Below, piece after piece: positions 1-55,652 of a stretch of 55,652 nucleotides of DNA; position 1 is the stretch's first letter, and each line of letters opens with the position of its first letter. Position numbers and translations under genes: made by a program. This DNA is from Lobosporangium transversale. Its lineage: Eukaryota; Mortierellomycota; Mortierellomycetes; Mortierellales; Mortierellaceae. Under the pieces are notes generated by a model that worked only from the letters and a program-made list of their open reading frames with translations, ran no database searches and was not told the DNA's origin. Location: NCBI RefSeq assembly GCF_002105155.1, contig NW_019029072.1:1-55652 (forward strand). Direction: 5' to 3'.

Positions 1-31
1 ATAGTTTTATTGCAGACGGAGGTTTACTATC
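1..31 (+). repeat. LTR-D fragment at window edge
   Basis: Bases 1-30 match the interior of the LTR-D repeat (compare 44484-44513) with one mismatch. The match stops where Tc1-A1 begins. The rest of this LTR lies outside the window or was lost. Confidence 0.7.
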
Positions 32-33
32 TA

Positions 34-1636
34 TGGTGCGTGCCAAAACTGATGCAATAATTTGCATTTTTTAGCATTCATTCCTCATTCTCCTTTTCCT
101 TTCTAATGATCTTCCCTACCATCACCGCTTCTCATTCTCATTTGTCTCACCTTCGTAGACTGTCATCGCTGTTCTCATCAATGACGCAATTAGCGAATAA
201 TCGCCATTTGTATAGTCATGTCTCATTGCATCAGTTTTGGTAAAAAGTACATCTCAGGTTTGTCCATCCCTTACTTCTTTCTTATTCTTTATTCTTTCTT
301 TATAGCACCATCACCACTGATACACCAAGCGACACTCTACATATCTGCCATATCTTTATCATAACATGAAATCATTATCCAAATCAACTATCCAAAATGC
401 AACTGCTCTACTTCATCAGGGAAAGTCTTCCAGAGAAGTGTCAAAGAGTTTAGGGATATCTGTTACCTCAGCTCAAAGGATTAGGAAAAGAGGCAAAGAA
501 AGTAATCCAGTGCTGAGAGGGGGCCGACCCTGCAAAGTTACTAAGAAAACGAAACAGCTTTTATCAAGATTTTTTGACATGGGTGTATTGGAGACCCTAA
601 AAGATGGCCAACAACTTGTTCAATTGAGGGAAGGAGTGCAGGTTAGTAAATCGAGCATCAGGAGGTTCCTTATGCAGGATGATATGGGGGCATATGTAAA
701 ACAGAAGCAGCCTGATCTGACGAAGAAGCAAATCTATGCTCGATATAATTTTGCAAAGGATCACTTGGACTGGACTCTAGAAGACTGGAAGAACGTCATG
801 TTCTCAGATGAGACCATCTTTAGCAGAGTTGGGTCCTGCGGAAGAAAGTACTACTACAAGCATCGATGGGATAAAACTCTACGAGCACATCATATCAAAA
901 AGACAAGGCAAGGCGGTGGAGGCAAAATGATGTTCTGGGGTTGTATAACTTACTACGGACCAGGCGATGGCTGCTGGCTCCAAGAGAAGGTGGATTCGGT
1001 AACATACGTCGACGTTCTCAAGGATTATATCTTTAAGTCCAGGGATTACTACTTGATGGATAAGGACAAATTTATATTTCAGCAGGACAATGCTAGGATT
1101 CATACCGGAAGAATAGCAATGACCTATATCCAAAAATCTAAGATACCTCTCATGGAATGGCCAGCAAACTCTCCTGACATCAACCCAATAGAAAACATAT
1201 GGGCATACATGAAGGTGCAGTTGGATCATTATCCAGACAAGGCAAAGAATATGGAGGATCTCTGGGAGAGAGTCCAAGACGTATGGACACATATCCCTCC
1301 TGAATTCTTACACAAACTATACTGCGGTATGCCGAAGAGGATGAGGGAGTTATATAAGGCTAAAGGAGGGAACACCGTTAGGGGAAAGGAGAAGTAACAG
1401 GAATAAATAAAAACAAGAAGTTGTTAATTGCCATAATAGATGCAATGAGATGCTGAAAGCAAATTGCAATTAAACGCTAATTAGGCCACTGATGGCGATG
1501 ACGATGAGACTCCATGGAGGTGAGACAAATGAGAATGAGAAACGGTGGTGGCAGGGAAGATCATAAAGAGGAAGAAGGAGAATGAGGAATGAATGTTGAA
1601 AAATGCAATTTATTGCATCAGTTTTGGCACGCACTA
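34..1636 (+). mobile_element. Tc1-A1, Tc1-type DNA transposon, apparently complete
   Basis: The element is 1603 bp with terminal inverted repeats of about 200 bp. The left end reads TGGTGCGTGCCAAAACTG and the right end is its inverted complement with one change at the second base. Both ends abut TA (32-33 and 1637-1638), the usual Tc1/mariner target. The left TIR carries AAACTGATGCAA near its outer end and the inverted form TTGCATCAGTTT near its inner end (about 232). One intact transposase frame lies inside. The left flank is LTR-D while the right flank is inside Tc1-A2, so the two flanks do not belong to one target. Confidence 0.88.
366..1397 (+). CDS. Tc1-type transposase, DD34E
   Basis: This 343-residue protein has the usual length for a Tc1 transposase, which cuts and pastes its own element at TA sites in the nucleus. 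A helix-turn-helix DNA-binding region covers about residues 8-45 (SREVSKSLGISVTSAQRIRK), followed by a second basic DNA-binding part to about residue 125. The DDE_3 catalytic core shows the first Asp in MFSDETIF (about 146), the second in FQQDNARIHTG and the Glu in SPDINPIENIW. There are exactly 34 residues between the second Asp and the Glu, hence DD34E. No stop or frameshift interrupts it. The ATG at 366 is the first in frame and fits the HTH position. Together with the clean TIRs this is a candidate active element. Confidence 0.93.
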   Translation: MKSLSKSTIQNATALLHQGKSSREVSKSLGISVTSAQRIRKRGKESNPVLRGGRPCKVTKKTKQLLSRFFDMGVLETLKDGQQLVQLREGVQVSKSSIRRFLMQDDMGAYVKQKQPDLTKKQIYARYNFAKDHLDWTLEDWKNVMFSDETIFSRVGSCGRKYYYKHRWDKTLRAHHIKKTRQGGGGKMMFWGCITYYGPGDGCWLQEKVDSVTYVDVLKDYIFKSRDYYLMDKDKFIFQQDNARIHTGRIAMTYIQKSKIPLMEWPANSPDINPIENIWAYMKVQLDHYPDKAKNMEDLWERVQDVWTHIPPEFLHKLYCGMPKRMRELYKAKGGNTVRGKEK

Positions 1637-1638
1637 TA

Positions 1639-2348
1639 TATGAATTTGTGCTTATCCATTGAATAGTAATCCTGGGATTAAAAATATAATCCTTGAGGAC
1701 ATCAACGTAGGTTACCGAATCGACCTTGCCTGGGAGCCAACAGCCATCGCCTGGTCCGTAGTATGTGATACAACCCCGGAACATCATTTTGCCTCCACGG
1801 CCTTGCCTTGTCTTTTTGATATGATGTGCTCGTAGAGTTTTATCCCATCGATGCTTGTAGTAGTACTTTCTTCCACAGGACCTAACCCTGCTGAATATGG
1901 TTTCATCTGAGAACATGACATTCTTCCAGTCGTCTATAGTCCAGTTCAAGTGATCCTTTGCAAAATTTTATCGAGCAAGGATATGTTCCTTCTTTAGATC
2001 AGGCTGCTTCTGTTTAACATATGCCTTCATATCATCCTCCATGAGGTACCTCCAGATGATCGTTTTAGAAACCTGCACTCCATCCCTCGATTGGACTAGT
2101 TGCTGGCCATTTTCGAGATTCTCCAATACACCCATGTCGAAATATCTCGATAAGAGCCGTTTTGTTTCCTTGGTGACTTTGCAAGGTTGGTCCCCTTTCA
2201 ACTTTGGAATATCTTCTTTACTTCTTTTCCTAATCCTTTGAACTGAGGTAACGGATATCCCAAAGCTCCTTGCCACTTCCCAGCATGACTTTCCCTGAAG
2301 AAGCTGAGCAGCTGCATTTTGGACAATTGATCTGGACAGTATCTTCAT
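1639..2348 (-). pseudogene. Tc1-A2 transposase, broken
   Basis: The N-terminal HTH part (1968-2348, starting MKILSRSIVQNAAA) is clearly homologous to Tc1-A1. The frame then meets a TAT-to-TAA stop just before the NFAKDHL stretch (about 1967). It continues in the same frame through NVMFSDETIFSRV (first catalytic Asp), and a one-base deletion near 1672 shifts it. It is cut off at about 1639 before the second catalytic Asp. The protein cannot be active. What remains shows roughly 75-80 percent similarity by eye to Tc1-A1. Confidence 0.85.
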
Positions 2349-2680
2349 GTTATAATAAAGATATGACAGATATGTAGAGTGTCGCCTGATGTATCAGCGG
2401 TGATAGCGCTAAAGAGAAAGAGTAAAGAAAAAGTGAGAAGTAAGGGGTGGACAAACCTGACATGTACTTTTTTGTGCAACTGATGCAATGAGACATGACT
2501 ATACAAATTACGATTAAATGCTAACTGCGTCATTGATGAGGATGGTGATGACAGTCCATGGAGGTGAGACAAATACGAATGAGAAACAGCGATGACATGG
2601 AAGATCATTAGAAAGAAAAAGGAGAATGAGGAATGAATGTCCAAAAGTGCAATTTATTGCATTAGTACTGAAATGCACCA
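1639..2680 (-). mobile_element. Tc1-A2, truncated relative of Tc1-A1
   Basis: On the minus strand this repeats the 5' two thirds of the Tc1-A family. Its end at 2680 has the family TIR (minus strand TGGTGCATTTCAG) next to TA at 2681-2682. The copy ends at about 1639, where Tc1-A1 sits. The 3' third, coding the second Asp and the Glu, is not on the other side of Tc1-A1, so it has been lost. Confidence 0.82.
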
Positions 2681-2825
2681 TAGATTAAAGTTATCTGTGG
2701 CACATGGTTCATTTTTAACATTTTTAGCTTTTTCCGTTGTTGAGCAATTTAAGGTTTCAGGCGAATCACCAGTAATAGGGAGTGTGTGCATGCCAGAATT
2801 ATTGAGTTTACTAGATTTTTTATGC

Positions 2826-3542
2826 TCATTGGCAAAACTTAACTCTGACTTGCCCTCTGTCCAGAAGAGAGGGAGGAGTGGACTGGAGTTGAGCTGCAAC
2901 CGCAGAAGACTGGGTGTTCGGGGCAGCGCGGGCCTGGGATATACCGTCCGGCTGAAATTGGTAGACTTTATCGTACTGTTCCGCAGCCGCAAAGAGTTGG
3001 TAGACTGTCAGGGTTTGTGTGACCTGGAAGGCACGCAAGAGTTGGTTCAAGGCAGGTGGACACCCTTGCACGAAGCAGATGAAAGCGAAGTCTTCGATTG
3101 CTTTGCGTCCTCCTGCCGAAGGCTCATCAGCTAAGAGTGCCGTGAGGAGTTCGCGGGCTTCGGCAACGTAATTGGTGACAGTAGTACTCATCTTAAGGGA
3201 GGACAGGCGAAATCGGATGAGTTGAGAGAAATCATTGGGGACGAACGCATCCCGGAACCCTTTTTCAAAGGTGTCGAACGATGCATCGTCAGAGATGCCT
3301 GCGCCGTTAAACCATCGGGCCGCGTCAGGCCCGAGGAAGGCTATGGCTACAACCGTCTGTGCCGAAGCAGGAACAGAGGCATCAACGAAGAAACGACGCA
3401 TAGAGCGCAACCAGGTGTTGGCTGAGAAGCCATCGCGCTTTCCCTCGAACTTGTCGGGTTGGGGGTACATGAAAGCGGGGGTCATCACAGGGTTGTCGGT
3501 AGTGAGCGTCATGGAATCAAGGATTAGGGCTAAATCTTCCAC
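2826..3542 (-). pseudogene. gypsy Gag, C-terminally deleted
   Basis: The 238-codon frame begins MEDLALILDSMTL and carries a retrotransposon Gag domain (about residues 30-180, with DFSQLIRFRLSSL and FICFVQGCPPALN). It is closely similar to the Gag at 11754-12671. After about residue 215 an internal deletion joins it to sequence that belongs downstream of gag, so the CCHC zinc knuckle and the frameshift signal are missing. The following pol N-terminal segment (LNNSGMHTLP...NEPC) is visible in another frame at 2690-2860. The protein would not package RNA normally. Confidence 0.85.
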
Positions 3543-3670
3543 AGAAAGCAGGTTGAAAGTAAAATCGAGGAGGTAGGGTGGTGCGGCAGGGGACAGGGGG
3601 ACAGGGAAACCAGGGGCAGGGGGGCAGGGGACAGGGATGAAGGTCGGGGATCAGAGTAGCTTTGCTACCA

Positions 3671-3756
3671 TGTAATAATTAAGAGAGACAAAAGACGATT
3701 TTATTATAATTATTAAAACAAGACTTTTTATAGGCTTAAGGCTATATACTGTCACA
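3671..3756 (-). repeat. 86-bp gypsy LTR (5' LTR, second Gypsy-1 copy)
   Basis: The minus strand starts TGTGACAGTATATAGCC and ends TTATTACA, a TG...CA LTR of 86 bp with a TATAAAAAG box. It is directly followed by the primer-binding-site-like TGGTAGCAAAG (3660-3670). Two other LTRs of exactly this length occur at 5578-5663 and 12779-12864. Confidence 0.88.
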
Positions 3757-3834
3757 ACCATATTCACATAACGCTTCTATTTTCCCAGCTTCTAACGCAC
3801 CCCGTATGTTAAATGATCCAAATTTAATAGCACT
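3757..3834 (-). pseudogene. LINE ORF2 fragment (start of AP-like endonuclease), displaced by inversion
   Basis: On the minus strand this reads in frame IKFGSFNIRGALEAGKIEAL, the characteristic first strand of an exonuclease-endonuclease-phosphatase (APE-type) domain of LINE ORF2. It continues in frame from the ORF2 start at 9327-9382 once the LTR-F inversion is undone, sharing the AGTGC target repeat. It is cut after 26 codons by the gypsy LTR at 3756. No reverse transcriptase of this LINE is in the window. Confidence 0.78.
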
Positions 3835-4335
3835 TGTCAGAGATAGCTAATCTCTGAGTTCTCATCTTCTAGAAATTCCATCTATCCAATGTGCAAGTCA
3901 TGTAAACAATGGTCACTCACCTGGACCGATAACGGAGATTGGGAAATAGATGACATCATTACGCCAAGAGTCTACGCCGAACCTAAATGTAATCGAGTGT
4001 CCAACGCAACCAAACAAATGCTGCGCAATCCGCAGCAAGACCAGATGACTCATCCGCATGACCCAAACTTGACCAATGATATTCCAGAAGACAAGCACGA
4101 AGAGAGTACCCTATCAGATGCCAAGACTCCGATTAGTAATCAATCATCAAACGAGGATGACTCTGTCACCTCAACCAAAACATATAAATAGTCTAGTAGT
4201 ACCATATCAAATCAGTAGCAATAAACACCTTATCTTTACTATACTGTTCCTCCATCCTTGCCCACGTACCTCTCTTGATCCCTTGCACACCAACTGGTTA
4301 GTTACCTAGCCTTCCTCTAGTCTGACTTTATTACA
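3835..4335 (+). repeat. LTR-F copy 1, 501-bp solo LTR
   Basis: It starts TGTCAGAGATAGC and ends GACTTTATTACA, TG...CA. The same 501 bp occurs inverted at 9383-9883, and an internal 100-codon frame is identical in both. The flanks here are GCACT on the left and CCAGG on the right, that is, one half of each of two different TSDs. No internal region of this LTR family is present. The 100-codon frame inside is not credited as a gene. Confidence 0.9.
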
Positions 4336-5557
4336 CCAGGAATATGATTTTGATTTCAAGTACAAGCGTGGATCTGATAACATTGTTCCAGATGCACTTT
4401 CGAGACGACCAGATCACCAAGATCCGCCATCCATTTCTGTCAACTCACTCGCGATCGAACTAGAGCCAAGCCTAAAGCAACGTCTGATTGACAGCTATGC
4501 TGACGATCCAAAACTAGCACTGATATACAGAGGCTGCCTTGAAAAACGCCCTCCGCCTCGCTACTCGCTTCATGATGGCCTTCTATGTGTCTTACGCCGC
4601 GAAACAAATGTTGTCTGTATCCCACAAAAGTCTGATATTCGCCTTGCCCTCCTCCATGATGCTCATGACTCTGCCATAGCTGGCCATCTTGGCTTTGACA
4701 AAACCTATGATACTCTCCGCCGCTATGTGTTCTGGCCTAGGATTGCTCGTGATACTCGTACCTATGTCCAAACCTGTGAAAGCTGCCAACGCAACAAGGC
4801 CAGCCATCAGCGCCCCGCAGGCCTACTCAACCCTCTCGCTATTCCAAAAGAACGCTGGGAAACCGTGACAATGGATTTTATAGTCAAGCTCCCCAAGACC
4901 CCCAGAGGTTTCGACGCCATCACAGTGTTCGTTGATAAACTTTCCAAGCAAGTACACTTTGTTGCCAGCACCACCAAGGACAAGGCCTCGGACGTGGCAA
5001 GGATCTTCTTTGACAACGTATTCAGGCTCCATGGTATGCCCACTACCATTGTCTCGGATCGTGATACAAAATTTACTAGGCAAAAGGGCAAACGCTCGCA
5101 GGAGTGACCACTCATTCGCTGTTGGAGACCAAGACTACTCAACACAGACGATATTACCATTGATGCTGAGAAAAACAGGCCGACACAAAAGCTCCGAGCT
5201 TTATTCGCTAGGCCTCATACTATCGTTGAACAGATCTCGCCTGTATCATTCCGATTGGAGCTTCCAAGCACGATGAAGATTCATGATGTGTTCCATGTAG
5301 ACCGTTTTAAAAAATATATTCCATCATCAGAGGCCTTAGGGCCTAGAGTACCAGCACGGCCGCCTCCTGAGATCATCGAGGTTGAAGAAGAATACGAGGT
5401 AGAAGCCATTTTAGATCATCGAATCAGCAACAATCGCCAGGAATTCCTCATCAAGTGGAAGGGCTATCCCAGAGAAGACTCTACTTGGCAGCCACAAAGT
5501 ACTCTTACCAACTGCACCAGGGTGCTTAAGCAGTACAAGAAAGCACATAGACTATAA
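4336..5557 (+). pseudogene. gypsy Pol C-terminal part: RNase H end, integrase, chromodomain
   Basis: The frame opens with EYDFDFKYKRGSDNIVPDAL, the segment after RNase H, then an HHCC zinc-binding integrase N-terminus (HDAHDSAIAGHLGFDKTY...CESCQRNK). Next comes the catalytic start MDFIVKLPKTPRGFDAI and IVSDRD (about 5050). At about 5078 an internal deletion removes the rest of the integrase core, including the catalytic Glu, compared with the intact Pol at 24135-27875. The C-terminal part (5255-5557) restarts with FHVDRFKKYI and a chromodomain (EEEYEVEAILDHRI...FLIKWKGYPREDSTW), which targets integration to modified histones. It is defective because of the deletion and the separation from its N-terminal half. 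Confidence 0.88.
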
Positions 5558-5577
5558 TTTTTTTTAAAATGGGAAGG

Positions 5578-5663
5578 TGTAACAGTATAGAGCCTTAAGT
5601 CTATAAAAAGGCTTGTTTTAATATTTATATTAAAATCACCTTTTGTCTTCACTACCTATTACA
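5578..5663 (+). repeat. 86-bp gypsy LTR (3' LTR of Gypsy-1)
   Basis: It starts TGTAACAGTATAGAGCC and ends ACCTATTACA, with TATAAAAAGG inside. It is a few substitutions from the 12779-12864 copy. The polypurine tract directly precedes it, which fixes it as the 3' LTR. Confidence 0.88.
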
Positions 5664-5816
5664 CAAATAAATAGATCACTCTGAAGTGTTGTACCAAGAC
5701 TTATCTAAACTCTTCTCCGTACACCATCGGATACGCTACATTTACACATTCCCTCTCTATACACACCCCTTCCACACCCCTGTTAGCGCACAGGAGTGCC
5801 AACGACATCACTCATC
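5664..5816 (+). other. LINE leader region with an LTR-C-like stretch
   Basis: Bases 5664-5705 resemble the minus strand of LTR-C (shared CTGAAGTGTTGTACCAAGA). The rest leads to the LINE ORF1 start and is pyrimidine-rich with no recognisable signal. Gypsy-1 apparently inserted here, but its two outer flanks do not form a TSD. Confidence 0.45.
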
Positions 5817-6540
5817 ATGGAACCTGCACTAGGAAAAAATCAGCAACATGATCCACCCAATTTGGACAGAAATGTCCCTCATTCGAAAAGAGCTCGCATT
5901 CCAAATAGCGGAATCGGATCTCAAAGACAGCCCAACAACCAAGAAGTCGGTCCCGCAAGCGGCATAGAGGCGAGAGGAAGCCGCGTTGACGAGGGAACGG
6001 GCTCTAAGAGCCGTCCTTCGTATAACCGCAGCCTGGGTGCAAATGGCTTGCGTGCAGCTACACAAGAACAGGACGCAATGGACGAAGACGATGTCGCAAT
6101 GGCCACTGTGGGAGTCACAGAATGGCAGGAAGTGAGACGCACCAAGGATAGGCTGAAGGCGGCCGGCGTCTTCCTCGAGGACCTTTATGGAACAACGGTC
6201 GCCGAAAAAAAGAAAGACCTAGAAACAGTCTTGTTGGATGCTGCCATCTATTGTACAGAAGGACCACACAAGGTTAAAGTCAATGGATATACTGCTTTCC
6301 GTGTTGCTGTTGAGGATCAACCATGCCTGACACCGCTCTTGGAAATGACTGCTACACACAGAGATGAAGACGGAAATGAACACGAAGTCCCATTGTTTTT
6401 TAAAATAAATACCGACACCCGTGAACGTAAACTGGAACGCACAGTGGAGGTTTATGGTATTGCTCCTAGGACTCCGGAATTCCTTATCAAGTCAGCAATG
6501 CTGCAGTTCGGTACTATTGAAAAGATTGCAACCCGCCTGT

Positions 6541-6690
6541 TGCGATTAGCAGTCATTTACATGGGTTTTTACTATAGCTAAGATTTTTACCCTTTTTATT
6601 TAACGAAGATCCCCGGATCATAATAAACAGATCTTTTTTTCGTTCTCGTTACTTATTATGATCCTGGCATATTTCACCGCCCATGCTCCG
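6541..6690 (+). repeat. insertion (or intron) with hairpin inside LINE ORF1
   Basis: An inverted repeat GGATCATAATAA (6615-6626) and TTATTATGATCC (6653-6664) forms a 12-bp stem. The segment is flanked by two imperfect direct repeats of about 30 bp (6530-6560 and 6676-6703, sharing CCGCC, AGCAGT and TTTACA). The total inserted length preserves the ORF1 frame. It could be a small hairpin element or an intron; no convincing GT...AG pair was fixed. Confidence 0.45.
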
Positions 6691-7572
6691 CAGCAGTAGT
6701 TTACAACAATGTTGAGGACGTCACAAAATTCAAATGGGCCAACCGGGAGCACGTCTTCAATGGAAAAGAACTCGCGCGCATCCGCAAAATCGGCAATGAA
6801 CGAGTCGAGTGGACATTGACACACGTCGCAAAAATCTCAGGTCTCCCTTTTGGAACGACAGACAAGGACTCGGAGCCTCTCCTTGGAGAAAAGCAAGCGA
6901 ATTTCGTCAAAGTGCCACGCTATTTTTCAAAGGACGGGAAGAAATGGCAATATCAACGAGAAGCATTCGTGTATTTCCCCTCTGCAGAAGCAATGGCGGA
7001 AATTATAACTAAACCAGTCAAAATCGGGGGCATTGAGACTTTCTGGGGTGATAGGGACGACAAACGATGCCGACAATGCCACAAACCAGGACACATCATG
7101 AGGGAATGCGAGGTATTCATTGCACTCCAGGAGACAAAGCAGCACATCAAAGCTGTCAAGGAATATCAAAAGGGAGGAGCATTGAAAGTTGTACCACAAC
7201 TCTCATACGCCAAAGCCGCCACGGGAAAGAGTGGAAGTGTTCCTCAAAGCAACCAACAGAAGGCACAGGAAGAAAAAACCAATACCCAAAGTTCTGGTCA
7301 AACAAACGTCATAGGAAAGAACAGCAACACTGGTGCAGTCGATAAGAAAATCCAGCAACTGGTAGATGCAGTGGAGCGCCTACGGGAAAAGCAACAACAA
7401 CTACGTGCTCAAAACAGTCTACTAATCCAAATGTTAATAGGAATGATGAGCCAACATCTTGGAATGGACTTCGCAGCCGAGCACCTGAAGGCAGCAGGAC
7501 TGAGTGGAGAGTTCCCCAGGAACGTGCCCAAAAACAAAGGTAAGTCAGCTACTTTTCCAGGCATGCCTCCTA

Positions 7573-9204
7573 CACTATCATGCAAAACTGATTCAATAAT
7601 TCATTCCCATGTGCATTTCTTTTTTTCATTCCTAGAAACCGTATATGCATACACCACTCACACTTTGGTTTAATAAAGCTCCCGTCTTCTTCTACGTCAT
7701 AGTGATGCGTTGTGACATTAGCTTGTCTCATTTGAATAGCTAATGACTTTTTTGTTCATGCAGGTCATTGAATCAGTTTCACATGTGCCCATTCGGTGGC
7801 CAAAGATCTTTATTCTTTTGTGAGGCATAACCTTACATCAATAGATAGTATTCCAACCATGGGCATCACTGACAGCTTGGAGTCTCTTATGGATACCTAT
7901 GATGAGTTTGCGGCAGAAGTCCACTGGGATCCTGTACCATTCAACCGATATTCGCTCCCATAGTTCATCACAGCTCTTAGCTCGCTCCGGATACCTAGAG
8001 AGCCGCCTATCCAATTCTGCCCACATGTGTTCAATAGGGTTGAGGTCAGGGGATTGTGCTGGCCACTCTAGAAGTGTACCTTCCTCTTCTGTCAGATGTA
8101 CTGACTCCAAATACTTCCTAACAATCTTCGCCGTGTGCTTCGAGTCATTGTCGTGCTGAAAGACGATATCGCTTTTAGTTAGGCCCCAGTCATCAAGCGA
8201 CATCTGTAGATCCTCCTGCAGTAGTTTGATGTAAAGTTGTGCGTCCATATTATTGTCAATCTTTGCAATGTATCCAGGTCCGTACCATGAGAAGCATGAC
8301 CACACTTTAACATTACCACCCCCAAACTTGACAGTGCCTTGCACCGACCTGCGAGTGAGGCGTCCCGGGTTGTCGTCCCAGATCCACTGCACGCCATCAG
8401 AGCAGATTCGGTTTATTTTCGATTCATCTGACCAAATAACCTTTTTCCAATCTTCCAGAGTCCATTCCTTATACTTTTTGATAAAATGCAAACGAGCTTT
8501 AATATGCCGTCGACGTAAAGCTGGCTTATGTACACGCCTCTTTGCTGTCAATCCTAACTCCTTGAGCCGTCGTCTAACGGTGGTCTCAGAAACAGCCGCT
8601 GGTATGAGCTGGTTGGCTCTGACGGTGGCCTCAACTGCAGACTTGAGTGTACCTCGTTTCATGTTCACCTTAAGATACTGCATGATACCTCTAGGTACTT
8701 TCCTTGGTCGACCGCCTTTATTGACTGGCATGTGCTCCTTATTATGTGCATAGATCCTGGTGGCCGTCGCTATTGATATACCAACACTAGCAGCAGTTTC
8801 TCTAGTAGACATGCCTCCCATCATGAACCTCCTGGCTTCGTTGACTTTCCTTTGTGGAGTGGGTCTCATATTCTGTGAAGGTATAGTTAAGAGAGAGTGA
8901 AGCAAGTGTTCATAAAGGAAAGAGAGAAAAGTCCTTTTTTTACTGGCATTAAATGACGTCCAAAAGTTGTCATGGGCAACATTTTAGACCACATGTGAAA
9001 CTGATTCAATGACCTGCATGAACAAAAAAGTCATTAGCTATTCAAATGAGACAAGCTAATGTCACAACGCATCACTATGACGTAGAAGAAGACGGGAGCT
9101 TTATTAAACCAAAGTATGAGTGGTGTATGCATATACGGTTTCTAGGAATGAAAAAAAGAAATGCACATGGGAATGAATTATTGAATCAGTTTTGCATGAT
9201 AGTG
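7573..9204 (-). mobile_element. Tc1-B1, complete Tc1-type transposon
   Basis: It is 1632 bp with 215-bp near-perfect TIRs (7573-7787 and 8990-9204) starting CACTATCATGCAAAACTG, flanked by TA (7571-7572 and 9205-9206). Removing element plus one TA restores the LINE ORF1 frame. Within each TIR AAACTGATTCAAT occurs near the outer end and its inverse near the inner end. A copy of exactly the same length is at 31950-33581. Confidence 0.93.
7838..8905 (-). CDS. Tc1-type transposase with DD39E-like spacing
   Basis: This is a 355-residue protein; a second in-frame Met at residue 13 is an alternative start. An HTH lies at about residues 20-55 (ARRFMMGGMSTRETAASVGISIATATRIY) with a GRPRK AT-hook-like motif just after, and a second HTH at about 75-130. 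Catalytic residues are Asp in VIWSDESKIN, Asp in FQHDNDSKHT and Glu in SPDLNPIEHMW. There are 39 residues between the second Asp and the Glu, against 34 in Tc1-A1, because a stretch rich in Glu (LTEEEGTLLEW) is longer. The frame has no stop. This copy is the only one of four in the window that is intact and is the likely source of trans-acting transposase. Confidence 0.92.
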   Translation of the reverse strand: MLHSLLTIPSQNMRPTPQRKVNEARRFMMGGMSTRETAASVGISIATATRIYAHNKEHMPVNKGGRPRKVPRGIMQYLKVNMKRGTLKSAVEATVRANQLIPAAVSETTVRRRLKELGLTAKRRVHKPALRRRHIKARLHFIKKYKEWTLEDWKKVIWSDESKINRICSDGVQWIWDDNPGRLTRRSVQGTVKFGGGNVKVWSCFSWYGPGYIAKIDNNMDAQLYIKLLQEDLQMSLDDWGLTKSDIVFQHDNDSKHTAKIVRKYLESVHLTEEEGTLLEWPAQSPDLNPIEHMWAELDRRLSRYPERAKSCDELWERISVEWYRIPVDFCRKLIIGIHKRLQAVSDAHGWNTIY

Positions 9205-9326
9205 TACTAACGAGTCCCTAGCAGGGATTATGGCTCTCATAGCAAACGGAGCAGGGAGTATGGAAAAAAGTAGAAAAGAAGAGAAATCAACCTCAAGCGG
9301 ATTGCCGCCAAAACCACTAGTCCATA

Positions 9327-9382
9327 ATGAGTAATGCAAGCACTCAAAGTAGACAGGACAGTACTAGATCTAATAGCAGTGC
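9327..9382 (+). pseudogene. LINE ORF2 start, cut by LTR-F
   Basis: ATG at 9327 opens a second LINE frame (MSNASTQSRQDSTRSNSS) that overlaps the ORF1 stop within ATGAGTAA, a -1 overlap typical of coupled LINE frames. After 18 codons and two bases it runs into LTR-F. Its continuation, the endonuclease start, is at 3757-3834 on the other strand. Confidence 0.72.
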
Positions 9383-9883
9383 TGTAATAAAGTCAGACTA
9401 GAGGAAGGCTAGGTAACTAACCAGTTGGTGTGCAAGGGATCAAGAGAGGTACGTGGGCAAGGATGGAGGAACAGTATAGTAAAGATAAGGTGTTTATTGC
9501 TACTGATTTGATATGGTACTACTAGACTATTTATATGTTTTGGTTGAGGTGACAGAGTCATCCTCGTTTGATGATTGATTACTAATCGGAGTCTTGGCAT
9601 CTGATAGGGTACTCTCTTCGTGCTTGTCTTCTGGAATATCATTGGTCAAGTTTGGGTCATGCGGATGAGTCATCTGGTCTTGCTGCGGATTGCGCAGCAT
9701 TTGTTTGGTTGCGTTGGACACTCGATTACATTTAGGTTCGGCGTAGACTCTTGGCGTAATGATGTCATCTATTTCCCAATCTCCGTTATCGGTCCAGGTG
9801 AGTGACCATTGTTTACATGACTTGCACATTGGATAGATGGAATTTCTAGAAGATGAGAACTCAGAGATTAGCTATCTCTGACA
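9383..9883 (-). repeat. LTR-F copy 2, 501-bp solo LTR (inverted relative to copy 1)
   Basis: It is the same 501 bp as 3835-4335 in reverse orientation. Read along the LTR, its flanks are CCAGG before and GCACT after, the reciprocal of copy 1. This is the right breakpoint of the inversion. Confidence 0.9.
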
Positions 9884-11775
9884 CCTGGAGTAACTCCATC
9901 CAGCGCGCTTGCCGCCTTGTTAATTTGGGTTGTGTTGGAAAGTGACGCAAGGTAGCGTGGTCGGTGTATATCACGAAGTGAGTGCCATCGAGGTAATAAC
10001 GCCAGGTCCTAAGTGCATGAACGACTGCTAATAATTCTTGCTCATGTGATGGGTAATTCTTCTCGGCTGAACTTAGTTTCTTGGATGTAAACGCTACCGG
10101 GCGGGACTCTCCATGCTCATCTGTTTGGAATAATACAGCACCTATAGCGAACCCCGAGGCATCCGTGGTTAGGTCAGGGTCAAATATTCTGAGCACAGGG
10201 GCCTTGGTTATGGCATTTTTCAAGGTAGCAAATGCGCGCTCTTTTTCTTCATCCCAAGAAAAAGTGGCACTGTCACCTAAGAGAGCAGTCAAGGGTAAGG
10301 CAATAGTGGCGAAGTCACGAATGTACTGCTGATAGAACTGAGCAAGGCCAATAAACTGTTGTACATCTCTCTGCTTGGTGGGACGAGGCCACTCCTTGAT
10401 AGCCTTGACATGACCAGCGCTTGTCTTGATGCCGTCTTTACAAACAACATGCCCTAGGAATTCAGTTTCTTCTTGCATAAAGGAGCACTTGCTAAGTTTG
10501 GCATAGAGACGATTCTTCCGGAGGAGCGAGAGTACACTGCGAATATGGGCCAGATGCTCGGTCTTGTTCTTGGAGTAAATTAGAATATCATCCAGGTAGA
10601 GTATTACACATTTATCTAATACTGGGCCCAGCGCTTGAGACATCATGGTGGAGAAGCACAGGGCGAAAGGATAGATCTGCATTAGGGTCTGTTTCAATCT
10701 TCATAGAATCGCCTCGGTCTAGTGGAAGATCTGCAGGGAGTGAGTCAGGAAGGACATCAGGGAACTCAACCTGTATAATTGATGCAATGTCAGGGTGTAT
10801 GTCGGAAGTGGTATTTGTTGAGAGCTGAGGGAGTTTTACTGTGGCGAGGTAAACCTCGCTGTCTGGCTGTGCCGCGACAGTTTGGAAATGCATGTGGCTC
10901 ATAAGTAGGCCGCGAGACTTAGCTGTAATGTAATTTGTTTGGAATCCCCTGCATGACCAGCGCACGGTATTACCATTGTGTGTGAAGTGGAGATCATTGG
11001 TGCGCCAATCGATAGAGGGGTTAACTGCGGTAAGCCAAGGTTTGCCAAGAATGAGGTCATAGTGTTTGAGGGGGTAGACGAGTGGGTGGAGAGTGTCGGA
11101 ATAGGTGTCGCGTTCAAGAGTAATGGAAACAGTATGTTGGGTGATGGAGCGGTCACCGTTAGGGAGTACAATTGGAATGGGTGAACAGGAATGAAGAGGA
11201 ATGGAGTTTTGTTTTTGGAATGAGGAGCTAATGATGTTACCCTCGGCGCCACCATCGATTAAAATCCTGGCAGGACGGCCATTAACAGCACCAAGGAATG
11301 TGAGTAGGGTATGGGCAGCGATGTCGACTGTGAAGGATTGTAGTCGAAGGGCCTTCTTGCGTGAGTGGCGTTGCTGGTTCTTGAAGGAGAGGGGAGGTGC
11401 TAGGTTAGACTGAGATTGGAGTGGGTCCAGGTCCACTGGCTCAGATGTTCTAGGCACTTCGAGGGGGCAAGGTTGTGGAGAGGAAGATACAGAGATCGTG
11501 TGGCCATTGGTATGGTGAGTGTTTAGGTTTAATTTATCTCCGGCACATGGCTCATTATTTACATTTTTAGCTTTTTCCGTTGGAGAGAAATTTAAGGTTT
11601 CTGACGAATCATTGATAGGAGGAAGTGTGTGCATAGCAGAATTTTTAACTTCAACAGATTTATTTTTAATGTTGGGAAAACTTAACTCTGGGTTGCACAC
11701 ACTCCCCTTGTCCAGAAGAGAAGGAGAGGTTGCTTCAGCGATCAAGCCCTGGACTATGCTTGACCGCTGGGGGCT
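9884..11775 (-). pseudogene. gypsy Pol N-terminal part: protease, deleted RT, RNase H
   Basis: In the -1 frame after gag, Pol starts near 11775 and reads through IAEATSPSLLDKG to an aspartic protease motif (ARILIDGGAEGNIISSSF, about 11240-11290). It then reaches VEFPDVLPDSLPADLPLDRGD. Near 10685-10697 an internal deletion of about 120 codons removes the fingers and most of the palm of the reverse transcriptase. The frame resumes at FSTMMSQALGPVLDKCVILYLDDILIYS, keeping YLDD. RNase H follows (TDASGFAIGAVLF, FVIYTDHATLRHF), and the frame ends RWMELLQ at LTR-F. It is non-functional but closely parallel to 24135-27875. Confidence 0.86.
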
Positions 11776-11781
11776 TTTCCC
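11736..11781 (-). promoter_or_regulatory. predicted -1 ribosomal frameshift signal, Gypsy-1 gag/pol
   Basis: On the minus strand the heptamer G GGA AAA (11775-11781) lies in the gag zero frame. It is followed by a 5-nt spacer (GCCCC) and a 12-bp stem, CAGCGGTCAAGC with GCTTGATCGCTG (one G-U pair, 10-nt loop 11748-11757). The gag stop TAG (11754-11756) is in the loop. Slipping back one base enters the pol frame, open without a stop. The same layout is found in Gypsy-2. Confidence 0.75.
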
Positions 11782-12671
11782 GACACAGAGTCTGGAACAT
11801 TCCCCTCAGGTAGAGACAGACTATTAAAGTTCCGGGCTCCTCGGCGACCAGGGCATTCATTGGCGCGATGACCATCTTGACGGCACTTGAAACATGCACC
11901 TCGTCGAATCAATTCAGTTCGTTCGGCGGGAGTAAGGGGGGCAAGAGAGCTTCTACTATGGAGATGCTTCCGTAAAGCATTAAGCTCGATTCGAAAGTTA
12001 TCTAGTTCCATAGCCATCGGGTCTCGAGCGGCCTGGAGCTGGGTCGCGACCACAGATGCCTGAGTGCTTGGGGTTTGTCGAGTTGAAGCCTTGTTGTCGG
12101 GTTGGAAGTTGTAAACCCTGACGAACTGTCCAGCTGCCTCAAAGAGCTGATATACAGTGAGCGTTTGGGTTACCTGGAGGGCACGCAAGAGATGGTTCAA
12201 TGCAGGGGGACAACCTTGTACGAAGCAAATGAATGCAAAGTCTTCAATAGCCTTACGACCGCCGGTTGTAGATTCGTCAGCTAGTAAAGCAGTTAGAAGC
12301 TCGCGCGCTTCAGTGACATAATCAACAACCGTAGCGGTCATTGTCAATGAGGATAGACGGTACCAGATGAGTTGAGAGAAGTCGTTCGGGATAAACGCAG
12401 TGCGAAAACTGATCTCAAAGGATTCGAAGGTGGCATCATCAGCGATGCCTGAGCCATTGAACCATCTGGCGGCATCAGGGCCAAGGAAGGCAATAGCTAC
12501 AACAGTCCGAGCTGCGTCAGGCACGGAGGCGCCCACAAAAAACCGGCGCATGGAGCGCAACCAGGTAGTGGCCGAAAAGCCATCACGCTTGCCGTCGAAT
12601 TTGTCAGGTAGTGGGTACTTGAAGGAGGAGGAAGGAGCAGGGGTGTCAGAGGTAAGAGTCATGGCGGACAA
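11754..12671 (-). CDS. gypsy Gag with CCHC zinc knuckle (Gypsy-1)
   Basis: A 305-residue structural protein of the retrotransposon particle. The start is chosen at MSAMTLTSDTPAPSSS because it is the first ATG after the leader. The Gag core spans about residues 25-185 (FDGKRDGFSATTWLRSMRRFF, DFSQLIWYRLSSL, FICFVQGCPPALNHL). A CCHC nucleic-acid-binding knuckle is at about residues 265-280 (CFKCRQDGHRANEC). The frame ends TAG in the loop of the predicted frameshift stem. It is intact although the pol of the same element is deleted, so it could still be made. Confidence 0.88.
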   Translation of the reverse strand: MSAMTLTSDTPAPSSSFKYPLPDKFDGKRDGFSATTWLRSMRRFFVGASVPDAARTVVAIAFLGPDAARWFNGSGIADDATFESFEISFRTAFIPNDFSQLIWYRLSSLTMTATVVDYVTEARELLTALLADESTTGGRKAIEDFAFICFVQGCPPALNHLLRALQVTQTLTVYQLFEAAGQFVRVYNFQPDNKASTRQTPSTQASVVATQLQAARDPMAMELDNFRIELNALRKHLHSRSSLAPLTPAERTELIRRGACFKCRQDGHRANECPGRRGARNFNSLSLPEGNVPDSVSGKAPSGQA

Positions 12672-12778
12672 CAGGGAAGATAATTGATCAAGGGAAAGCA
12701 GGATGAAGCAGGGCAGAAAAACACAGGGAATCAGGGTTACAGGGATAGAGGTCGGAGATCAAAGAAACTTTGCTAACA

Positions 12779-12864
12779 TGTAATAGGTAGTGAAGACAAA
12801 AGATGATTTTATTATAAATATTAAAACAAGCCTTTTTATAGGCTTAAGGCTATATACTGTTACA
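12779..12864 (-). repeat. 86-bp gypsy LTR (5' LTR of Gypsy-1)
   Basis: The minus strand starts TGTAACAGTATATAGCC and ends ACCTATTACA. It is followed by TGTTAGCAAAG, a one-base variant of the PBS seen in the other elements. The right flank is the start of Tc1-C. Confidence 0.88.
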
Positions 12865-12869
12865 CTATG

Positions 12870-13355
12870 TAAAATCAGAGGGTTTGAAAAACTATGTCCG
12901 CCCATTCAAGCCTAGGCTGACAAAAATGCAGATTGCGAAAAGGAAGAATTTTGCCCTCAATCACCTTGACTGGACTGTTGATGACTGGAAGCGAGTGATG
13001 TTCACGGACGAAAAGCTTTTTGAAAGGCTAGGGTCCTTAGGAGGAAGAACACAATATAGGCGACCCGGCCACAGGACTTTAGAAGATCGAGATATTAGAG
13101 AGAGATCAAGGGGAGCACATAACAAACTTATGTGGTGGGGCTGTATCACTTATCATGGTGTAGGCGATGGTTGCAGGATCCCTGTCACAGTTGATTCCTC
13201 TTTATATGTTGATGTTCTACAAGATTATGTCCTCGGCTCATGGAAGTGGTATGGCCAGGACCCTGAAAAGTCAATTTTTCAGCAGGACAATGCAAGTGTT
13301 CATACGAGTAGGATGGTTAAAGAGTTCTTTATTAAGTCACACATTACCACTTTGG
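12870..13355 (+). pseudogene. Tc1-C transposase fragment
   Basis: The frame from about 12884 (KNYVRPFKPRLTKMQIAKRK) resembles the middle of the Tc1-A transposase at roughly half identity. It shows VMFTDEKLFERLGS (first Asp) and IFQQDNASVHTSRM (second Asp). The N-terminal HTH is missing at the Gypsy-1 LTR boundary, and the catalytic Glu is missing because LTR-D starts at 13356. No TIR of this family is visible. This is a third Tc1 family in the window. Confidence 0.85.
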
Positions 13356-13460
13356 TGTCACGAACAGCAGGCAATGTCTAGCTCATGAATTGATGAATGA
13401 CTTTTGTCTGATTCGAATCTGAAAAAAATCACGTGTGCTTGATTAATTTGTTCCGCTCAT

Positions 13461-16400
13461 CAGTGCTCCTAATCGGTACATTCGATTCAATACACCTTCG
13501 AACCGAAATCGAATTGACCAAGGTAAGGTTCATATCGAATTCAAACCGAATGAATATATATTGTCGAAACCGAATCGAATGTATCGAATATTCGATGCAT
13601 TCGGTAAACCGAATCATTCGGTGCCTCGATTGTACCGATTCAATTCATTTGATATACCGAATCATTCCGTACATTGATAAACCGATTAAAATTTTTACAA
13701 ATTTTTTCTCACGGCACTCTTATTCAAAATGTGGATTTAAATCGTGGATTAAGGAAAATATTACCATGAAGATAAGGTTAAAACACATGTTTATAGAAAA
13801 TAAAGCCTAACAACGAGTGCGAGATATCTGGTGCGTTACACTTAAATACTCAACTGCGGCATCAGGACAACAAATGTGTTTGCATTCTCTTCATTTCGCC
13901 TCATTTCCTTTCCTTTTCCTTTTTTTTTTTTTTTTTTTTCTCTCTTTTCCTTTTCATGCATTATCTCAATTCAGCCCAAAACATCTCGTCGAATTATCGA
14001 GGAGGAAGAAGAAGAAGTATATATTGATTACATTTGCCATATTACTTTGTATTAAGAAAAGAAGGAAAAAACTTAACCTTAATGTTTAAATTAATACCTC
14101 CATTGCAATTTTATCATACATGAACTTAAGGTTTATGACGTTGGTAACACTTCTATGTCTGCCAGCTTTGACGCACCTGACAACGATATGGATATGGAGA
14201 GCGTGATGAGCGGCAGCGATGAATGAGAGCTTAGTGACGAGGAGCGTGGGAAGCTCCAGCGTGGCAAGCAGCACGGCGATCAACCGAAGCTGGGCGTGGT
14301 CACTGAAGAACAAGTGGGCCGAGCGTGTTAAAACTAAGAGTGGCTCTGGTATGCGCTGCTGTTACCCTAGCTGCGGGAAAACCTTTGGTTCATCCAATAT
14401 GTCAACTTCAGGGGTCATCCAGCATCTGTGGCGAGTACATCGCATCACTAAAGATAGCAATGCCAATGATGGCAGTCTCTCCAAGCAAGGCCCGATGGAC
14501 AAGATGCTTAATTTATTTTCTCAGCCAAAAGTATTTGACCCTACGAGATTTGACGAATTGCTTGTCCGATTCGTTATCACAACAAAGCAGCCATTTACGA
14601 TTGTCAAAAGCACTGCTCTCCAGGAGCTTCTAGTCCATGCTACAATGGCTACAGCATCTCAAGTAAAGCTACCGTCTGATGACACCATAGCAACCAAGGT
14701 AAAACTATTATTACTATTATTATGATTATTATTATTATTATTATTACTCTTCAATTACTATTTTTTTTTTATAACAAACATCAACCAAACAGTGACAAAA
14801 AGATGGTTTAAAAATAGGCTAAGCTAAAATACCAATACATGGAGCATCAAGTCATAAGCTTATTTGAGGATATTAACAAGGTATCACTGACCGTTGATGG
14901 CTGGACAAGCCCTTTCCAAGACAACTTCCTGGGGGTAAGAGCTCACTGGATTGACCATGACTGGCGCCAACAAGAGCTGGTCATTGGATTTGAGCCATTG
15001 TATGGAGCGCATACAGGTGAGAACTTAGCGGAATCTCTGGCTAAGGTCATCGATCGATTTAAAATTGGTGACAAGCTTCTAAGTATCACCACCGACAATG
15101 CGTCAAATATGTCCAAAATGATCCGAGAGCTTGAAAAGCATCCCAAGGCAGTAGAATGGTAATTCTCAGTCACTTTCAATAATGCTAGCGCAACTAGCAA
15201 TGAGTTATCTCTAACGCTTCTCTTAAAAAAAATAAAAATAAATAAAAATAAAAAACATTAGGCCGCTCAAGGATGGCTTATACCATGTGCCATGCCTTGG
15301 ACACATCATTAATCTGGCAGTTCAGGCGATTTTGGGCCCAAGCGGTTTGAATGACTTGGTTCCTGAAAATGACAGTCTCTACGTGAACAACAATGAGTGT
15401 GAGGATGCGGTTGGGTTAACGCTTGTAACGCTGAGTACATTACAGAAACTCAGAAAAGGCATTGTTAAGATCAGGTCAGTATTACTATATAATCTTGGCT
15501 GCAAATATAAACTCGAATCATGAAACTTAACTATAAAATACCTTTTATATCGACTTATACATAGAGCTTCGCCACAAAGGATTGACAAGTTTGGCTAGGT
15601 CTGCGCTATCCTGAAATGCCCAAACCTTGAACTGAAAAGGGATAACTGCACACGTTGGAACTCTACTTTCATCATGGTGGATAGGGCAATAACGTTAAGG
15701 CTAGCCTACCAGAGCATGTGCCAGAACGAACCGTTTTTATCGGCCTTCTCCCTGAAAGACGAAGAATGGGACTACCTGAAGAAGCTCCATATTTTGCTTA
15801 GCCAGTTTAATGATATCACAGCGACGGTGTCTTCTAGCCTGGGATACCCGGAAATCAACAGAGCCATGTCTGCTTACAACAACATGATCGACCACCTAGA
15901 AGATTATATTGAAAAAGAAGAGGATCCTCCACTAAAAAACGCAGCAGGTCAAGGGTTAAAGAAGCTTTTGCGTTATTATTCTACAACTGATTCCTCAGCG
16001 GTCTATGCCGTCGCCACTGCTATGGACCCGAGGATGCGGTTTGACTGGTGGGAAGCTAACGAATGGGGTGAATATATTCAAAGCAGCCAAGACATGGTAA
16101 CGAAGGTCTGGGAAGATGAATATAAGGGCAAAGAAGGCCTAAGTCAGCTTCCAGCTGAAGAAGAAATGGAGATGAGACGCTATGGTATCAAGAAAAAAGG
16201 CGGAGAGCTTGAATTATACGTTCGAGAAGGAAGTTCTCTAGTTGCTAGTAAACAAGAGCCTCCAGAGTTAGTGTACTGGCGATCACAAAAGGAGCGCTTG
16301 CCCAATTTGGCGAATATGGCAAAGGACTATCTTGCAGTCCCTGTGACATCAACCCCGGCAGAAAGATGCTTTTCGCAAGCCAAGTTCTTCCTGCCACCTG

Positions 16401-16924
16401 AAAGAAATAGCCTTAGCCCTACGACGATCCAGCGCTTGGTCATCCTGGACTCTTGGATGAATGTTCTCCCATAAATTAGTTGCTATAGTTCTGTATACAT
16501 TCGTTATAAGTGATAAGTCAAAATTTAAATATATTTCCAACATTTGAACGTTAGTCGAATGTACCGTGGCGCATCAAATTGTGTAAGCCCATTCTAACCT
16601 GTCAAGTTTTTTATTCAAAAAGCCGATATAGTCGTATTAAAGAGTGCATAGATACATTCCATGCGCTTAAAAAATCGGTTTCGATGCATTCGGTAAATCG
16701 GTTTCGATACATTCGGTAAACGGTTTCGATACATTCGATGCATTCGATATAATCGTACGACCCATGCTACACATTAAGGGTATCCATTCAACACATTCGA
16801 TTCATTCGATTCGATACAGGAATGGAGCATTCAATTTCGGTACAAACTTACCCTGAGCCGAAACCGAATCGAATGCATTCAATCCCATTCAATTTCGGTT
16901 GTATCGAATCGATTACGAGCACTG
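13461..16924 (+). mobile_element. hAT DNA transposon, copy 1 (3464 bp)
   Basis: The ends are CAGTGCTCCTAATCGG on the left and the inverse CAGTGCTCGTAATCGA on the right. The target duplication CCGCTCAT is perfect, 8 bp (13453-13460 and 16925-16932), the hAT hallmark. Both subterminal regions (13480-13690 and 16660-16915) are packed with short ATTCGA / TCGGTTT repeats in both orientations, likely transposase-binding sites. A same-length inverted copy is at 39785-43248. Confidence 0.93.
14219..16474 (+). pseudogene. hAT transposase with BED finger and three introns, one stop
   Basis: Exons: to 14698, 14818-15158, 15262-15474 and 15565-16474, with GT-AG introns of 119, 103 and 90 bp. All phases join (for example ...KAVEW then PLKDGLYHVPCLGHIINLA). 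A BED-type zinc finger (CCYPSCGKTFGSSN...HLWRVH) lies near the start, then the DDE/RNase-H-like core (LTVDGWTSPFQDNFLG, ITTDNASNM), RWNSTFIMVDRA, and the C-terminal dimerisation region (PVTSTPAERCFSQAKFFL). A TAG at 15596-15598, after SPQRIDKFG, breaks exon 4. The true start is uncertain; an ATG at about 14156 gives an acidic N-terminus in another frame, ending at 14225. Confidence 0.85.
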
Positions 16925-17350
16925 CCGCTCATTTCCTTCACTCATTCCTCCATGCATAGTTTGCCTGTCAAGCCAAGTCGCGTCTCCTAGTTTTCTAGCT
17001 CCGTGAATAGCTCCAAGGATTCTAGAAGAGCTATAAACCAATAACCAAGACTTATAGTGCCAAGGAACCTTGAAATAAGATTGCACCAGATATCTTCCTC
17101 GGATCCTGTGTATTAAGTTAACTCAACACTTGGAGTTCCGCATATGGTAAAAGTCCTTAGGAAATATTTGAGTAAGCTTTATTTAGAGTTCTTGAAGCGC
17201 GTCTCCGCTTCAGTCAAACAAGTATAAATATGATAGATTTGTAACATAGTAAACCTCAGTCTGCAATAAAACTATTCTTGAATCTCCTAAGTTCATTCTT
17301 GTTCCTAAATCACTTACCTTCTCTTGCAATCGTCCTGTCAGTCCTTGACA

Positions 17351-17849
17351 TTCGGTTTATTTTCGATTCATCTGACCAAATAACCTTTTTCCAATCTTCC
17401 AGAGTCCATTCCTTATACTTGTTGAGAAAATGCAAACGGGCTTTAATATGTCTTCGCCGTAGAGCTGGCCTACGTACACGCCTCTTTGCTGTCAATCCCA
17501 ACTCCTTGAGCCGTCGTCTAACGGTGGTCTCAGAAACAGCCGCTGGTATGTGCTGGTTGGCTCTGACGGTGGCCTCAACTGCAGACTTGAGTGTACCTCG
17601 TATCATGTTCACCTTAAGATACTGCGTGATATCTATAGGTAATATCCTTGGTCGACCACCTTTATTAACTGGCATGTACTCTTTATTCTTTGCATAGATC
17701 TTGTTGGCCGTCCATTGTGATATACCGACACTAGCAGCAGCGTCTCTAGTAGACATGCCTGCCATCATTAACCTCCAGGCTTCGTTGACTTTCCTTTGTG
17801 GAGTGGGTCTCATATTCTGTGAAGGTATAGTTAAGAGAGAGTTAAGCAA
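17351..17849 (-). pseudogene. Tc1-B3 transposase N-terminal fragment
   Basis: The frame starts MLNSLLTIPSQNMRPTPQRK, includes the HTH (MSTRDAAASVGISQWTANKIY) and GRPR motif, and reaches the first catalytic Asp in VIWSDESKIN. It is cut there by LTR-D and has no catalytic Glu. About 85 percent identical by eye to Tc1-B1 over the shared part. Confidence 0.88.
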
Positions 17850-18147
17850 GTGTTCATAAAGGAAAGAGAGAAAGTCCTTCTTTTATTCGCATTTAATGAC
17901 GACCAGATGTTGTCATGGGCAACATTTGAGAGCACATGCAAAACTGAAAGAGAGACCTGCATGAACAAAAAAGTAATTAACTTTCTAAATGAGACAAGCT
18001 AATGCCACAGCGCATAACTATGACGTAGAAGAAGACGGGAGCTTTATTAAACCAAAATGTGAGTGGTGTATGCATATACGGTTTCTAGGAATGAGAAAAA
18101 GAAATGGACATGGGAATGAATTATACTTTCAGTTTTGCATGATAGTG
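17351..18147 (-). mobile_element. Tc1-B3, truncated and diverged Tc1-B copy
   Basis: Only the transposase N-terminal half and the right TIR (to 18147, next to TA 18148-18149) remain. The left side ends at LTR-D. It is more diverged from Tc1-B1 than the copies at 31950 and 54144 (for example the inner TIR motif is altered at about 17942-17955). Confidence 0.85.
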
Positions 18148-18150
18148 TAT

Positions 18151-18245
18151 CAGGGTTCGAACCATTCGACATTCGAACCGTTCGAATCATTCAAATCATT
18201 CGACACTCGAACCATTCGAACCATTCGAATCGAATAGGAGCACTG
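18151..18245. repeat. short MITE-like element made of ATTCGAACC units
   Basis: It starts CAGGGTTCGAACCATTCG and ends CGAATAGGAGCACTG, hAT-like termini as in the other MITEs. The interior is about eight units of the type ATTCGAACC. No clear 8-bp TSD is seen. It directly follows the TA of Tc1-B3. Confidence 0.6.
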
Positions 18246-18353
18246 GTTGAAAGAGATGCCTTGATTGAGACTTATATAGTTTTCTAAATAAGAGTATTAG
18301 TATCTCTCAAAGCTAGCAAATTCAATAAAACTTTTTACAATACAACTCTGAAC
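18246..18353. other. AT-rich spacer, nothing recognised
   Basis: No frame, RNA or repeat could be assigned. It lies between two MITE-like units. Confidence 0.4.
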
Positions 18354-18560
18354 CAGGGCTATGAACTATATCACTCATACCACTTCGCAATTCAAACCAC
18401 CATGCTCCTATTCGAATCATTCGAACCATTCGACACTGGAACAATTCGAACCATTCGAACCATTCGAACCATTCGAATCGAACCAGGATATGGCTTATTC
18501 GAATCGATTCGAATTTATCACGATTCGAATGCATTCGAAGCAATTCGAATAGGAGCACTC
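18354..18560. repeat. second ATTCGAACC-array element with hAT-like ends
   Basis: It runs from CAGGGCTATGAAC to GAATAGGAGCACT. The interior has tandem ATTCGAACC (18415-18480) and GATTCGAAT palindromes. The short frames across it are repeat artefacts. Confidence 0.55.
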
Positions 18561-18708
18561 TTTGGCAGCCTAGCTGCCACCTAAGAGTGCGAAGTTAAGT
18601 GGCTGCGCCCAGAAGTAGGCTGCCAAATAGAGGCAAAAATTACTATATTTGGTATGGGCTGCCAAATAATATTTAGCAACTGGGCTGCCAAATAGATTAA
18701 TCCATAGA
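18561..18708 (-). repeat. GGCAGCC-rich repeat, short copy
   Basis: It is the inverted counterpart, about 95 percent identical by eye, of the left arm at 29301-29450. Several TTTGGCAGCC motifs and the complement are interspersed, ending AATAGATTAATCCA. Confidence 0.75.
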
Positions 18709-21290
18709 TTAATCCTAAAAAATATATCATCTATATTTAGAAACTAGCAGTAGCCCGTGCGATGCACAGGTGTGAATTTTTGAACAAAATAATTTATTAT
18801 TTTTATTTTTATACTTATTGGAGAACGCTCTTGTATACAATGTTCCTTGTATAAACACCTTCAAACCCAGGAATATGCCATTGTCTATTAAAACCCTCAG
18901 ATCTCTTGGATTGGAGCAGCGTGATAGTGCAACATACAGTTGACCATGAGTAAACACGGGAGCAGGGAGATAAATACCCACCTTCTCAAGAGTTTGCCCC
19001 TGCGACTTGTTAATTGTCATAGCGAATGCTGGCTTGATGGGGAATTGATACCGTGTAAACTTCACAGGTGATGTTTGGTCATCATCAGCAGTTGTCAGGG
19101 GATGCGCGGAATAAACACTCTTTTTCCTTTTAAAGCGCCTGTGATAACTTCTGCTTCCATGCATCTTGAGGTAAGACCACGCACAATAAGTCGGGTACCA
19201 TTACACAATCCACGCTTGGCGTTCATATTCCTTAACAACATGATAGGCTGGCCGATCTTTAGTAGCAGCTTAAATGGTGGCAATCCTGATGGCTCCAAAG
19301 TGTTGAGGTACTCGACTGGATATAGGCCAGCCTCCACATCATCAGTGACTGAGTCATGGGCTTGATAAGTCCCAATGTTTTCACCATAAAGCATTTTGGT
19401 TGCAATATCGTTAATCGCATTGACACTTTTGTAGAGGAGTCAATATGGCTCTTTTCATCATGTCATCAGGGAGCAATGGAGCAGTCTCAAGGCTGGGATA
19501 CATGTAACTAATGAGCTGTTTAACATGCGAATCCCCACCTGCTGCTGGCTTGAAGATGTAGGCTTCGGGAATGCTGATATAGTCGGAATGGTTTGCTAGA
19601 TCAACAGTCGGTAAGGCGCCTTCTCCGACCTGGAGCAAGAACTGAACAAATGGACCATTGCTCGGATCATTCACCACCCTCATGTTTTGTGAAAGCTTCA
19701 TGACTTCTACTTTGCTCCAGATGTTTGGAGAGTTCTTTAGACAGGACCTAACAATTTGCTCCACTGTTCCTCGTACAACAACAGGTAAGGTCTGCCGGAA
19801 ATCTCCACCAAAAACGACAATCTTCCCACCAAATGGCTCATCCACCTTCAAAACATCTTTTAGCGTCCTATCGACAGCTTCAAAAATATGTCGATGCTGT
19901 GTTGGAGCCTCATCCCAAATGATAATTTTAGCATCAGAAATTTTTTGAGCCAATTCTGACCTGGCGGCAATGTTGCACACCGTGTCAGCTTTACATGCGA
20001 GAGGAATCTTGAAAACTGAATGTGCAGTGCGACCTTCGCGCAAAATTAAAGCAGCAATTCCTGAAGAGGCTACAGTAATGACTCTCTCTTGACGCTCACC
20101 AAGGACATGGGCGATTAAAGTATTGTATAGAAATGATTTCCCAGTCCCTCCAGGTCCATCGATGAAGAAGAGCTTCTGATTGGTATCTCCTTGAACAGCA
20201 GCCAAAATCCGGTCATATGCAGTACGTTGATCAGCATTCAGAAGCTCGGCATTTGCTCTTGCTTCTTGTCCTAAGTCCTCTAAATTCACCATAGCTTCCG
20301 GGTCATTGTAGTCAATATTATCAACATAGGGATGGGTTATGGTGAGGTCTTGCGAGAGTTCTAAATAGTTGGCCAAGCAGGATCCAATCTCTTTTAAAAT
20401 ATGGTCAAGATCCAACAGCGCTTCCTTTTCAGCATCCTTAAAGATATCTTCAGGAGTCACCTCAGCATTAATGGCACCATTTTGTTGTGCAACTTGACGG
20501 GCACGTAACTTGTCCTCTGCTAAATGGGTAGCAAATGTATCCCACAAAACTCTTAGCTCGGCCGGATTGCAGTGCTCAAGGATCATTGCAAAGAGATTGC
20601 GCAAAGCTGTGGTGTTTTGAAACAGCACTGCTTCTTCAAGGCAAAGCTTTGACTCATTGTCGTCCTGAAGCAATTGGCGAGCAACCGCTGCTTCTCGAAA
20701 TGTCGCAAATATTGTACCATCAACTGTCCGGAGATCTTCAAATCCAGTTACACCTGTAACATGAAGCAATAATAATCTAAGGCAATAGCGTTCTCGATCT
20801 TTGGGAGATACAAAATAGAGACGACTAATCATCTTTCCAACATTTCGTCGTCGTCGGTTCCATTTCTTGTTTCTCTTATCCCAAGTAAAATACTTTGGAG
20901 TTTCGACATAGGTATATTGCCTACTGTACCCAGTTCCGTCGCTCAGATTTAGTGCAAACCAAGCAGTCAACCTTGACTCATGATTTCTCTGGATAACATC
21001 CTGAAGTGACTGATGAGCATTATAGACAACTTGCTGTAGGTTGGGAAGATGGACCTCCAATCGCTGGATGGAAGGTTGGTGCCTATGCAAAGGAAACTGG
21101 AAAATTCTCCAAAGACTCTCACATGAAGAAACATAGCGTGCTTCGACATACTCTGCAATTTCATCGACATCTTGTTGCTGGCGGTCTTCCCTGTTGGCAA
21201 GGCTCACTCTAGTCTTAACATGTCCCTTGTAAACATACTTGTACAAATACTTGACAGCTGAAACCGTTGAGCAGATCTCGACATTGATAT

Positions 21291-21388
21291 CAGTGCTCCT
21301 ATTCGGTTTAAAATTTTGTCAATTGATATTTATTTTTTTAATCTGAAACATCATAATTGACAAAATTTTAAACCGAATAGGAGCACTG
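21291..21388. mobile_element. 98-bp hAT-type MITE inside Helitron-1 Rep
   Basis: A 34-bp perfect TIR starts CAGTGCTCCTATTCGG. The 8-bp TSD ATTGATAT (21283-21290 and 21389-21396) is perfect. The ends nearly match those of the hAT at 13461 (CAGTGCTCCTAATCGG), so that transposase family probably moved it. It splits the Rep frame just upstream of the Tyr motif. Confidence 0.93.
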
Positions 21389-22826
21389 ATTGATATGTGC
21401 ATTGTACTTAGTAGACAATCATGGGTTGTGCGGGACAACCATTGTGTTGTCGATCTGGATATCTCTATTGTTGCGTCTGACAATATGAGGAGGGGACCCT
21501 TCATGATGTGGACGCCGACGATATATTGGATATCCATTCTCATTTGTAGTAGTGTTTTCAGTGAGAGCTCGAGGATAATGCTTGGAGCATTTCTTTTCTC
21601 CTTTCACTTCAACCATGCAAGGAAAACTTGGATTGTGCACGCCACATGGCCCATGAATCATTGATGTGGTAACCGTTTTATACAGCAATGGGTGGTCTGT
21701 TTTGTTGGGTATCTCAGCACAAACAATGGAGTCATAGTCTTCTGGTCTGGGCTTGCTGTCTTCATCTAGGATCAGGAGTATGTGGGCATGAGGCAGTCCT
21801 CGTTTCTGGAACTCTACGACCCAGGTATATCCAATTACCTTGCCTAGCACATGTTTTTTTCAGCAAATCATCAAGCAGGGCATCCAACTTGAGCTTGAAT
21901 ACACGAACTATCAAATCTGGCCGATCTGAAGAGTCTTGTCCAGGATTCAGCTCATCCAATATTTCCTGCCACTTCGGATTACAGGTAAATGTAATGAAAA
22001 GATCTGGTTTTCCATACTGTCGTACAATCGCCATGGAATCTTGGAATAGTTGATGCATATGACGTGGACCTCCAGTGAAAGATGAAGGGAGTACTATCCG
22101 CTTTCCAGTATTGGCAGAATCAACATTTGCATCATCATTTATGGCATCAACTATTCCTTGATACAGATCGGCACGAATTTCCTCTTGATGATCTTTGACA
22201 AACCTCAGTCTCTCCGATTCGATTTTGGCATACTGGTCAACAACGTATTGATGGCAAAGACGTCCAAATAGCCAAAAGTAGCATCTCTGATCTGTGTCAC
22301 TAATTGCTCTGATTTGCAGGCGATAGGCATAGAATTCCCGAGTTGAAACATATTTAACCCTCGTGTTGTCAGGTGTCTCATTGTTTACTTCATCAAAGGC
22401 ATCTAGATCCAGGTAAGGCTCATCAGATTCATCCTCATCATTAAAATCAAAGACCCCTTCATCATCAACACCATCCAGCGTATTTGGGACATCGTCCCCA
22501 ATACCCCCTTGTTCATCTTGCCCCTCACCACCTGCACCACCCGTTTGGAATAATATTCGGCTTATGTATTGCTTATACGTCCATCCTTGCTCTCCTCGAG
22601 GGTGTAATAAGATGTACTGTAGAGGGTCACACAATGGACTACTTTCGTAAAGCTGTCGTAACTGACCTCCTTTCCCCTGAATTACAATGTCACGTCCATC
22701 TGTTCCCTCAGCGATATCATCTTTCTCCAGTAGAATCGCAGAGATTTCTGTGGCTGTTGGAAGATCATACTGTCTGTCAGGACGCCCTCTATTATTTTTT
22801 TTTTGAGTGAAGCAATATTTTAAATT

Positions 22827-23021
22827 TGCAAGCGAAATCACTATAATAATTTTGTGCAACATAGTATTTCGCCCATATTTCTAGAGCATTCCTTGCAACA
22901 GGACATTAACTAGTATAAATAGGTCTACTTTTCTATCTAGTTCTGTAGCATAGTTCCCCCTGAATAAAGATACCTTTATTGCACCCTTAGATCCCCCTAG
23001 AACACTACCTTGACTTTTGCA
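22827..23021 (+). repeat. Gypsy-2 5' LTR (195 bp)
   Basis: It runs TGCAAGCG...TTTTGCA, TG...CA. A TATAAATA box (at about 22914-22921) and an AATAAAG-type polyadenylation signal (about 22963) are visible. Confidence 0.94.
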
Positions 23022-23022
23022 T

Positions 23023-23034
23023 TGGTAGCAAAGG
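23023..23034 (+). other. primer-binding site, TGGTAGCAAAGG
   Basis: It lies one base after the 5' LTR. TGG would pair with a tRNA CCA end. The motif recurs next to the other 5' LTRs (3660-3670, 12768-12778 with one change, 37667-37678, 38505-38516). TGGTAGC is also how the yeast Ty1 site, primed by initiator tRNA-Met, begins. Confidence 0.8.
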
Positions 23035-23088
23035 AAACCACGACCACACCCAGAGAACTACAATTACCAATGAATTTCACCCCTCGCC

Positions 23089-24060
23089 ATGGAACACTTG
23101 AATAACGCCCTTTCGTCCATCGATCTTCCTCTGAACATTCGCGAAGCCATAGCTACTGCTTTTAATCAGGCCCTCTCTACTGCCAAAGCCAACGAAGCCG
23201 CTGAGAATGACCTAGCCAGAACCCTCGCCACGGTCCTAAAGCCACAGAAGCCTACGCCTTACGAAGGAGCTATTAACGCTGTTGCAGCCTTAAACTTTGT
23301 CGACAGCCTGGAGGAGTATTACACTATTGTCACACTCACGCCATCCAAATGGGTTCGATACGCTGTCCTCAGTCTCAATGGCGAAGCCAAGGCATGGTGG
23401 AGAGATTCCGGGTTGAATCTCGATACACCTTGGGCTGACTTCCGTAAAGCATTCCTCCGTCAGTTCACCCCTCCAGATTCTGCGAATGCAGCTCGCCGAG
23501 CGTTGGATTAACTTCGTCAGGGAAGGATGAGTGTGGCAGAATATACGAGCAAGTTTAGAAGCCACCTACGTCTGGCTACAAATCTCGACAAAGACTCTGC
23601 TTTGCAAAAATACATGCTAGGCCTTGAGCCCGAAACAAGCAAGCAGGTGAGACTTAGACAGCCAGAGACGTTGGACGATGCCATTGAGCAGGCGACCATT
23701 GTCCACAGTATTCTACATCCCATCGATGCCACCCCTGTATCCGCTGCCCCGAACGCCTTATCACCCCATCATGAGAATAATTCTGGCCCTACACCAATGG
23801 ATCTCGATAACATGAGAATGTTGGTTGCCAACCTGTACACCTCTCTCCATCAGCAACGACCAAACAGAAACCACTCCAAGCCAAGCTCGCTACCCAAGCT
23901 CACAGCAGCTGAACGAGAACGTTGCGTTCGTGAGGGGCGTTGTTTCAGATGCCGGAACCGAGGTCATAGAGCCGAACAATGCCAACGCACCTCTGTCTTT
24001 AATATAGAAAACAATGACCATACGCTTTCTGAGTCGGGAAAAGAGGAGGGCGAGCAGTAA
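23089..24060 (+). pseudogene. Gypsy-2 Gag with one in-frame stop
   Basis: The frame starts MEHLNNALSSIDLPLN. A Gag core (KWVRYAVLSLNGEAKAWWRD) is followed by TAA at 23509-23511, and the same frame continues directly (LRQGRMSVAEYTSKFRSHLR) to a CCHC knuckle (CFRCRNRGHRAEQC, 23944-23985) and TAA at 24058-24060. Without the stop it would be 323 residues, close to the Gypsy-1 Gag. A single substitution explains it (for example TTA to TAA). The element is otherwise young. The C-terminal end carries the predicted frameshift signal. Confidence 0.88.
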
Positions 24061-24078
24061 ACCAGGCCTGCCTCGCCC
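24036..24078 (+). promoter_or_regulatory. predicted -1 ribosomal frameshift signal, Gypsy-2 gag/pol
   Basis: The heptamer G GGA AAA (24036-24042) is in the gag zero frame, followed by a 5-nt spacer (GAGGA) and a 7-bp stem GGGCGAG (24048-24054) with CTCGCCC (24072-24078). It is extendable by GAGG-CCTC across a bulged A. The gag stop (24058-24060) is in the loop. The pol frame is open from 24033, so one base back gives a Gag-Pol fusion. Confidence 0.78.
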
Positions 24079-27000
24079 CCTCTAGCCCCAGCCTTCAAGC
24101 CCTGGATAATAGAGGGCATGGTCAGTTACAGTTGATGACTACAAATAAAAATCCTTTGTGCACAAATATAACATCCATGCCCCTTTCTGATCACTCTATT
24201 GCTCCCACTGCATCTACTTCCTTACATCTACTCTCTAAGTATTCACCTCATCCTGATCCCCATTCCCCTACTCATTCCTCATTGCTAAAAAACAATCCCC
24301 TCTCCGACCCTATTTTCCCCTCCACTGATCCTTTCACTGTTTCCACTTCACTCACTTCCACTCATTCATCTACCCCTAGTTCATCCAATCGCCACTCCCA
24401 TTGTCGTAACGAAATTCGCCTTCAATCCTTCAGCCTTACCTATGACAAACATAAAAACTCTCGCCGACTTCTTACTTTCATTGGAGCAGTGAATGGTCGA
24501 CCTGCGCGCATTCTTGTAGATGGAGGGGCCGAAGGCAATGTCATAAGTTCCTCTTTCTGCGAGAACACACATGTTCCGCTAATTGAGGGTAGACCCATTC
24601 CTGTCATTCTTCCCAACGGTACCGAGACAATTGCTCAGCACACAGCCACGTTCACCCTCGCCCGCAACGCGTATCAGGATAAAATCAACGCCATTGTTTA
24701 TCCTCTATCCAAATACGACCTAATTTTGGGTAAACCATGGCTGACGGATATCAACCCTCGCATCAATTGGCGAACAAATGATCTGCATTTTGAATACCAA
24801 GGTACCCCGGTCTTGTGGGCTTGCACTGGCATCGACAGGGAGCCTAGACAGCGATCTTCCGTCATATCTGCTCTTAACTTCCTTACCGTTGCCTCGGAAC
24901 CTGATGCCTCTGTATTCCTCGCCCAAGTTCGAGTTCCAGTACCTGTCTCTAGCAGTAGTTCTGAACTACCGGACTCTATCAAGCAAATCGTTCAAGTCGA
25001 ATTCCCTGATGTCTTTCCTACAACGCTTCCCGATGGCCTTCCCCCTGACAGAGGTGATAGCATGCGTATAGAGACTGACCCTTATGCTGACCCACCTGTC
25101 CGACCTGTCATCAGCTTGTCGATCGCTGAGCTTGATGAACTGAAGAAGCAGCTAACTGATCTTTTACAAAAAGGATTAATCTCACCGAGCACCTCACCAT
25201 ACGGTGCTCCAGTCCTCTTTGTGAAGAAAAAGGATGGCTCGCTTCGAATGTGTGTTGATTATCGGGGCCTGAACAAGATCACAAAGAAAAACAGGTACCC
25301 CTTACCACGGATCGATGAATTGATCGACAGATTCAGAACAGCTAAATGTTTTACCAAGCTGGATCTACTCTCGGGCTATCATCAAATGCGTGTCCATCCT
25401 GATGATAAACACAAGACCGCGTTCCGAACTCGCTATGGCCACTACGAGTTTAACGTCGTACCTTTCGGTCTTACAAATGCACCTGCAGCGTTCTCGACTA
25501 TGATGCGTAACGTACTTGATCCACTTCTTGATAAATGTGTTGTTGTGTATCTCGATGATATTTTAATTTACTCCGATAACGAGAAAGATCACTTAGAGCA
25601 CATCCGACAAGTACTCTCCCTCTTGCGTCAAGCTGGGCTTTATTGTAAATTATCCAAGTGTTCCTTCATGCAGGAAGAGACTGAGTTCCTAGGCCATGTC
25701 ATCTCCAAGGATGGACTCAAGACGAATGGCGGACTTGTCAAGGCAATAAGGGAATGGCCAGTACCAACAACCCAACGACATGTGATGCAATTCCTTGGTT
25801 TGACTAATTTTTACCATCAGTACATTTCTCATTACGCTGATATTGCTCTTCCCCTCACACAATTGTTAGGCTCCAATAAGGAATTCCACTGGGGAAAATC
25901 TCAACAAGACGCCTTTGAGACTTTGAAAAGAGCAGTGAGCTCAGCACCAGTTCTTAGGATATTCGATCCTGCCCTCTCTACAGCAGTCGAAACAGACGCT
26001 TCAGGCTTTGCAATTGGTGCTGTCCTGTTCCAGACGGACCAAAATGGTGAATCACGACCAGTAGCTTTTACTTCACGCAAGCTCAACCCAGCGGAACGCA
26101 ACTATCCTACACACGAACAAGAACTGCTGGCTGTGGTGCATGCTCTGAAGACATGGCGATACTACCTTGACGGTTCTCACTTTGTCGTTTATACCGACCA
26201 TGCCACTCTACAACATTTTCCTAGCCAGCCGAACTTGACTCGCAGACAAGCAAGATGGATGGAGTTGCTTCAAGAGTATGATTTCGTATTCAAGTATAAA
26301 CCTGGTAAAGATAACGTCGTCCCTGATGCTCTTTCGCGAAGACCGGACCTCAAGGACTTGGAGGCTACACCTACTACTTTGAACTCCTTGGATATCAATC
26401 TAGACCCTGGTATTCGAAAACAACTAGCCAGTTGCTACCTACACGATCCAATTCTAGGTCCCCTCGTGCATCAGTATAAGGATGCCTCCACCTCGGATCG
26501 TTACTTCGTGGTTGATGGTCTACTCTGGATCAACGCTGGACAAGGCCCTCGCCTCTGCATACCCAAGGACGACGGACTCCGTTCACAACTCTTGCATGAC
26601 GCTCACGACGCTCCTATATCAGGCCACTTGGGATTCGATAAAACGTACAGTAGCATGCGACGAACATATTTTTGGCCACGCATGGCGAGGGATATAAAAA
26701 AATACATTGCTTCCTGTGAGCAATGCCAGCGTAACAAGCCTTCACTAAAGCCTCCTGCAGGGCTTTTCCAACCTTTGGCAATTCCAAGCCAACGATGGGA
26801 TACTGTAACAATGGACTTCATTGTCAAGCTTCCGAAGACAGCCAGAGGTTTTGACGCGATCACGGTCTTTGTGGACAAACTGTCCAAGCAAGTTCATTTC
26901 TGCGCTAGCCGAACTACCGACACTGCCTCTGATGTTGCACGACTCTTTTTCGACAATGTTTTTAGACTGCACGGCATGCCTCGGACAATTGTGTCAGACA

Positions 27001-27875
27001 GAGATTCACGTTTCACCGGCAAGTTCTGGACAACGTTGATGAAGCTCATGGGCACCAAACTTAACATGTCTACTGCCTTCCATCCACAATCAGACGGACA
27101 AACAGAGCGCGCCAACAGAACATTAGAAGAAATGCTCCGCTCTTACATATCGTACAAGCAAAACGACTGGGATCTTTTACTGCCTATGATGGAGTTCGCA
27201 TACAACAACTCTGTCAATCCTACGACAGGCTTCTCCCCATTCTTTCTGAACTATGGTCACCATCCACTAGTCCCTGGATCTCTTTTAAAGCCACCTGATA
27301 CCAATGTTCCGGCTGTCAGTGATTTTGTTCGAACCCAGTCGATGAATTTGGCGCTAGCTCAGGATGCCATCATCGAAGCGCAGAATAGGCAAAAGGCCCA
27401 AGCGGACAAAACTCGCAGGCCTGCTACGTTTGCTGTGGGTGACATGGTGCTCTTAAGCTCGGAAAACATCTCTGTCGCGGGACATAAAAATAGGCCGTCG
27501 CAGAAACTGGAACCTGAGTACATAGGCCCTTACAAGATCATTTCGAAGGTCAATGAAAATGCCTACAAGCTGGAACTACCGCCTGACATGCATCAGCATC
27601 CAGTCTTTAATGCCGATCTGCTTCGCCCCTATATTGAGTCACCTCGTGAATTCGGCGACCGCTCACCACCACGCCCTGCCCCCGAGCTTGTAGATGGAGA
27701 AGAGGAGTATGAAGTCGACAAAATCATTGACTTCAAAATGTTTGGCAAAACTCCTAAGTGGCTCGTTCTTTGGAAAGGCTATCCATTAGATGAAGCTACT
27801 TGGGAAACAAAATCTTCGCTCGCAAACGCTAAAGAGGCGCTTGCCGTCTTTGAGGCTTCAAGAAAAACAAGATAA
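24042..27875 (+). CDS. Gypsy-2 Pol polyprotein with chromodomain
   Basis: Pol is open from the predicted frameshift; the first in-frame ATG is 24135 (1247 codons from there including the stop). Counting from that ATG, domains are protease (ARILVDGGAEGNVISSS, about 130), reverse transcriptase (KDGSLRMCVDYRGLNKI; YLDD at about 474), RNase H (TDASGFAIGAVLF, about 620; YTDHATLQHF), integrase HHCC (HDAHDAPISGHLGF...CEQCQRNK, about 820-865) and integrase core (MDFIVKLPKT, IVSDRDSRF, DGQTERANRT; D,D,E). A C-terminal chromodomain follows (EEEYEVDKIIDFKM...WLVLWKGYPLDEATW, about 1190-1230). All catalytic residues I can see are present and the frame is uninterrupted. It copies RNA to DNA and integrates it. 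Chromodomain elements of this type (chromoviruses) tend to target heterochromatin. Confidence 0.93.
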   Translation, partial: RGGRAVNQACLAPSSPSLQALDNRGHGQLQLMTTNKNPLCTNITSMPLSDHSIAPTASTSLHLLSKYSPHPDPHSPTHSSLLKNNPLSDPIFPSTDPFTVSTSLTSTHSSTPSSSNRHSHCRNEIRLQSFSLTYDKHKNSRRLLTFIGAVNGRPARILVDGGAEGNVISSSFCENTHVPLIEGRPIPVILPNGTETIAQHTATFTLARNAYQDKINAIVYPLSKYDLILGKPWLTDINPRINWRTNDLHFEYQGTPVLWACTGIDREPRQRSSVISALNFLTVASEPDASVFLAQVRVPVPVSSSSSELPDSIKQIVQVEFPDVFPTTLPDGLPPDRGDSMRIETDPYADPPVRPVISLSIAELDELKKQLTDLLQKGLISPSTSPYGAPVLFVKKKDGSLRMCVDYRGLNKITKKNRYPLPRIDELIDRFRTAKCFTKLDLLSGYHQMRVHPDDKHKTAFRTRYGHYEFNVVPFGLTNAPAAFSTMMRNVLDPLLDKCVVVYLDDILIYSDNEKDHLEHIRQVLSLLRQAGLYCKLSKCSFMQEETEFLGHVISKDGLKTNGGLVKAIREWPVPTTQRHVMQFLGLTNFYHQYISHYADIALPLTQLLGSNKEFHWGKSQQDAFETLKRAVSSAPVLRIFDPALSTAVETDASGFAIGAVLFQTDQNGESRPVAFTSRKLNPAERNYPTHEQELLAVVHALKTWRYYLDGSHFVVYTDHATLQHFPSQPNLTRRQARWMELLQEYDFVFKYKPGKDNVVPDALSRRPDLKDLEATPTTLNSLDINLDPGIRKQLASCYLHDPILGPLVHQYKDASTSDRYFVVDGLLWINAGQGPRLCIPKDDGLRSQLLHDAHDAPISGHLGFDKTYSSMRRTYFWPRMARDIKKYIASCEQCQRNKPSLKPPAGLFQPLAIPSQRWDTVTMDFIVKLPKTARGFDAITVFVDKLSKQVHFCASRTTDTASDVARLFFDNVFRLHGMPRTIVSDRDSRFTGKFWTTLMKLMGTKLNMSTAFHPQSDGQTERANRTLEEMLRSYISYKQNDWDLLLPMMEFAYNNSVNPTTGFSPFFLNYGHHPLVPGSLLKPPDTNVPAVSDFVRTQSMNLALAQDAIIEAQNRQKAQADKTRRPATFAVGDMVLLSSENISVAGHKNRPSQKLEPEYIGPYKIISKVNENAYKLELPPDMHQHPVFNADLLRPYIESPREFGDRSPPRPAPELVDGEEEYEVDKIIDFKMFGKTPKWLVLWKGYPLDEATWETKSSLANAKEALAVFEASRKTR

Positions 27876-27899
27876 TAGGTTTCTTCATGACGGGAAGGA

Positions 27900-28094
27900 T
27901 GCAAGCGAAATCACTATAATAATTTTGTGCAACATAGTATTTCGCCCATATTTCTAGAGCATTCCTTGCAACAGGACATTAACTAGTATAAATAGGTCTA
28001 CTTTTCTATCTAGTTCTGTAGCATAGTTCCCCCTGAATAAAGATACCTTTATTGCACCCTTAGATCCCCCTAGAACACTACCTTGACTTTTGCA
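27900..28094 (+). repeat. Gypsy-2 3' LTR (195 bp)
   Basis: Identical by eye to 22827-23021. Followed by the TSD copy AAATT and the resumed Helitron-1 Rep pseudogene. Confidence 0.94.
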
Positions 28095-29300
28095 AAATTC
28101 CTCCACCTGACGTCCTGCCTCGCGTTCTCAGATCGACTTGTAAGCCTGGCACAAAGGGTTGACAGCTTCGAGTTCCTGTTGAAGCAAAAACAGAAGCCTT
28201 TCGTTCAGCTTTCCAGTGTAGATACGATTCCGAATTGGAGCCTGTTCCAGGGGATCATTGATATACACCTGGGCAAATTTGTGAGGCTGTTGCTCCTCCG
28301 GAACCAAAGAACCAATTCTATGAACAACTGTCCCCTGAATCCGGAATGTATACGCTCCATCTTGTCCGTTTGCAAGGGCCTGATCAACATTGACTCCAAT
28401 GGAGGTGAACGATAGCGACGCATTGTATTTCCTAATATCGTGCAAGAATTCCTTAAATTCTGGAATAACACCACTTAAAACCTCTAGGATGAATGGAAGT
28501 GGCTCAATAATGGGCAATACAACTCGACCTCTCTGACAGCAGATGGAGTATTTAAAGTCCTGATTTTGCTTCTTATTACTTCGTTCCTCTTTCCACACTT
28601 TCGCCTGACAATCTGGACATTTTATCATCCGATCAAGGTGATGTCTGTGATTTTTAATACTGTTGCCTCTGATTAGATTTTCATTAAAAGGTCGCCTAGC
28701 AATGAAAGGTCGCCTAGCAATAGGAACTTGTACTGGAAGTGGAGGTCGTGGTGGGGGATGATAAGGCTCAAATTCATATTCTTCCTCGCGGTTACTTCTG
28801 TTCAGGTTAATGTTCTCATTACGTGAATTTTGCACCTCCATGTCACGCTCACTTTGATTTTGAAAAATTGAAAAAAAATATTTATTTAATTATTAGTTCA
28901 GCTTTTCCTACACTTGTATCCTACATCCTACATATACTTATCCATTCCTCTGTTGCTCTGTCGTGTTGTCTTGTCATATTGTCATATATGTTCTGCATTT
29001 TCCAATTATCACTTATACTCACTTATCAATGACGGGGATAATATTCTCAGGACAATTTTCCATATGTCCATGTATCCTTGGACGATTACATGTCTTACAT
29101 CTGTTGAAAAGACACTCATTACTATTTGATCGTTCATGCGTAACTTCAACTAATTCTCCACGACGCGCATATTCTTTAACGCATTGGTTGCAAACCATTG
29201 TTGAAGTAAGGGAATAAGGGAAAGGGTAATGAATGAGGGAATGAAAGGGGAGGAGGAGGAAATAAAATCCGATCTTAATCCCAAATTGTCTGAAAAAAAA

Positions 29301-29449
29301 TGGATTAATCTATTTGGCAGCCCAGTTGCCAAACATTATTTGGCAGCCCATACCAAATATAGTAATTTTTGCCTCTATTTGGCAGCCTACTTCTGGGGGC
29401 TGCCACTTAACTTCGCACTCTTGGGTGGCAGCTGGGCTGCCAAATACAG

Positions 29450-29480
<31 letters not shown>

Positions 29481-29738
29481 GATAAACAGGGTCATAACAT
29501 CAGTGGTAAAAACAAGCAGCGTTCTGTGGATACATTGCCTTGCACAGCTAATGCCGCCGGAGGTACTAAGGGCAGCGGCGATGACATCTTCACAAAACAG
29601 CCTTCAATGTACACGGTTAGGGAATGGTTTATTGAAGACGTCTAGGTAGTAGGTGAGACGCGTTTGCTCCGAGCGAAAACCTCTCATAGGCATTGATCTC
29701 CAAATGGCACCTCCAAAACTGTATGAGCGACCTACTTG

Positions 29739-29769
<31 letters not shown>

Positions 29770-29900
29770 AATAGTTAGAGGCCAAATAGCCCTGGGTAGG
29801 CTGCCAAGTAAATAATGAATGTTATTTGGCAACTGGGCTGCCAAAGAGAGTCTTGAAAGTTGATTATATTTGGCAATGGGCTGCCAAATAGATTAATCCA
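29301..29900 (+). mobile_element. GGCAGCC-rich element of unknown class
   Basis: It starts TGGATTAATCTATTTGGCAG and ends in the inverse, CTGCCAAATAGATTAATCCA. Multiple TTTGGCAGCC / GGCTGCCAAA motifs lie in both arms. Direct repeats of 18 bp (ending GTCTGAAAAAAAA; 29283-29300 and 29905-29922) flank it, with four extra A on the right. The middle (29474-29735) is bounded by a T run (29451-29473) and an A run (29739-29767). No protein is recognised. Inverted ends suggest a DNA element; the long direct repeat and A run suggest a retroposon. Confidence 0.6.
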
Positions 29901-29985
29901 AAAAAAATTGTCTGAAAAAAAATTTCTACACGTGATATATCAAAAAACGTAGCGGCTGTAGTATATTAGAGATAGATCTTTCGTT

Positions 29986-30057
29986 TGCCCACTGCAGGGA
30001 TCGAACCTGCTACCTTTTGCTTACTAGGCAAACGCTCTACCAATGAGCTAAGCGGGC
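29986..30057 (-). tRNA. tRNA-Thr (anticodon AGT)
   Basis: Read on the minus strand, GCCCGCT (30057-30051) pairs with AGTGGGC over seven pairs including one G-U. The D arm is GCTC/GAGC with loop ATTGGTA, the anticodon stem TTTGC/GCAAA with loop CTAGTAA (anticodon AGT), and the T arm GCAGG-TTCGATC-CCTGC. The discriminator A gives 72 nt. There is no intron. A box (TAGCTCATTGGTA) and B box (GGTTCGATCC) are intact. The first T run downstream (TTTTTT at 29947-29942) lies inside Helitron-1. Confidence 0.95.
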
Positions 30058-30072
30058 TTATAACAATTTGTG

Positions 30073-30178
30073 TGAACAATCACTGTCCTAAGAACCGGGG
30101 GGTAATACTGAGATGCCCTTAAAAACCGCAACGAGACGCAAATACATAGAACACACTGAAGGGTTGTACCAAGATAAA
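30073..30178 (-). repeat. LTR-C fragment 15 bp upstream of the tRNA gene
   Basis: It matches the last ~105 bp of LTR-C (compare 38397-38503) in reverse, up to the CA end. It points toward the tRNA. The upstream part of this LTR is replaced by the SINE-like unit. Confidence 0.82.
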
Positions 30179-30860
30179 GGTCATGCCCAATGGCTGAGTA
30201 GTATACTCGTCAGGGCACCCTCCTGTCTAGCCCAGGGGCCGGGTTCGAGTCTTGGTTAAGGCACATAAAGTGAAGCAAACATGTGCCAGGTCAGGGATTT
30301 GCTTGAGTTTTTATACTTTCTCTCCGAGACAGCCTAGTGTTCTCCGCTAAGGCTAAGATCGTGGGTACACTACCCTAAGTCGCCTGGCTGGCCACATGTC
30401 TTAGGTATATATTCCACCCCCCAGCCGAACCAGCGGTACATCTGGCAGCACATCCCCCCATCCACCCACTTGACTAGGACAGCGATGATCACAAAGTTTG
30501 ACGGAGTCCAAAGTAGAAATTTCAGACCAATCCCGCAAGATTTGGGTCCACATGCCAGTGGATTTGATCGAATAGAAAAAATTAAAAGTCGTCCTTAGCT
30601 AGAGTCGGCACGCCAGCCTCCGCGGCTTTTCACGGGCGCAACAGGCCACATCGGAAGGATGGACTTCGAGTACCGATCACGGTGTACATTGGTAGAGAAA
30701 AACATGGATACGAATTGGCTCTTCACAGCCATCCCGTGCGAACTTTGAGAGTTTCGCTTGTTTCATAGTTGAAGGCGATATCATTACTTTAGAGCGAGAT
30801 TATGAAATAAAATTCCTCACCTCTGTGGGTTCTTGTTAACAGGAAAAAAAAAAAAAAAAA
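30179..30860 (+). mobile_element. SINE-like unit with tRNA-type promoter and poly(A)
   Basis: The 5' end has an A-box-like TGGCTGAGTAGT (about 30192-30203) and a B-box-like GGTTCGAGTCT (about 30242-30252) at tRNA-like spacing. It ends in an uninterrupted run of 17 A (30844-30860). No frame is present. The 5' side abuts the LTR-C fragment and the 3' side the truncated Gypsy-3 LTR, so no TSD can be read. Its body beyond the tRNA-like head is unrecognised, and it could be a composite. Confidence 0.55.
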
Positions 30861-31198
30861 TGGACAAAGTGCCAAAGGAGGATAATCTGACAAATAGATC
30901 ACTAAAGGATCATAAATCAACAATGATAGTCCTGGAGAATGCTGCTAAATAGCACCAAAAGTGAAAAGAGGGTTCTTTAATAAATACTGATAAGAACGGG
31001 CTTGACTTAGTAAAACTACAAATAATAATAAAAGTCGCTCACCTGCAAAATAGCATCAAAAGTGAAAAGAGGGATGCTGTTTTGCAAAGAAGCCAAAGTG
31101 ATTTAAATACTAGGATTGATAAAGGAAATAATGATAAAAGTACTGAATGATGATGGAAATAATGAAGAAGAGGATACGTAAATAGCAGATTTACGACA
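30861..31198 (-). repeat. Gypsy-3 3' LTR, truncated
   Basis: The minus strand starts TGTCGTAAATC at 31198 and stops at 30861 against the poly(A) of the SINE-like unit. The last 98 bp present in the 5' LTR are absent. The gag-pol stop codon TAA (31193-31191) lies within the first eight bases of this LTR. Confidence 0.88.
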
Positions 31199-31949
31199 CC
31201 CCTCCACCTGGAATAGCGCTACTCCTGGAGCGCTTGGAAGACAATCGTCGGTATTCTCTCTGATTTATCTCAGCCGCGTTAATGGGTGGGATAATTGGAG
31301 ATGGGGGTCCGTTGGCATCACGATCTGCAATAAATTGTTCTTGATCATGACGCTGCTTTGCAAAATCTTGTAAACGTGCTGTCAAGGGGTCAGGCTCAAT
31401 AGGTAAGCCATCCATAGAATTATCCATAGTCGACTCATCAATGGCACTCTTAGGTTTGTACCAGGGCGATGATGGCATTTCATTATCGACTAAGACAGCC
31501 TTCTTTAAACGATCTTGATGGACTAAGTCAGCTTTGATTGTACCATCAGGCCATGCAAGTTGAAATGTGTGTAGTGGTGTTGCACGAATGATACGTAAAG
31601 GGCCATAAAAACTCTGATCAAATTTCTTCTTAGCAAAGTGCTTGACGAGTACAGCGTCGCCAGGTTGAAACTTGTCTTGATCAATGTCATTCTGCGAATC
31701 ATAGCAAGAGGCCATATGATCAGCTGCGTCTTGTTGTAGACCGTGAGCTTTGCGGCGAATCTCATTGATTTGATCAAACTGTTGTTGACGGTATGCAGAG
31801 TAGTCCTCCTCATTTACAAAGTCAAACAAATGAGGATGAGTTGTGTCACCAGGAATGATTGGATCTAAGCCATAAACCAACTTGAAGGGTGATACTTTGG
31901 TGATAGAATGAATGCGAATGCGACAAGCAAACAAGGCTTGAAGAAGATA

Positions 31950-33581
31950 CACTATCATGCAAAACTGATTCAATAATTCATTCCCATGTGCATTTCTTTT
32001 TTTCATTCCTAGAAACCGTATATGCATACACCACTCATACTTTGGTTTAATAAAGCTCCCGTCTTCTTCTACGTCATAGTGATGCGTTGTGACATTAGCT
32101 TGTCTCATTTGAATAGCTAATGACTTTTTTGTTCATGCAGGTCATTGAATCAGTTTCACATGTGCCCATTCGGTGGCCAAAGATCTTTATTCTTTTGTGA
32201 GGCATAACCTTACATCAATAGATAGTATTCCAACCATGGGCATCACTGACAGCTTGGAGTCTCTTATGGATACCTATGATGAGTTTGCGGCAGAAGTCCA
32301 CTGGGATCCTGTACCATTCAACCGATATTCGCTCCCATAGTTCATCACAGCTCTTAGCTCGCTCCGGATACCTAGAGAGCCGCCTATCCAATTCTGCCCA
32401 CATGTGTTCAATAGGGTTGAGGTCAGGGGATTGTGCTGGCCACTCTAGAAGTGTACCTTCCTCTTCTGTCAGATGTACTGACTCCAAATACTTCCTAACA
32501 ATCTTCGCCGTGTGCTTCGAGTCATTGTCGTGCTGAAAGACGATATCGCTTTTAGTTAGGCCCCAGTCATCAAGCGACATCTGTAGATCCTCCTGCAGTA
32601 GTTTGATGTAAAGTTGTGCGTCCATATTATTGTCAATCTTTGCAATGTATCCAGGTCCGTACCATGAGAATCATGACCACACTTTAACATTACCACCCCC
32701 AAACTTGACAGTGCCTTGCACCGACCTGCGAGTGAGGCGTCCCGGGTTGTCGTCCCAGATCCACTGCACGCCATCAGAGCAGATTCGGTTTATTTTCGAT
32801 TCATCTGACCAAATAACCTTTTTCCAATCTTCCAGAGTCCATTCCTTATACTTTTTGATAAAATGCAAACGAGCTTTAATATGCCGTCGAAGTAAAGCTG
32901 GCTTATGTACACGCCTCTTTGCTGTCAATCCTAACTCCTTGAGCCGTCGTCTAACGGTGGTCTCAGAAACAGCCGCTGGTATGAGCTGGTTGGCTCTGAC
33001 GGTGGCCTCAACTGCAGACTTGAGTGTACCTCGTTTCATGTTCACCTTAAGATACTGCATGATACCTCTAGGTACTTTCCTTGGTCGACCGCCTTTATTG
33101 ACTGGCATGTGCTCCTTATTATGTGCATAGATCCTGGTGGCCGTCGCTATTGATATACCAACACTAGCAGCAGTTTCTCTAGTAGACATGCCTCCCATCA
33201 TTAACCTCCTGGCTTCGTTGACTTTCCTTTGTGGAGTGGGTCTCATATTTTGTGAAGGTATAGTTAAGAGAGAGTGAAGCAAGTGTTCATAAAGGAAAGA
33301 GAGAAAAGTCCTTTTTTTACTGGCATTAAATGACGTCCAAAAGTTGTCATGGGCAACATTTTAGACCACATGTGAAACTGATTCAATGACCTGCATGAAC
33401 AAAAAAGTCATTAGCTATTCAAATGAGACAAGCTAATGTCACAACGCATCACTATGACGTAGAAGAAGACGGGAGCTTTATTAAACCAAAGTATGAGTGG
33501 TGTATGCATATACGGTTTCTAGGAATGAAAAAAAGAAATGCACATGGGAATGAATTATTGAATCAGTTTTGCATGATAGTG
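31950..33581 (-). mobile_element. Tc1-B2 inserted in Gypsy-3
   Basis: It is 1632 bp, exactly the length of Tc1-B1, flanked by TA (31948-31949 and 33582-33583), with the same 215-bp TIRs. It splits Gypsy-3 pol without other change, so it is younger than Gypsy-3. Confidence 0.94.
32215..33282 (-). pseudogene. Tc1-B2 transposase with one nonsense codon
   Basis: Nearly identical to 7838-8905. A TGC Cys codon is TGA (32673-32671), ending the first part at residue 203 after FGGGNVKVWS. The second Asp and Glu lie beyond. The same stop is found in the copy at 54144. The protein is probably inactive, yet the element moved, so transposase was likely supplied in trans. Confidence 0.92.
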
Positions 33582-36500
33582 TATCTGTCCCAAGATGTGC
33601 GGTAATTTCCAACGAACTTGTTAATCATGGTGCCTAAGAGACCATTAAATCTTTCACACTTGCCGTTGGTACGAGGATGATAAGCAGAAGTAAGGTGATG
33701 ATTTGTGCCCATGCGATCCATATATCGCTGTAAAGTTGTAGCCATGAAATTTGATCCACGATCAGTGACAATCTCTGATGGACAGCCAAACTGCATAAAA
33801 ATCTCTTCATAAATGAAATCAGCAACTGCCGCTGCGGTCGCTTCATGAACAGCACGAGCCAAGGGCCAGTTGGTGGTATAGTCAATCGCTGTAATAATCC
33901 AACGATTACCATTTCTTGTTTTAGGAAGAACGCCAATGAAGTCCATACCCCAGCGTTGAAAAGGTAAAGTGGGCTCCAAAGGATGTAAGGGCGCAACAGT
34001 CGAATCTTGATGACTTAAAAGTTGACACTCAGGACAGGCAGAGACCATAGTCTTGACATCAGTACGAAGAGTTGGCCACCAGACACGTGTAGAAACCAAA
34101 TCGAATAAGCCATTTCGACCAAGATGGCCAAAACCAGCATGATACATGTACAGTGTATCTGCTCGATTGACAAAGGGAACAAAAGGAACTGGACCATGCT
34201 CTGTTATACGACAGAGAGTATCATGGTGAACTTGAAAATGAACTGCTTCATCTCTGACTAGTTTGGCAGATTCATCGTCTTCGGGTAGAGATCCATTCTG
34301 GAAATAAGCATAGATGTATAAGGGCCAATCAACATTGTCGGTGGCAAAATCCTTCATAAATGAAGTGGCTGCTAAGGCGGAAACTGCTGGTTTAGGTAAT
34401 CGAGATAAAGCATCTGCAGCAGAGTTATCAACACCTCGACGATATTGTATGTCAAGATTATAAGGTGCCAAAAATTCAATCCATCTAGCCATACGTCCAC
34501 TCAAATGAGGTTGGTTGAATAAAAAGCGAAGACTGGCATGGTCGGTGAAAACGGTAACTGTTGATCCTAAGAGATAGGAACGCCATGCTCCACATGCTCG
34601 AACAATGGCTAACAATTCCTTCTCATGTACTGGAAAATTCTTTTCCGAGGCAGAAAGCTTGTGCGATACAAATGCAACAGGATGGAGGCGGTTATTAACC
34701 TTTTGAGAAAGAACGGCACCTGTGGCAATGTCTGAAGCATCGGTCTCAACAAAAAATGGTTGAGAGAAGTCTCCAGGATAAAGGATTGGGGCCAAAGTAA
34801 GTAGTTGGATTAACTTGTCCATAGCTGCTTGATGGCTAGGAGTCCATTGAGGTAAAGGTCTCTTTTTTGCATTGTTTTGCCCTTCTTGCTTTAATAATTC
34901 AGTCAGAGGACTTGCGATCCTGGCAAAATTGTGTATGAATCGCCTATAGTAATTGGTGAAGCCTAAAAATGAGCGTAGCTCTTGAACGTTGGATGGTGTA
35001 GGCCAATCCTTGAGGGCAGCAATCTTGTCTGGATCAACTTCAATACCTCGTGAAGAGATAACATGACCCAAAAACTTGACTTCAGATACGCCGAAGGTAC
35101 ACTTGCTGGGCTTGGCATGAAGGGAAGCCGATTTCAAAGCATCTAGAACCAGCTTGAGATGCTGAATGTGTTCTTTCATAGAAGAAGAAAAAATGAGGAT
35201 GTCATCTAAAAAGACAACAACAAACTTGTCCAAGAATTCCTTCAAGACATCATTGGTTAAAGTCTGACATGTAGCAGGTCCTCCTGTGAGACCAAAGGGC
35301 ATGACCACATATTCAAAATGGCCATATCTTGTGTTAAAGGCAGTCTTTGGAATATCCGCAGGACAAATACGGACTTGATTGAAGGCGCTTTCCAAATCCA
35401 ATTTGGAAAAAACTGTAGCACCTGTAAAACGATCAAAGAATTCCTCGATGAGGGGAAGTGGGTACCTGTTCTTGATAGTGATAGAGTTCAAGGCTCGATA
35501 ATCAATGCATAGTCGCAAGGAACCATCACTCTTGGTAACAAACAAGACAGGGGATGCCCATGGAGAAGTAGAAGGTCTGACGAAACCTTTCTTTAGTAAA
35601 TCGTCAAGTTGTTGTTTCAAAACTGACAACTCTTTAGGGGACATCTTGTAAGCTCGCTTATAAACTGGGCGTGCGTCTACAGTGTCAATATGGTGATCTT
35701 GAGGTCTTTCTGGCGGTAAGGTTGATAGTGGGGTAAATACAGAGTCCTCGTATTCATATAAAAGTTGTTGCAATGCAGGATCGATTGCATTATTTTTAAT
35801 AACTTCCGCTAACGAAAGAGCAGAAATTTTTGGAGTCGTTTGTTCATCTTGGAGAAAGATTAAACCGAGATGTTGTCCATTAGACACTGCGCGCTTGATG
35901 GATCGATGAGTACACAACGAGTCTAGGCGAGGTTCAGTTGCGAGAACCCTTGATGAGAGAGACTTAGAAGAAGCTTTGTATAGTGTTCCATCTACTGTCC
36001 AAGTCAAGGTCTCTTGAACGTAATCGGTGTTCGGATTATACTTTTTTAACCAAACTAAGTCAAGGTAAATGTCTTGACTCAAAATGTCAGCCACGCAGAA
36101 TTCTTCTTCATGAGTATAATTGCCGATCGTGAAGATGAGGGTGACCAAACCAGTCAACTTGACATTACTGAGGTTGGCGGTGGTGGCGATCGATGGATGG
36201 ATAAAGTTGGTTTCCTTTTTTATAAAGGATGGATCATAGGCACGGATCCTATTAAGTGACTTCATCGAGATAGCATTGCAGTTACATCCTCCATCAATGA
36301 GAGCGATTAACTCGGTCGACCCAACATTGGTCTTGATAAAGATTTGTTCAGGTAGCATCTTAATATGATCTTCGATAAATCGTGAATCGTTTGAGGTTGT
36401 GTTTGACTCCGAGGTAACTTGTAATTGATTAATCTTGGCAGTCTTGTCTTTAGATTTAACTGGACGGGTTTTAGCTTTGTGGCCAGCCTTGCCACAAGAG

Positions 36501-37666
36501 AAACAGGAACCGCGACCATCGCCTCCATTTTTAGGACATTGAATCTCACTATGATCGTTTTGACCACAAGCAGGACAAGATGGGCGTCGAGATCTAAGAG
36601 AATCCATTTCCATGCTGGAATCTGAAGTGAGATGTCGATCATTATTGTGATGATTGTTATTTCGATGGTTGTTGTTTCGATGATGGTTATCATTGCTATT
36701 TTGATGATGATTATTGTCGTTATGATTTTGGTTTGATTGAAAGTTTTGCTGTCGGTAAGATGAAGATTGTCTTACGAAGTCATGATTTCGTGGGTGGTAT
36801 TGCGGTGGAGAATGAGATCTGTGATTTGATGAAGAGGAGCTAATCAGTCTTGTGGAGTTCCAAGTATAAGACTCGGCACGACAAACAGCCAAGATATCAT
36901 TCCATGACTTGACTTGTGCCTTAATTAACTTCTTCTGTAGCCATGGATCAGAGATTCTCTGGAAATTCCAGACTTTCTCCGATTCTGGAATCTTGTCACG
37001 TAATGGATAATAGGCAGCTTCAAAGGTATGTACAAAATCCATTACATCTGCATTCGGTTTCATAGACAGATGGTCGTACTTGTATCGTAACTCGAATTCA
37101 TCGTCGATCTTCGCAAATTGTTCCTTGAAATGTTGAGCAAAAATGGGCCAAGTCAATGTACCCTGTTGTTTGAGGTCTTCAATGTGACGAATACTCCAAT
37201 CTCGGGCAACCTTTTCCATATGTAGGGCCACTTTAATTGAAAAATAATGGTCATTTACATTGGAAACATCGTACAGAGCGTTCATAGCTCTTAACCAGGA
37301 TGATACGTCTGTGTCGTCATCAAAATACTCAATTCCCTCAAAGCTAAAGCGAAGATTCGTCGCTTCCATGTTGACATCTTCGTCGCGAATAGGAGAATGA
37401 GCAGAAACACTCGGGCGACGGGTAGCTTTGTGTGTCTTGGTACTGATTGGAGAAGTCATTGTTGATAAATAAAATGTGTAGGATGTAACAAATTGAAGAA
37501 TATAAAAATGGAACTAAAAAAGAAGGCTAAGTTTCTCTTTTTGTTGATTTTGTGATTTGACTTTTAAGTTTTATGCAAAAATGTTGCTAGGATAAAAAAA
37601 AAGTGGCGAAGAAAAATTTTCGCGTCGTAAGAAAAAAAAAATTTTAGTCGTAGAAGAGGACTTAAG

Positions 37667-37678
37667 CCTTTGCTACCA
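37667..37678 (-). other. primer-binding site of Gypsy-3, TGGTAGCAAAGG
   Basis: It lies two bases inside the 5' LTR end (CCACGTCA). It fixes the LTR length at 436 bp rather than the 338 bp shared with the truncated 3' copy. Confidence 0.82.
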
Positions 37679-37680
37679 TT

Positions 37681-38116
37681 TGACGTGGAAAGATCCGTCA
37701 ATGATCCCAAAGATTGACAGAAGATGAACAAAATGACAATAAAAAATTGGACGAAGTGCCAAAAGATAAATTCATAAATGGACAAAGTGCCAAAGGAGGA
37801 TAATCTGACAAATAGATCACTAAAGGATCATAAATCAACAATGATAGTCCTGGAGAATGCTGCTAAATAGCACCAAAAGTGAAAAGAGGGTTCTTTAATA
37901 AATACTGATAAGAACGGGCTTGACTTAGTAAAACTACAAATAATAATAAAAGTCGCTCACCTGCAAAATAGCATCAAAAGTGAAAAGAGGGATGCTGTTT
38001 TGCAAAGAAGCCAAAGTGATTTAAATACTAGGATTGATAAAGGAAATAATGATAAAAGTACTGAATGATGATGGAAATAATGAAGAAGAGGATACGTAAA
38101 TAGCAGATTTACGACA
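37681..38116 (-). repeat. Gypsy-3 5' LTR (436 bp)
   Basis: The minus strand runs TGTCGTAAATC...CCACGTCA. It contains two copies of AGCAYCAAAAGTGAAAAGAG (37866-37888 and 37968-37990 region). The right flank is LTR-C, starting at or near 38117. Confidence 0.87.
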
Positions 38117-38503
38117 TGTGTGTCCTAAATCGACGCAACTGAAGCTCACGTCCTATAACAAGTGACGTCATGGTAGGTAGGACAAGAGGTATACCTATAG
38201 TGGTACCCTCAAACCCACCCCGTCCTGCCTGGACGTGAGCTCAGCCACCCGATCCTCCCCGCTATAATAAATAGTGGACTCTCCGTCCCTGAAGTGTTCC
38301 TTACCTTTATCTTGGTACAACAACTTCAGGTATGCAACCTCATTCATCTCAGCACTAGTTACTTGTATAGTATTATATCATAAACTAATAAAGACCTTTA
38401 TCTTGGTACAACACTTCAGTGTGTTCTATGTATTTGCGTCTCGCTGCGGTTTTTAAGGGCATCTCAGTATAACCCCCCGGTTCTTAAGACAGCGATTTTT
38501 TCA
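38117..38503 (+). repeat. LTR-C (5' LTR of a gag-bearing element)
   Basis: It ends ...GATTTTTTCA one base before the PBS at 38505. The left end is uncertain because Gypsy-3 abuts. A TATAATAAATA box lies at about 38263. ACCTTTATCTTGGTACAACA occurs twice (38303 and 38393 regions), so it has an internal duplication. Confidence 0.78.
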
Positions 38504-38504
38504 A

Positions 38505-38516
38505 TGGTAGCAAAGG
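38505..38516 (+). other. primer-binding site TGGTAGCAAAGG
   Basis: One base after LTR-C. Same 12 bases as in Gypsy-2 and Gypsy-3. Confidence 0.82.
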
Positions 38517-38654
38517 CACCACGGTCTTAACGAGCCCAATAATCAACGATCAGCCCACAGTTTTTTTTTTGGTCACACAGTTTTTATTTGTCAACAGTTT
38601 TATTTGTCCACAGCTATTTGTCCGTAGTTCGGTTGCACAGTTTACAAATAGTAT

Positions 38655-39358
38655 ATGGTGGTTCTTAGCCCACCAAGTGATACAGAATCGGAATCAAGTT
38701 ATACCACGGCAGAAATGGATGCAGCAGAGATATTTGCACAGCGTCAGCAACAGTTGCAGCAGGCCTCGAGTGAGGAGCTCGCGCGAAGAGTCGAGGGGCT
38801 CACTAGGCAGCTCGAGTTCGCCAATAATCAATTGGCCTCAGCACCAGCGCCCCCGGCAGTAAGCCGATGGCTGGACCCTCACAGGCCAGCCCCGCAGTTT
38901 GCCGCTCAGACCTCTACTTTCTCGGGGCACGAAGTCGCCTTCGACCTTGATGCTTGGCTCAAGTTCATCGAGCTGCAGTTCCGGAGTCAGACGTGGCCGG
39001 ACAACAAGAAAGTTCCCAGTTTTGTCACCATCCTCAAGGGAGGTGCTCTGTCGTGGGCCCTCCAATATATCGATGACAAGGGCGAAGACATCGGTTGGGA
39101 TGCGTTCAAGGAAGACTTCGTTAAGAGATGGACGCAGACCCATCTTTCACAGAACCTGAGGGCCCAGTTAGACGGGCTAAAGATGGAGAAAGACGAGGCC
39201 CTAATCAGCTTCATGAGCAGATACGTAGCGTTAGCCAACAAAATCCATGACAAGTCTACAATGGACAAGAAGTTGGAGTTAGCCAGAAAACTCCCACAAT
39301 ATATCCGAAACAAACTTGTTGATATCATGAGGCCTGAGGATTCGCTCGAGACCTTCAC
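38655..39358 (+). pseudogene. retrotransposon Gag, truncated by LTR-D
   Basis: The frame MVVLSPPSDTESESSYTTAE begins with an acidic and Gln-rich segment likely to form a short coiled coil (about residues 22-60, IFAQRQQQLQQASSEELARR). It is followed by a Gag core (FDLDAWLKFIELQFRSQTWP, WDAFKEDFVKRWTQTHL, FMSRYVALANKIHD). At 39359 LTR-D starts and the rest (knuckle, pol) is absent. It belongs to a gypsy family different from the other three. No pol of this element is in the window. Confidence 0.85.
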
Positions 39359-39784
39359 TGTCAAGGACTGACAGGACGATTGCAAGAGAAGGTAAGTGAT
39401 TTAGGAACAAGAATGAACTTAGGAGATTCAAGAATAGTTTTATTGCAGACTGAGGTTTACTATGTTACAAATCTATCATATTTATACTTGTTTGACTGAA
39501 GCGGAGACGCGCTTCAAGAACTCTAAATAAAGCTTACTCAAATATTTCCTAAGGACTTTTACCATATGCGGAACTCCAAGTGTTGAGTTAACTTAATACA
39601 CAGGATCCGAGGAAGATATCTGGTGCAATCTTATTTCAAGGTTCCTTGGCACTATAAGTCTTGGTTATTGGTTTATAGCTCTTCTAGAATCCTTGGAGCT
39701 ATTCACGGAGCTAGAAAACTAGGAGACGCGACTTGGCTTGACAGGCAAACTATGCATGGAGGAATGAGTGAAGGAAATGAGCGG
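39359..39784 (+). repeat. LTR-D 5' part, cut by hAT copy 2
   Basis: It starts TGTCAAGGACTGACAGGACG and matches the LTR-D at 13356-17350 (first 80 bp identical by eye), better than the solo LTR at 44395. It ends ATGAGCGG at the hAT. The 3' part of the LTR is missing beyond the hAT. Confidence 0.88.
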
Positions 39785-42700
39785 CAGTGCTCGTAATCGA
39801 TTCGATACAACCGAAATTGAATGGGATTGAATGCATTCGATTCGGTTTCGGCTCAGGGTAAGTTTGTACCGAAATTGAATGCTCCATTCCTGTATCGAAT
39901 CGAATGAATCGAATGTGTTGAATGGATACCCTTAATGTGTAGCATGGGTCGTACGATTATATCGAATGCATCGAATGTATCGAAACCGTTTACCGAATGT
40001 ATCGAAACCGATTTACCGAATGCATCGAAACCGATTTTTTAAGCGCATGGAATGTATCTATGCACTCTTTAATACGACTATATCGGCTTTTTGAATAAAA
40101 AACTTGACAGGTTAGAATGGGCTTACACAATTTGATGCGCCACGGTACATTCGACTAACGTTCAAATGTTGGAAATATATTTAAATTTTGACTTATCACT
40201 TATAACGAATGTATACAGAACTATAGCAACTAATTTATGGGAGAACATTCATCCAAGAGTCCAGGATGACCAAGCGCTGGATCGTCGTAGGGCTAAGGCT
40301 ATTTCTTTCAGGTGGCAGGAAGAACTTGGCTTGCGAAAAGCATCTTTCTGCCGGGGTTGATGTCACAGGGACTGCAAGATAGTCCTTTGCCATATTCGCC
40401 AAATTGGGCAAGCGCTCCTTTTGTGATCGCCAGTACACTAACTCTGGAGGCTCTTGTTTACTAGCAACTAGAGAACTTCCTTCTCGAACGTATAATTCAA
40501 GCTCTCCGCCTTTTTTCTTGATACCATAGCGTCTCATCTCCATTTCTTCTTCAGCTGGAAGCTGACTTAGGCCTTCTTTGCCCTTATATTCATCTTCCCA
40601 GACCTTCGTTACCATGTCTTGGCTGCTTTGAATATATTCACCCCATTCGTTAGCTTCCCACCAGTCAAACCGCATCCTCGGGTCCATAGCAGTGGCGACG
40701 GCATAGACCGCTGAGGAATCAGTTGTAGAATAATAACGCAAAAGCTTCTTTAACCCTTGACCTGCTGCGTTTTTTAGTGGAGGATCCTCTTCTTTTTCAA
40801 TATAATCTTCTAGGTGGTCGATCATGTTGTTGTAAGCAGACATGGCTCTGTTGATTTCCGGGTATCCCAGGCTAGAAGACACCGTCGCTGTGATATCATT
40901 AAACTGGCTAAGCAAAATATGGAGCTTCTTCAGGTAGTCCCATTCTTCGTCTTTCAGGGAGAAGGCCGATAAAAACGGTTCGTTCTGGCACATGCTCTGG
41001 TAGGCTAGCCTTAACGTTATTGCCCTATCCACCATGATGAAAGTAGAGTTCCAACGTGTGCAGTTATCCCTTTTCAGTTCAAGGTTTGGGCATTTCAGGA
41101 TAGCGCAGACCTAGCCAAACTTGTCAATCCTTTGTGGCGAAGCTCTATGTATAAGTCGATATAAAAGGTATTTTATAGTTAAGTTTCATGATTCGAGTTT
41201 ATATTTGCAGCCAAGATTATATAGTAATACTGACCTGATCTTAACAATGCCTTTTCTGAGTTTCTGTAATGTACTCAGCGTTACAAGCGTTAACCCAACC
41301 GCATCCTCACACTCATTGTTGTTCACGTAGAGACTGTCATTTTCAGGAACCAAGTCATTCAAACCGCTTGGGCCCAAAATCGCCTGAACTGCCAGATTAA
41401 TGATGTGTCCAAGGCATGGCACATGGTATAAGCCATCCTTGAGCGGCCTAATGTTTTTTATTTTTATTTATTTTTATTTTTTTTAAGAGAAGCGTTAGAG
41501 ATAACTCATTGCTAGTTGCGCTAGCATTATTGAAAGTGACTGAGAATTACCATTCTACTGCCTTGGGATGCTTTTCAAGCTCTCGGATCATTTTGGACAT
41601 ATTTGACGCATTGTCGGTGGTGATACTTAGAAGCTTGTCACCAATTTTAAATCGATCGATGACCTTAGCCAGAGATTCCGCTAAGTTCTCACCTGTATGC
41701 GCTCCATACAATGGCTCAAATCCAATGACCAGCTCTTGTTGGCGCCAGTCATGGTCAATCCAGTGAGCTCTTACCCCCAGGAAGTTGTCTTGGAAAGGGC
41801 TTGTCCAGCCATCAACGGTCAGTGATACCTTGTTAATATCCTCAAATAAGCTTATGACTTGATGCTCCATGTATTGGTATTTTAGCTTAGCCTATTTTTA
41901 AACCATCTTTTTGTCACTGTTTGGTTGATGTTTGTTATAAAAAAAAAATAGTAATTGAAGAGTAATAATAATAATAATAATAATCATAATAATAGTAATA
42001 ATAGTTTTACCTTGGTTGCTATGGTGTCATCAGACGGTAGCTTTACTTGAGATGCTGTAGCCATTGTAGCATGGACTAGAAGCTCCTGGAGAGCAGTGCT
42101 TTTGACAATCGTAAATGGCTGCTTTGTTGTGATAACGAATCGGACAAGCAATTCGTCAAATCTCGTAGGGTCAAATACTTTTGGCTGAGAAAATAAATTA
42201 AGCATCTTGTCCATCGGGCCTTGCTTGGAGAGACTGCCATCATTGGCATTGCTATCTTTAGTGATGCGATGTACTCGCCACAGATGCTGGATGACCCCTG
42301 AAGTTGACATATTGGATGAACCAAAGGTTTTCCCGCAGCTAGGGTAACAGCAGCGCATACCAGAGCCACTCTTAGTTTTAACACGCTCGGCCCACTTGTT
42401 CTTCAGTGACCACGCCCAGCTTCGGTTGATCGCCGTGCTGCTTGCCACGCTGGAGCTTCCCACGCTCCTCGTCACTAAGCTCTCATTCATCGCTGCCGCT
42501 CATCACGCTCTCCATATCCATATCGTTGTCAGGTGCGTCAAAGCTGGCAGACATAGAAGTGTTACCAACGTCATAAACCTTAAGTTCATGTATGATAAAA
42601 TTGCAATGGAGGTATTAATTTAAACATTAAGGTTAAGTTTTTTCCTTCTTTTCTTAATACAAAGTAATATGGCAAATGTAATCAATATATACTTCTTCTT

Positions 42701-43248
42701 CTTCCTCCTCGATAATTCGACGAGATGTTTTGGGCTGAATTGAGATAATGCATGAAAAGGAAAAGAGAGAAAAAAAAAAAAAAAAAAAAGGAAAAGGAAA
42801 GGAAATGAGGCGAAATGAAGAGAATGCAAACACATTTGTTGTCCTGATGCCGCAGTTGAGTATTTAAGTGTAACGCACCAGATATCTCGCACTCGTTGTT
42901 AGGCTTTATTTTCTATAAACATGTGTTTTAACCTTATCTTCATGGTAATATTTTCCTTAATCCACGATTTAAATCCACATTTTGAATAAGAGTGCCGTGA
43001 GAAAAAATTTGTAAAAATTTTAATCGGTTTATCAATGTACGGAATGATTCGGTATATCAAATGAATTGAATCGGTACAATCGAGGCACCGAATGATTCGG
43101 TTTACCGAATGCATCGAATATTCGATACATTCGATTCGGTTTCGACAATATATATTCATTCGGTTTGAATTCGATATGAACCTTACCTTGGTCAATTCGA
43201 TTTCGGTTCGAAGGTGTATTGAATCGAATGTACCGATTAGGAGCGCTG
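39785..43248 (-). mobile_element. hAT DNA transposon, copy 2 (3464 bp, inverted copy)
   Basis: It has exactly the length of copy 1 and identical encoded fragments. One terminal base differs (GCGCTG for GCACTG at the right end). The left flank ATGAGCGG is the expected 8-bp target, but the right flank is AT-rich DNA, so one side of the original target is lost. Confidence 0.93.
40235..42490 (-). pseudogene. hAT transposase copy 2, same stop as copy 1
   Basis: Exon pieces have the same translations as at 14219-16474, with introns at corresponding places. The TAG after SPQRIDKFG is shared (minus strand, about 41113). BED finger, DDE core and C-terminal dimerisation region are all present. Both copies therefore descend from one already defective element. 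Confidence 0.86.
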
Positions 43249-43440
43249 CTTCCCATTTAATTTATTTCCAGTAAAATTGACTCCCGATTTAATTTATTTC
43301 TAGTCTAAATTATTTCCGATTTAATTATATGTGTTTTATTTTATTCCTGTTTTAAATTATTCCCTATCTAATTTATTTCTGTTTTATTTTATTCCGGTTT
43401 TAAATTATTCCCTATCTAATTTATTTCTGATCATGAAATG
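43249..43440. repeat. AT-rich degenerate minisatellite (about 15-16 bp units)
   Basis: Units of the type CCGATTTAATTTATTT recur with variation. Similar to 53700-54010. Confidence 0.7.
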
Positions 43441-43625
43441 TAATTCCTTTTGAAATGCAGTTCACATCCTCCATCCTTTTCGTATCAATTTTCTAAATGT
43501 CACGCACCATGCAATGCAGGGATTCTCTTTCTCAGTTACCTCATATTAAATTTCTACGACCTCAGGAACATCGGAATGGTCATTTTTGTAAACAATCGCC
43601 TTCATGCGCCTTTGCATGCTCTCAT
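43441..43625. other. AT-rich spacer, nothing recognised
   Basis: It lies between the AT-rich minisatellite and the MITE. A short frame at 43450-43644 has no recognisable features. No gene, RNA or site is supported. Confidence 0.4.
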
Positions 43626-43735
43626 CAGGGCTCCTATTCGATAATCGAATAGAATCCGAATGTACTGTAAAATTTTTTTTCACTCCTTTTTTTATATGCA
43701 TTCGAATTTCATTCGATTATCGAATAGGAGCACTG
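43626..43735. mobile_element. 110-bp hAT-type MITE
   Basis: It starts CAGGGCTCCTATTCGATAAT and ends with the inverse ATTATCGAATAGGAGCACTG. Flanks GCTCTCAT and ACTCTCTT match at 6 of 8. The interior is the inverted form of the MITE at 53551. Confidence 0.85.
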
Positions 43736-43908
43736 ACTCTCTTGATGATTTCTCATGACTAAATAGCACCTCAGTATTATAGCGGTCGCTTTTGTAATGC
43801 GGAACATTATTGATGACGCAATAGCTTGGAAATATGCTGGTTGGTGATACAATTTAAAACGGATAATGTGGAGTGCTTTAAAGGTCATCTCTTTCCTTAG
43901 TAAAACAA
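43736..43908. other. spacer before the Helitron-2 end, nothing recognised
   Basis: No frame or repeat is supported. This is flanking DNA of the Helitron-2 3' terminus. Confidence 0.4.
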
Positions 43909-43911
43909 CTA

Positions 43912-43925
43912 GACGGGCGACCCGT
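43912..43925 (-). other. Helitron-2 terminal hairpin
   Basis: ACGGG and CCCGT pair around TCG, directly before the terminal CTAG. Such a 3' hairpin ends rolling-circle transfer in Helitrons. Confidence 0.78.
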
Positions 43926-44051
43926 GGCTTCGCTCACGGTCGCTCCAGTCTAGGCTTTGCCTCGTGAGGCTCATTTACCCTCGTTGGGGTTCCAATAAAA
44001 TTGAACGTTTTTGACACAAAGGTTTCTTTTTTATTTATTAGGTATTAAATA

Positions 44052-45437
44052 TTAAAGTCTTTTTTTTTTATTGACATTTTGTTGTTCTTCAAACAAAAGA
44101 GTTTCTGCGTCGGCTCGCTTTTTCAATAGATCATATAAAGCGGCATGGAAACGAAGGTTTTGGGCAGTCCACGGGGCGGTAGCATCGGTGCCTCTCGGCG
44201 TGCTTACTGTTTCTTCAAGTGAAAGCGAATGAACAGAGAGTTGATCTTCCCGATCTGATTGATGGACGGGGCGTGTAGGAGAGAGCGGTCGAGAGTGAAG
44301 GGGAGAGCGAGAGCGAGAGCGAGGAGGATGTGGGGATTTTTGGCGTGGGGAAGATGGCTTTAGGAAGCTCTGGCAAGGGGAAGATGGCTGTAGATGTCAA
44401 GGACTGACAAAGGGTTTGCAAGGAAAGGTAAGTGAATGAATAACAAGAATGATAATGAGCTGAGAACTAGAATGGATTCACGAATAGTTTTATTGCAGAC
44501 TGAGGTTTACTATGTTACAAATCTATCATATTTATACTTGTTTGACTGAAGCGGAGACGCGCTTCAAGAACTCTAAATAAAGCTTACTCAAATATTTCCT
44601 AAGGACTTTTACCATATGCGGAACTCCAAGTGTTGAGTTAACTTAATACACAGGATCCGAGGAAGATATCTGGTGCAATCTTATTTCAAGGTTCCTTGGC
44701 ACTATAAGTCTTGGTTATTGGTTTATAGCTCTTCTAGAATCCTTGGAGCTATTCACGGAGCTAGAAAACTAGGAGACGCGACTTGGCTTGACAGGCAAAC
44801 TATGCATGGAGGAATGAGTGAAGGAAATGAGCGGAACAAATTAATCAAGCACACGTGATCTTTTTCAGATTCGAATCAGACAAAAGTCATTCATCAATTC
44901 ATGAGCTAGACATTGCTTGCTGTTCGTGACAGTAGAGGACTCTGGTGAGGGGAAGAAGAGTGCGTGGGAGATAGGTTTCTGGGGGGGGTCTGGCGGCGCC
45001 GCTTGTTTTGATCGTCGTGTTGTTCCTGGTCGTCGTCGTCCCAATTAAGCGAACGCTTTTGAGATTGGGGAATTGTATCAAGGCTATCATCATCACATGA
45101 CTGATTGAAAAAAAAAAAAAAAAAAAAAATTATTACTTTGTCTAGTCTTCACGTACAACCATATGACTATGATAGAGGCTGCCTTTACCTGGGAAGCAGG
45201 AGGGAATTGGTCGATTGAGGAAGATGAGGGCGAAAGTATTGTCTAAAAGAACGATACCAAATTCTCCTTAGTGTTAGTCAATTATAACTCTGATTCTCTG
45301 TTGATACCCAAGACTCAAAGTTAAATAGAAACTTACTTCAACACAGGTACTTTTACAGAGATCGTCTGACGACCTTGAGAACTTTTGGCAGTCTTGGCAG
45401 GCTTGGAAGTCTTGGTAATGGTGGAGGTGGAAGACAT
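44052..45437 (-). CDS. Helitron-2 cargo gene of unknown function (spliced, Ser/Pro/Arg-rich), disrupted by LTR-D
   Basis: Model on the minus strand: exon 1 45437-45337 (MSSTSTITKTSKPAKTAKSS), exon 2 45242-45189, exon 3 45083-44052 with LTR-D and one TSD copy (44390-44931) ignored. Introns are GT-AG (GTAAGT and GTAAAG donors), and all phases fit, giving 214 residues. An alternative acceptor 17 nt upstream breaks the frame. The protein has a Lys/Ser/Thr-rich N-terminus, an acidic patch (NWDDDDQEQHDDQ) followed by a basic NLS-like KRRR, a Ser-Pro region with RSRSRSP repeats, and a predicted helical C-terminus (APWTAQNLRFHAALYDLLKK). No known domain is recognised. It suggests a disordered nuclear protein; role unknown. 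The LTR in exon 3 must inactivate this copy. Confidence 0.66.
44395..44931 (+). repeat. solo LTR-D (537 bp) with perfect TSD
   Basis: It runs TGTCAAGG...TTCGTGACA. The 5-bp TSD GTAGA is perfect (44390-44394 and 44932-44936). It gives the reference ends for the other LTR-D copies. Removal leaves the cargo frame open. Confidence 0.95.
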
Positions 45438-45910
45438 AATGTATGAATGTACGTGTGTGAGAGCGAATGAGGAGTGTGTGTGAACTTTTTTTTTGTGTGT
45501 GTGTGTGAATTTTTGAAAAGAAAAAAAAAAAAAGAGGAAAAGATGGAAGAATCTAAATTTTCAATTACAAAAACTGGTATCACAGATGACGTTTACTCTA
45601 CAGAGATGTACAAATACACTTCTACTATTACAAAGATATACTAAAATACAGATACGCTAATTTACACTGATCATACAACATGTACACTAATTTACACTGG
45701 TCTTACAGCTATATACAATAAATAACATTTCGGCCGAGTCGTGATGATGGATACAGATAGAGCAAGGGTAGTAAGAGCTGGAGATATAGATATCGTGGGA
45801 ACAGCAAGGCATAGGCACAGTAGGAACAACAGAGACAGGGATAGTAGGGACCAGAGACAGAGGGGCGGCAGGGACTGAAGATGTCAGCGACTTTTTTTTT
45901 TTTTTTTTTT
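45438..45910. other. spacer between Rep and cargo gene in Helitron-2
   Basis: It holds the cargo 5' flank (TG-rich run at 45495-45508), short degenerate repeats of TACACTAATTTACACTG (45655-45705) and a T run (45893-45911) next to the Rep stop. Frames here are low-complexity and not credited. Confidence 0.5.
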
Positions 45911-48301
45911 TCAATCTTGAAGGACTTCTTGGTACACAATATTTCGCGTGTATTTACAAAGATCCCTTGAATCACCTTTGATAAGTACCTTCAAATGCTT
46001 GGGGTCTGTACAGCGAGAAAGAGCCACATAGAGCTGGCCATGACTAAAAACAGACCGTGGGAGGTATATGCCAACATTCTGAAGAGTTTGCCCTTGAGCC
46101 TTATTGATGGTCATGGCGAAGGCAGGTTTCAAAGGGAATTGGCGCCGCTGGAATATGACTGGAGACGATCCATCATCAGTTGCATTGATATTGATTCGAG
46201 GGATGTAATGGATCGCTCCTTTGAATATTCCCGTCATTATTTCAGCTTCGATGACTTTGTTTCCAAGTTTATGCACAATGAGACGCGTACCGTTACAGAG
46301 ACCTTCCTTTGGGCTCAGGTTCCTTATGAGAATGATGGGCTGACCGATCTTTAATTGCAGTATACTGGGAGGCATTCCGGGAGGATTTAAAGAATTAAGA
46401 AATTCCACAGTGTATGTTGCTGCTACTGGGTCGTCAATATCAGGGATGGAATCTTGCCCATGATAGACCTTTGGAACGGTATGACTTGAAAATATCTCTG
46501 TTGCCAAATTGTTGAGCTTGTTGACATCCTCATTAAGTGTAGATAGAATAGCGCGCCCTTCCCAGTAACTTAGTGAGGGATTAGGATGAGCCTGCAAGTA
46601 TGGGTATATCTCCGCAATGAGGTGCTTTTCATCAGAGTTATTAGGGTCAGGCTGCGTAGAGCTAAGAATACACTGTTCAGGCAGCTTGATGTAGTCGTTC
46701 TCTGGCCCAATCTGCCTTGTAGACTCTGTTCCATTTCCTACTCGAAGCAAGTAATCAATGAAGCCTTGAGCCTCTGGATTTGAGGAGCATTGTAAAATTC
46801 TCATGTTTATGGTGAGTCTTAGCGTTTTCACATCTCTCCAGAATGTTGATTTCTTCAAGCAAGCGTGCACAATATCTCCTCTTGACCCATTTCTTACAAC
46901 AGGAAGCACTTGACGGAAATCCCCTCCAAAGACCACAATTTTTCCGCCAAATGGCGCATCAACCTTTGTGAGATCTCTTATAGTCTTATCAACAGCCTCA
47001 CAAACATGGCGATGCTGCATAGCAGCTTCGTCCCAAAAAATCACATCTGTTTCTATGATCCTTTTTGCGATAACTTGCCCGTGCTTGATGTTGCAGGTCG
47101 AGTTCGGGTAGATAGGGATAGGGACCTTGAAAGCAGAGTGGGCAGTGCTTCCCGAATTTAAGATTAATGCAGCTATTGCTGAGGAAGCTACCACAATGAC
47201 TTGCTTTCTTAAGATGCCACGGATATAATCAATTGCTGTATTAAAGAGAAAGGTCTTTCCTGTTCCTCCGGGTCCATCGATGAAAAACAATCGCTTTGTA
47301 TCCTTGCCTTTTCCGACAGCTCTTTTAATCTCAAGAAAAGCAGCCAGCTGATCCTGATTAAACTTAATAATATTGGTCTGGGCTCGGGTTGCAAGTTGGT
47401 CAAAAGTCTCTTCTAGATCATTGCTGTTTTGTAGGTGCAAATCCTCAATCTCTTGTGGCATCTCTGGAAAGTCAGCTAGACTGGAATCCATCCCTTTTAA
47501 TATATTGTCGATCTCATAGAGGGCTTGTTTCTCAGCTCTCTGGCGGAGGAAGTCGTCGTACCTGTGGATATCACCATCATTATTATCATCATCATCCCTA
47601 ATAGACTGACGTAGAGTATGAAGCTTGTCCTCAGAAAGGGCCGAAGCAAATTCATCCCATAGACCACGAGGTTGAGAAATGTTGCAATGGTAAAGGAGCA
47701 TTGAGAAAAGATGACGCAGTCTTTTAGGGAATTGAAACTGGCATGCTTCTCGAAGGCAGTCTCGCCATTCGCTGTCGTCTTGCATATAACCAAGCGCTAC
47801 AGCAGCTTCCCTAAAGGTGCCAAAGAGCCTATCATCCACTTTGCGGAGACACTCAAAGCTTTTTGCTCCCTTTTTGTGCAAAAGCAAGATTCTGAGAGAG
47901 AAAAGCTCACGGTCTTTAGGATGAACAACATACATTCGGGTTACCGTCTTGTCCTGCCTGTCATGTATTCTTGGTATCCATATTGGTGCCTGACCTTTTT
48001 TAGCTTCCCATCTGTAATGCAAGGGTATCTGAGGGTATGTATACTCATTTGCATCAGGATCTCTCCTATTCAGAGCAAACCATCCCATGAGCTGACTATT
48101 GGTATTTCGCTCGTCAAGCAGTGCGGCGAGGTTGTCGTCTTCACTAAAAATAACATTTTGATGGCCCTCGAGGTGGACTTGAAGACGTATGACTGTGTGT
48201 GACAGATCAAACATCTTGAACGCAAAGATCCTCCATATTGATTCACAAGCAGAGATATAGCGTGCATCCCAGTATTCCTTGATCTCATCGTGAGACTGTA
48301 A

Positions 48302-48334
<33 letters not shown>

Positions 48335-51067
48335 ATCATTTCCTCCAACTACAGTCACCCTTGCACGATCTTGTCCCTTGTGCACATACTTGTACAAATA
48401 CTTTACTGATGTGATTGAAGAACAAATCTCGACATTTATATGAGCGTTGTACTTCGTTAATAAATAAGGATTGTATGGCACAACCCAATGATTATCGACA
48501 GCGAAGTCGATATTATTGCGGCGGACCATATGTGCCCCGGTATCACGTCGCCTATAGAACGGATAGCCATCTTCTCTTAGAACTGACTCCGCTAAGAGTT
48601 GCCGTGGGTATTTCTTGGTGCAGACATTGGACTCCATACAGGGAGATTTGATTCCAGGACCGCAAGGGCCATGGATCATTGTCGTCATCATAGTTTTGTA
48701 CAAATTAGGGTGTCTAAGCGGGTCAGGGATCTCAGCGCAAACGATGTTGTCAATATCCTGAGCTGTACGTGGCTTATCTTCTTCGTCTAGGGTCAGTAGG
48801 ATATGAGCGTGTGGTAGTCCTCGCTTTTGGAATTCGGTTGCAAGACAGTATCCGATAACTTTTCCAAGGACATATTTTTCAGTAAGGTCATGCATAAGAG
48901 CCTCGAGCTTGACCTTGAATATCCTATCCAACAGATCGGGACGATCATTTGGGGTCTGTCCAGCATACCCCTGTCTTGCAATTTCATGTTGAATCTCTGG
49001 CCATTGTGGATTGCAAGTGAAGGTAATAAATAGATCCGGCCTAGCTACATGTTGAGTCATAGCCATTGAGTCTTGGAATCGCTGTTGCATATCACGAGGT
49101 CCTCCAGTAATGGAAGAAGGTAGGATGATACTTTTGCCAATGTTAGACGCTGATGATACATTATTATCGTGGACTGCATCAACGATGCCCTTATAAAGAT
49201 CTGCACGAAGCTTTACTTGATGCATTTCTATATATCGAAGTCGATCGCTCATAATTTTGCACTCTTGGTCGACGCAATATTGATGGCTGAGACGACCAAA
49301 CATCCAAAAGTAGCAACGGTTATCTGTGTCGCTCATTGGTTGTGCTTGCAATCGATAAGAATAGAACTCACGTGCAGATATCCTCTTGTCAGCGTCAGCG
49401 TCTTGCCCATGTCGGTGGTAACAATTATAGGTCCAGCCAAGATCGCCCTGGGGATGAAGAAGAACGTATGCCAAGGGATCGTAGGCATCTTGTGTTTCAA
49501 AGATTCTTTTCAACCCTGTGCCCTTACTCTCGACAATAATATCTCTGGGATCGGTCGCGTTTTCTTCGCCAGGGAGCAAAGCAGCAATCTCAAAAGAGGA
49601 GGGTAGATCATATTGTCGGCGACTTCGGTCACTTTTTAAAACAAAGCTCTTCTCAAGGACTGCATGGCCGCCCTCACGCTCGCGGATGGTTTTGTAGTGC
49701 TGAGCGAACGGATTTCTGCAATCTTCCAACCACTGCTGAATTCTTCTTAAGAGGTCTATCCTTAGATCGTTATCAAATATTTCTCTCCGACGGATAGCCT
49801 GTTCATTAGGGTCGAGGAAGTAGATCTGTGCAAATTTTGCTGGCTGATTGTCTGGAGGTAACAAAGACCCGATCTTGTGAACCACCGTTCCGTTGATCCG
49901 GAATGTATATACACCACTTTTAGCATCCGCAAGTTCATGGTCGTAGTTGGCGCCCATCGAAACATACGAAAGTGAAGAGTTGTACTTTCTGATGTGGGAC
50001 TGGAAGTGGCGGCTTTCCTCAGAGTTGCCACTAATGAGGTTAAGTAGCTGAGGAATTGGACGAAGTTTAGGGAGCCTGATTTTGTTATTCTTACAGCAGA
50101 GCGAGAACTCTGGTTCATGGATGGTGGAGGCTTTAAGACGCTCTTCAAGCCATAAGAACGCCTTACAGTGCCTGCATTGGGTCATTTCATTAATCGTAAG
50201 CCTGTGTGAGACAGGATCGATGCTGTTGCCAGTCACCATCTCTTCACGAAATTCATCTATTGTGACATAAGCGATGCCTCTTGAATTGATTCTGGCTCTG
50301 TGTCTATAGGGAGGGGTGCTGAAATATACATTTATGAATGAAATAAAATAAAGCTGATAATTTTTTTTTATTTTTTTTTTTTTTTTTTTTTGTACCTTAT
50401 TGAAAATTGCCCTTAGAAAATAATAAGTACTTACCGGAAATCAGTCTCAGTTTCTGCCTCTTGACGGGAAGCTCGATCCCGGCGTTGCATATCTTCGCGG
50501 ACATTTAGGGCTTCTGAAGATTGATCTGCCGGTACAGCAGCCCTATATCCATGATTTTACCAAAAGACGTAGTTAGTATCCAATAGTCATAGTCTTTTAA
50601 TATATATTAATATATATATACTCATATTATTCATATATATTAAGATTTATTCAGCCATCTCATCTAACTACCTATTTTCAGGCAGAGTGGCTCGGATTTG
50701 AATGTTCTTTGGATTGAGAGGACATGAACTATGTGTACTCCTTGAGTGCAAAATGCTCCCGCATTTGCATGGTTTATTTGCTAATCTGGGGTCGGTGTAT
50801 GGTATTATTATTATGTACATAATGATATATATAGTACAATATGATAATAATATATAGAAGAAAATAGTAGTGATAATAAGCTTGTAAGTGCGTAAACGTT
50901 TATACCACATACAATATTTAGTATCATATTGTATGGCTTAGCAATAAAATGGAGTTTGTTTGGACATACCGATAGTTCGGGCATGCTGTATTCGAAGATC
51001 TTTTGTGATCGGTGCGCCCGCAACTACGACAGGGTGTGACATTTGTAGTGGGTAAAGAGGATGACAT
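45911..51067 (-). CDS. Helitron Rep/PIF1-helicase transposase, full length, four exons
   Basis: Exons 51067-50970, 50785-50672, 50542-50435 and 50318-45911, all with GT-AG introns (184, 129, 116 bp) and fitting phases, give 1575 residues. Exons 1 and 2 each carry a zinc-finger-like motif (CRSCGRTDHKRSSNTACP; CKCGSILHSRSTHSSCP). The Rep domain follows with FITFTCNPQWPEI, the HUH motif (GLPHAHILL, about 607) and two catalytic Tyr (KYLYKYVHKG, about 745). A Gln run at about 760-770 is a CAG/CTG repeat in DNA. The PIF1-type helicase has Walker A GPGGTGKTF (about 1120), IFWDEAA, VVFGGDFRQVLP (about 1240) and a C-terminal [12 protein letters not shown] (about 1537). No stop or frameshift is present. 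It nicks and unwinds DNA for rolling-circle transposition. The start is the first ATG in exon 1, just before the finger. Confidence 0.92.
48301..48330. repeat. CTG microsatellite in Rep coding sequence
   Basis: Nine to ten CTG units (CAG on the coding strand) give the Gln run in Rep-2. Helitron-1 Rep has only QQQ at this place, so the run expanded in this lineage. Confidence 0.85.
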
Positions 51068-51192
51068 GATATTTTGGTTTTAATAGAGGAGTTTTCTAAG
51101 GAAATGTTGGGTATAAAGGATGAAGTGATATTTTGACTTTGATGGAGAAGTTGTCGAAGGAAAATAAACATGATGATTTTGGATCAACACTG

Positions 51193-51227
<35 letters not shown>

Positions 51228-51500
51228 ATCCCTTATAATATTTACCGCTTTTTTCCCATTACTCCACCCAATACTTTTATGCCAACTATCTCTCGAACCG
51301 TTTATTGCATAAATTTGTGCAATAACCTTATTTTTTCTTAGTTTTTCAAATATTCATTAAGTTGCCCCCTTCAACACCCAGCCATTCTTATTCTCGCTCA
51401 ATATTGTTATTCTAAAACGCTGATTGAATTGATTTGTGGCTGATTTCTACATCCTCCCTTTGTTACAAGCAAATTAATTGGCTGCAACGCTTTCGAAAAA
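51068..51500. other. upstream region of Helitron-2 Rep, no gene seen
   Basis: AT-rich with a T run of more than 30 (51191-51226). It probably contains the Rep promoter and the Helitron 5' end, but neither can be fixed. Confidence 0.4.
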
Positions 51501-51621
51501 TGTAAGATTGTGGTGTTACGGTTTAAAGGATAGATCAAATATAAGGTTAGTGAAGGACCTTTTAATTATTATTATCATTAAAAGTCTTTTATATAGACTT
51601 AAGGTCATCAACACTGTAACA
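51501..51621 (-). repeat. possible short-LTR remnant
   Basis: On the minus strand TGTTACAG...CTTAAGTCTATATAAAAGACTTTTAAT resembles the 86-bp gypsy LTR (shared CTTAAGYCTATA-AAAAG). The ends TGT...ACA are plausible, but there is no TSD. Confidence 0.4.
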
Positions 51622-51647
51622 ACGATTATCAAAAGACTGGAGATCGT

Positions 51648-51968
51648 TTATTTCTCTAATGATGCGAATGCCCTCTCAACCTCGTATGGATCCAAGTCGC
51701 CAAGTCTTTCCCACTCTTGTTCCCATTCTTGTTCATACGGATCTTCTTGCCGAGCCTTTTGGTCTTCCTTAGGGGCAAAAGGAGAGGTTTCGTTTTTCTC
51801 TGTCTTGATTTTTTTTATAGTGGTGGGTGAGGAACTCGCTTCATCTCCTTGCTTTCTTTTGCCTCTTGCTAGGATGGCTGGAGATGAAGATGAGGCTTGA
51901 GTCCTCTTCAAAGCTTGACTTCTTGTCGAATGAGTCGAATAAACTTTTGTTACAGAGTGGTTCTCCAT
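51648..51968 (-). CDS. small unknown ORF, 106 aa
   Basis: The frame MENHSVTKVYSTHSTRSQAL to a stop at 51648. It is hydrophilic: Ser-rich, an NLS-like basic stretch (IKKIKTEK), and an acidic C-terminus with the repeated EQEWEQEWERL. No domain is recognised. It lies upstream of Rep-2 in the same orientation, and may be a second Helitron cargo, a cut host gene, or chance. The biased composition is unlike shadow frames around it. Confidence 0.4.
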   Translation of the reverse strand: MENHSVTKVYSTHSTRSQALKRTQASSSSPAILARGKRKQGDEASSSPTTIKKIKTEKNETSPFAPKEDQKARQEDPYEQEWEQEWERLGDLDPYEVERAFASLEK

Positions 51969-52168
51969 GTTAAAATGTAAAAAGTTTGAGATATATGAAT
52001 GATTCGAGTGAAAGTGTAAATTATTTATGAGAGATGGTCTGAGTAAAAATGTAGCAGAGCGAGCTAGAGTTATGGTATTGTAGGTGGATGTTCAGTTCAT
52101 TCATCTTTATTTTATAGTTGAGAAAAAAAAAAAAAAAAAAAAAAAAGAAAACTAAAGAAAACGAAGGC

Positions 52169-52590
52169 GTATGGAATATCAAGCATTTTGCTGGGCGCAT
52201 GCCATGTCTCTCTATTGAAGAACGAACAGCTATGGAATGTCAAGCATTTTGCTGGACACATGCCATGTCTTTCTATTAAAAAATGAAAACGTATATGAAT
52301 GAAATGTTAAGCATTTCGTGGGGCATAGGTCATGTATAAATGTGTTTCTCTACATTATTATTTTAGAAAACTAACACGATATGCAGTGGTCCTCTTGACT
52401 TAATTATAGTCATGTTTCTTAGCACTCATGGCACAAGTTAGATTTGTCTGTAAGGGAAAAGGAGCTAAAGTGGAGAAGGAAGGTTTCTTATAGAAAAAAA
52501 GCGCGTTCCATATGAAATATCAAACATTTCACAGGAGCATTGTCATTGTCATTGCACAGACCATGTTTCTCTATGAAAATTAATTTGTTA
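52169..52590. repeat. degenerate tandem repeat, about 62-bp unit
   Basis: Units starting TATGGAATRTCAAGCATTTTG begin at 52169 and 52231, with decayed ones near 52299 and 52515, each followed by GCCATGT and TCTCTATT. Confidence 0.65.
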
Positions 52591-53066
52591 AAAAATAAAT
52601 CTCTTTGTTTTCTAACAGTCATGTTTCTGTCATATATTTTTATCATGCCACATGAATGTATCGACACTTGAAGGAATTCATGTTTGAGGTTAAAGCATAT
52701 GATATGATCAAGGCTTATAGGTAGTGTTTGAAGGAGCTCAATTGTTGTTTTATTATTATTACTATATTATTATTATTATTATTATATAAAATAAAATTCT
52801 TATTATTATTTTTATGCATCAATGGTTCAATGGCTGATGGTAGAAGCAGGCCATGATTGAAGGCTGATTATTTTTTTTTTTCAATGCATCATGATTGAGA
52901 TGATTGAGATGATTGAGATCTGGTTGGTTATTATTTGTAATGTAAAGCCCAAAGTTGCGCTCTCATGATGATCGCTCATAATCATGATTGAGGTCACATG
53001 ATGATTGGGTCACATGATTGAGGTCCGATGATTGAAGTATGTATGCTCATTTCCTGAAGGGCACAT
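52591..53066. other. AT-rich intergenic DNA with microsatellites
   Basis: ATT repeats (52752-52812) and GATTGAGAT / GATTGAGGTCACAT short repeats (52890-53030). No gene or RNA is seen. Confidence 0.5.
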
Positions 53067-53184
53067 GAAAATGGAATGACATGAAATGAAAATGGAATGA
53101 CATGAAATGAAAATGGAATGACATGAAATGAAAATGGAATGACATGAAATGAAATGAAATGAAATGGAATGGAATGGAATGGAA
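53067..53184. repeat. satellite: 21-bp units then GGAAT pentamers
   Basis: About four units of GAAATGAAAATGGAATGACAT lead into GAAAT and GGAAT tandem pentamers (53141-53184). The frame across it is a repeat artefact. Confidence 0.85.
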
Positions 53185-53550
53185 TTTATTTTAGATTTAT
53201 GGACGGACGTATCATAGAGCAAGAATTATGAAACTATGAAATGAAATATATCATATAATAGAGCAAGATCTATGAAATATATCATATAATAGAGCAAAGA
53301 TCTATGAAACGAGTTATTACGATAAGGGAGAAACCATTTCGACTTTAGTATATAGATGAGCTTTTATTCATTATAAAAATGGTAAAAGTAATCATTTAGA
53401 CTGAACATGATTCAATTGGCTCTTATAGAGCTATGGCGTCATTCAATGACACCAATGGCGGGATGCTAAAATGCAAGAGAACCTTCACCAGCAATGGCTT
53501 TTCAATGTAACGAGATGAGCATGGTAAATGAATGTCAAAAAGCGTGCAAT
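53185..53550. other. intergenic DNA, nothing recognised
   Basis: A short direct repeat (ATATCATATAATAGAGCAA, 53245 and 53277 regions). No gene supported. Confidence 0.4.
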
Positions 53551-53659
53551 CAGGGCTCCTATTCGAGACCCGAATGAAATTCGAATGCATAAATGAAAGG
53601 GTGAAAAAAATATTTTACAGTGCATTCGAATCCTATTCGAGTCTCGAATAGGAGCCCTG
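53551..53659. mobile_element. 109-bp hAT-type MITE
   Basis: It has TIRs CAGGGCTCCTATTCGAGAC and flanks CGTGCAAT (53543-53550) and CGTGCGAT (53660-53667), an 8-bp TSD with one mismatch. Same family as 43626-43735. Confidence 0.9.
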
Positions 53660-53699
53660 CGTGCGATTGGTAGTCATTTTTGCGGTCTACTGTAATTTG

Positions 53700-54010
53700 C
53701 TTCTGATTAAAAATTCATTTCCGATTTAATTTGAGTTGGTATGATTTAATTTACGTCCGATTCAATTTACTTCCATTTTAAATTTGTTTCGGATTTAAAT
53801 TAGTTTCGGATTTAATTTAATTCCATTTTAAATTAGTTTCGGATTTATTTTAATTCCATTTTAATTTATCTCCACTTTAATTTATCTCCATTTTAATTTA
53901 TCTCCATTTTAATTTATTCCCACTTTAATTATTTTCCAGTTTAATTCAATCCCAAGTTAATTAAAATCCCATTATTTTAATTCCAGTTTAATTTTATTCC
54001 AATTTTAATT
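53700..54010. repeat. 16-bp AT-rich minisatellite
   Basis: Tandem units of the type TCCATTTTAATTTATC, best preserved at 53862-53920. It resembles 43249-43440. Both arrays lie close to a MITE of the same family. Confidence 0.75.
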
Positions 54011-54143
54011 TTTCCCAAACTTGCTGTACATCTTAGCTTAAGGGCTAAAATATACACAAAAGAAGATAGGACAGAATGAAGAGTATCAAGAGAGAAAGGT
54101 TATAAACTGAGTTAAAAGATAAATGGCAAGATGAACTTACATA

Positions 54144-55652
54144 CACTATTATGCAAAACTGATTCATTAATTCATTCCCATGTGCATTTCTTTTTTTCTT
54201 TCCTAGAAACCGTATATGCATACACCACTCATACTTTGGTTTAATGCGTTGTGACATTAGCTTGTCTCATTTGGAAAGCTAATGACTTTTTTGTTCATTC
54301 AGGTCATTGAATCAGTTTCACATGTGCTCATTCGGTGGCCAAAGATCTTTATACTTTTGTGAGCCATAACCTTACATCAATAGATAGTATTCCAACCATG
54401 GGCATCACTGACAGCTTGGAGTCTCTTATGGATACCTATGATGAGTTTGCGGCAGAAGTCCACTGGGATCCTGTACCATTCAACCGATATTCGCTCCCAT
54501 AGTTCATCACAGCTCTTAGCTCGCTCCGGATACCTAGAGAGCCGCCTATCCAATTCTGCCCACATGTGTTCAATAGGGTTGAGGTCAGGGGATTGTGCTG
54601 GCCACTCTAGAAGTGTACCTTCCTCTTCTGTCAGATGTACTGACTCCAAATACTTCCTAACAATCTTCGCCGTGTGCTTCGAGTCATTGTCGTGCTGAAA
54701 GACGATATCGCTTTTAGTTAGGCCCCAGTCATCAAGCGACATCTGTAGATCCTCCTGCAGTAGTTTGATGTAAAGTTGTGCGTCCATATTATTGTCAATC
54801 TTTGCAATGTATCCAGGTCCGTACCATGAGAATCATGACCACACTTTAACATTACCACCCCCAAACTTGACAGTGCCTTGCACCGACCTGCGAGTGAGGC
54901 GTCCCGGGTTGTCGTCCCAGATCCACTGCACGCCATCAGAGCAGATTCGGTTTATTTTCGATTCATCTGACCAAATAACCTTTTTCCAATCTTCCAGAGT
55001 CCATTCCTTATACTTTTGATAAAATGCAAACGAGCTTTAATATGCCGTCGAAGTAAAGCTGGCTTATGTACACGCCTCTTTGCTGTCAATCCTAACTCCT
55101 TGAGCCGTCGTCTAACGGTGGTCTCAGAAACAGCCGCTGGTATGAGCTGGTTGGCTCTGACGGTGGCCTCAACTGCAGACTTGAGTGTACCTCGTTTCAT
55201 GTTCACCTTAAGATACTGCATGATACCTCTAGGTACTTTCCTTGGTCGACCGCCTTTATTGACTGGCATGTGCTCCTTATTATGTGCATAGATCCTGGTG
55301 GCCGTCGCTATTGATATACCAACACTAGCAGCAGTTTCTCTAGTAGACATGCCTCCCATCATTAACCTCCTGGCTTCGTTGACTTTCCTTTGTGGAGTGG
55401 GTCTCATATTTGTGAAGGTATAGTTAAGAGAGAGTGAAGCAAGTGTTCATAAAGGAAAGAGAGAAAAGTCCTTTTTTTACTGGCATTAAATGACGTCCAA
55501 AAGTTGTCATGGGCAACATATTTAGACCACATGTGAAACTGATTCAATGACCTGCATGAACAAAAAAGTCATTAGCTATTCAAATGAGACAAGCTAATGT
55601 CACAACGCATCACTATGACGTAGAAGAAGACGGGAGCTTTATTAAACCAAAA
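54144..55652 (-). mobile_element. Tc1-B4, cut by window end
   Basis: The left end CACTATTATGCAAAACTG is next to TA (54142-54143). About 32 bp of the left TIR (present at 32048-32080) are deleted after TTTGGTTTAAT (54245). The right TIR runs off the window. Confidence 0.92.
54377..55440 (-). pseudogene. Tc1-B4 transposase, two defects
   Basis: It shares the TGA nonsense codon of Tc1-B2 (54835-54833) and has its own one-base deletion in the T run at 55014-55017, plus a deletion near the start (about 55410). The second Asp and Glu are coded downstream of the stop, in the 54377-54787 segment. Confidence 0.9.

Follow-up and report, generated by a model that had tools for sequence, protein, structure and literature searches.

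Exchanged target-site duplications at two inverted LTRs in Lobosporangium transversale point to a small LTR-mediated inversion

The locus around the LTR pair

The window, meaning the whole 55,652 bp stretch of L. transversale DNA analysed here (contig NW_019029072.1), begins next to a Tc1 copy and terminates within a second. It contains two LTRs of a family here named LTR-F, in opposite orientation, with parts of a gypsy element (gypsy B) and of a LINE-like element on either side of each (Table 1). The recognised content of the segment between the LTRs is transposon sequence only, and no host gene was seen in it.

Table 1. Features at, between and beside the two LTR-F copies
Feature	Position	Strand	Remarks
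LINE ORF2 continuation	3757..3834	-	IKFGSFNIRG...; interrupted at 3756 by gypsy element A
GCACT, 5' flank of LTR-F copy 1	3830..3834	+	half of LINE-side TSD; partner AGTGC 9378-9382
LTR-F copy 1	3835..4335	+	501 bp, TGTCAG...TTACA; 501/501 identical to copy 2 reversed
Inverted segment	4336..9382	.	5,047 bp between LTRs, as judged from exchanged flanks and paralog continuity
CCAGG, 3' flank of LTR-F copy 1	4336..4340	+	half of gypsy-side TSD; partner CCTGG 9884-9888
Gypsy B, 3' half	4336..5663	+	pol from end of RNase H through integrase, 3' LTR
Gypsy B 3' LTR	5577-5663		~87 bp; 95.4% to 12779-12865
LINE-like element (putative name), 5' UTR and ORF1 pieces	5664..7570	+
Tc1/mariner-type transposon inside LINE	7571..9206	-	217 bp inverted ends; Pfam DDE_3, HTH_Tnp_Tc3_2
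LINE continuation with ORF2 start, up to LTR-F	9207..9382	+	ATG at 9327
GCACT (minus-strand reading), 3' flank of LTR-F copy 2	9378..9382	-
LTR-F copy 2	9383..9883	-	501 bp, opposite direction to copy 1
CCAGG (minus-strand reading), 5' flank of LTR-F copy 2	9884..9888	-
Gypsy B, 5' part	9884..12865	-	RT/RNase H, gag, 5' LTR (12779-12865)

Pfam matches were found in both parts of gypsy B, to RT_RNaseH (2.2e-37) and RVT_1 (1.2e-14) in the 5' part and to Integrase_H2C2 (8.7e-21) in the 3' half. Its pol frame is divided between them: QARWMELLQ runs to LTR-F at 9884 and EYDFDFKYKRG starts at 4336, while a related unbroken gypsy ORF in the window (24033-27875) reads RWMELLQEYDFVFKYKPG there. The LINE ORF2 is likewise split into MSNASTQ...SNSSA and IKFGSFNIRG pieces that are contiguous in paralogs; the two ORF1 pieces that were scanned had no Pfam match. 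A sequence-only reading had proposed that reversing the segment rejoins both frames, and the uninterrupted related ORF and contiguous paralogs confirm this.

That reading had also placed the two LTRs and their exchanged 5-mers correctly. Alignment of the LTRs in inverted orientation revealed no differences in 501 bases, and their 5 bp flanks are swapped, with GCACT/CCAGG at copy 1 and, along the LTR, CCAGG/GCACT at copy 2. The probability that both crosswise 5-mer matches arose by chance is 9.5e-7 with equal base frequencies, or about 1e-6. The size given for the inversion, about 6 kb, holds only if both LTRs are included (6,049 bp), as the segment between them is 5,047 bp. Of the four junctions described as independent, only two target sites are so, because each is counted once as a 5-mer and once as a reading frame.

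The outer flanks of gypsy B, CATAG (in a Tc1 copy) and CAAAT (in the LINE 5' UTR), are unmatched even after un-inverting the segment, which implies at least one further rearrangement at the locus. The mismatch indicates either such an event or a gypsy that is chimeric, and neither supports nor refutes the inversion. A solo LTR of the gypsy B family on contig C62 has a perfect CATGT pair. Same-direction gypsy LTR pairs on C24 and C79 have unmatched flanks and may not belong to one element.

Unbroken copies of the two target elements

Other copies of the gypsy and LINE sequences in the same assembly, which are paralogous and not allelic uninterrupted sites, were compared with the window flanks. 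The gypsy flanks at 9884 and 4336 adjoin in all eight copies whose matches extend to the site on both sides, as do the LINE flanks at 9382 and 3834 in all seven such copies. Thus all 15 copies link window flanks that are now found one at each end of the segment. The copies are partly redundant, as the pairs C24/C66, C125/C39 and C114/C34 and the pair on C37 show 99.8-100% identity over approximately 3.1 kb. The target 5-mer, or its counterpart, is present once in the LINE paralogs, and there is a single site in the gypsy paralogs. In 14/15 copies the two flank matches have exactly 5 bases in common; for C35, C43, C63 and the pair on C37 this overlap was extrapolated, as their matches fall 1-5 bases short of the site at one flank or at both. 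The remaining copy, the gypsy on C79, has its own 1 bp deletion at this position. At both breakpoints, no bases have been lost or gained beyond the target-site duplications (TSDs). As the 15 paralogs are continuous across the sites, we conclude that, in the sequence as assembled, 4336-9382 runs in the opposite direction to that expected from two ordinary insertions.

LTR-F copies elsewhere in the genome

A search with LTR-F returned at least 26 matches in the genome, a lower bound that includes the two copies in the window. Five others are close copies, defined as at least 94.8% identical with both ends present, and four of these have perfect 5 bp TSDs (TGTGC, CAGAC, AGGTC and ATCAC). The fifth, on C79, has mismatched flanks, and a partner for it was sought and not found. 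Outside this count are two close fragments on C63 that each lack an end, truncated or diverged pieces on C110, and distant copies (79-82%) on C13, C38 and C51; two 46 bp pieces on C117 are outside the flank comparison. The distant copies share one common context, with flanks ATACC and ATATC that are alike at 4/5 bases. Neither a GCACT nor a CCAGG pair was found at any other LTR-F copy with flanks read, and a second exchanged pair was not found at the inverted 3,890 bp hAT-like pair in the window (13461-17350/39359-43248), which lacks exchanged flanks.

The sequence-only reading had called the two window copies solo LTRs. The hallmarks are present, as LTR-F has TG...CA ends (TGTCAG...TTACA) and short direct duplications, but a full-length LTR-F element was not recognised among the matches. 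On C63, the two fragments are in the same direction and 15.4 kb apart, and the ORFs near and between them (Crinkler-domain, gypsy-B, hAT- and Tc1-like, and RT+Dam) include none assignable to LTR-F. From the TG...CA ends and 5 bp duplications, we take the two window copies to be putative solo LTRs of an LTR retrotransposon.

At alignment column 180 the two window copies have the same base, which is absent from the five other aligned copies, and at column 416, in a length-variable run, they have a 1 bp deletion that those five also lack. They are therefore sister copies or have been homogenised.

Origin and meaning of the inverted arrangement

The explanation that best fits these observations, and which we consider highly probable, begins with two LTR-F retrotransposons of one lineage inserting approximately 5 kb apart in opposite orientation. 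Judging from the flanks, one would have entered the LINE at GCACT and the other the adjoining gypsy at CCAGG (gypsy strand), each generating a 5 bp duplication. Recombination between the two LTRs of each element would then have left a single LTR at each site, and a homologous crossover within the resulting 501 bp inverted LTRs would have flipped the intervening segment into the arrangement now seen. Such a flip would swap one flank of each LTR-F and split the gypsy pol and LINE ORF2 frames over both segment ends. Homologous crossover between the inverted LTR-Fs is the best mechanism, and the exchanged TSDs and paralogs support the ectopic recombination proposed earlier. To call it proven was too strong, as the solo-LTR status is judged from TG...CA ends and 5 bp duplications and the LTRs are identical: with no variable sites between them, the position of a crossover cannot be fixed, and the search for chimeric copies that would tell ectopic recombination from insertion of a hybrid element is inapplicable.

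The order of steps within this explanation may differ. The crossover could have occurred between LTRs of one or two elements that were still full-length, with solo LTRs forming later. This order, which gives the same end product and is possible though doubtful, saves no steps, and no full-length element is recognised among the LTR-F matches; the sequence dates neither step.

An assembly error, in which the assembler resolved the identical inverted repeat wrongly and the real DNA has the un-inverted order, appears unlikely. A false inversion at the repeat would likewise leave identical inverted repeats with crosswise flanks, the window is the whole of a small contig (C122, second smallest among 27 contigs sized), and near-identical contig stretches (C125/C39 and C114/C34) occur as they would with redundant contigs. 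Against this, the window has no N and the contig includes exact or near-exact repeats that greatly exceed 501 bp (one of 3,890 bp at 99.97% and one of 1,636 bp at 99.7%), which suggests reads long enough to span the LTR into its flanks.

Aberrant integration, with crosswise joining of two cDNA ends (or of a hybrid element) to the two target sites and no canonical insertion at any time, is very improbable. Its hybrid route should yield identical and not chimeric copies, and the LTR-Fs are identical, but the model, in the portion of its source used here (PMC2775673), covers transposition of hybrid-element transposons and not LTR cDNA. Identity is equally expected from sister copies or conversion. 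Two coordinated aberrant events with no base loss would also be needed, and four of the five other close LTR-F copies are normal insertions. Although the C79 copy does carry mismatched flanks, a crosswise flank match between two unrelated insertions, through chance or later decay, can be given practically no weight in view of the 5-mer probability and the paralogs that all join the flanks crosswise; unrelated insertions with flanking deletions are ruled out by paralogs contiguous over both sites.

Exchanged TSDs between inverted copies are a published criterion for inversion by ectopic recombination (PMC2775673, PMC3355041, both as excerpted). In Drosophila buzzatii, inversion 2z3 similarly has opposite-orientation copies of Galileo at its breakpoints with exchanged TSDs, each target once in uninterrupted DNA and no base loss (PMC2775673, in part). 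Galileo is a DNA transposon with 7 bp duplications, its copies are chimeric and non-inverted chromosomes were sequenced, whereas the case here involves LTRs, 5 bp duplications, identical copies and uninterrupted sites that are paralogous, not allelic. In Drosophila mojavensis, inversion 2s also has exchanged duplications between inverted copies, of a different element, BuT5, with 9 bp duplications, and is fixed in the species (PMC3355041, in the extract used).

The nearest parallel by class of element, and probably by kind of host, is in yeast, where Ty recombination gives inversions among other rearrangements (same portion of PMC2775673). Yeast solo LTRs have 5 bp duplications, and a yeast inversion has been ascribed to 5S rRNA genes, not LTRs (PMC10085805, from an excerpt). 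In plants, homologous unequal recombination likewise leaves solo LTRs without matching duplications, but the available section of that account treats the route as element removal (PMC7251063), whereas here both reciprocal junctions are on one molecule. Our literature search, with subscription journals mostly outside its scope, returned the Drosophila DNA-transposon cases and, among the titles and opening lines of abstracts listed, no solo-LTR inversion with exchanged duplications. Drosophila transposons thus provide precedents for the mechanism and its diagnostic, and yeast for Ty-mediated inversions, and this locus adds a probable further example.

As both inverted LTR-Fs remain, the same crossover could flip the segment back. 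That the pair is a reversible flip site, with both 5 kb orientations coexisting among the culture's nuclei, is improbable. If true, the crossover would recur, conversion would keep the two LTR-Fs identical, and the mismatched C79 copy would be a further product of a recombination-prone family. On the preferred explanation of a single LTR crossover, the locus would be a cleanly recorded LTR-mediated inversion, with both original targets legible in uninterrupted copies within the one assembly. Exchanged TSDs can thus serve for scoring small inversions in a single genome, with no need for a sister strain.

Paralogous copies across the breakpoints

Continuity in paralogous copies provides the strongest evidence for an inversion between the two LTR-F copies, and is independent of any assumption about target duplications. 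When each of the four flanks in the window was used singly to query the same genome, all eight other gypsy copies matched up to the break from both sides were found to join the equivalent of the DNA preceding 9884 directly to that of the DNA from 4336 onward, and all seven other LINE copies that reach the break continue from the equivalent of 9382 to the equivalent of 3834 (see table). The gypsy frame is also unbroken at the equivalent point in the 1,280-aa ORF elsewhere in the window. In 14 of the 15 copies, the overlap between the two flank matches is exactly 5 bases, a figure extrapolated from coordinates for C35, C43, C63 and both C37 copies, where the match ends 1-5 bases early on one or both sides. 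The exception, the gypsy copy in C79, has a 1 bp deletion within the motif. Copies whose match ends before the break (gypsy, e.g. C76, C56, C117 and C99; LINE, C79) were left out, as were 66-70% identical gypsy relatives. Five pairs were compared. In four of them (C24/C66, fetched as stretches L023/L022; C125/C39, L031/L032; C114/C34, L051/L052; the two C37 copies, L047/L048) the partners are 99.8-100% identical across about 3.1 kb, so the independent copies number at most six gypsy and five LINE. The fifth pair, C117/C96, is 98.7% alike.

Features of the window and comparison copies on other contigs (C numbers) of the assembly
Feature	Location	Strand	Flanks or remarks
LTR-F, window	3835-4335	+	GCACT / CCAGG
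LTR-F, window	9383-9883	-	CCAGG / GCACT, along the LTR
LTR-F	C24		TGTGC, perfect pair
LTR-F	C35		CAGAC, perfect pair
LTR-F	C91		AGGTC, perfect pair
LTR-F	C59 (L013, C59:96000-105900), 2066-7840		ATCAC, perfect pair; split by another gypsy element
LTR-F	C79 (L012, C79:133500-143400), 4648-5151		GCTGC / GAGGT, mismatched
Gypsy B, in two parts	window 4336-5663 and 9884-12865		outer flanks CATAG / CAAAT
Gypsy ORF, 1,280 aa	window 24033-27875
Gypsy copies matched on both sides up to the break	C24, C66, C43, C35, C63, C79, C125, C39
LINE copies reaching the break	C117, C96, C44, C37 (twice), C114, C34
hAT-like pair	window 13461-17350 / 39359-43248	+ / -	3,890 bp, 99.97% identical
Tc1/mariner-type copies	window 1-1641 / 1638-2685	opposite	85% alike over about 1 kb
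Helitron	window 45911-50440	-	unbroken 1,509-aa helicase ORF
ORF near LTR-F fragments	L015 (C63:48000-57900), 6065-8005	-	reverse transcriptase match

The LTR-F copies and their flanks

The source assembly is 42.7 Mb in 127 contigs, of which C122 (55,652 bases) forms the entire window. Judged by its transposons, the genome appears to be fungal. On re-checking, the LTR-F positions and exchanged 5-mers described in the sequence-only reading were exact. The two copies are identical (501/501 bases) and enclose 5,047 bp, a span that grows to 6,049 bp when the LTRs themselves are included. Their flanks are reciprocal; by chance, both 5-mers would match crosswise with a probability of 9.5e-7.

At least 26 LTR-F matches are present in the genome, including the two in the window, and 12 fetched stretches cover the remainder except for two 46 bp pieces on C117. 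Outside the window, five close copies (at least 94.8% identity) retain both ends. As four of these five have perfect 5 bp pairs, 5 bp duplication is the rule for LTR-F, with the two window copies and the C79 copy as exceptions. The C79 LTR sits between two different gag-like fragments and perhaps reflects another LTR-F-mediated rearrangement; a partner for it was sought and not found. No full-length element was recognized among the at least 26 matches and, as the copies have TG...CA ends and 5 bp duplications, they appear to be solo LTRs. The names LTR-F and LINE come from the first sequence reading.

At alignment column 180 the window pair have a base in common, and at column 416 a 1 bp deletion in a length-variable run; neither is found in the five other aligned copies. 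The C24, C59 and window-pair LTRs differ from one another by four substitutions each. Hence, the two window LTRs are either sister copies or copies homogenized by conversion.

The insert in the C59 copy splits it with a 5 bp overlap, AGTAC, and holds a 1,280-aa gypsy ORF with a start resembling that of the window ORF. Two same-direction LTR-F fragments 15.4 kb apart in C63 were checked as a possible pair, and the nearby and intervening ORFs were of other kinds or unassigned. One, presumably DIRS-like, also has a weak Dam methyltransferase match (6.1e-06) that is below the Pfam cut-off.

Assembly and neighbouring elements

We consider it unlikely that the inverted order is an assembly error at the 501 bp repeat. 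C122 is small, the second smallest among 27 contigs of seen size, and the small contigs C125 and C114 carry near-copies of stretches from larger contigs, which may be redundant contigs or recent duplications. Two of the four 99.8-100% pairs match a small contig with a large one. However, the window includes no N, which speaks against such an error, as does the fact that the contig spans far longer repeats, 3,890 bp at 99.97% identity. These are the hAT-like copies, which are inverted and about 22 kb apart; exchanged flanks are absent from this pair.

The recognizable part of gypsy A, the neighbouring gypsy element, starts where the second Tc1/mariner-type copy has its edge, at about 2681. The Helitron ORF matches Helitron_like_N (9.8e-53) and PIF1 (9.1e-66).

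Probable origin of the inversion

Re-inverting 4336-9382 turns both LTR-F insertions into ordinary ones. Both junctions are present on one molecule and no bases have been lost. Homologous crossover between the inverted LTRs, which would flip this segment, is the simplest route. The exchanged flanks and the 15/15 paralogs that cross the breaks support the inversion proposed from the sequence alone, and a small LTR-mediated inversion, as assembled, within nested transposon DNA is well supported.

The history of the locus is more than this inversion alone. With the inversion reversed, the flanks of gypsy B are mismatched, the 5' flank (target CTATG) lying in a Tc1 copy and the 3' flank in the LINE 5' UTR, while CATGT stands on either side of a solo LTR in C62 that belongs to this gypsy family. 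The mismatch may point to a further deletion or to an exchange between copies of gypsy, which would explain it. No Pfam match was found in the two LINE ORF1 pieces scanned; we take the start of LINE ORF2 to be endonuclease-like.

Exchanged duplications are the criterion for inversions associated with Galileo (PMC2775673) and BuT5 (PMC3355041) in Drosophila, and are common to those inversions and the window LTR-F pair. For Galileo, chimeric copies are expected after ectopic recombination and identical copies after insertion of a hybrid element (PMC2775673). The window LTRs include no variable site that would reveal a chimeric copy or mark the position of a crossover. The window inversion represents a further example of an already known phenomenon.
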